32,037 nt of DNA from a virus: positions 1,972-34,008 of IMG/VR virus record IMGVR_UViG_3300000553_000161. One strand, written 5' to 3'. The number at the start of each line of letters is the position of its first letter. Position 1 is the stretch's first letter. Positions 1 to 32,037 of this stretch are shown here, piece after piece. The notes below the pieces were generated by a model that searched no databases, had not been told where the DNA came from, and saw only the letters and a list, made by a program, of their open reading frames with translations. The translations under genes and the position numbers were made by a program.

Positions 1-60
1 ATTAGTGGCGGTACAAAACAAGATGTTGATCAAAATTCTTTTGTTGGATTTAAACTTTGA
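1..60 (+). CDS. 3' end of an unidentified gene (partial)
   Basis: Reading from the first base gives an open frame ending in ...NSFVGFKL and a TGA at 58-60. The TGA overlaps a possible TTG start of the next gene (TTGA). Only 19 residues are visible, so no function can be given. Its position ahead of tail genes on the same strand suggests a structural gene, which is inference only. Confidence 0.45.
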   Translation: MSGGTKQDVDQNSFVGFKL

Positions 61-1169
61 TTTGGTTTATTCCAACATTAAAGGATGTAGCCGAATTTGC
101 TAAAGAAATTGGGTGTGACTGGATTGGCAATATTCCAGTCACACCTGATGCTAGTTGCGACGAAAATATCTGTCATACAAATGTAAAAAATTATATTCTA
201 AGTCATAATGGTGAGAAAATACTAGGATATTATTTCGTTGAAAGTGCTTGGGGGTATCAAGCTATATTACATAGTGTTTGGAAAGACGATAGCGGAAATT
301 TAATTGATATAACTCCTTTTTCCGACAAAAGAAAATTAAATGTATTTGCCAGTTTAAAAAATAATGAACAAATATATAAAACAAATAATATATATTCTCA
401 GTCTTTTACTAAATATAATCAGGAGACTGAGAATATGTATTATGTTTATGCTTTAATTGATCCTAGAAATGAAATGCCTTTTTATATTGGAAAAGGTACA
501 GGGAGAAGAGCAAAAACACATCTTTGGGAAGTACCAGAAACTAGAAATCAACATAAAGAAAATAAGATTGCTGCTATTAGATCTGCTGGATTAGAACCAA
601 GGATAGAATATCTTGCTGAAGATATAATAGATGAAGCATTTGCTTATAAAATGGAATCAGATCTAATTTTAAGATATGGTCGAAAAGGATATGAGAATTA
701 TGGCATTCTAACTAATATTTGTTTAGATGCTACTCCTCCAAATCATAAGGGTAAAACATATGATGAGATTTACGGAGTTGAGCAAGCTAAAATTGAAAGA
801 AAGAAAAGAGCAGATATACAAAAAGCTAGAGGCGGATATGGTCCAAAACAACACACAAACGAAACTAAGGAAAAAATAAGAAAAGCAAGTAGTGGTAAAA
901 ACAATGGCATGTATGGCCGAAAGCAATCATCTGAAACCATAGAGAAAATAAAAAATAATAGGAAATCAGTGTCGGGTGCAGAGCATCCCGAAAGTAAGCA
1001 TTGGAAAATCACATCTCCATATGGCGAAGTATTTGAACAAATTGGAAACCTTAAAGGATTTTGTGAAAAATTAGGTATTAGTTTTGCGACAATGTCTGCC
1101 GCACATAGAAATAATAGAATTCCTAAATTTGGAAAATCAAAAGGTTGGAAAATATCTAGCCTAGATTAA
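57..1169 (+). CDS. GIY-YIG homing endonuclease with NUMOD-type DNA-binding repeats
   Basis: Probable site-specific DNA endonuclease of a selfish free-standing homing gene. Residues about 127-225 form the GIY-YIG nuclease domain: YYVYALIDPR, then FYIGKGTGRR, with an acidic helix further on. A NUMOD3-like segment follows (about 262-300, HTNETKEKIRKASSGKNNG). The C-terminus (about 325-370) looks like a NUMOD1/IENR1 helix-turn-helix (YGEVFEQIGNLKGFCEKLG). Residues 1-126 are a separate region without a family I recognise. The frame opens at a TTG at 57, but a better start may be ATG 435: it has AGGAG at 421-425, nine bases upstream, and begins exactly at the nuclease domain. If so, 57-434 could be a leftover of a disrupted gene. 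It lies between a gene end and glutaredoxin, a usual place for phage homing genes. Confidence 0.85.
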   Translation: MIWFIPTLKDVAEFAKEIGCDWIGNIPVTPDASCDENICHTNVKNYILSHNGEKILGYYFVESAWGYQAILHSVWKDDSGNLIDITPFSDKRKLNVFASLKNNEQIYKTNNIYSQSFTKYNQETENMYYVYALIDPRNEMPFYIGKGTGRRAKTHLWEVPETRNQHKENKIAAIRSAGLEPRIEYLAEDIIDEAFAYKMESDLILRYGRKGYENYGILTNICLDATPPNHKGKTYDEIYGVEQAKIERKKRADIQKARGGYGPKQHTNETKEKIRKASSGKNNGMYGRKQSSETIEKIKNNRKSVSGAEHPESKHWKITSPYGEVFEQIGNLKGFCEKLGISFATMSAAHRNNRIPKFGKSKGWKISSLD

Positions 1170-1197
1170 ACTATAATAACTATATTAGGAACAGCAA

Positions 1198-1476
1198 ATG
1201 ATTACACTTTACAGCAAACCTGCCTGCCCCTACTGCGATAGAGCAGCAGATTATCTAAAGCGAAACAACATTGCATTTACCAAAGTTGATGTAACTGAAG
1301 ATGCTAAGGCATTGGAGTTCATTAAAAGCAAGGGACATAAGACTGTCCCTCAAATTTATCTCGGTACAAGAGTATTAGTGGAAGGCGGCTATGATGGCCT
1401 AAATGCACTTTCCCCAGCAGACCTAACAAAACGGATTCAACAATATGCTAATGGCAAAGACAAATTTCAATTATAA
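1198..1476 (+). CDS. grx: Glutaredoxin
   Basis: Small dithiol oxidoreductase that uses glutathione to reduce disulfides; in phages it is usually thought to feed ribonucleotide reductase. The 92-residue length is right for a Grx3-type protein. The dithiol active site CPYC is at residues 10-13. The cis-proline loop TVPQIYLG and the GG-Y-D-GL glutathione-binding motif follow in the expected order. AGGAA lies about seven bases before the ATG. The 3' end overlaps the next gene by 26 bases. Related genes are common in T4-like phages of aquatic bacteria. Confidence in family is high; the redox partner is unknown. Confidence 0.95.
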   Translation: MITLYSKPACPYCDRAADYLKRNNIAFTKVDVTEDAKALEFIKSKGHKTVPQIYLGTRVLVEGGYDGLNALSPADLTKRIQQYANGKDKFQL

Positions 1477-1762
1477 TGTAGGTGACGTAGTAGACTTTAA
1501 ACTAACAAGCGGCGAGGAACTACTCGCACGTATATCAGAAGATCGTGAGTCAGAGTTCATTCTCATTAAGCCAATGGCGTTAATCAATACTCCCAATGGT
1601 GGGCTTGGTATGATGCCTGTTCCCATTGCTTCAAATCATGTAGATCCTGTAGTGTTAAATAAACATGCAGTGGCATTCCATGCCAAATGCGATAAGGATA
1701 TGGCCAGTCAGTATATGGAAAAGACTACTGGGCTTACTCTTTCTACAAGTGGTTTAGTTTAA
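1451..1762 (+). CDS. Sm-like-fold phage protein of unknown function
   Basis: A 103-residue protein starting MAKTNFNYN. The segment VGDVVDFKLTSGEELLARI, then FILIKPMALINTPNGGLGMMPV, has the alternating beta-strand pattern of an Sm/LSm-like barrel. I recall similar small proteins in T4-like cyanophages, which is memory rather than a search result. ATG 1451 is preferred; an in-frame ATG at 1445 would add two residues. It overlaps glutaredoxin by 26 bases in another frame, so translation is probably coupled. Its place just before the PAAR-like gene could mean a tail-assembly or RNA-binding role, and I cannot decide which. Confidence 0.7.
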   Translation: MAKTNFNYNVGDVVDFKLTSGEELLARISEDRESEFILIKPMALINTPNGGLGMMPVPIASNHVDPVVLNKHAVAFHAKCDKDMASQYMEKTTGLTLSTSGLV

Positions 1763-1771
1763 GGAATATAA

Positions 1772-2074
1772 ATGTTTCCAGTTGCGTCAGTTATGAATCC
1801 ATTATTTGGAACTGTTGGTGTTATTACTACCGGTGTACCAACTGTATTAGTTGGATTGTCTAGACGGCCAATTGCATGTAGAGGTCTTAGTATCTGTACT
1901 CCGCATCCAGCACCTGGACACCCTCATCCACCTAATCCAATAGCAACATTATGCACTGAGACAGTTAGAACTTTGGGTATGCAACCAGTAGCTCACGCAG
2001 GATCATTATTAGCTTGTTTACATCCGTTAGCGGTATATCCGCCAAATGTAACTGTATTAGTTGGTGGTATCTAA
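1772..2074 (+). CDS. PAAR-like tail spike tip protein
   Basis: A 100-residue protein rich in Gly, Pro, Val, Cys and His, with strands separated by tight turns (VASVMNPLFGTVGVITTG, then TPHPAPGHPHPPNPI). This resembles the PAAR family, whose members form a metal-bound conical tip on the central spike of contractile tails (gp5.4 in T4). Several His and Cys residues could bind the metal. The next gene's ATG follows immediately after the stop, so this and the two large structural genes look co-expressed. The family call rests on composition, size and context. Confidence 0.6.
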   Translation: MFPVASVMNPLFGTVGVITTGVPTVLVGLSRRPIACRGLSICTPHPAPGHPHPPNPIATLCTETVRTLGMQPVAHAGSLLACLHPLAVYPPNVTVLVGGI

Positions 2075-3676
2075 ATGGCTGTAACTACGATAGCAAATGC
2101 GTATAATAGTTATACAGGCAATATTCAAGCACAGCCTGTAACTGCTTATTATGGATCGTTAACAAGTGGTACAGGCAATGTAAACATTGTCAATGGTACT
2201 ACAACGGTTGTAGGATATGGAACTTCATTTACTACTCAACTGGGCAACACTTATGTTATTAGAGATTCTGCTAATACATATATTGGAAAAATTTCTAGTA
2301 TTATTAGTGATACCTCAGCTATCCTTATTCGTCCTGCTGCTGCGGGTATTACCTCAAATGTAAATCCAACTAATTTTAAGTTTCAATCATATACACAGTC
2401 AGTAATTAATTTTGATCCAAATACATTTAGATTTACTGATAATCCAAATAAAGGAAATGGCACTATAACTGTCTACACTACTAATTCAGCAGTTATAGGT
2501 TCTAATACTATATTCACTAAACAGTTGGATGCAGGATATCAAATATTTGGAAATACATATGCTATAGATGGTAAATTTCAATCTTTATTAGGTGTAGTTA
2601 GATATGTGCAGAGTAATACTCTAGCACAATTTACCACAGTTAGTAATGCAAATATAAACAGCACATCATATACTTTCTATAATCCAGTAACAATTAATTC
2701 TCAAAATACAGTACCTATAAACAATAGTATTCACACCAGTTTGATAAATTGGAGTCGTAGTGGATTAATTCCTGGAGTAACTCAGGTAAAAAGTTATCAT
2801 CCTCCAGTTCAAGATCCAGTTACAGGTATATTAGTAAATTTTCCTGCTACTGTACATACATCAGGCAGCAGAAGAAAACGAGTTATCCGTGCTAATCTAA
2901 CACCGATCGATAGTTTAGTAAATTCTACAGGAACATATACAACCGGTAAAGTAAGTGATTTTGATTTCGAAAATGGAATTGTTGGAAGTAGTGTAAAAAG
3001 AGCCATCGAATCTATTCCTATCAATAGCTACATCAAAAAACTAGCTAGTGCTAACAACATAGCCGACAGTCAATATCTGTCTACATTAACTCAAAATATT
3101 AAAAGTAGTTCAGTATACGGGTCTGCTGCAATAGCTCCGCCGCCTGGATTATTAGTTAGTAGTCCGCCACCTGGATTTACACTTATTTCTAGTACAAGTG
3201 TAACACCCCCTCCATATTTTATGTATCAAGGTCCTGGTGCAAATGTAGTTTATATTGTTAATCAATCATTAATATCTAATCTATATCCAACTGTAGCAGA
3301 TACTATATCTGTAGCAGGCGGGTTAGCGCCGCCGTCGAGAATCACTGATAAAAGAGAAGATGCAAATATCTATTATCAACTAACACAATCAACTGATACT
3401 CTGTCAGATGCTCAACGAGCAGATCTTGCTGCAAGGGCCAGTGCCCAATTTAGTCCAACTGACAGAAAAAAAGTTAGACTTACCGGAGTACCTGCTGCTA
3501 TTCCAGGTGTATTAAATGTTGTATTGACTGATGAAAATCCTGCAAATAGAACATTTGCAAATGTATCTTATAGTACGGCTTATATACAATCTAACCCAAC
3601 TTTTAATCCTCAATTACCTGTATCTCCACAAAATCTCCTTAAACCTATTGTAGATAATAAAGGTAATTCGGTATGA
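2075..3676 (+). CDS. Tail/baseplate structural protein with internal beta repeats
   Basis: A 533-residue virion-type protein, rich in Asn, Thr, Ser and Tyr, low in Cys. Two related repeats are visible: about residues 30-95 (GTGNVNIVNGTTTVVGYGTS ... GKISSIISDTSAILI) and about 125-200 (NGTITVYTTNSAVIGSNTIF ... GVVRYVQSNTLAQFT). Both follow a beta pattern of 'G-x-V-x-G-x-x-T-x-F ... S-D/N-T', common in phage tail decorations. A Pro-rich linker (APPPGLLVSSPPPGF) lies around 350-375. It begins directly after the PAAR-like gene and ends about 30 bases before the tail lysozyme, supporting a baseplate or spike role. No enzymatic motif was seen. Confidence 0.75.
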   Translation: MAVTTIANAYNSYTGNIQAQPVTAYYGSLTSGTGNVNIVNGTTTVVGYGTSFTTQLGNTYVIRDSANTYIGKISSIISDTSAILIRPAAAGITSNVNPTNFKFQSYTQSVINFDPNTFRFTDNPNKGNGTITVYTTNSAVIGSNTIFTKQLDAGYQIFGNTYAIDGKFQSLLGVVRYVQSNTLAQFTTVSNANINSTSYTFYNPVTINSQNTVPINNSIHTSLINWSRSGLIPGVTQVKSYHPPVQDPVTGILVNFPATVHTSGSRRKRVIRANLTPIDSLVNSTGTYTTGKVSDFDFENGIVGSSVKRAIESIPINSYIKKLASANNIADSQYLSTLTQNIKSSSVYGSAAIAPPPGLLVSSPPPGFTLISSTSVTPPPYFMYQGPGANVVYIVNQSLISNLYPTVADTISVAGGLAPPSRITDKREDANIYYQLTQSTDTLSDAQRADLAARASAQFSPTDRKKVRLTGVPAAIPGVLNVVLTDENPANRTFANVSYSTAYIQSNPTFNPQLPVSPQNLLKPIVDNKGNSV

Positions 3677-3706
3677 TAACATTAAAAAAATTTAGGAAAT
3701 TAACCT

Positions 3707-6700
3707 GTGTCTAGATCAACTCCATCTCCGCAAAATGTGCCTGTTATTGCCCAAGCATTCCAGTCAACAGGAATGAATCCAACACAGGTTGCAGGGGCAA
3801 TAGGCAATGTTAAAGGCGAATCTTATTTTGATCCTACTGCAATTCTTAATGGTGATACAACACATGCAAGTCAAACCGCAGAATCTATAGGGGTTGATCC
3901 ATATGGATCTTATGGATTAATGCAATGGAATAGTTCTAGATATGATGCACTGATAGCGTATTCAAATAAAGTTGGCGATACTAGTTATCTTCCCTCAAAC
4001 GGAGGAAACGGCACTCCGTCATTGGCAACACAAGCTGGGTTCATAGCTAGTAAAGAAGATGGCACTGCTACTAGTACATATAACAATTATATTAATGATC
4101 CAAATTCGTCGATTTCTCCAACGGCAGCGTCCGACGTATTTGCTAAAAAAGTTGAAGGTACTGATTCTGGATATGATTTAAGAAGATCTGCTGCTGAACA
4201 GTATTCATCAACTGGCGCAGTACAAGGCGGCTCCGGCGGGTTGGCAATTCCGCCTGTTCTTGCATCACAAGGATATACTAAATCAGAAGTAGCGTCTGAT
4301 GGTAATACAGTCTATACCAAACCAGATGGTAGTTATGTAGAAGTTGACCCAGGTACAGGTAACTATTATGCATATGGTAAAGATGTAACATTACCCGATG
4401 GCACTGTATCTGCTAATCCTATTGTAAATGGGCAACCGGTATATAATCCAGACGGTACAGCTACAACAAATCCAAATACTAATCAACCGTATACCGCAGA
4501 TGAAGTTTCTCAGCTTGATGCAAATGGAAATTTGGGCAAAGTAACTCAAGATTCATTTACTTCTCCCCCTTCGGGTTCTAACGGGGATACAAGTTCAAAT
4601 CCAAGTACAGGTGGGGGCGGTGGCGGCTTAGGAGGCGCAGGAGCGGCAGCTGCTGGGACATCAATCCCAGCAGCAGGTTGTTTAGGCGGCGCAATGGGCT
4701 TGTCTGGACTACTAGCAGGTACAGGTATTGGACAAGCATTGGGCGGTTTGGGACAAGCTGCTGTTATGGGTGCTGTTCAAGGTGTACTCAGTGGTGGCGG
4801 AATTCAAGGAGCATTATCTGGCGCATTAGGTGGACTAGGCGGTGCAGTTGGTAATGCTTTAGGTGCATCATTAGGTGGCGCAGCAGGTACGTTAGGAAGT
4901 ACTTTAGGTGGTATTGCAGGGCAAGCAATTGGCGGATCATTAGGTATGATAGCTGCTGGAGCAAACCCAGTACAGGCATTGAGTTCCAGTGCATTTAATG
5001 CATTTATGTCAACAGGAGCAAACTTAATTCCAGGATTAAGTGGAGTTATGCCAGCTGGACTGGCACAAGCTGTAGTAGGCGGATTTGCAGGTGTATTAGG
5101 AGCTACTGCTGCTGGATATCCGTTAAGTGCGGCTGCAAGATTTGGTCTCGCAGGCGGACTTGGTGGGATGATTGCCACTGTTTCTAACAATATGACTGGT
5201 AACTTATCACTATCTGTAGGCATAGGTGCCGTAGCAACAGGTGCATTAAACGGAACATTGAATTTAACTGGCCAGCGAGCAGTAAATGGCAGCATTGATT
5301 TAGGTAGATATGCTACTCTAATTCAGATAGCAGCTGGTACTGCTGCTGGCAATAGAGTAATGGTTGGTGCAGTGAGCGAAGCAATGGCTTTACAATTTGG
5401 CAATGGCGTAGGCGGGCAAGGATCAGCAACTCGTAATATGCAAGATGCGATGACATTTAGTGTCACTACATTAGGACAGAATGTCAGTGCTATATCAACC
5501 GACATGATTGCAATGGGCAAGTGGGATGCAACTAATATGATGCGTTTTATGCAGCCCGGCAACATTATTGCTCAATTATTAAATTTTGGAATAGGCGATA
5601 TTATCGGCTTAACTGATATTATGTTAGCTAATCAGGTTCCTGTTGCAGGCATTGATAATCCAATTTATGATAGAGTTTCATTGGCTATGTTAACTGCAAT
5701 TACAGATCCTGCTGCTATTAGTGTTGTACAAACTGCATTTAATATGACAACACAAATTGCTAATCTAGGCGAGATATGTTTATTACAGAAAATGATGCCT
5801 ACTAGCTATAAAGGTATGCCTGTTAATAACTTTAGAGAAATGGGCGTTCATCTAGCAGTCATGGGTGTTAGCCAAGCAGCTACGGTTTATGATATTGGCG
5901 TTGCATTTAGCCAAGTTGAAACAGCAACAGATCTTAATAATATAAGTCAGTTGGCCCAACCTTTACCTGCTGCAATAGGAGCTAGCCTACTACAGACGTA
6001 TGGGTATGGCGGCGGCAGCTTAGGCGAACAAACTATGGCTGACATGATTGGTACCCCTGCAGGATATGTTCATGCAGATACTGCCCCAGTTATTGCTGCT
6101 TCTATTAAGTATATCCAAAATCATTCAGCAGCATCAACATTAGTGACTCTAATTACTTTGTTAAACAACTTAGCTAGTGGACAGTATACTGATCTAGGAA
6201 CAGTAGCTGATAGCACAGTAAGCCCACCGGTGCCGGGAGATAGTCCAAGTATCACTGTGCCATTCCCAAGTGGAAGTCAAATTTTCTATACGTTAGATGA
6301 TGCTGTGTTGGCATTTATTCCATTGATCGAAGCAGAACAGCAGAAGTTGTTGAATACGACAGATCCTATTTTGTTAGATATGATTAATAAGCTTAATTTA
6401 GCTTGGAGTGCAAGTTGTGCTCAGCTAGTAAGAGAAAACAATAACTTGTTAATGCATCAAATTGATATTTTCAATTTACCACCATCTACTCCAATGACTG
6501 GAATGGCCTTTGCACAATCATTAGATTATCTAGGCACACAAACAGGATATGGACAGCCTGCTGATTACGTCGAACGAGTATGTACTAATGACGTTTACGG
6601 TGATGCAATCAAATATACTATGCGTCAAGCTAGAAATGCACAGGCATTAGCGAACTTAGGTATTAATGTAGAAAAATATAAGTTACCTCAAAGCCAATAT

Positions 6701-7450
6701 TATAGAGAGCCTGAGAATTTCTATCAAGCTTTATATACTGGTAATTTACCTTCTACTCCACAGTTTCAAAAGACAATCGTATATCCTCGTACCCCAACTG
6801 ACACTTATATTGTTAACAGAGATCAAACCCTAATGGCCATGGGCTATTCAGAAATTCCATTGTTAAACAATCAAAAGGATGAGATCTACACTGACAGCTT
6901 ATGGATGAATACAAATCCAACAACTTTGGAAAATATTGGCCAAAGTATAGTAAAGAATGTTGTTACTAATAATATCGTAGTAAATTTTCCAGATTTGTTA
7001 ATTAAAGACAATAAAGGAAATCCTATTAAGTTTGGTGAGATTAAACCAAATGGTCTGTTATTAACTAACAATGATATATTTGTGACCACAATGTTGCAGT
7101 TAGTAAACAGGGCATTGTACGGCGGCATTGTTACGACAAAATATAATAATCCTTTCAATACCGATCAAATGGTATATGGAGTATTAGAGTTATTAGCACA
7201 AGTAAATGGATCTAATATTACCGGGTTAACAAACACAGTAACTGGCGGAATAGCAGCTAATTTACTTGATATAATACAACAGATATTTGCCCAAGGGGCA
7301 ATCGGCGCAATTCCTGGATTTAATGTCAATAATTTTGCGCCAGGACAAGGTAGCAGAAGCATGTTTGATACTGCAATGGATCGTAATGATCAAACAGTAT
7401 TTGGTAATAAAGGATTTGGCGGTTCAGGTCCTGCTTCAATACCTAAATAA
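3707..7450 (+). CDS. Giant tail-lysozyme fusion protein
   Basis: A 1247-residue virion protein. Residues about 12-130 match the phage tail lysozyme pattern: VAGAIGNVKGESYFDP with a probable catalytic Glu38, then YGSYGLMQWNSSRYDALI near 68-85. This domain cleaves peptidoglycan during genome entry. A Gly/Ala-rich, strongly hydrophobic segment spans about 300-520, beginning with a poly-Gly run and made of many GG-x-x-G repeats. It could insert into membranes or pack as helices. The remainder (about 520-1247) is mixed alpha with no family I recognise. The start is GTG 3707 with AGGA upstream. It follows PAAR-like and structural genes. It may be a baseplate hub or ejected protein rather than a tape measure, since extended coiled coil is lacking. 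Confidence 0.8.
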   Translation: MSRSTPSPQNVPVIAQAFQSTGMNPTQVAGAIGNVKGESYFDPTAILNGDTTHASQTAESIGVDPYGSYGLMQWNSSRYDALIAYSNKVGDTSYLPSNGGNGTPSLATQAGFIASKEDGTATSTYNNYINDPNSSISPTAASDVFAKKVEGTDSGYDLRRSAAEQYSSTGAVQGGSGGLAIPPVLASQGYTKSEVASDGNTVYTKPDGSYVEVDPGTGNYYAYGKDVTLPDGTVSANPIVNGQPVYNPDGTATTNPNTNQPYTADEVSQLDANGNLGKVTQDSFTSPPSGSNGDTSSNPSTGGGGGGLGGAGAAAAGTSIPAAGCLGGAMGLSGLLAGTGIGQALGGLGQAAVMGAVQGVLSGGGIQGALSGALGGLGGAVGNALGASLGGAAGTLGSTLGGIAGQAIGGSLGMIAAGANPVQALSSSAFNAFMSTGANLIPGLSGVMPAGLAQAVVGGFAGVLGATAAGYPLSAAARFGLAGGLGGMIATVSNNMTGNLSLSVGIGAVATGALNGTLNLTGQRAVNGSIDLGRYATLIQIAAGTAAGNRVMVGAVSEAMALQFGNGVGGQGSATRNMQDAMTFSVTTLGQNVSAISTDMIAMGKWDATNMMRFMQPGNIIAQLLNFGIGDIIGLTDIMLANQVPVAGIDNPIYDRVSLAMLTAITDPAAISVVQTAFNMTTQIANLGEICLLQKMMPTSYKGMPVNNFREMGVHLAVMGVSQAATVYDIGVAFSQVETATDLNNISQLAQPLPAAIGASLLQTYGYGGGSLGEQTMADMIGTPAGYVHADTAPVIAASIKYIQNHSAASTLVTLITLLNNLASGQYTDLGTVADSTVSPPVPGDSPSITVPFPSGSQIFYTLDDAVLAFIPLIEAEQQKLLNTTDPILLDMINKLNLAWSASCAQLVRENNNLLMHQIDIFNLPPSTPMTGMAFAQSLDYLGTQTGYGQPADYVERVCTNDVYGDAIKYTMRQARNAQALANLGINVEKYKLPQSQYYREPENFYQALYTGNLPSTPQFQKTIVYPRTPTDTYIVNRDQTLMAMGYSEIPLLNNQKDEIYTDSLWMNTNPTTLENIGQSIVKNVVTNNIVVNFPDLLIKDNKGNPIKFGEIKPNGLLLTNNDIFVTTMLQLVNRALYGGIVTTKYNNPFNTDQMVYGVLELLAQVNGSNITGLTNTVTGGIAANLLDIIQQIFAQGAIGAIPGFNVNNFAPGQGSRSMFDTAMDRNDQTVFGNKGFGGSGPASIPK

Positions 7451-7451
7451 T

Positions 7452-7482
7452 TTGACATTCTATGTTTAACCTGTTATAAATA
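7452..7482 (+). promoter_or_regulatory. Strong promoter of the tmRNA gene (sigma-70 plus T4-late core)
   Basis: TTGACA at 7452-7457, a 17-base spacer, then TATAAA at 7475-7480. The -10 is embedded in TATAAATA (7475-7482), the T4 late-promoter core. The predicted start near 7487 is just ahead of the tmRNA acceptor piece. The same element could serve host sigma-70 early and a gp55-type factor late. Confidence 0.8.
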
Positions 7483-7550
7483 ACATACTGTTGTTGATAG
7501 CAATGGAATATGGCGGCAAGACGGGAGTGCGAATCTCCCCGCCTCCACCA

Positions 7551-7621
7551 TAAGCACTAACGCATTAGCTGCACCAGAAATGCCGTATGCAGGGGAATGT
7601 AAGTCGAGTAGTGCTTATGAT
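7551..7621 (+). other. tmRNA intervening segment with processing hairpin
   Basis: The spacer between the mature acceptor end (CCA 7550) and the coding half (G7622). CATAAGCACTA at 7549-7559 is the exact reverse complement of TAGTGCTTATG at 7609-7619, so the precursor closes as an 11-bp stem directly beyond the acceptor stem. In known permuted tmRNAs this spacer is cut out by host RNases. A second small stem (CTGCA/TGCAG) can form within the loop. Confidence 0.8.
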
Positions 7622-7731
7622 GGGGGCGAAATAGGTTTCGATTGGTGCTGTAAAGATTGAAGTAGATAGTCGGGAAGGAACGACCGCTATCAAATTGATA
7701 GATCTGTCCAAACTCTATAAATGCAGCGAAA

Positions 7732-7779
7732 GCAGCAAATGACAACACTCCTTTTGAAGCAATGAAAATTGCCGCTTAA
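7732..7779 (+). other. tmRNA tag reading frame (AANDNTPFEAMKIAA)
   Basis: From GCA 7732 the frame reads AANDNTPFEAMKIAA and stops at TAA 7777-7779. The AANDN opening is like the Caulobacter tag as I remember it. The C-terminus is IAA instead of the usual LAA/VAA. An upstream in-frame GCA at 7723 would give an 18-residue tag beginning AAK; alignment with the known tag makes 7732 the likelier resume codon. Confidence 0.8.
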
Positions 7780-7791
7780 GGTTTAAAGTCT

Positions 7792-7826
7792 GCGGTCCGG
7801 GGAGAACCGTATTATCCAATCTCCCC
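7792..7826 (+). other. tmRNA 3' pseudoknot
   Basis: Stem 1: CGGT 7793-7796 with ACCG 7806-7809, extendable by a G-U pair. The loop bases GGGGAGA 7799-7805 are exactly complementary to TCTCCCC 7820-7826. This makes an H-type pseudoknot 13 bases after the tag stop codon, where PK2 lies in known tmRNAs. It overlaps the last codons of the antisense GIY-YIG gene. Confidence 0.75.
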
Positions 7827-8618
7827 ACTCTCATTTGGATAAGTCCAGTATCTACTACCATCCTCTCTTCTGGCAAGTTTCCTACCTTTTACTTTAGCTG
7901 ATAGTTTAGCAGCACTCTTTCTGCCGTTTTCTGCTGATGCTGAGTTTGGTAAACCTTTGTTCCATGCTGTTTGATTTTTCTTAAATCCTGGCACAGCAGT
8001 ACCGTTGTTCCATGCAATCTTGCCAGCACACGATAATGAGCAAGTTTTACGATCATTGATAGATGTGAATTCGCATTTACACGCTTTGCATATAAATGAA
8101 CGCAGTTGTTTCGATACTTTTAATCCTTTGTTTCGCATTGGCGTTTTTCTTATTTTTGATTTCTTTAGTGTTTGTATCTTTGGTTTGTCTACTATGAAAC
8201 ATAATAACCCTTGTTTACGCAATCTCATTTCTTCTTTGTCATATCCTTTATTCCATGCTGAATGCGATTTCCCCTTGTTCGCTGCCCCGTTACCGCCCGA
8301 TGATGTTTTCTTTACATTATAATAGCGACAAGAACCCTTTTGAACATTTTCGGATATCATTAATTCTGAATCTTTTATCTTATCTAACCATTTCTGTTCT
8401 AATATTCTTAAGTCTTTAGTAGTACCAATAGTATATTCTAGTACTTTAAAACGAAATGTAGTTGGTCTTATATTGTATGCTCTTTTCATAGGTTTATTCG
8501 AACAGATATAAGCATCATCTACTTTTCCATAATGCCCGCCTATATAAAAAAATTTTGATTTAGTATCATACCAGATATAAACATATCCTGTGTATTCAGA
8601 AGAATAAATATTATTCAT
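7812..8618 (-). CDS. GIY-YIG homing endonuclease next to the tmRNA
   Basis: A 268-residue homing-type nuclease. The GIY-YIG core opens at about residue 10 (GYVYIWYDTKSKFFYIGGHYG). A zinc-finger-like CKACKCEF ... CSLSC cluster lies near 185-205. Repeated AWNKG/AWNNG units (SAWNKGYDKE, IAWNNGTAVP, TAWNKGLPNS) are NUMOD-type DNA-binding modules. ATG 8618 is chosen because AAGGAG (8626-8631 on this strand) sits eight bases upstream; an in-frame ATG at 8675 would add 19 residues of unlike composition. The final codons and stop (7812-7814) lie inside the tmRNA 3' pseudoknot on the other strand, suggesting insertion beside or into the tmRNA gene. Its fold resembles the 30.9-31.5 kb copy (YIWYDT opening), so the two are probably related. 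Confidence 0.88.
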   Translation of the reverse strand: MNNIYSSEYTGYVYIWYDTKSKFFYIGGHYGKVDDAYICSNKPMKRAYNIRPTTFRFKVLEYTIGTTKDLRILEQKWLDKIKDSELMISENVQKGSCRYYNVKKTSSGGNGAANKGKSHSAWNKGYDKEEMRLRKQGLLCFIVDKPKIQTLKKSKIRKTPMRNKGLKVSKQLRSFICKACKCEFTSINDRKTCSLSCAGKIAWNNGTAVPGFKKNQTAWNKGLPNSASAENGRKSAAKLSAKVKGRKLARREDGSRYWTYPNESGEIG

Positions 8619-8687
8619 GCTGTTGCTCCTTCTAGCGATAGAGTCGATAGATGCTCGTAACATCGTGATCGACATTTTATTTAGTAT

Positions 8688-8716
8688 TTGACAAATAGAA
8701 TCAAGATAAGTAGTAT
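8688..8716 (+). promoter_or_regulatory. Sigma-70 promoter for the cell-wall hydrolase cassette
   Basis: TTGACA at 8688-8693, a 17-base spacer and TAGTAT at 8711-8716. A TATAGT overlaps it at 8714-8719 with a longer spacer. It stands between the divergent GIY-YIG gene and the first hydrolase gene. Confidence 0.65.
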
Positions 8717-8748
8717 AGTATAAACTAATTTGAGGAGATCGCTAGGGC

Positions 8749-9282
8749 GTGGCAACCCTAGTTAAAACGGAGAGTGTATTGAATATTATAACAACGATGG
8801 CAGTTACAGCAACTATTGCTTTGGCAAGTTGTGCAACTGCAGAAGGAAAAATAGTAGTAAATGCAACTACTCAAGATCATAAGTGTTTAGCAGAAGCTAT
8901 CTACTATGAATCAGGCTCGGAGCCGCGAGCAGGTAAAATCGCTGTAGGCAATGTAATTGTAAATCGTGCCCGCAGTGGAATGTATCCATCAACAATCTGT
9001 AAAGTAATAACACATATTGATTCCAAAAAATGTCAATTTGGATGGGCTTGCCATGCACATAAAGAACCGCGTGGTAAACGATGGAATACTAGTCAAGAAA
9101 TTGCCACCCTAATACTGTCAGGGGAAACATCTGATCTAAGTCATGGCGCACTTAGTTTCCATAACATTAAACATAAATTTCATAATAAAAAGACAGTAGA
9201 AAGAACTGCTATTATTGGTCATCACGTATTTTGGCGACCTAAGCAGTTAAAAGCGGACAACCGCCAAGGAGAACTAAAATGA
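8749..9282 (+). CDS. SleB-like cell wall hydrolase (Hydrolase_2), exported, possible lipoprotein
   Basis: Probable peptidoglycan hydrolase. Residues 46-165 match the SleB/CwlJ (Hydrolase_2) family: CLAEAIYYESGSEPRAGKIA with the probable catalytic Glu54, then VGNVIVNRARSGMYP, CQFGWACHAH and HGALSFHNI. The N-terminus has a hydrophobic segment (about 11-27) ending in LASC, a lipobox, so it may be an outer-membrane lipoprotein or a signal-peptide endolysin. It starts at GTG 8749, 11 bases after GAGGAG; the GTG lies in the loop of a CTAGGG/CCCTAG hairpin (8742-8761). It overlaps the next gene by ATGA, so the two hydrolases are coupled and probably act together at lysis. Confidence 0.85.
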   Translation: MATLVKTESVLNIITTMAVTATIALASCATAEGKIVVNATTQDHKCLAEAIYYESGSEPRAGKIAVGNVIVNRARSGMYPSTICKVITHIDSKKCQFGWACHAHKEPRGKRWNTSQEIATLILSGETSDLSHGALSFHNIKHKFHNKKTVERTAIIGHHVFWRPKQLKADNRQGELK

Positions 9283-10064
9283 GAACATCACTTATCGCAG
9301 TTGCAGCAGTATTAGTTGGCACATTTGTCACTACTGTACCAGTACTAGCGAAGCCTAAAGAAGAAAAAATTACTATTAAGAAGTTTGGTAAAACATGGCA
9401 TGTATCTAGTGCCACAGCCGTTGCTCGTTGCAATGCCAGTACAACAGACCCCAAGCGTAAGAGTTGGGGGCTTTACTGTGAATATGTTCCTGAATCTATT
9501 GCTAATAAGCAGCAATGTCAGTTTCTATTTTGGAAAACAGATTGTGCTACAACAACAGAATCTAAATTCGTAAAAGATGAAGATGGCATTCCAGGTAATC
9601 TTCCTGGATTAGGTAACAGAAAGTCTGGATTTTGGGAATCAAATAATACTGGACTTTTAGCTAAAGCTGAAAGCATGATTGGTTTGGATTCTCACAAGGA
9701 CAGACAAATGCTTAAAAAGAAGTTAAGTGAAGCCAATGGACAGGCAGTTGATCCAGCTCGTATCCCATGGTGTGCTGCTTGGGCAAATATGGTATTGTCA
9801 GAAGCAGGAATGGAAACGACTGGTAGTCTAATGGCCCGTAGTTTTCTATCATGGGGTAAGGCAACAAAGATTCCTAATATTGGCGATGTTGTTGTAATGC
9901 GTCGTGGTCGTAATCGTAACATGGGACACGTTGGATTTTTCTATGCCTTCGTCGATGTTAATGGTGCTAAAATGGTTGCTGTGTTAGGTGGCAATCAGGG
10001 TAAAGAAGTTCGAATCAGCTATTATCCAATTAGCAAAGTAATTGCTTATAGAACAGCGGCATAA
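9279..10064 (+). CDS. Exported NlpC/CHAP-type peptidoglycan amidase/peptidase
   Basis: A 261-residue protein with a signal peptide (residues 1 to about 24, ending VLAKP). The C-terminal half (about 125-258) fits the TIGR02594-type cysteine peptidase family: IPWCAAWANMVL with Cys165, GSLMARSFLSWG, GDVVVMRRG, MGHVGFF with His217 and LGGNQ near 237-240. These are the expected catalytic Cys, His and Asn. The middle holds four Cys (about 51-89) that may form disulfides, consistent with export. It is coupled to the SleB-like gene upstream (ATGA) and to the membrane protein downstream (two bases apart). An endolysin role is inferred. Confidence 0.85.
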   Translation: MRTSLIAVAAVLVGTFVTTVPVLAKPKEEKITIKKFGKTWHVSSATAVARCNASTTDPKRKSWGLYCEYVPESIANKQQCQFLFWKTDCATTTESKFVKDEDGIPGNLPGLGNRKSGFWESNNTGLLAKAESMIGLDSHKDRQMLKKKLSEANGQAVDPARIPWCAAWANMVLSEAGMETTGSLMARSFLSWGKATKIPNIGDVVVMRRGRNRNMGHVGFFYAFVDVNGAKMVAVLGGNQGKEVRISYYPISKVIAYRTAA

Positions 10065-10066
10065 TA

Positions 10067-11515
10067 ATGATCTTAGACCTTATTGCTTTATTAACGGCTG
10101 TTAGCATCAGTGGTGTAGCAGCATACTACTCAATCGTAGGACTTGCTGCTATTTTTAGCGGTGTGTTTATTCCTATTATCATAATGGGCGGCGTGTTAGA
10201 ATTTGGTAAAATTGTTACCACAGTTTGGCTACATGTTAATTGGCATAAAGTTGGATGGCCTATCAGATGGTATCTCAGCATTGCAGTAGTTGTATTAATG
10301 TTTGTTACCAGCATGGGAATTTTTGGGTTCCTTAGTCGTGCTCATATTGATGCAACTAGCAGTGTTGGGGATAATCAACTTATAATCGAACAACTAGATC
10401 AGCAGATTACAGTTGAACGCCAACGTATCACTGATAGTCAACGTGTAATTGCACAAATGGATGCTGCAATTAACAACATCCTAAATCAAAGCACTAATGC
10501 AAAAACCATTGAAAATCAACGCGGTGGGCAGATTGCTACACAAGCAAATACGCTTAGAAATCAACAGAGAAAAGAACGAGAAGCACTAAACAAAACAGTT
10601 GACGACACAAACAAGCGTATTGCTGATATTAATAATCAAAAATTAAAGCTGCAACAATCTCAAGCTAAGACTGAAGCTGAAGTTGGTCCCATTAAATACA
10701 TTGCACAATTAATTTACGGCGATAACATTAATAAGGATCTACTAGAACGAGCAGTAAGATGGGTTATTATTATTATTGTTGCAGTATTTGATCCACTTGC
10801 AGTTTGTTTAATACTTGCTGTAACTATGTCATTGAGTGTTAAAAAGGAACAAGAAGATGCCCAAACAATTAGACCCCAAGACATTACAGAAGATAGCCAA
10901 CGACCAGAAAGCACAACAACAAGCAGAATTAGTGCAACAGACCAGAACGGATCTCAGCAATCACCAAGCGATGAACAGCACAACGTACCCGTTGAACAGC
11001 CTCCCGCCATTCAATACATCGACCGAGAAGTAATTGTCGAAGTTGAGAAGATTGTCGAAGTTGAGAAGATTGTCGAACTTATTAAGGAAGTTCCTGTTGA
11101 AGATCACAGTCGAATGGCAGAGTTAGCTAAAGAAATTGACAATCTATTAGGTGAGTTAAAGAATAAAGAACATACAATTGGCAAGCTTAAAGCTGAAATT
11201 GTTGTACTTGAGAATCCAATTGAATTTGTTATTAATGCAGCAATGATTGGCGATACATTTCCAGAAGAAAAATCATTGGGACAGTTGTTTTGTTTAACTG
11301 AACGTGGCGGAATTAAAGTATTCAAATGGAACGATGAGAAGTGGATCCCTGTAAACAAAGAGCAAAATGATTCATACCTATTAGATGATCCTGTTAAAGA
11401 TGGTATTATAACTATGTTAGCAACAGGCGAGCTTTCATGGGAATTATTAACTCTTAACGAACAAGAAGCTATTGAACCATTGCTTAAGGACAACTTTAAA
11501 CTTGCTGGAAGATAA
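10067..11515 (+). CDS. Membrane protein with long coiled coil
   Basis: A 482-residue protein with three or more N-terminal membrane segments (about 2-25, 28-46, 68-92), a charged coiled-coil region (about 100-215, rich in Gln, Arg, Glu and Asn) and another membrane segment (about 228-258). A hydrophilic C-terminal part carries a tandem VEKIVEVEKIVEL repeat and a second heptad stretch (335-380). Similar large membrane proteins occur in aquatic T4-like phages without an assigned role, as far as I recall. The last gene of the hydrolase cassette could be a holin/spanin-like envelope factor or an envelope-remodelling protein; neither has direct support. The gene overlaps the next reading frame. 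Confidence 0.75.
   Translation: MILDLIALLTAVSISGVAAYYSIVGLAAIFSGVFIPIIIMGGVLEFGKIVTTVWLHVNWHKVGWPIRWYLSIAVVVLMFVTSMGIFGFLSRAHIDATSSVGDNQLIIEQLDQQITVERQRITDSQRVIAQMDAAINNILNQSTNAKTIENQRGGQIATQANTLRNQQRKEREALNKTVDDTNKRIADINNQKLKLQQSQAKTEAEVGPIKYIAQLIYGDNINKDLLERAVRWVIIIIVAVFDPLAVCLILAVTMSLSVKKEQEDAQTIRPQDITEDSQRPESTTTSRISATDQNGSQQSPSDEQHNVPVEQPPAIQYIDREVIVEVEKIVEVEKIVELIKEVPVEDHSRMAELAKEIDNLLGELKNKEHTIGKLKAEIVVLENPIEFVINAAMIGDTFPEEKSLGQLFCLTERGGIKVFKWNDEKWIPVNKEQNDSYLLDDPVKDGIITMLATGELSWELLTLNEQEAIEPLLKDNFKLAGR
11033..11077 (+). repeat. 18-base in-frame tandem repeat (2.5 copies)
   Basis: ATTGTCGAAGTTGAGAAG occurs at 11033-11050 and 11051-11068, followed by a partial third copy to 11077. It encodes the repeated IVEVEK hexapeptide in the membrane coiled-coil protein. 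Identical copies suggest recent slippage. Confidence 0.9.
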
Positions 11516-11912
11516 AAAAGTAATAACAGAGCCTGATCTCGATTATTCTAGATCATTTAAAATTCTTCTTGTGGATTTTGAATGGGAAGAGATTACTGCC
11601 ATCACAGAAGCAATTAAAAAACTACCTGGTCCTGTCAGTTTATTTCTTTATGGAAGTAACGATAAGAACCCTGCGTGGTGTATAGCACAGTCTAAAAATT
11701 GTCAAAGTGTATTATTAAACATGGTAAACTTTGGACAGTGTGAAAGATTAAAAGGGTTCTTATTAGGAGAACCAAATGTATTCACATATGGATATCATGA
11801 TTTAGATGAACTATTTCATAGAAAAGTTATTGACTCATTAAGCTGGCTTGCTGTAAGCTATGATCAGTGGCATAGAATCAATGAGGTGAAGAATGTCAAC
11901 GTGGAAGCTTAG
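11502..11912 (+). CDS. Unknown phage protein
   Basis: About 136 residues from a TTG at 11502, or 146 from ATG 11472, which lies further inside the upstream gene. AAGGA near 11487 favours the TTG. Visible features: DYSRSFKILLVDFEWEEITA, then LFLYGSNDKNPAWC and LDELFHRKVIDSLSWLAVSYDQWHRI. A strand-helix alternation suggests a compact alpha/beta fold. No catalytic motif or known family was recognised. It overlaps its neighbours on both sides (14 and 20 bases), so it belongs to the bS21 operon. Confidence 0.65.
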   Translation: MLEDKKVITEPDLDYSRSFKILLVDFEWEEITAITEAIKKLPGPVSLFLYGSNDKNPAWCIAQSKNCQSVLLNMVNFGQCERLKGFLLGEPNVFTYGYHDLDELFHRKVIDSLSWLAVSYDQWHRINEVKNVNVEA

Positions 11913-12702
11913 TACTGCTGAAAAGAAATCTTGTACACAAATTGAATATTTTAAGAAAGGCGAATTAGTTGCTCAACGAGAAATTGGCTGGCGTTGGTGC
12001 TGGGCTCGATATAGTGAAAAGCCAGATCTTAGCAATTACAATCTTGAAAAAGATCAAATTGAACTTTATTCGCTAGGCGACATTGATGATATGGAGCAGG
12101 ATGATGGCTGTTGGGAATCATGGTCATGGCCTGAAGACGTAGATGCTGAAGAAGCTGAACGTCTCGAAAGCATCTACGAAGAAGAATATGATGAAGGACT
12201 CGAGAATGAAGGCTGGGTACTAGATGATACCGAGTATTGGATCAGCGGCAAGCTTGATCTCGAACAGGAAATTAAGTGGTATATTAATGGGGCTGAACCA
12301 CTTGTAGTTGTCGATCAGTGGACACGGGATGATCTCAGAGTTGAACATCGTGTTACATATCCCTCAACACATGCTGAATTTGGCACTAAGCCAGATATTT
12401 CAGGGTATGACATTGAAGATCAACTGGATATTACAGCTTTAGATATTCCTGTTCTTAATTTCCGCAATGGTAAGACAATTGAAGATGTATGGGAATTTCC
12501 TGAGGATATGCCTAAGAAAGAACAGAATTGGTTTAAGAAGCATTCATGGGCGAAGTGGGCTAACCAATTGACGATGTTTGGGAATTTCCTGAGGATATGC
12601 CTAAGAAAGAACAGAATTGGTTTAAGAAGCATTCATGGGCGAAGTGGGCTAAAGCAGGCTGGACTACTCAGAATATTCAAGTATGGGTCACAGGCGAGCT
12701 AA
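11893..12702 (+). pseudogene. Trp-rich unknown protein disrupted by an out-of-frame 89-base duplication
   Basis: The open frame gives 269 residues, but the last 45 or so are out of frame. An 88-base segment at 12476-12563 is repeated at 12565-12652; the 89-base period shifts the frame. Removing one copy restores a tail reading AKAGWTTQNIQVWVTGELTI and ending at TAA 12726-12728, which overlaps the bS21 start as TAATG. The intact protein would contain two related acidic Trp-rich modules: ESWSWPEDVDAEEAERLESI ... EYWISGKL and DVWEFPEDMPKKEQNWFKKH ... VWVTGEL. Function unknown. The shift may be a real mutation, an assembly fault, or bypassed in translation. A mutated but expressed protein is also possible. 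Confidence 0.7.
12476..12652 (+). repeat. Direct tandem duplication, 88-base units, 89-base period
   Basis: Unit 1 at 12476-12563 and unit 2 at 12565-12652 start CAATTGA and end GGGCTAA. I see two mismatches, both near the start (GAAGATGTA against GACGATGTT). The period is not a multiple of three. Confidence 0.95.
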
Positions 12703-12727
12703 CTATTACAAAGGATGAGGAAGAATA

Positions 12728-12979
12728 ATGAGTTTTGAATACGAAGATATTAGGCAGAAGGGTACACTTGTTGAAGTACATAATAATGATATCAACAAGG
12801 CCATGCGTAAGCTAAAGAAGGTAGTACAAGCAGAAGGCATTTTCCAGACATTACGTGAGCGTGAGCGTTTTGAGAAGCCATCAGTGAAGCGTAAGAAGGA
12901 AATGGCCCGTGCTGTTAAGCGTTGGCAAAAGAAGATTCGTGATTATCGTGAATTAGGTAAAACTAATCAGGTTCGGTAA
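12728..12979 (+). CDS. rpsU: Ribosomal protein bS21 (phage-encoded)
   Basis: An 83-residue basic protein. Residues 13-72 match small-subunit protein bS21: GTLVEVHNNDINKAMRKLKK, then AEGIFQTLRERERFEKPSVK and MARAVKRWQKKI, in place of the bacterial 'EPFDVALRRFKR ... REFYEKPTxxRKRK' core. bS21 sits at the mRNA exit side of the 30S platform, near the Shine-Dalgarno helix. Phage copies are known in aquatic T4-like phages and are proposed to swap into host ribosomes and bias translation. The N-terminus is about 10 residues longer than usual. ATG 12728 overlaps the restored stop of the upstream gene (TAATG). It stands about 120 bases before hsp20. Confidence 0.9.
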   Translation: MSFEYEDIRQKGTLVEVHNNDINKAMRKLKKVVQAEGIFQTLRERERFEKPSVKRKKEMARAVKRWQKKIRDYRELGKTNQVR

Positions 12980-13007
12980 AAAAATTAAAAATTTTTAGTA
13001 TAAACAC

Positions 13008-13035
13008 TTGATTTTTTGTTCTAAAATGCTATATA
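13008..13035 (+). promoter_or_regulatory. Sigma-70 promoter of hsp20
   Basis: TTGATT at 13008-13013, a 16-base spacer and TATATA at 13030-13035. The predicted start near 13041 begins a leader of about 58 bases that can fold before the hsp20 start. No heat-shock sigma-32 pattern was recognised. Confidence 0.65.
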
Positions 13036-13040
13036 GTATT

Positions 13041-13101
13041 GTAGCAGTGCTAAATGATTAGGCTGCTACATATATCTTGCTTTTAAAGGAGATAAATTAT
13101 G
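13041..13101 (+). promoter_or_regulatory. Candidate ROSE-like RNA thermometer in the hsp20 leader
   Basis: Two stacked hairpins cover the leader. The first is a perfect 7-bp stem, GTAGCAG 13041-13047 with CTGCTAC 13063-13069. The second puts the ribosome-binding site in a weak helix: CTTGCT 13076-13081 against AGGAG 13087-13091, with G13079 unpaired and a 5-base loop. A UUGCU stretch with a bulged G facing the Shine-Dalgarno sequence is the hallmark of ROSE thermometers of alphaproteobacterial small heat-shock genes. The gene downstream is hsp20. Confidence 0.65.
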
Positions 13102-13569
13102 AACGCAAGAACTTTTGATCTAACTCCCTTTCACCGTGCAACTATTGGTTTCGAACAGCTTTTTAATGAGTTGGATCGATCCTTTGCAAACTCAGTGAAC
13201 CAGGGTTACCCTCCCTACAACATCATTAAGAGTGATGAAGATCATTATAATATTGAGTTAGCAGTTGCCGGATTCAGTATGGATGAACTATCAATTACAC
13301 TTGACAAGGATCAATTGATTATTGAAGGTCATCCAACCTTTAAGGAATTTTCAGATGAAGAGCATGTTGAGTGGAAGAATGGAGAAGATCCAAGACATTT
13401 CCTACACAAGGGAATAGCTAATCGCACCTTCATTCGCACATTCAAGATTGCTGAACATATGGAAGTGACAGGTGCTGATCTAGAATTAGGCATTCTAAAG
13501 ATTACTTTGGAACGTAATGTTCCTGAGGAACTACAGCCTAAGAAGATTGCTATTACATATAAATCCTAA
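13099..13569 (+). CDS. hsp20: Small heat-shock protein Hsp20 (alpha-crystallin)
   Basis: ATP-independent holdase that binds unfolding proteins; T4-like phages of aquatic bacteria often carry one, possibly to help virion assembly or host stress. It has 156 residues, with an IbpA-like start (RTFDLTPFHRATIGFEQLFN) and the alpha-crystallin domain at about 36-138: YNIELAVAGFSMDELSITL, then ANRTFIRTFKIAEHMEV, GADLELGILKITLER. The GIL within the last strand is the conserved A-x-x-x-x-G-[IV]-L signature. A short C-terminal tail ends KKIAITYKS, containing the I-x-I motif used in oligomer assembly. AGGAG lies eight bases before the ATG. A 10-bp hairpin separates it from clpS. Confidence 0.93.
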   Translation: MNARTFDLTPFHRATIGFEQLFNELDRSFANSVNQGYPPYNIIKSDEDHYNIELAVAGFSMDELSITLDKDQLIIEGHPTFKEFSDEEHVEWKNGEDPRHFLHKGIANRTFIRTFKIAEHMEVTGADLELGILKITLERNVPEELQPKKIAITYKS

Positions 13570-13580
13570 TATAATACAAT

Positions 13581-13607
13581 ACATGGTGGGTATTCTGCCC
13601 ACCATGT
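13581..13607 (+). terminator. Perfect 10-bp hairpin between hsp20 and clpS
   Basis: ACATGGTGGG at 13581-13590 and CCCACCATGT at 13598-13607 pair perfectly around a 7-base loop. The following bases, TAAATACATT, lack a T-run, so termination would be weak or factor-dependent. It may be an attenuator or an mRNA-end stabiliser. Confidence 0.5.
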
Positions 13608-13620
13608 TAAATACATTGAG

Positions 13621-13938
13621 ATGGGTAAAATGTCATCAGATTTTGAAACAAAGAAAAAAGTAGCGATTAGATTGGATATTGCTCCACCTTCGCAATTTAA
13701 AGTTATATTCATTAATGATAATGTTACTACTGTAGACTTTGTTTGTACTGCATTAATGACATTCTTTGGATATAATCAAGAAGGTGCGGCAGCACTTACA
13801 GTTCGTATTCATGATGAAGGAATGGCAATTGTGGCGATAATGCCATATGAACTAGCTGAGCAAAAAGCATTAGAAGTTACTGCAATTGCTCGCAGTAATG
13901 GGTTCCCTCTTAATATTAAAATTGAACCTAACCATTAA
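13621..13938 (+). CDS. clpS: ClpS-like N-degron adaptor
   Basis: Adaptor that delivers proteins with destabilising N-terminal residues to the ClpAP protease. The 105-residue length and the pattern PPSQFKVIFINDNVTTVDFV ... FFGYNQEGAAAL ... RIHDEGMAIVAI match ClpS throughout. By alignment to E. coli ClpS from memory, the alpha-amine-binding Asn34, Asp35 and His66 are kept (IND, IHDEG), Asp36 is Asn, and the pocket-gating Met40 is Val (TTVDF for TPMEF). This might widen the accepted N-terminal residues. Two starts are possible: ATG 13621 (after TTGAG) or ATG 13630. No clpA is in the window, so it would use the host protease. The end overlaps the convergent phosphoesterase gene by 11 bases. Confidence 0.88.
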   Translation: MGKMSSDFETKKKVAIRLDIAPPSQFKVIFINDNVTTVDFVCTALMTFFGYNQEGAAALTVRIHDEGMAIVAIMPYELAEQKALEVTAIARSNGFPLNIKIEPNH

Positions 13939-14716
13939 TTTCAATCATTTTAGGAAAATAAAATAGGTTGTGTGGACTGTCATCTTGCCTGCCTCTAGGA
14001 TGACAGACAAACCTAACATTATTTAGAGTTTGATCAAAATCATTGTGTACATGACCAAAACACCATGTTTTTATTTTCCTATTTTTATCAAACTCTAATA
14101 CTCTAGGAAGAAAACTACTGCCACATCTGCTATAATGCACTGGATGTTGTTCTATTAGAGTATCCATAAAACAATTATATGGTGCTGTATGTGTTAATAT
14201 TACTATTTCTCTGACATTTGAATCATGTGTTAATTTATCCACTATTTCACACATTACATTAGCATCTTCTTTTGCAGTATGATACACTTCATGCATGAAT
14301 GGCTCACTGAATATATTATTATTTGCCAAATATGAATAAGCTTCTTCCTTACTGATTTCTGGTTCCATAAAATCATATGTCCACCAACCATTAGCTCCTA
14401 CAAAAGCAACATTGTCTATTATTATTGCACTTCTGTTCAGATATTGTATATTTTGGTACTTACTAAATCGGTGACGTAATTTTGCATTATGTTCTTGAAG
14501 ATTGCACTGATTGTTATGTTCATGATTGCCATCAACGAATATTACATATTTGTAATGCTTGCTAATATCGATCACAGTGCGATAGGTATCTTCAATATCA
14601 AAATTAACATCACCTAACACCACTGCTATCAAACTAGTACCAATACCTTCCCAATTGATTTTTGCATCTATAGGCCAAAAATTATTATGCAAATCGGAAA
14701 CAAGATCAAATTTCAT
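13928..14716 (-). CDS. Calcineurin-like metallophosphoesterase
   Basis: A 262-residue metal-dependent phosphoesterase. The five expected motifs are present in order: D-L-H (SDLHNNF, residues 7-9), GD (VVLGDVNF, about 35), GNHEH (about 63-67), H (ILTHTAP, about 174) and GHVH (about 220-223). The substrate could be nucleotides, RNA ends or phosphoproteins; it is not predictable from sequence. T4-like phages often have stand-alone members of this family. It is convergent with clpS and overlaps it by 11 bases. It is divergent from the 14758 gene; its short upstream region holds a consensus promoter facing the other way. Confidence 0.85.
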   Translation of the reverse strand: MKFDLVSDLHNNFWPIDAKINWEGIGTSLIAVVLGDVNFDIEDTYRTVIDISKHYKYVIFVDGNHEHNNQCNLQEHNAKLRHRFSKYQNIQYLNRSAIIIDNVAFVGANGWWTYDFMEPEISKEEAYSYLANNNIFSEPFMHEVYHTAKEDANVMCEIVDKLTHDSNVREIVILTHTAPYNCFMDTLIEQHPVHYSRCGSSFLPRVLEFDKNRKIKTWCFGHVHNDFDQTLNNVRFVCHPRGRQDDSPHNLFYFPKMIEING

Positions 14717-14722
14717 TTTCTA

Positions 14723-14751
14723 TTGACATCACTTATCTTTTACTATATAGT
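14723..14751 (+). promoter_or_regulatory. Consensus sigma-70 promoter giving a leaderless mRNA
   Basis: TTGACA at 14723-14728, a 17-base spacer and TATAGT at 14746-14751. The expected transcription start coincides with A14758 of the ATG, leaving no room for a ribosome-binding site. The -10 to ATG distance (12 bases from the first base) is identical to that at 26446-26458. Confidence 0.8.
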
Positions 14752-14757
14752 TATAGA

Positions 14758-15120
14758 ATGCGAATTATATTTGATGAAAAATTGGTGCCAGAACTACAAA
14801 CACGCTATATCGTATTGGAATTAGATACGGTTATGCAACCTGCTATGGAAAAACCATTGACGCTTTACGCATTAATTGAAGATTTGGACATTAACATTTT
14901 GACTAATTTAGTTGATCTGTCAGTACAACATGCTCAATTGATTAAAGATTATAAAGATGGAAATTGGGACGCTGCTGAAATTAATGCAAATGCATTGATG
15001 GGTTCTTGGCGAAATTCAATTGACGAGTTTTATGAACTTGTTATCCAAACTTGTAAAGAATATAGAAGTACTAATACCACATGGAATGGTATTAGATACA
15101 CTACACCCTCTGAGGAATAA
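14758..15120 (+). CDS. Unknown protein from a leaderless transcript
   Basis: A 120-residue acidic protein. Mostly alpha-helical by eye: LVDLSVQHAQLIKDYKDGNW then AAEINANALMGSWRNSIDEF with YELVIQTCKEYR. The first 30 residues look like beta strands (MRIIFDEKLVPELQTRYIVL). No family recognised; I have an impression of similar small proteins in T4-like cyanophages. It starts at the predicted transcription start. GAGGA near its 3' end serves the next gene, two bases away, so the two are co-transcribed. Confidence 0.7.
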   Translation: MRIIFDEKLVPELQTRYIVLELDTVMQPAMEKPLTLYALIEDLDINILTNLVDLSVQHAQLIKDYKDGNWDAAEINANALMGSWRNSIDEFYELVIQTCKEYRSTNTTWNGIRYTTPSEE

Positions 15121-15122
15121 AA

Positions 15123-15905
15123 ATGCGTCGCCATTACATTGAAGAATCTGAACTAGTTAATCGTCTTCGCACTCGTTTTGATATCATAAAGCCATATGCT
15201 CTACCATGTGGCGAATGGGATATTTGGCATGAAACAACCAAAAAGGAAAAGCCTGTTGCTTACTTCATCACAGAAACTCTGCCAGAATTTTTAGATAAGA
15301 TTTTAGATAAGATCCCAACTCCCATTGATGATATTCGTTACTATTGTCGTAACCGTTTTTATCGCAAGAGTCATGTGCTGCCCTGTTACTTTAAGCCAGG
15401 TGAATATCATGATCTTGATGAGCGTTTGCTACATGGTGTTATGAACTCACTAGTTGACTTTGTCGAGGTTGAAAAGGCTTATAAGAGTCGTTGGTGTAAT
15501 ATCGACGAAAGTAAAAAGTCCAAATGGAAAAATGGACGTTGCCCAGAACTTGGCCTTGAATATCTTGCGTGGGAAATGTCGTTAGATGAACCCTCATTGG
15601 ATATAACAGAGCGAGCTGATAGCCAAGCAGCAACAGCACGAGAGATCAAAGCAATTTATGATTGGTGGAAAGTTACTCGTCCTGCACGCCCAGATCCATA
15701 TGATGCAAGCGGTTGGAGTGAATACTGCGAAAAGAGCGAAGAACAAGGGTACAAGATTTTTAATAATAAGGAAAAAAATCCTGAACTAGCAGAACTTTCT
15801 ACTGTAACACATAAGAAGTTGCGTGAGATTGAAGCAGCATACGATGCTGAAGATGAAGCTATGCTTATTCGTATTATTAAGATTCGTCGTTCACTTTGGG
15901 CCTAA
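15123..15905 (+). CDS. Unknown conserved-looking phage protein
   Basis: A 260-residue protein, rich in Trp, Tyr and charged residues. Visible blocks: LPCGEWDIWHETTKKEKPVA, FITETLPEFLDKILDKIPTP, DIRYYCRNRFYRKSHVLPCY, PGEYHDLDERLLHGVMNSLV and AIYDWWKVTRPARPDPYDAS. The mix of Arg, His, Asp and Cys clusters could bind metal or nucleic acid, but no known motif is complete. It is preceded by GAGGA at 15112-15116 and follows the 14758 gene by two bases. A cytosolic phage takeover or host-interaction protein is possible; there is no direct evidence. Confidence 0.7.
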   Translation: MRRHYIEESELVNRLRTRFDIIKPYALPCGEWDIWHETTKKEKPVAYFITETLPEFLDKILDKIPTPIDDIRYYCRNRFYRKSHVLPCYFKPGEYHDLDERLLHGVMNSLVDFVEVEKAYKSRWCNIDESKKSKWKNGRCPELGLEYLAWEMSLDEPSLDITERADSQAATAREIKAIYDWWKVTRPARPDPYDASGWSEYCEKSEEQGYKIFNNKEKNPELAELSTVTHKKLREIEAAYDAEDEAMLIRIIKIRRSLWA

Positions 15906-15906
15906 T

Positions 15907-16605
15907 ATGAAAAATATTCTTGTTGTTTTTTTTGCATTAGCTCTTAGCGGCTGTGGCATTGTTTATGATCATGTTGATCCACGTCGTGGACTTGCGCCGC
16001 AAACGCCTGCATTACTTACTGCAAGCGAAAATATTGGTGCAACATCAACTAGCCCTGTATTAATTAGAATTTTTAAACAATCAAATGAACTTGAACTATG
16101 GCGTAAGACATCTAAAGGTGATTACGCTCTCGTTAATATCTTTACAGTATGTACATATAGTGGCGAGCTTGGCCCAAAACATCGAAGTGGTGATCGACAA
16201 GCTCCTGAGGGTTTTTATAGTATTAGTGCTAATCAATTAAATTATCACAGTATTCGCTTTCTAAGTTTGAATACAGGTTACCCAAATAACTATGATCGTG
16301 TTCATAAGTCAGCTGGTTCATCTCTTATGATTCACGGAGGATGTGACAGTGCAGGCTGCTACGCAATTCAAGATGCTCCCATGCAAGATTTGTTTGCTGC
16401 TGTCAGAGATGCACTTAAAGCAGGACAAAAGTCAGTACAATTACAGATTTATCCATTTCGAATGAGTGGAATTAGTATGTTGCTTAATCAAGATAGCAAG
16501 TATATTGATTTTTGGAATCAACTTAAAGTAGGTTATGACAAGTTTAATCTAACACATCATGATTTAGATGTTGAAGTACAACATGGAAGATACGTGATTA
16601 ATTAA
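15907..16605 (+). CDS. YafK/DpaA-type L,D-transpeptidase-fold lipoprotein
   Basis: Exported lipoprotein: hydrophobic start MKNILVVFFALALSGC with lipobox LSGC (Cys16), so probably outer-membrane anchored. Residues about 50-195 match the L,D-transpeptidase (YkuD) fold in the YafK branch: FTVCTYSGELGPK, APEGFY, SLMIHGGCDSAGCYAIQD with the catalytic pair His143 and Cys151. E. coli YafK (DpaA) removes Braun lipoprotein from peptidoglycan. A phage copy could loosen the outer membrane-cell wall link before lysis, or cross-link peptidoglycan. ATG 15907 is chosen because earlier in-frame starts lie in the upstream gene and would bury the signal peptide. The next gene starts immediately after its stop. 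Confidence 0.85.
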   Translation: MKNILVVFFALALSGCGIVYDHVDPRRGLAPQTPALLTASENIGATSTSPVLIRIFKQSNELELWRKTSKGDYALVNIFTVCTYSGELGPKHRSGDRQAPEGFYSISANQLNYHSIRFLSLNTGYPNNYDRVHKSAGSSLMIHGGCDSAGCYAIQDAPMQDLFAAVRDALKAGQKSVQLQIYPFRMSGISMLLNQDSKYIDFWNQLKVGYDKFNLTHHDLDVEVQHGRYVIN

Positions 16606-17136
16606 ATGTTCTATGTTGAAAATACTTGCAATTTTAATTCCGACGAGATAAAGTTTCTTCAATATGTATTAAGTGGAGAGTTTTCATGGTTTTATCAAAG
16701 AGAGAAAAACCATGACGACACTGCTTTTTATTTTCTTGTGCATACACTAATGCATAGAAATACAGATGGAGAACCGGTTACTGGAAATATTAATTCACCA
16801 TATTATGACATTTGTATTAATATTTTTAAAAAATTCTGCAAAGAAAATAATGTAGAAGTTAATACAATTTTCAGAGCTGCTCTTAATAGTACGATGCATA
16901 GCCCATTAGAAATGACCAGAATTCATACTGATCATAAATTTGAACATAAAAATTTTGTGCTGTATATCAATGAATTTGAAAATGGACAAACATGTATATT
17001 TGATAATGATTATAATCTGATCAAACAAGTTGAGCCACAATTACATAAAGCTATCGTATTCTCAGGTGAGCCACATGCTCACAAATACTGCTTATATAAT
17101 GAGCGTAGAATTATTTTGGTGATAACTTTTAATTAA
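16606..17136 (+). CDS. Fe(II)/2-oxoglutarate-dependent oxygenase
   Basis: A 176-residue double-stranded beta-helix oxygenase. The iron-binding triad is visible: H-T-D at 107-109 and a distal His at 157 or 159 (GEPHAHKY); the 2-oxoglutarate-binding Arg is 167/168 (NERRIILVITF). The GQTCIFD strand between them fits the family. Such enzymes hydroxylate proteins, nucleic acids or small molecules; the substrate is unknown. T4-like phages of aquatic hosts carry several. ATG follows directly on the stop of the lipoprotein gene, so both share a transcript. Confidence 0.85.
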   Translation: MFYVENTCNFNSDEIKFLQYVLSGEFSWFYQREKNHDDTAFYFLVHTLMHRNTDGEPVTGNINSPYYDICINIFKKFCKENNVEVNTIFRAALNSTMHSPLEMTRIHTDHKFEHKNFVLYINEFENGQTCIFDNDYNLIKQVEPQLHKAIVFSGEPHAHKYCLYNERRIILVITFN

Positions 17137-17142
17137 GTTTTC

Positions 17143-17150
17143 GATAAATA
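17143..17150 (+). promoter_or_regulatory. T4-late-like core variant GATAAATA
   Basis: GATAAATA, one base from the T4 late core, lies eight bases ahead of ATG 17158 in a 21-base gap. If used, it would give a nearly leaderless transcript of the structural genes that follow. Confidence 0.4.
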
Positions 17151-17157
17151 TTTTACA

Positions 17158-17889
17158 ATGATAGTTCAAAGAGAGTCTGAAACACAATACTGGCAATTAA
17201 TCAAACACATTGGTATGTATAATAACCGATGGGAAGAAAGCGTTGACACAAAAGCTAGTATTATATTAGAGCTGGTATCTACTTTAGATGTCAACTCAAC
17301 ATCAATTTTGTTCACAACATTTAACCCAATTGCGTTAACATTAGCTAAAAATTATTCAGTCACTATTCATTGTGACCCTGCACTTGCAAAAATATTTGAT
17401 TTCTCTAATGTAACTAAAGTTGTTGAATCATTAGATAATATTAATTCCAAATACAACATTGTTATAGCATTAGATGAATACTTTACCTATGCTGATTCTG
17501 AGATAATTCAAAGAGAATTATTAGATAACTTAGCTAAAGTTACCGACAGATGGTTAATTACCACACTGCAAGACTATAAGAACTTTGCACCTCATAAGAA
17601 AAACCAAATTGATTCTACTAGTATCAATGGTAATAATAACTACATTATGCTAGAAAATAGCATTGCTGACAAAACAGACAAGCAGTTATGGAATCACTAT
17701 TGGTATTGTATAAAAGATCATCGAGATCTTTTAACCATTGGACCAAATAAACGTCGTACTATGTACTTCAAACAGTTGGCCAAATACAGCAGCGATGCTG
17801 GCAGTAAACAATATGTCATTCAGAAAAACTTGCTCTATAAAGGTTTTTTCAGTAAAATGTTTGAACATATTATTACTGTGAAATTTTAA
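17158..17889 (+). CDS. Unknown protein, possibly a methyltransferase-like fold
   Basis: A 243-residue protein. ILFTTFNPIALTLAKNYSVT followed by IHCDPALAKIF and YNIVIALDEYFTYADSEIIQ resembles a Rossmann alternation, weakly like SAM-dependent methyltransferases (an acidic residue after strand two, then a 'NIVIALDEYF' strand four). No Gly-rich SAM motif I is present, so the enzyme assignment is doubtful. It sits between the oxygenase and the fibre-like gene, whose ATG follows its stop directly. In related phages similar genes sit near virion fibre genes as I recall them. A structural-chaperone or modification role is possible. Confidence 0.6.
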   Translation: MIVQRESETQYWQLIKHIGMYNNRWEESVDTKASIILELVSTLDVNSTSILFTTFNPIALTLAKNYSVTIHCDPALAKIFDFSNVTKVVESLDNINSKYNIVIALDEYFTYADSEIIQRELLDNLAKVTDRWLITTLQDYKNFAPHKKNQIDSTSINGNNNYIMLENSIADKTDKQLWNHYWYCIKDHRDLLTIGPNKRRTMYFKQLAKYSSDAGSKQYVIQKNLLYKGFFSKMFEHIITVKF

Positions 17890-19059
17890 ATGATCAATTT
17901 AGACCTTGAAAAACAAATTAACCAACAGATACAAGCAACCATTCAAGATTATTTGAATGGTGATGCACTTAAAGCAAGTATTCAAGAAAAGATAGATGCT
18001 GCGGTTGGCAACATCATTAGTAATGTTGCAGGTAAAATTTATTCAGAATTATCAGCGTCCGATGATATTAAAAATCATATACTTGGCATTATTAAATTAG
18101 AAACAAATCAGCATATTCACACACAAAGTAGAAGTCTTGTTCAGCAAGAGCTTGAAATAGTCCCTGTTAAGGATATTGTTGAACGATTAGTAAAAAATGA
18201 AATTACAATAACACTTGACAAGATGGACTTTCCAAACGAAAGTATACCATTATCATCGATTGCTTGGAAACCTAACGCAATATCAGGTGATTATGTATCC
18301 GGCGGATTAATTAAAAATTTTAGTAGTACTGGTATTGATGACAAAGCAACTGCTGCACAATTAACTATATTAGATGATCATGTGGTAGTTGAAGGTGAAT
18401 TTACAGCGTTGAATATTACTGCTGCTGATACTATCACCGCAAAAAATTTAAGTTTGACAGGCACATTAGAAATTGGCACAGATATCTTAGATCATGGGCC
18501 ATTCAGCCAAATGATACAAATGCATAGTCAATTGATTTTTGATCAATCAATTGAACCTTTTAAAGGACTATTGAAAGATGGCTCTCCTATTATTAGCGGC
18601 GATAGTATCTCTACAAGTGTTTCACAAAGTAATCTACGAAGAGTAGGTAATTTGCAGGAACTTAATGTATTAGGGGATGCGAAATTTAGTGACACTGTTT
18701 ATATAAGTTCATCAGGCAAAGTTGGAATAAACACCGACGAACCACGTGGAGCATTAACCATATGGGATGAAGATTCAGAAGTATCTTTTACTAAAATAGG
18801 TACTCGTACAATGTTTGTTGGTAGCACACGTATTGGAAATCTGGCACTTGGTACTAATAATCAACCTCAAATAATATTAAAAGAAGACATCATTGAAATG
18901 AATAATCCTTTAAGAATAATGGGAATTAAATTCTCTGTTAATGGAACTATCCCTGATTATGTTGGTGAACCAAACGAAGTAGTTTTTGTTTTAGCTTCAA
19001 ATGAAAATCATCCAAAGTTTTATATGTGTCAAGGAGGAAATAGATGGCAGGCTTTATAG
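17890..19059 (+). CDS. Fibre-like virion structural protein
   Basis: A 389-residue protein. The N-terminal third is helical and coiled-coil-like (DLEKQINQQIQATIQDYLNG). The middle has repeated short beta strands of the trimeric fibre type: DDHVVVEGEFTALNITAADT then ITAKNLSLTGTLEIGTD. The segment SSSGKVGINTDEPRGALTIW near 275-295 matches the common phage-fibre 'GKVGIGTxxPxxxL' motif. The C-terminus (FVLASNENHPKFYMCQGGNR) could be a receptor-binding or small knob domain. The position after unknown proteins and before a tiny gene fits a tail- or head-fibre gene. Host receptor unknown. Confidence 0.75.
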   Translation: MINLDLEKQINQQIQATIQDYLNGDALKASIQEKIDAAVGNIISNVAGKIYSELSASDDIKNHILGIIKLETNQHIHTQSRSLVQQELEIVPVKDIVERLVKNEITITLDKMDFPNESIPLSSIAWKPNAISGDYVSGGLIKNFSSTGIDDKATAAQLTILDDHVVVEGEFTALNITAADTITAKNLSLTGTLEIGTDILDHGPFSQMIQMHSQLIFDQSIEPFKGLLKDGSPIISGDSISTSVSQSNLRRVGNLQELNVLGDAKFSDTVYISSSGKVGINTDEPRGALTIWDEDSEVSFTKIGTRTMFVGSTRIGNLALGTNNQPQIILKEDIIEMNNPLRIMGIKFSVNGTIPDYVGEPNEVVFVLASNENHPKFYMCQGGNRWQAL

Positions 19060-19154
19060 CATGGCTACTTGCTCCTTATCATATTTGGAAATATAAAAGA
19101 GCTCGTCGCAAGATATTACAAGAATTACGAAACAAGGATCCATTTATCTACTGA
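19044..19154 (+). CDS. Small basic amphipathic protein, 36 residues
   Basis: A short gene, MAGFIAWLLAPYHIWKYKRA then RRKILQELRNKDPFIY. The hydrophobic start (GFIAWLLAPY) followed by a basic helix suggests membrane-surface association. GGAGG at 19033-19037 sits six bases upstream, a strong binding site. It overlaps the fibre gene by 16 bases and the carbamoyltransferase start by TGATG. Both junctions favour a real gene. Function unknown. Confidence 0.75.
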   Translation: MAGFIAWLLAPYHIWKYKRARRKILQELRNKDPFIY

Positions 19155-20608
19155 TGATATTAGGTATTAATGCTCTCAACCATGATGCAAGTATATGCCT
19201 CGTTAAAGGTAACGATATAAGATTTGCCGGACATTCTGAACGATATAGTCGTCGAAAGAATGACAAAAATTTAGATCATAAACTATTAGATGATTGTTTT
19301 AATTATGGAACACCAACTGAAATAGTTTGGTTTGAAAAGCCATTTAGCAAAGCAATGCGTCGATGGTATTCAGGCGAAACTCCTATATTTCAAAATACAA
19401 AAAAGTATCTTAAAGAAAACAGTTTAAATCATTTACCAATTACATATGTTCCTCATCATGCTGCCCATGCTGCAATGGGATTCTATACCAGTAAGTTTCC
19501 TAATGCTACTATTATAGTTGTTGATGCAATTGGAGAATGGGATACTACTAGTATTTGGTCAGCTGATAGTAAGGGATTAAAATGCATCTTTAGAACAACA
19601 TATCCTAATAGTATGGGATTGTTCTATAGTGCTGCCACGGAAGCTATTGGTCTCAAACCCAATGAAGAAGAATATATTCTGATGGGAATGGCTGCATATG
19701 GTAAGCCAACATACACAAAATTATTGAAAGATAAGTTATTCAAAATTTGGGATGGTCCCAGATCTAAACTAAGATATAATCTACATCGTGGGATGAAACC
19801 ATGGATTACTATACATCCCGATGATTACATAAACTTTGCTGCCAGTGTTCAGCAGATATTTAAAGAGTATATGATTAGTTTGTGTGCATATGCTCAAGTT
19901 CATATTCCCAGTAAGAATTTAATTATTACTGGCGGCGGCGCACTTAATTGTGCAGTCAATGGTGAAATTGATCAGTTAAAAGCATTTGATCGTATTTGGA
20001 TTCCACCTAACCCAGGTGATGCAGGATTAAGTTTGGGAGCAATAGCTTATCATACTAAGCAGGCTGTTAATTTAGATCATGCCTACCTAGGGCACGACAT
20101 TAAGAAACATGTTGATATTCGCAGTGTAATTGATTACCTTCATCAAGGACAAGTAATTGCTGTTGCCAGCGGCCGTGCAGAATTTGGCCCAAGAGCATTA
20201 GGTAATCGCAGTATATTAGCAGATCCGCGTTGTATTAACATTAAAGATCAAGTTAATGCTGTTAAAAAGCGTGAACCATTTAGACCATTTGCTCCTGCTA
20301 TATTAGCTGAACATGCAGATGAATATTTTGAATTGAATCATAATTGTTATGATTATATGCAGTTTGCAGTTAAATGTCGTCGTCCTGATCTATTTCCTGC
20401 TATTATACATGAAGACGGAACCAGTCGGGTGCAAACGGTAAACAAAGATAATCCTAGTATACTACGTCCAATATTAGAAGCATGGTATGAAAAAACTGGA
20501 TGTCCAATGCTATTGAATACAAGTATGAACATTAAAGGCGAGCCGTTAGTTAATACTGTGTGGGATGCCAGAATGTTTAGCTTATCAAATAAGGTACCTG
20601 TATTTTGA
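19154..20608 (+). CDS. NodU/TobZ-family carbamoyltransferase
   Basis: Transfers a carbamoyl group, activated as carbamoyl-AMP, to a hydroxyl of a sugar or similar acceptor. The 484-residue protein shows the N-terminal domain (LGINALNHDASICLVK, SERYSRRK), the metal-binding HHAAHA motif (PHHAAHAAMGFY, about 99-110), NSMGLFYSAATEAIG, GGGALNCAVN and the C-terminal YrdC-like signature FGPRALGNRSILADPR, REPFRPFAPAIL, LLNTSMNIKGEP. It is shorter than the usual 550-600, ending soon after the last motif. Its start overlaps the 36-residue gene and its stop overlaps the SGNH gene (TTGA), so all three are coupled. The acceptor substrate is unknown; phage glycan or DNA-sugar modification is possible. Confidence 0.9.
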   Translation: MILGINALNHDASICLVKGNDIRFAGHSERYSRRKNDKNLDHKLLDDCFNYGTPTEIVWFEKPFSKAMRRWYSGETPIFQNTKKYLKENSLNHLPITYVPHHAAHAAMGFYTSKFPNATIIVVDAIGEWDTTSIWSADSKGLKCIFRTTYPNSMGLFYSAATEAIGLKPNEEEYILMGMAAYGKPTYTKLLKDKLFKIWDGPRSKLRYNLHRGMKPWITIHPDDYINFAASVQQIFKEYMISLCAYAQVHIPSKNLIITGGGALNCAVNGEIDQLKAFDRIWIPPNPGDAGLSLGAIAYHTKQAVNLDHAYLGHDIKKHVDIRSVIDYLHQGQVIAVASGRAEFGPRALGNRSILADPRCINIKDQVNAVKKREPFRPFAPAILAEHADEYFELNHNCYDYMQFAVKCRRPDLFPAIIHEDGTSRVQTVNKDNPSILRPILEAWYEKTGCPMLLNTSMNIKGEPLVNTVWDARMFSLSNKVPVF

Positions 20609-21312
20609 CAACAATAACTATAGTTGGCGATAGTTTTACACAGTATTATGAAGGAACATATCTAGAGAAGATATGTAAATCTTTAAATTTAGAAGTATTA
20701 GACCATGTAGGATTTCCAGGTGGCGATCAGTACAAAATTTATGCTCGATTTTTAACTCAACTTGAAAAAAATCCTGACATAATGTTTTGTTGTTATACAG
20801 GATTTGATAGACTTTATCATCCAAAATTTTCAATTCAACGATTATTTGATCCAGTTACATATAAATTTTTAAAAGTGTTCACATTAAAATCTAAAGAAGA
20901 ACAATCACCTGAATTTCAAACGGTAATGAATGCTGCTCAACAATATTACGAACACCTGTATGATCATTGTTATATGAAAACTATGCAAAAATTAATGGTA
21001 GTTGACATGCAGAAAAAATGTAAAGAACGTAATATCAAAATGATTAATTTACCAGCATTTGATTCAAGTTTTTTTGAAAAAACACATGGGCTATGGTGTA
21101 TTTCTGAACCTAAAGGATTAATGAATCTTAGTAAATTAGATGATTCATCGTGGCAAGCACATACAAGCGATAAGAGAAAAAATCATTTCACTGACAGCGG
21201 GCATGACATATTAGCGAAAGAATTAATTCCTCATATCGAACGATTAATTAACTCGGGACCTGAAGAATTCTTAGGATTTACTTTTCTTTACCCACATCAT
21301 TTTAAATCTTGA
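20605..21312 (+). CDS. SGNH/GDSL-like hydrolase
   Basis: A 235-residue protein with the family start TITIVGDSFT: block I GDS with the nucleophile Ser10. Block V is seen as FTDSGHDILA (Asp and His near 195-200). Block II/III residues are not clear (VGFPGGDQY may supply Gly). Such enzymes act as esterases or acyltransferases on sugars, lipids or peptides. The start is TTG 20605, overlapping the carbamoyltransferase stop (TTGA), so expression depends on coupling. Linked to the carbamoyltransferase, it may edit the same modified sugar. The 3' end overlaps the convergent radical SAM gene by 16 bases. Confidence 0.75.
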   Translation: MTTITIVGDSFTQYYEGTYLEKICKSLNLEVLDHVGFPGGDQYKIYARFLTQLEKNPDIMFCCYTGFDRLYHPKFSIQRLFDPVTYKFLKVFTLKSKEEQSPEFQTVMNAAQQYYEHLYDHCYMKTMQKLMVVDMQKKCKERNIKMINLPAFDSSFFEKTHGLWCISEPKGLMNLSKLDDSSWQAHTSDKRKNHFTDSGHDILAKELIPHIERLINSGPEEFLGFTFLYPHHFKS

Positions 21313-22994
21313 GATTTCATTAATTTCTTCATTAAACTTAATGGATGTTCAACAGTGTTATTTTTACTAAAGAGCCCATATGAATTTCCTAATGTCATCT
21401 TTTTATAATTTTCAATTAATTGACGATTTTTTGTTTTGAAAAGTTCTCTATTGTCGTAGTTAATACTTTTACGAGCTCTCATATCAGCAATATATTGATC
21501 TACTCCTCCAGGCAACAGATTATGCATTATTGGTATTGCAAATATACCTCGCATTGCTGACATTGCTTCTTCGGGTGTAATAGATTTATTATTAAAATCG
21601 CTGTATTTGATAGCAAGTTCTAAATAATCTTCATATTTTCCCCAAGGGCTAGTCCACCCTGTCCCCCAATATTTTTCTTTACCTTCAGCTAATACATAAT
21701 CTCTGAAAGGATCATTTCTGGCTTGATTAATTTCAGTTCGATCGTTAATTCCCGGCTCAATGAATAATGGAGTAAAGATAAAATGATCTAATAGATTTTT
21801 ACCTTCAGCCGACAGCAACCATTCATATGTTTGTTTTAGTTCTTCTTTTGTTTCAGTTGGTGCACCTGCAATATACGAACCACTAGTAAGTGCAGTATCA
21901 CCTAAAACATCTCTAAAATTATAAAGTAGATCTTTAATTTTTTCTCCATCAGTCATTTTTCCTATATACGGACCAACTTCTTTTTTCATTGATTCAATAC
22001 CAAAAATTACGCCTGCACAGCCGGCATCTTTAAACATCTGAGCTTGCTCGCGTGTTTTTATAGTATCTAATCGTGCATAAGCACCCCATCTAACATCAAT
22101 GCCAGTTTCTTCTCTGATGCGTATTAGGTATTTTAATTTCTCAGGATAATCATTGATCATATGATCGACGAACATATAAACTCTGACACCAAAGTTTTCA
22201 TAATTACTTACTATTTCATTCTTAACACTTTCATATGTCCTACAATATTCATGCGGTCGTTTACCTAATGCACTGTAAGTACAAAAGCTACAACTAAAAA
22301 TACATCCATCTGCAATTTGTGATATTAATGCTTCATTGGGGGAGATGTTATCTCCAATATCAGTTTTAAATCCAAAATCGCTATAATCTTTAACCGGGCC
22401 TGTAATTACAATCTTAGAATCTCTAATTTTTCCTTTAATTGTTTTATGCGGCAAATAACCAGTACGACAAAATTCACCAATTACTGCAGGGTTTGGCCCC
22501 ATAACATAATAATCAATGAACAAATTTAACGCATCTAACCCCCACGCTCTAATATCTTTAGGATCAATGAACTTATAATCTCGAATATCAAAGCCACCCA
22601 TTATTACTGGAAACTTATATTTCTTAGCAAGTGTGCCCAATGTCATTAGAAAATTAAATGTTCGTTTACCCCAAAAATCTCCAAGATCTGGAATAGTACG
22701 TTTGGTTTCTTCAGCATGAAACGCATAATCTAATCTATTAACACTAGTTATAAAGCTACTACTAATACAGATTAGTACAGGTTGACCTTGACTGAAATCA
22801 TTTAAAATATGTTCCAATTCTTCATTATTAAATGAAGTGCAATGATGTACTTGTTTTACTTCGAACCCTTCTTGCCTCATTGCATAAGTTAATCGAAGCA
22901 AAGCAGACGATTTGAGGAAGATATAATCTAGATTCCACATATCATCAAAATCTTTGCCTGCGTGATCGCCAAAGAATATTATTTTTTTGATCAT
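21297..22994 (-). CDS. Radical SAM enzyme with B12-binding-like N-terminus
   Basis: A 565-residue protein. The radical SAM cluster CIFSCSFC supplies Cys231, Cys235 and Cys238 (C-x3-C-x2-C). Later motifs include VYMFVDHMIND, RWGAYARLD and GVIFGIES, expected for the TIM barrel. The first 200 residues are Rossmann-like (MRQEGFEVKQVHHC, PVLICISSS, FPVIMGGFDIRDY), as in B12-binding radical SAM proteins. No clear DxHxxG cobalamin motif was seen, so cobalamin use is uncertain. It is the last gene of a minus-strand operon; its ATG overlaps the TctC-type stop by four bases. The product is unknown: methylation, C-C bond formation or thiolation are possible. Confidence 0.85.
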   Translation of the reverse strand: MIKKIIFFGDHAGKDFDDMWNLDYIFLKSSALLRLTYAMRQEGFEVKQVHHCTSFNNEELEHILNDFSQGQPVLICISSSFITSVNRLDYAFHAEETKRTIPDLGDFWGKRTFNFLMTLGTLAKKYKFPVIMGGFDIRDYKFIDPKDIRAWGLDALNLFIDYYVMGPNPAVIGEFCRTGYLPHKTIKGKIRDSKIVITGPVKDYSDFGFKTDIGDNISPNEALISQIADGCIFSCSFCTYSALGKRPHEYCRTYESVKNEIVSNYENFGVRVYMFVDHMINDYPEKLKYLIRIREETGIDVRWGAYARLDTIKTREQAQMFKDAGCAGVIFGIESMKKEVGPYIGKMTDGEKIKDLLYNFRDVLGDTALTSGSYIAGAPTETKEELKQTYEWLLSAEGKNLLDHFIFTPLFIEPGINDRTEINQARNDPFRDYVLAEGKEKYWGTGWTSPWGKYEDYLELAIKYSDFNNKSITPEEAMSAMRGIFAIPIMHNLLPGGVDQYIADMRARKSINYDNRELFKTKNRQLIENYKKMTLGNSYGLFSKNNTVEHPLSLMKKLMKSQDLK

Positions 22995-23926
22995 TTAAAA
23001 GTTAATGCTTCGCTATATTTAGATACAAGGCTTCTCTCTTTTAATATCTGCGTTTTAATACGTATATCGTCAGTGTCACATGCTGTTGTATACCAAGTTG
23101 GTAAACTGTTTAGGAAATCATTGAAATCTGTTAAACATACTTTAAACACTATATCTTTAATTTCATTTGCAAGAGCTTGATTTTCCTTAGGAGTATATAA
23201 CAAGCCCAAAGATGAAAATTGAAAGTCAGGAATATTTACATCTACTCCATTTGGCACATCAGGAAATTTATAATGTCTATTTTTTAGACTAGTAACCAAT
23301 GCTTTTGAATCAGTTACATCATCTTGATTTTGAACAGTATAATCAGTTTCGCCGGTTAACATCGACTTAGAAATTTCAGTCGCTGTATTGTAGTTTATGG
23401 TCTCTACATTTTTAATACCAAACTTATCTAAAAATGCTTGATTGTTGATCTTATGCAAATTCGACTGTAGTGTACTAGCTGTAAACACTTTGTCCTTGCT
23501 CTTTAGTAAAGCTACAAGTTCTTCAATTGAGTTGATTTTTGAACTTTTTGGTACAACAATATTTGAACTTGTAGTTAATATAGAAGACACAAAAACAAAA
23601 TCATTATCTCTATCGTATGAGTTAGGAAACTGTAAGCCATTTAATGAGAAATTTGAAGTTGTACCCCATACTAACACACGCTCCTTAGCTCGGGCAGCAA
23701 CCAATGCACGTTGATCAGCAATCTCTCCGCCTGCTCCTGCTAATACAGTATAAACAAACTCATACTTTGTTTGTGCAGTATTAAGCATTGAAGTAAATTT
23801 CATTCCTGAAATTCCAATGGTGCTTGTAAGAGGAAATCTACTATAAATGTTTACTTTTGCAGTTTCTGCATGTACAGCGGTTGCTGTTAACATTAAGCCT
23901 AAGGCAACTGATGTTATTCTACCCAT
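22991..23926 (-). CDS. TctC/Bug-type periplasmic solute-binding protein
   Basis: A 311-residue protein with a signal peptide (MGRITSVALGLMLTATAVHA, cleavage before AETAKV). Residues 25-305 follow the TctC (tripartite tricarboxylate transporter receptor, 'Bug') pattern: VNIYSRFPLTSTIGISGMKF, AGAGGEIADQRALVAAR, FVSSILTTSSNIVVPKSSKI, SIEELVALLKSKDK. The usual PGGG near the N-terminus is replaced, so ligand specificity may differ. TctC proteins bind carboxylates and hand them to TctAB; no such transporter is here. It overlaps both neighbours (13 and 4 bases). An auxiliary metabolic gene, or a periplasmic binder of the cluster's product, are both possible. Confidence 0.75.
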   Translation of the reverse strand: MGRITSVALGLMLTATAVHAETAKVNIYSRFPLTSTIGISGMKFTSMLNTAQTKYEFVYTVLAGAGGEIADQRALVAARAKERVLVWGTTSNFSLNGLQFPNSYDRDNDFVFVSSILTTSSNIVVPKSSKINSIEELVALLKSKDKVFTASTLQSNLHKINNQAFLDKFGIKNVETINYNTATEISKSMLTGETDYTVQNQDDVTDSKALVTSLKNRHYKFPDVPNGVDVNIPDFQFSSLGLLYTPKENQALANEIKDIVFKVCLTDFNDFLNSLPTWYTTACDTDDIRIKTQILKERSLVSKYSEALTFK

Positions 23927-25125
23927 TTGATGTTCATCTTTCCTATTGAATATCTTTTAGTTAAAAATGTTTTAACAAATTGAAATTTATTTTGAATCAA
24001 CGCATATTTATTGAGGTAATAATCTATAGCCTCAGTTCGAACTTGATGTCCGTGATGATTTCCAATCACACGTTTAATTAGATAAGCATCTGGCTCAATT
24101 AAATGTGAAGTTGGTTTTGGAGCAGCAAATACTGTGGGATCCCAGTCTGGATATATGATATGATTTACCATACGTTCGCTTGTATGCACAGAGCTATATC
24201 CTGCTTGCTTTTTTAACTCATGTTTAAAAAGTTTTACTTGTCTTTCAAAAAATAGTTCGTAAAAATCTTTATTTGTTTCTAAAACACGTTTAATCATATG
24301 ACTTTGTTTAATAGGAATTAACGGAAAATCTCTAGACCAAAAAAACAGCTCGCTGACTAAATCGTCAGGTGTTTGCTTTCTTCTAACATTTTCTAATTCT
24401 CGCATAGTCATGTCATTGAAATTAAAATATAGGCTTTCTTTATTCTTAAGGTCCAACGACAATATTGGCTTTTCAAATCCTTTAACAATACAGGCATTAC
24501 GTGTAGGATTTTTTACCTGAGAGTTATACTTTAATAGTGCATAACTATACATTCGCGGAATACTAAGGTATAATCGTTGACTACCATTATGAAACTTATC
24601 ATCTTCAAGACCCAACGACCCAAATGATTTCTTGTAATTTTCAATTGCATCAGCACTGATATCAATCGTTGTAATTTTTGTATTTGGACTAATTTTTGCC
24701 ACTTTCTTTAAGATTGGTAATGCAGCGTAATCATACTCTAGATACTCACTGACCATATCATCCTTAAGCATTGCGGTATGATCCATTTTACTAACAATAT
24801 CATTGTAATTGACAATCTGAATTTCATCAATGAAGATATTGTTCTTTAAGAAAGTCCATAAAATTTGAGTCGAGTCGCTACCGCCACTAAAGCTTAAAAT
24901 AACATAGTTATACTTGTCTCTAATCTGCTGAGCTCTCATTTTATAAAGAGTTGATATATCTGACTCGGGTTCAATTTCCCAATTAATATTATCAAATACA
25001 TCCTCATTAAAATGAAATGTGATCGACGAATTATAATCTTTGTTAAGCAGCATATCGTCAAATGCTGCTGCTCTAGATAGATATACTTTATCGTTATAAA
25101 AATAGTGCCCTTGTCTTAAGTACAT
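23914..25125 (-). CDS. PP-loop ATP pyrophosphatase (SGGxDS)
   Basis: A 403-residue protein. The PP-loop FSGGSDSTQ at residues 79-87 follows a beta strand (YNYVILSF), as in enzymes that adenylate a carboxyl or carbonyl group (asparagine synthase C-domain, QueC, ThiI, GMP synthetase). A downstream acidic DISADAIENY and an Arg/Lys-rich stretch may contact ATP. It is longer than stand-alone QueC (about 230) and lacks a glutamine-amidotransferase domain, so it resembles an asparagine-synthetase-like adenylating module. It uses ATG 25125 with AAGG upstream. It starts eight bases after the HxD gene and overlaps the TctC-type gene by 13 bases. Activation of an acid in a biosynthetic step is inferred. 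Confidence 0.75.
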   Translation of the reverse strand: MYLRQGHYFYNDKVYLSRAAAFDDMLLNKDYNSSITFHFNEDVFDNINWEIEPESDISTLYKMRAQQIRDKYNYVILSFSGGSDSTQILWTFLKNNIFIDEIQIVNYNDIVSKMDHTAMLKDDMVSEYLEYDYAALPILKKVAKISPNTKITTIDISADAIENYKKSFGSLGLEDDKFHNGSQRLYLSIPRMYSYALLKYNSQVKNPTRNACIVKGFEKPILSLDLKNKESLYFNFNDMTMRELENVRRKQTPDDLVSELFFWSRDFPLIPIKQSHMIKRVLETNKDFYELFFERQVKLFKHELKKQAGYSSVHTSERMVNHIIYPDWDPTVFAAPKPTSHLIEPDAYLIKRVIGNHHGHQVRTEAIDYYLNKYALIQNKFQFVKTFLTKRYSIGKMNIKWVE

Positions 25126-25133
25126 GATAACCT

Positions 25134-25610
25134 TTACTTGGTAATATTTTTTGGACCAAAACTTAATAAAGGCGTTACTGTTAACGCAACTCTAGGATGA
25201 TTTGGATCAATTCCTTCTACGCCATGATAACGTTCTACTACTAAACTATGCCAAGTTTTAGCAGGCAAATGTTCAGACTCTATTAGAATTTTATTTTCGT
25301 CATATACTGATGTTATAACATTTGGACCGCCGGTGTCAATAATATAGTTGTAGGCAATACGTCTATCGCCAGGAAAAGCAGGGTTATCTTTGTGTATGGG
25401 TATGCCAGCATATATCACTTGATATTTTGCATAAAACTTACCTTTGATATTATTATTAAGCCAGTCTAATAGATCTTGTCGTACGGGTTTATATTGAAAT
25501 GTGTCAAAATCTTTAACTAACATATTTTCACAAGGTTTGTTAATTATATCATTGACACTTTCTAATAGATGGTCAGGAACTGATGGGAAATTCAAATATT
25601 TAATGTACAT
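25134..25610 (-). CDS. HxD-motif Fe/2OG oxygenase-like or cupin-like protein (short)
   Basis: A 158-residue protein from ATG 25610; an in-frame GTG at 25622 would add four residues. A HKD motif (73-75, GIPIHKDNP) follows a beta strand, and a later His121 (TWHSLVVER) plus Arg140 (HPRVALTVTPL) give the HxD...H...R order of Fe(II)/2-oxoglutarate oxygenases. The ATG lies inside the last codons of the preceding gene, so translation is coupled. Substrate unknown; it probably acts with the neighbouring oxygenase-like protein and the PP-loop enzyme. Confidence 0.65.
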   Translation of the reverse strand: MYIKYLNFPSVPDHLLESVNDIINKPCENMLVKDFDTFQYKPVRQDLLDWLNNNIKGKFYAKYQVIYAGIPIHKDNPAFPGDRRIAYNYIIDTGGPNVITSVYDENKILIESEHLPAKTWHSLVVERYHGVEGIDPNHPRVALTVTPLLSFGPKNITK

Positions 25611-26430
25611 GAAGATAATCACTTATAGTAGTAATCGTGTCTATTACAGTTTCTTTTTTATACTTTGCAATGCTTTTTTCTAATAGATCCACGTACTGAT
25701 TAATTTCTTTTGCAGTCTTAGGTTCTTCTCTTACAATAAAAAGTATCTTACGATAAGCATTAGTAGGATGTTTTAAATATACACTTTTATGTTTAGTTCT
25801 CAGATTATTCCAAGCAAAACTATTAGTGTCACTTAGAATAGGCAATGAAAATTTATGATCAACTTCTTTGTCAACGGGATCTAAAATTAAGCTAAGTGTT
25901 TCAAATGGATTAGTATCAACTAGTTTAATTCGTATAGCAGTGGGAGCATCTATCATACTTGTTAAATCCCTGTGTAAAGGCACATTTGCTCTGCTGCTCC
26001 ACATGCTCCATCTAAAGTCTTTTCCGCCAACAAATGGCATATAATCATGTATCTGTTCAAATAATTCAGGAAACTCGATATACGCTTCGGGACAAGGATT
26101 AGTTGTAAACGAGCCACCTGTCCAATTTGGACTTACACTATTAATGGATAGATATGAATTAGCAGGATCAATACTGTTTACTTTGGATGAAAAATCTGAG
26201 ATTCTTTTGGATATGGATCCAGCCTGTGTAAAGAAAAAGTTAACAAATCGTTCGATATCATTGGGTAATATATTGGGAATATCAAAAGGAACAAACAGAT
26301 ACTTGCCGAATGATCTTTCTAAATCCAAATATAATTCTCTATCCAAAAATTCTAATTCTTGAGCTCGCATATTTGTAAAATTTTCTTTAGTTTCGGATAT
26401 CATGTTATATTTAAACAACTCGATTGACAT
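25600..26430 (-). CDS. HxD-motif oxygenase-like protein (long)
   Basis: A 276-residue protein. H153-R-D155 (NVPLHRDLTS) lies after WSMWSSRANV. His214 or His221 and Arg227 (NAYRKILFIVREE) follow, the expected order for an Fe(II)/2-oxoglutarate oxygenase of the aspartyl/prolyl hydroxylase or JmjC-like type. It may also be a metal-free relative. The ATG at 26430 is chosen; an in-frame TTG at 26433 is less likely. It is the first gene of the minus-strand operon. Its start region overlaps the uvdE promoter, so RNA polymerase on the two strands may compete. Confidence 0.65.
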   Translation of the reverse strand: MSIELFKYNMISETKENFTNMRAQELEFLDRELYLDLERSFGKYLFVPFDIPNILPNDIERFVNFFFTQAGSISKRISDFSSKVNSIDPANSYLSINSVSPNWTGGSFTTNPCPEAYIEFPELFEQIHDYMPFVGGKDFRWSMWSSRANVPLHRDLTSMIDAPTAIRIKLVDTNPFETLSLILDPVDKEVDHKFSLPILSDTNSFAWNNLRTKHKSVYLKHPTNAYRKILFIVREEPKTAKEINQYVDLLEKSIAKYKKETVIDTITTISDYLHVH

Positions 26431-26451
26431 CAATTGAATTTATGCTATTAT
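26424..26451 (+). promoter_or_regulatory. Sigma-70 promoter of uvdE, leaderless
   Basis: TTGACA at 26424-26429, a 16-base spacer and TATTAT at 26446-26451. The expected transcription start falls on A26458 of the uvdE ATG. No ribosome-binding site precedes it. Its spacing matches the 14723 promoter. Confidence 0.75.
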
Positions 26452-26457
26452 CATAAT

Positions 26458-27495
26458 ATGACACAACGTATCGGCTTTTGCTGCAAATGGATTGATGGTC
26501 CCTCTCAGATTAATGGGATCAATCAAAAAGACACTGCCAAAGAGTTCAACACTGGTACCACAACTGTTGCTTGGCTTAAGCGTCAAACAACTGCTGTTGC
26601 TGAACAGAAGTTATGGGATCTAATGGTAGCTAACCTAGATTCGGTATATAAACTAGTAAAGAAAGTTGGAGCTTTAGATGAGCATTTTAGAATGGTTCGA
26701 ATTAGCAGCGATGTGCTGCCTGTATATACAGAGCCAAATTTTGGGTATTTTTATAATCAACCAGGGGTACGAAGCTATGCTGAAAGAAAATTCAGCGAAA
26801 TTGGGAGAATGGCTAGACTTCATAACGTGCGTCTCAGTTTTCATCCTGGGCAGTTTTGCGTTTTGGCAAGTGATAATGACGATGTTGTTCGCAGGTCTAT
26901 AGAGGAGTTTGAATATCATGTTGACATGGCACGTTGGATGGGCTACGGACGAGAATGGCATGAGCACGGGTTCAAAATCAACGTACACATTGCTGGACGT
27001 CGGGGCCCTGCCGGAATTGTCGCTGCTTTGGGTCGTCTTAGCCCTGAGGCTAGGAATCTTATAACTATCGAAAACGAAGAAAATGCGTGGGGATTAGATG
27101 AGTGTCTTACTATTGGACGTGATGTTGCTATCGTTTTGGATGTACATCACCATTGGGTCAATACGGGAGAGTACATTTGTGCCACTGACGATAAGGTCAA
27201 ACAGATTGAATCTAGTTGGCGCGGTGTTAGGCCTACTCTACATTATAGTTGTAGCCGTGAGGATATATTGGGACATCATGATCCTGTTGTAATGCCTGAT
27301 ATGTTTGATCTACTAGACAATGGTTATAAGAAGCAGAAGTTGCGAGCACATAGTAACTTCATGTGGAATCAAGCTGTTAATATGTATGTTAGCGAATTTT
27401 GGCCTATGTTTGATATCCAAGTTGAAGCTAAGGCTAAAAATCTAGCCAGCTTTGCATTGTATGAAGAAATTAAAAATTATGCTAATCCAGCTTGA
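26458..27495 (+). CDS. uvdE: UV damage endonuclease UvdE
   Basis: Nicks DNA 5' of UV photoproducts, starting an excision repair path separate from UvrABC. The 345-residue TIM-barrel protein carries the family's metal ligands in order: RISSDVLPV, LSFHPGQFCVL (His), EEFEYHVDMA, IENEENAWG (Glu), DVHHHWVN (Asp, His), LHYSCSRED (His). ATG 26458 is chosen over the earlier in-frame ATG at 26434 because the promoter -10 ends at 26451, putting the transcription start on this codon and giving the family start MTQRIGFCCKW. It overlaps the next small gene by 17 bases. Sunlit-water phages benefit from repairing their own damaged DNA. Confidence 0.92.
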   Translation: MTQRIGFCCKWIDGPSQINGINQKDTAKEFNTGTTTVAWLKRQTTAVAEQKLWDLMVANLDSVYKLVKKVGALDEHFRMVRISSDVLPVYTEPNFGYFYNQPGVRSYAERKFSEIGRMARLHNVRLSFHPGQFCVLASDNDDVVRRSIEEFEYHVDMARWMGYGREWHEHGFKINVHIAGRRGPAGIVAALGRLSPEARNLITIENEENAWGLDECLTIGRDVAIVLDVHHHWVNTGEYICATDDKVKQIESSWRGVRPTLHYSCSREDILGHHDPVVMPDMFDLLDNGYKKQKLRAHSNFMWNQAVNMYVSEFWPMFDIQVEAKAKNLASFALYEEIKNYANPA

Positions 27496-27634
27496 AAACT
27501 TAATTAAAGAAACTGAGCAATGGCGTGAATATCATCGTCAACATCGAAATGTAATCGATGCATCTGCTTGTGCGATTCGATTAACTGCGTTGCGTGAGGC
27601 ATACGAAATAGTTAGAAAAAATATTAAATCGTAA
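27479..27634 (+). CDS. Small helical unknown protein, 51 residues
   Basis: MLIQLENLIKETEQWREYHR then QHRNVIDASACAIRLTALRE, AYEIVRKNIKS. Strongly charged and helical, with two heptad-like helices. It starts inside the last codons of uvdE, so translation is coupled. No known family; T4-like phages carry many such small proteins. Confidence 0.65.
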   Translation: MLIQLENLIKETEQWREYHRQHRNVIDASACAIRLTALREAYEIVRKNIKS

Positions 27635-27662
27635 TTAATTTTACCAAAATATTAAATTTATG

Positions 27663-27701
27663 TTGCACTGCCAGGTAAATTGTGTTATCTTATTATAAAT
27701 A
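27663..27701 (+). promoter_or_regulatory. Promoter region: sigma-70 and T4-late core
   Basis: TTGCAC at 27663-27668, 17 bases, TATCTT at 27686-27691, then an exact T4-late core TATAAATA at 27694-27701. It serves the 63-residue gene at 27738. ATAAATG 27699-27705 with CATTTAT 27714-27720 forms a stem in the leader. Confidence 0.65.
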
Positions 27702-27737
27702 AATGTAGTAAAGCATTTATTCAAAAAGGAGATACAG

Positions 27738-27929
27738 ATGTCTAAGGCTTATGATACTACTAAGATGATTGAAGATTATAGTCGTTCAGCTCGTATGATG
27801 TTTGCTTTGGTACAACCAGCAGAGCTTCGTACTATTCTAGAGAAGAGTTTGGATCTACAGGTTGAAACAGCCAAGTATGCAACCAAGACTGTTACTGACT
27901 CATTGAGCATGTTTACTACTGCAAAGTAA
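27738..27929 (+). CDS. Phasin-like or amphipathic helical small protein
   Basis: A 63-residue protein, MSKAYDTTKMIEDYSRSARM then PAELRTILEKSLDLQVETAK and TVTDSLSMF. The regular LxxxLxxQxxxAKxxTK spacing resembles the phasin helix that coats polyhydroxyalkanoate granules, but it is too short for a whole domain. AGGAG stands nine bases before the ATG, and it has a late-type promoter. It may associate with membrane or self-oligomerise. The family assignment is a guess. Confidence 0.65.
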   Translation: MSKAYDTTKMIEDYSRSARMMFALVQPAELRTILEKSLDLQVETAKYATKTVTDSLSMFTTAK

Positions 27930-27935
27930 AATAAT

Positions 27936-27985
27936 TTGACTCCTATTCTTAAGCATATATAAGTGTGCTTATCGATAGGAGTCAA
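27936..27985 (+). promoter_or_regulatory. Long hairpin hiding the ribosome-binding site of the next gene
   Basis: TTGACTCCTAT at 27936-27946 is the exact reverse complement of ATAGGAGTCAA at 27975-27985 (11 bp). A second stem, TAAGCA 27950-27955 with TGCTTA 27966-27971, stacks within the loop. The AGGAG ribosome-binding site (27977-27981) of ATG 27988 is buried in the outer stem. It could act as an RNA thermometer or as a transcription/translation attenuator. Confidence 0.7.
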
Positions 27986-27987
27986 TT

Positions 27988-28329
27988 ATGGAATACATTA
28001 TTATTCTTGCTATTCTTGCTGCAATTGGTTATGGTCTTTATAAGATGCTAACCAAGAAGGAAACAATAGCAGAAGCAGTAACTGAAATTAAAAATGAAGT
28101 TGTTGCAGAAGTTAAAAAGGTTGAGGAAACTGCTAAGACTGTAGAAACTAAGGTTACAGCCGAAGTTGCTAAAGTTGAAGAAGTTGCTGTAGTAGAAAAG
28201 GCAGCCGTAGAAGTTGCTGTTAAGAAGACTGCCGCAAAAGTAAAGAAGACTGCTGTTAAAGCAGCCGCAATTGAAAAGGCAGTTGCTGCAAAGGTAGCAA
28301 AACCAAAGACTAAGAAGACCAAAGTTTAA
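27988..28329 (+). CDS. Membrane-anchored Lys/Ala-rich protein
   Basis: A 113-residue protein. A single N-terminal membrane helix (EYIIILAILAAIGYGLYKML) is followed by a long charged helix rich in Glu, Lys, Val and Ala (about 25-75), then a basic tail of AKVKKTAVKA and AKPKTKKTKV blocks resembling histone H1 C-terminal repeats. The tail could bind DNA or acidic surfaces beneath the membrane. Low complexity prevents a family call. The ribosome-binding site is buried in the preceding hairpin. The gene ends 12 bases before a bidirectional terminator. Confidence 0.7.
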   Translation: MEYIIILAILAAIGYGLYKMLTKKETIAEAVTEIKNEVVAEVKKVEETAKTVETKVTAEVAKVEEVAVVEKAAVEVAVKKTAAKVKKTAVKAAAIEKAVAAKVAKPKTKKTKV

Positions 28330-28340
28330 TTTGGTATACT

Positions 28341-28372
28341 AAAATAGGGTAGTTTAACTACCCTATTTTTTT
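28341..28372. terminator. Bidirectional rho-independent terminator
   Basis: AATAGGGTAG 28343-28352 and CTACCCTATT 28358-28367 form a strong stem with a short loop, followed by a T-run to 28372 and preceded by AAAA for the other strand. It separates the (+) Lys/Ala-rich gene from the convergent oxygenase gene. Confidence 0.9.
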
Positions 28373-28375
28373 GAC

Positions 28376-29152
28376 TTAAGTATACTTTACTGTTTGTATA
28401 CTGGAACGCTGTTTAATTAATTCTTCAATTTCAGCATTTCCAATCTGATCTTGCCTTGGAGCAAATCTAGCACGAGGACGATCTGGAGTATTCTTTTCAG
28501 CTGGTCCTAAATAATAAGCAGCCATACTTTGGCGAATCATATCATCCGGACAACTTAATGGTAAAGGCAATCCATGCCAACTATTCTGTGTTGTGTTGAA
28601 TAAGACAGCACGATTAAATTTAATATCAACTGTTTTGACATGAGCTAATGGTTGATTAGTTTCTTCGTTATGACTCCAAAGTTCTAATCCGCCACCATAT
28701 GCTGTATCCCAATCTTTACTCAAATAAACAATAATGTTTAATCTACGCTGAAGACCTAGCTTAGGATGAATATTGTAATCCAAATGCATATTTAGATTTC
28801 CACCATTCATGTGTGCATGCCACCCGCCACCATGTAAGCCAACATCCATTTCAATATCATAGTGAAATGTTGTTTGTTTTACTAGTTTAGTAAACTCTGC
28901 ACTATTTAAAAAATTAAATGCTTTATAAGTGGTTCTAGGGAACTTATCCCAGTGATTACAAGCTTTTTTATTTTCGATAGCATTGTTGTAATGTGCGTTC
29001 CAAACTTTATGATCATCATATTTAGGAAATTCGTTGTATAATTCCTCTGCAATTTCAGAAAGCCAAAAATCATCAATGACAACATGTTGAAATGGTTTCG
29101 CTGTAACATATTCTGCACTGGCAGTACGCCAGTCAATATCTTTTCTAATCAT
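28376..29152 (-). CDS. Fe(II)/2-oxoglutarate-dependent oxygenase
   Basis: A 258-residue oxygenase with a complete motif set: H123-L-D125 (LNMHLDYNIHP), distal His193 (NSWHGLPLPL) and Arg207 (IRQSMAAYYLG), separated by YGGGLELWS. This is the typical P4H-like hydroxylase of phages, related in motif order to the 16.6-kb gene but longer. ATG 29152 is preferred because the earlier ATG 29176 lies in the upstream gene. Its stop abuts the terminator. It stands after a sugar dehydratase and a glycosyltransferase-like gene, so a sugar or lipid target is possible. Confidence 0.9.
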   Translation of the reverse strand: MIRKDIDWRTASAEYVTAKPFQHVVIDDFWLSEIAEELYNEFPKYDDHKVWNAHYNNAIENKKACNHWDKFPRTTYKAFNFLNSAEFTKLVKQTTFHYDIEMDVGLHGGGWHAHMNGGNLNMHLDYNIHPKLGLQRRLNIIVYLSKDWDTAYGGGLELWSHNEETNQPLAHVKTVDIKFNRAVLFNTTQNSWHGLPLPLSCPDDMIRQSMAAYYLGPAEKNTPDRPRARFAPRQDQIGNAEIEELIKQRSSIQTVKYT

Positions 29153-29153
29153 T

Positions 29154-29870
29154 TTAATTCTCGATAAATGCACCATTGGGAGCTACATTGCCTGCAACCC
29201 CTGTCCTAGCAATTTCCAATGTTTTATCAGCAGGAAGGAACTTACAGAATAGATGTTCAATATCAATATAGCCTTTATTATTAACCTTATCTTGCATATG
29301 CTTGCTCATAATACCCAACTGTGTGATAAAATCATCTAGCAGTGAAATATCTAAGCTATAGACACGCAACATATATTGCAGACTTTGCCCAACATATTCC
29401 ATCGGGAATTGACTTAGCATCTTCTTACTAACAACATACTTACCCTTGGCGTCTGCTTGCTCATAACGTGTGATGTCAAAATTATCTGTTAGCCAATATC
29501 TCCCACTTACTTTGAACACACGATCACAATCAGCAAACCACTCATGCTTCTTTGCCAGCTTAAAGAACTTGCTGACTACAACAAGTTCAGTTAGATTCTT
29601 TACAGTATCCTGATGTGTAACATTGGTGGCAATCCAATTTACATTAGGGTCCTTACTGAAATCAATGAACTTGTCAACACTAGCAACTAGCTTGTTTTTA
29701 AGTTCGCCTTCAATTCCAGGAATACCACAATCAGTCATAATAATAAAAGCATTAGGAATACGTTCTTTAATAGACTCTACTGTCTTAAGAGTCTGCTCAA
29801 CACGCTCCTCAGGTGAATAAACACTAAACTTAGCATTAGCTGCTGATGTTACTAATACGCCATATTTCAT
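29154..29870 (-). CDS. Possible glycosyltransferase-like protein
   Basis: A 238-residue protein with a Rossmann-like start (MKYGVLVTSAANAKFSV, ERIPNAFIIMTDCGIPG). The central ADCDRVFKVSGRYWLTDNFD is like the 'KxSGRY' part of some nucleotide-sugar-binding enzymes, and the paired Asp could bind metal. No family could be assigned firmly. It overlaps the dehydratase by four bases, so it is probably the next step in using the sugar nucleotide. It could also be a methyltransferase or sugar-modifying enzyme of unknown class. Confidence 0.6.
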   Translation of the reverse strand: MKYGVLVTSAANAKFSVYSPEERVEQTLKTVESIKERIPNAFIIMTDCGIPGIEGELKNKLVASVDKFIDFSKDPNVNWIATNVTHQDTVKNLTELVVVSKFFKLAKKHEWFADCDRVFKVSGRYWLTDNFDITRYEQADAKGKYVVSKKMLSQFPMEYVGQSLQYMLRVYSLDISLLDDFITQLGIMSKHMQDKVNNKGYIDIEHLFCKFLPADKTLEIARTGVAGNVAPNGAFIEN

Positions 29871-30901
29871 AGTTTAATCTCCAACCAGTCTGGATTTGCC
29901 AGTGTCCAATCTACTACCTGTGCAATACGTTCTGTTAGTGCAATACGAGGTTCCCACCCCAAGCTCTTCATAAATTCGCCACTGAGACTATAACGAAGAT
30001 CGTGCCCTGGACGACTACTGTGGAAATCTACCATTTCATAATTGAGATCTTTTCCTTGTGACTGAGCAATGATTCTGGCTAATTCTAGATTGTTGATCTC
30101 TTCCTTGCCAACAATGTTAAATTTTGGACACTTGGCGCCGCCAAACTCTGGGGGCATCTGAAAGTTCTTAAGATCCAACAAAAACATCATTGCATCTGCA
30201 ACGTCTGCTGCATGGATATAATGACGACTACCTGGAATTGTCTTGCTGCTGTCGCTATGCACTGTGATGCTTTCGCCGTCACGAGCCTTACGAATACACA
30301 TAGGAATATACTTTTCTGGATGCTGACGTTCACCAAACACATTCATAGTATGTGTTACATAAACTGGCAATCCATATGTGTTTTCAAATGCAACAGCAAG
30401 TTCTTCCCCGCCTGCCTTAGCAGCACTGTAAGGGTTGGTGCTGTTATAACGATCATATTCCTTATAGTATACACCATTAGGAGCAGGGCCGAATACTTCA
30501 TCTGTGGAGAAATAAACAAATCGTTCTAGATTGTCAATGGTGCGAGCATACTGTAGTGCATGTCCTGTACCAACAACATTATCCATAACAAATTCCATCG
30601 GGAATTCAATACTGCGATCAACATGGCTACCGGCAGCAAGATGCATAACAATATCAACTTTACCAATCATACTTCGAGTTTGGGGATTGATCTCTGCCTT
30701 AAGATCATGATAAACGATCTTAACACGCTTACGTACATCAGCATCGTGTGTCATCATCATGTGATGCAATCTATTTAAATTACCACTATAGTCCAACCGA
30801 TCCAAACTAACAATGTTCCAATCAGTTGTATTGAGTATTCTGTCGATAACATGATGTGCTATAAATCCAGCTCCACCGGTAATAAGGCAAGTTTTACTCA
30901 T
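29867..30901 (-). CDS. NAD-dependent epimerase/dehydratase, dTDP-glucose 4,6-dehydratase-like
   Basis: A 344-residue short-chain dehydrogenase of the extended type. The Rossmann motif is GGAGFIA, with the third Gly replaced by Ala. Downstream: VDIVMHLAAGSHVDRSIEFP, YFSTDEVFGPAP, YSAAKAGGEEL with the catalytic Tyr and Lys, and SSKTIPGSRHYIHAADVADA. The set is close to RmlB, which makes dTDP-4-keto-6-deoxyglucose. The Ala change should be tested for effect on NAD binding. The ATG overlaps the stop of the GIY-YIG gene, and a 12-codon copy of the gene's start lies upstream of that gene. A role in glycan synthesis is likely. Confidence 0.88.
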   Translation of the reverse strand: MSKTCLITGGAGFIAHHVIDRILNTTDWNIVSLDRLDYSGNLNRLHHMMMTHDADVRKRVKIVYHDLKAEINPQTRSMIGKVDIVMHLAAGSHVDRSIEFPMEFVMDNVVGTGHALQYARTIDNLERFVYFSTDEVFGPAPNGVYYKEYDRYNSTNPYSAAKAGGEELAVAFENTYGLPVYVTHTMNVFGERQHPEKYIPMCIRKARDGESITVHSDSSKTIPGSRHYIHAADVADAMMFLLDLKNFQMPPEFGGAKCPKFNIVGKEEINNLELARIIAQSQGKDLNYEMVDFHSSRPGHDLRYSLSGEFMKSLGWEPRIALTERIAQVVDWTLANPDWLEIKL

Positions 30902-31535
30902 TGTTTTCCTTCTTCCTATTTCGATAATTTTCCCAATATTGTTTCATTCTTATTGACTGCTGTTTTTTCCGTTCTGAATTATTATCCCATATTTTCTTTT
31001 GTGACTTTGACATCTTTTCTAAGTCCTCAGTTGAGTGTAGTTTTCCACTTCTTCGTTTATTGCCTATCAATGACAAGGATACTCTTTTCTTAGTATCTTC
31101 TGAATGACCTTTTCCTAAATTTATTAGTCTAAGTTTTTCTTTTTGATCATTTGACATCGGGACCCCTTTATTCCAAGGTGTATTTCCTTTTAATGCCTCA
31201 GAAATCTTTTGTTTAGTTTCTTCAGAACGTGTTCTTCCAGTTGGCCAATTTCCAGGTTTAAGTATTTTTTTATTGTTCAAATTATAATATCTCTTTCCTA
31301 ATTCTTCATCTTTTATCATTGATAACCAACGATATTCGTTTGCTTTAAGTTTATTCTTTTTTATGCCTGACTCTAATATACGTCTTTTAAACTCGCTCGG
31401 ACGATTTTTGTAGGCCTTCTTCATCCATTTAGATGAACAAATATATCTATCGTTAATTTGACCCCAATGGCTTCCTATGTAATACTTTTTATGGTTAGTA
31501 TCATACCAAATATAGATAAACCCATACTTTTCCAT
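30894..31535 (-). CDS. GIY-YIG homing endonuclease ahead of the dehydratase
   Basis: A 213-residue homing-type nuclease. The GIY-YIG core opens at once (EKYGFIYIWYDTNHKKYYIG) and continues SHWGQINDRYICS. Several NUMOD3-type repeats follow: SEETKQKISEALKGNTPWNK, SNDQKEKLRLINLGKGHSED and STEDLEKMSKSQKKIW. ATG 31535 is chosen: GGAG lies seven bases upstream and the family motif begins right after it. An earlier in-frame ATG at 31709 would cross other signals and is unlikely. The last codons overlap the dehydratase ATG. It seems to be inserted at the dehydratase's coding start. Confidence 0.9.
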   Translation of the reverse strand: MEKYGFIYIWYDTNHKKYYIGSHWGQINDRYICSSKWMKKAYKNRPSEFKRRILESGIKKNKLKANEYRWLSMIKDEELGKRYYNLNNKKILKPGNWPTGRTRSEETKQKISEALKGNTPWNKGVPMSNDQKEKLRLINLGKGHSEDTKKRVSLSLIGNKRRSGKLHSTEDLEKMSKSQKKIWDNNSERKKQQSIRMKQYWENYRNRKKENNE

Positions 31536-31561
31536 TTTTTTTACTCCAAAGTTATTTGAAG

Positions 31562-31569
31562 TATTTATA
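31562..31569 (-). promoter_or_regulatory. T4-late core TATAAATA ahead of the GIY-YIG gene
   Basis: An exact TATAAATA on the minus strand, 26 bases before ATG 31535 and just downstream of the truncated dehydratase start. Such a late promoter is usual for free-standing homing genes. Confidence 0.6.
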
Positions 31570-31570
31570 C

Positions 31571-31609
31571 TCAACCTGCGCCACCTGTAATCAATACGGT
31601 CTTTGACAT
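31571..31609 (-). pseudogene. 12-codon remnant of a dehydratase start
   Basis: ATG 31609, preceded by AGGAGA, reads MSKTVLITGGAG then TGA. The intact dehydratase 670 bases downstream begins MSKTCLITGGAGF. The codons differ at many synonymous positions, so this is not a recent copy. It is the 5' end of a homologous gene cut at the Rossmann GGAG motif, next to the inserted homing endonuclease gene. Confidence 0.85.
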
Positions 31610-31658
31610 AAGTTCTCCTGAATTTCAAATACTTACTTGTATAAGAGTTGTATTTGCT

Positions 31659-31687
31659 ATAATATGGTTTTCCAACAAAAAATACAA
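31659..31687 (-). promoter_or_regulatory. Possible sigma-70 promoter for the dehydratase operon
   Basis: On the minus strand: TTGTAT at 31687-31682, a 17-base spacer, TATTAT at 31664-31659. It lies about 50 bases before the truncated start at 31609 and is divergent from the 31701 promoter. Confidence 0.5.
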
Positions 31688-31700
31688 TATAAAAAACTGC

Positions 31701-31728
31701 TTGACTCATCTATAAATATCTATATAAT
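31701..31728 (+). promoter_or_regulatory. Promoter of the 49-residue gene
   Basis: TTGACT at 31701-31706, a 16-base spacer and TATAAT at 31723-31728, with an exact T4-late core TATAAATA at 31711-31718 in the spacer. It serves ATG 31751. Confidence 0.7.
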
Positions 31729-31750
31729 AAGCAGTAATGAGGATTTAGTA

Positions 31751-31900
31751 ATGAAGATGAAGCAATGGCGTTGTGTGGTTACATTGTCAACTGGTTGGAA
31801 GACTGAAACTTTTGTTTACTCTTTAGATCAACTCACTGCTATGAAGTTAGCCGAAGCCCAAACTGGCGGCAAATGTAATGCCGCGTTTGAAGTAAAATAA
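31751..31900 (+). CDS. Unknown small protein, 49 residues
   Basis: MKMKQWRCVVTLSTGWKTET then FVYSLDQLTAMKLAEAQTGG. The predicted beta-beta-alpha layout is like small single-domain phage proteins. ATG 31751 is chosen because a promoter ends at 31728 and GAGG lies at 31739-31742; a longer in-frame start at 31637 runs through the promoter. No known family. Confidence 0.7.
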   Translation: MKMKQWRCVVTLSTGWKTETFVYSLDQLTAMKLAEAQTGGKCNAAFEVK

Positions 31901-31907
31901 TTCCAAC

Positions 31908-32037
31908 ATGAAATTCTGGAGAATATGGGCCAAAGCTCTTGGTGAGAAATCTGGAGCAACAAATAAAGAAGCTGATCGCATAGCTTTAATTAGGACATTA
32001 ATAGTACTTTGTTATATAGTTACTAATATATTCATTG
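31908..32037 (+). CDS. Small phage membrane protein (partial at window end)
   Basis: Begins MKFWRIWAKALGEKSGATNK and continues EADRIALIRTLIVLCYIVTN before the window ends. A basic amphipathic start is followed by a hydrophobic segment of about 15 residues. I recall similar short proteins in aquatic T4-like phages. The gene starts seven bases after the preceding stop. Function unknown. Confidence 0.7.
   Translation, partial: MKFWRIWAKALGEKSGATNKEADRIALIRTLIVLCYIVTNIFI

Follow-up and report, generated by a model that had tools for sequence, protein, structure and literature searches.

The RNA known as tmRNA releases ribosomes that have become stuck and attaches a tag to their broken proteins. 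In a survey of 18,146 phage genomes, 402 had a tmRNA, and of the 133 unique tmRNA structures 53 were two-piece, mostly from marine or aquatic phages (PMC9004378). Here we describe a locus of a freshwater phage, in a DNA of 32,037 nucleotides (IMG/VR record IMGVR_UViG_3300000553_000161, positions 1,972 to 34,008), the whole of which we call the window, that resembles those of Methylophilales phage Melnitz, Pelagibacter phage Mosig and their relatives, in each case a permuted alpha-type tmRNA of an aquatic tailed phage (PMC9004378). Melnitz, however, has a glutamine riboswitch and a tmRNA upstream of the late-transcription coactivator (PMC9004378), whereas the tmRNA of the window has a tail lysozyme gene on one side and a cell wall hydrolase gene on the other, encodes a tag ending AMKIAA, and has a nuclease gene at its 3′ end. 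With the permuted tmRNAs of alphaproteobacteria (RF01849, RF04321) it shares the order of the parts, the acceptor stem, the T-arm, a spacer closed by a hairpin and the 3′ pseudoknot, but it is borne by a phage, and its tag, which ends KIAA, has extra codons after the resume codon.

The nuclease gene has precedents of its own. Among the Seg endonucleases of phage T4, SegB lies in the tRNA cluster and SegG at gene 32; these are free-standing GIY-YIG genes beside their presumed targets, and they move by intronless homing with co-conversion (PMC2988022). The window gene is likewise free-standing; its neighbour is instead a tmRNA gene, it sits at the exact 3′ end with an antisense overlap, and its cutting is predicted. 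Homing endonucleases have also been associated with tmRNA genes before, namely LAGLIDADG enzymes within group I introns, where the nuclease lies inside a self-splicing intron in the T-loop (PMC11915505). In the window we see no intron, the nuclease is of a different family, and the insertion falls outside the mature RNA. Our reading, to which we give a probability of about 0.8, is that comparison among relatives points to a functional phage permuted tmRNA joined by a free-standing GIY-YIG homing endonuclease, of a family whose members sit at the 3′ end of such genes.

The permuted tmRNA

Positions 7487 to about 7829 on the plus strand encode a circularly permuted two-piece tmRNA. The Rfam covariance models RF04321 (tmRNA_permuted; 91 bits, E 1.6e-16) and RF01849 (alpha_tmRNA; 73 bits, E 2.7e-18) both matched above their gathering scores within 7434-7829, and ARAGORN independently called a permuted tmRNA with the tag AAKAANDNTPFEAMKIAA. 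A first-pass annotation had proposed such an RNA at 7487-7830 and had named the Rfam tmRNA models, alpha_tmRNA among them, as a check; the two models, ARAGORN and the covariation given below all bear it out, and its end at 7830 fits, being a few bases beyond the 3′ hairpin, which ends at 7826.

By ARAGORN and the covariance models, the 3′ acceptor piece is encoded upstream of the 5′ coding piece. The former (7487-7550, plus strand; ARAGORN, Rfam and covariation) comprises one strand of the long helix, a T-arm with a 5-bp stem and a 7-nt loop, the acceptor 3′ strand CGCCTCC (7540-7546), A73 and an encoded CCA that ends at 7550. It is followed by a spacer, presumably removed, at 7551-7621 (plus strand; sequence, folding and comparison), which is closed by an 11-bp hairpin (7549-7559 with 7609-7619) that was read from the sequence and folded computationally. 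The coding piece (7622-7829, plus strand, its 3′ end a probable one; ARAGORN, Rfam and covariation) begins with the acceptor 5′ strand GGGGGCG (7622-7628), which completes a 7-bp stem with a G3-U70 pair, and continues through a D-like region to the tag frame at 7723-7779 (plus strand; ARAGORN and comparison), whose resume codon is probably GCA and whose product has a hydrophobic end followed directly by the stop. A PK1-like fold at 7669-7715 is plausible. The 3′ pseudoknot at 7792-7826 (plus strand) pairs GCGGT with ACCGT (7792-7796/7806-7810) and GGGGAGA with TCTCCCC (7799-7805/7820-7826). The acceptor stem with its G3-U70, A73 and CCA, the T-arm, the tag frame and the spacer hairpin are thus all where the annotation had placed them, and the 3′ pseudoknot is real, covarying over 18 phage homologues. 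What it overstated was the rarity of a permuted tmRNA in a phage, since Melnitz and dozens of further phages are already on record as having one (PMC9004378) and RF04321 covers the form; the window tmRNA is a further example of them.

Isolated phages yielded similar matches: an unannotated permuted tmRNA in Caulobacter phage CcrRogue (NC_019408; 88 bits, at 2487-2805 of locus L136), a relative of phiCbK, and one in Rhizobium phage RHph_I1_18 (15520-15713, 60 bits). As a separate observation, the 71-nt spacer at 7551-7621 is identical letter for letter in two homologues (L097 and L100) whose tRNA-like heads differ strongly, so spacers seem, from these sequences, to have been exchanged between phages.

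Gene neighbourhood

Upstream of the tmRNA, homology identifies a phage tail lysozyme or tape-measure-like protein (3707-7450, plus strand), and downstream a cell wall hydrolase (Hydrolase_2; 8749-9282, plus strand). Both neighbours recur in two nuclease-free relatives, L003, whose tail protein is 53% identical, and G012, in both of which the hydrolase directly follows the tmRNA, so that the position of the tmRNA between homologous neighbours is kept in three phages. The tail protein had no match among reference phages, and neither the exact T-arm DNA nor the nuclease protein was found in GTDB genomes. The phage had been described as T4-like: the window contig shows no gp23, the T4 capsid protein, which is present in four tmRNA-bearing relatives, and one tmRNA-bearing relative has neighbours resembling a helicase loader and a single-strand-binding protein (gp59- and gp32-like). 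The window also contains two further homing-endonuclease-like genes with NUMOD3 motifs (57-1169, plus strand; 30894-31709, minus strand) and, at 19154-30901, an accessory cluster with a carbamoyltransferase, a radical SAM protein, a UvdE-like endonuclease and a sugar-nucleotide dehydratase/epimerase.

Conservation as an RNA

The structure covaries strongly among phage homologues (n = 25). Across these 25, a standard pair is present in 87% of cells for the 27 tRNA-like pairs, both sides have changed in 143 cells of the tRNA-like helices against a shuffled mean of 47, and G3-U70 is invariant (25/25). The 3′ pseudoknot, compared over 18 homologues with both tail types, is 90% paired, with 55 two-sided changes against 21 in the controls; covariation was judged against shuffles and slides. 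Because the acceptor stems of the head alignment were picked for being complementary, with a minimum of 6 of 7 pairs, the 100% acceptor pairing is partly by construction, while the compensatory changes are not; the script left 4 of 34 homologues unplaced. Loss of acceptor pairing in related phages would have spoken against the RNA, and the nearby case of L003 goes the other way: its permuted tmRNA occupies the same place with a different stem, GGGAGTG/CACTTCC, which still pairs 7/7. That the tmRNA might be a decaying copy of a host gene, acquired by chance, would suit the divergence of tag and spacer, but we consider it very improbable given the covariation, the conservation of G3-U70 and of open tags, and the position kept in three phages. 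Comparative evidence says, rather, that the tmRNA is maintained as an RNA in phages.

Expression and function

A near-consensus sigma70-type promoter, recognised in the sequence and its homologues, lies at 7452-7482 (plus strand), with TTGACA at 7452-7457, a gap of 17 nt and TATAAA at 7475-7480; the -10 element doubles as a T4 late-promoter box, TATAAATA, at 7475-7482, and the promoter ends 5 nt ahead of the first tmRNA pair. Exact TATAAATA occurs within 60 nt upstream in 19 of 30 homologues, with its first base 11 to 17 nt ahead of where the alignment starts, and we infer that the tmRNA is expressed from this promoter. Host RNA polymerase would start at the first base pairs of the tmRNA gene, host tRNA-processing enzymes would cut out the hairpin-closed spacer, and the two resulting pieces would stay joined through the acceptor stem and the long helix. 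Host AlaRS could then charge the RNA through G3-U70, and SmpB of the host would deliver it to stalled ribosomes, where the tag ending AMKIAA would be added. A SmpB gene was not found in the window contig or in 18 further phage records (19 in total, among them the CcrRogue genome, which is complete, and two contigs of about 145-151 kb), so host SmpB is presumably needed.

It is plausible that the phage tmRNA rescues ribosomes and tags proteins with a peptide of its own. We think it unlikely, at long odds, that instead of working as a tmRNA it is a decoy for, or an inhibitor of, the host's trans-translation. The absence of SmpB from the phage records and the presence of a ClpS gene 6 kb away would fit an inhibitor, and a tag-less form from phage DS6A, expressed in E. 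coli, does inhibit the tmRNA of the host (PMC11915505), but the window RNA and its relatives have kept a full tag frame, CCA, G3-U70 and the pseudoknot under selection. The ClpS adaptor gene itself (13621-13938, plus strand; Pfam, 82 bits) follows an HSP20 gene (13099-13569, plus strand), and a second ClpS occurs in one tmRNA-bearing relative (G016) and in none of 17 others tested. In bacteria, ClpS modulates ClpAP.

The nuclease gene at the tmRNA 3′ end

The first-pass annotation read the RNA features well and overlooked a gene that overlaps the 3′ end of the tmRNA, an overlap we think more interesting than the tmRNA itself. This gene (7812-8675, minus strand, 287 aa), convergent with the tmRNA, has its stop and final codons inside the 3′ hairpin, antisense to the tmRNA. 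Homology, motifs, fold and dN/dS all bear on its identity. Its relatives share the motifs GYVYIW and YIGGH together with an invariant E93 and N120, and a conserved glutamate and asparagine are typical of GIY-YIG nucleases. The best fold matches of the structural model are to the I-TevI catalytic domain (probability 1.00, with a weak best E of 0.029); the model has a mean pLDDT of 51.7, fair in the core only and poor elsewhere. The Pfam GIY-YIG model matches just 4 of 13 family members, and marginally (best E 0.0017). From motifs and model together, the protein has a GIY-YIG catalytic domain and may be described as homing-endonuclease-like. Values of dN/dS among the homologues range from 0.03 to 0.16, and the family is under purifying selection; several copies have decayed.

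A search with the nuclease protein alone returned 39 loci or contigs, and a permuted tmRNA is present on 34 of them: the window phage (nuclease locus L033, its tmRNA seen as L002), its nearest relative (L034, record G022) and 32 of the 37 others. In all 34 pairs the two genes are convergent and the nuclease touches the tmRNA 3′ end. Among the pairs measured, the distance of its stop from that of the tag ranges from -25 to +143 nt and is often, as in the window, exactly 32; this range excludes L034, a frame-shifted copy with its frame broken near the start, which was read by hand. The five relatives without a tmRNA are L058, on a contig cut off partway through the nuclease gene, and four weak matches, L064-L066 (38%) and L071 (43%). 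Many of the contigs are near-duplicates and most have one gp59-gp32-like neighbourhood in common; the pair is nonetheless present in several unlike gene neighbourhoods. An intended control, the second GIY-YIG gene at 30894-31709, had just three relatives, and the two records tested held no tmRNA, too few to use.

This could instead be an ordinary phage permuted tmRNA beside a nuclease gene parked in a tolerated intergenic gap and not targeting the tmRNA. Permuted tmRNAs are already known from phages (PMC9004378), free-standing nuclease genes are common in them, and the 44% nuclease relatives in Sinorhizobium phages are in records without a permuted tmRNA. A permuted tmRNA is found in only about 0.3% of phage genomes (PMC9004378), however, and adjoins 34 of 39 nuclease relatives in several unlike neighbourhoods, so we regard mere parking as unlikely and favour a nuclease family that occupies tmRNA 3′ ends. 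A search of the open-access literature found no paper that connects permuted tmRNA with homing endonucleases of the free-standing kind, and a nuclease family recurring next to phage tmRNA genes looks undescribed.

Occupied and empty alleles

When permuted tmRNAs were gathered first, regardless of the nuclease, most lacked it, and occupancy is therefore polymorphic; one of them (L081) keeps a remnant of the nuclease C-terminus, read by eye. The insertion site is exact: an occupied allele, L160, and an empty one, L168, are identical at 68 of 69 positions through the tag end and the 3′ pseudoknot; past it, L160 has a nuclease cassette of about 0.5 kb, after which the two are again nearly identical for some 50 bases. 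In this pair the nuclease gene is a clean insertion of about 0.5 kb at the tmRNA 3′ end. It falls just after the pseudoknot, so the tmRNA is left whole, and the nuclease takes its final codons, such as SEPVI and the stop, from the strand antisense to the tmRNA hairpin. The window and G012 form a second occupied and empty pair, with an exchange of the 3′ half.

The most likely way for the nuclease gene to spread is that, in mixed infections, its product cuts tmRNA alleles that lack it and the gene is copied into them with flanking sequence. Homing of this kind would also account for the window phage having a foreign tag and 3′ half. G012 is its closest empty relative, collinear on both sides, and their tRNA-like heads are 97-98% identical, whereas the tags and 3′ ends differ (tail identity 52%, the background level); L076 and L095 likewise have similar heads and differing tails. 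Tails of the AMK class form a single clade on tails (91/91), while a single clade on heads is rejected (AU test, p 1.3e-5). This mismatch and the conflict of clades fit a 3′ half that moves together with the nuclease gene. On these alignments it is possible, though we advance it tentatively and would not bet on it, that a nuclease family specialised on the phage tmRNA 3′ end drives tmRNAs through phage populations, swapping the recipient's tag and pseudoknot by co-conversion.

We also considered whether every copy of the nuclease gene brings along an AMK-type tag and 3′ end of its own, and rejected this, as an independent scan by pattern turned up AMK tails on more than 20 contigs with no detected nuclease; the tail swap may therefore be ordinary recombination. 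The nearest relative of the window nuclease (L034, 66%) adjoins a tmRNA with the other tail type. On the far side of the nuclease gene, consensus patterns picked up no remnant of an original, displaced 3′ end, bar one match at +957 in L079. The tag class itself, ending AMKIAA or AMKVAA with extra codons after the resume codon, is widespread, occurring in 50 viral contigs (L144-L192).

Implications

A mobile element tied to tmRNA in many lineages would offer a reason for the spread of tmRNA other than benefit to the phage, and could likewise account for its patchwork of tags and spacers. The pair of occupied and empty alleles allows a direct test of homing, and phiCbK-like Caulobacter phages may provide a laboratory system for phage trans-translation. 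If the co-conversion proposal were true, a selfish element would be editing the ribosome-rescue RNA of the phage.
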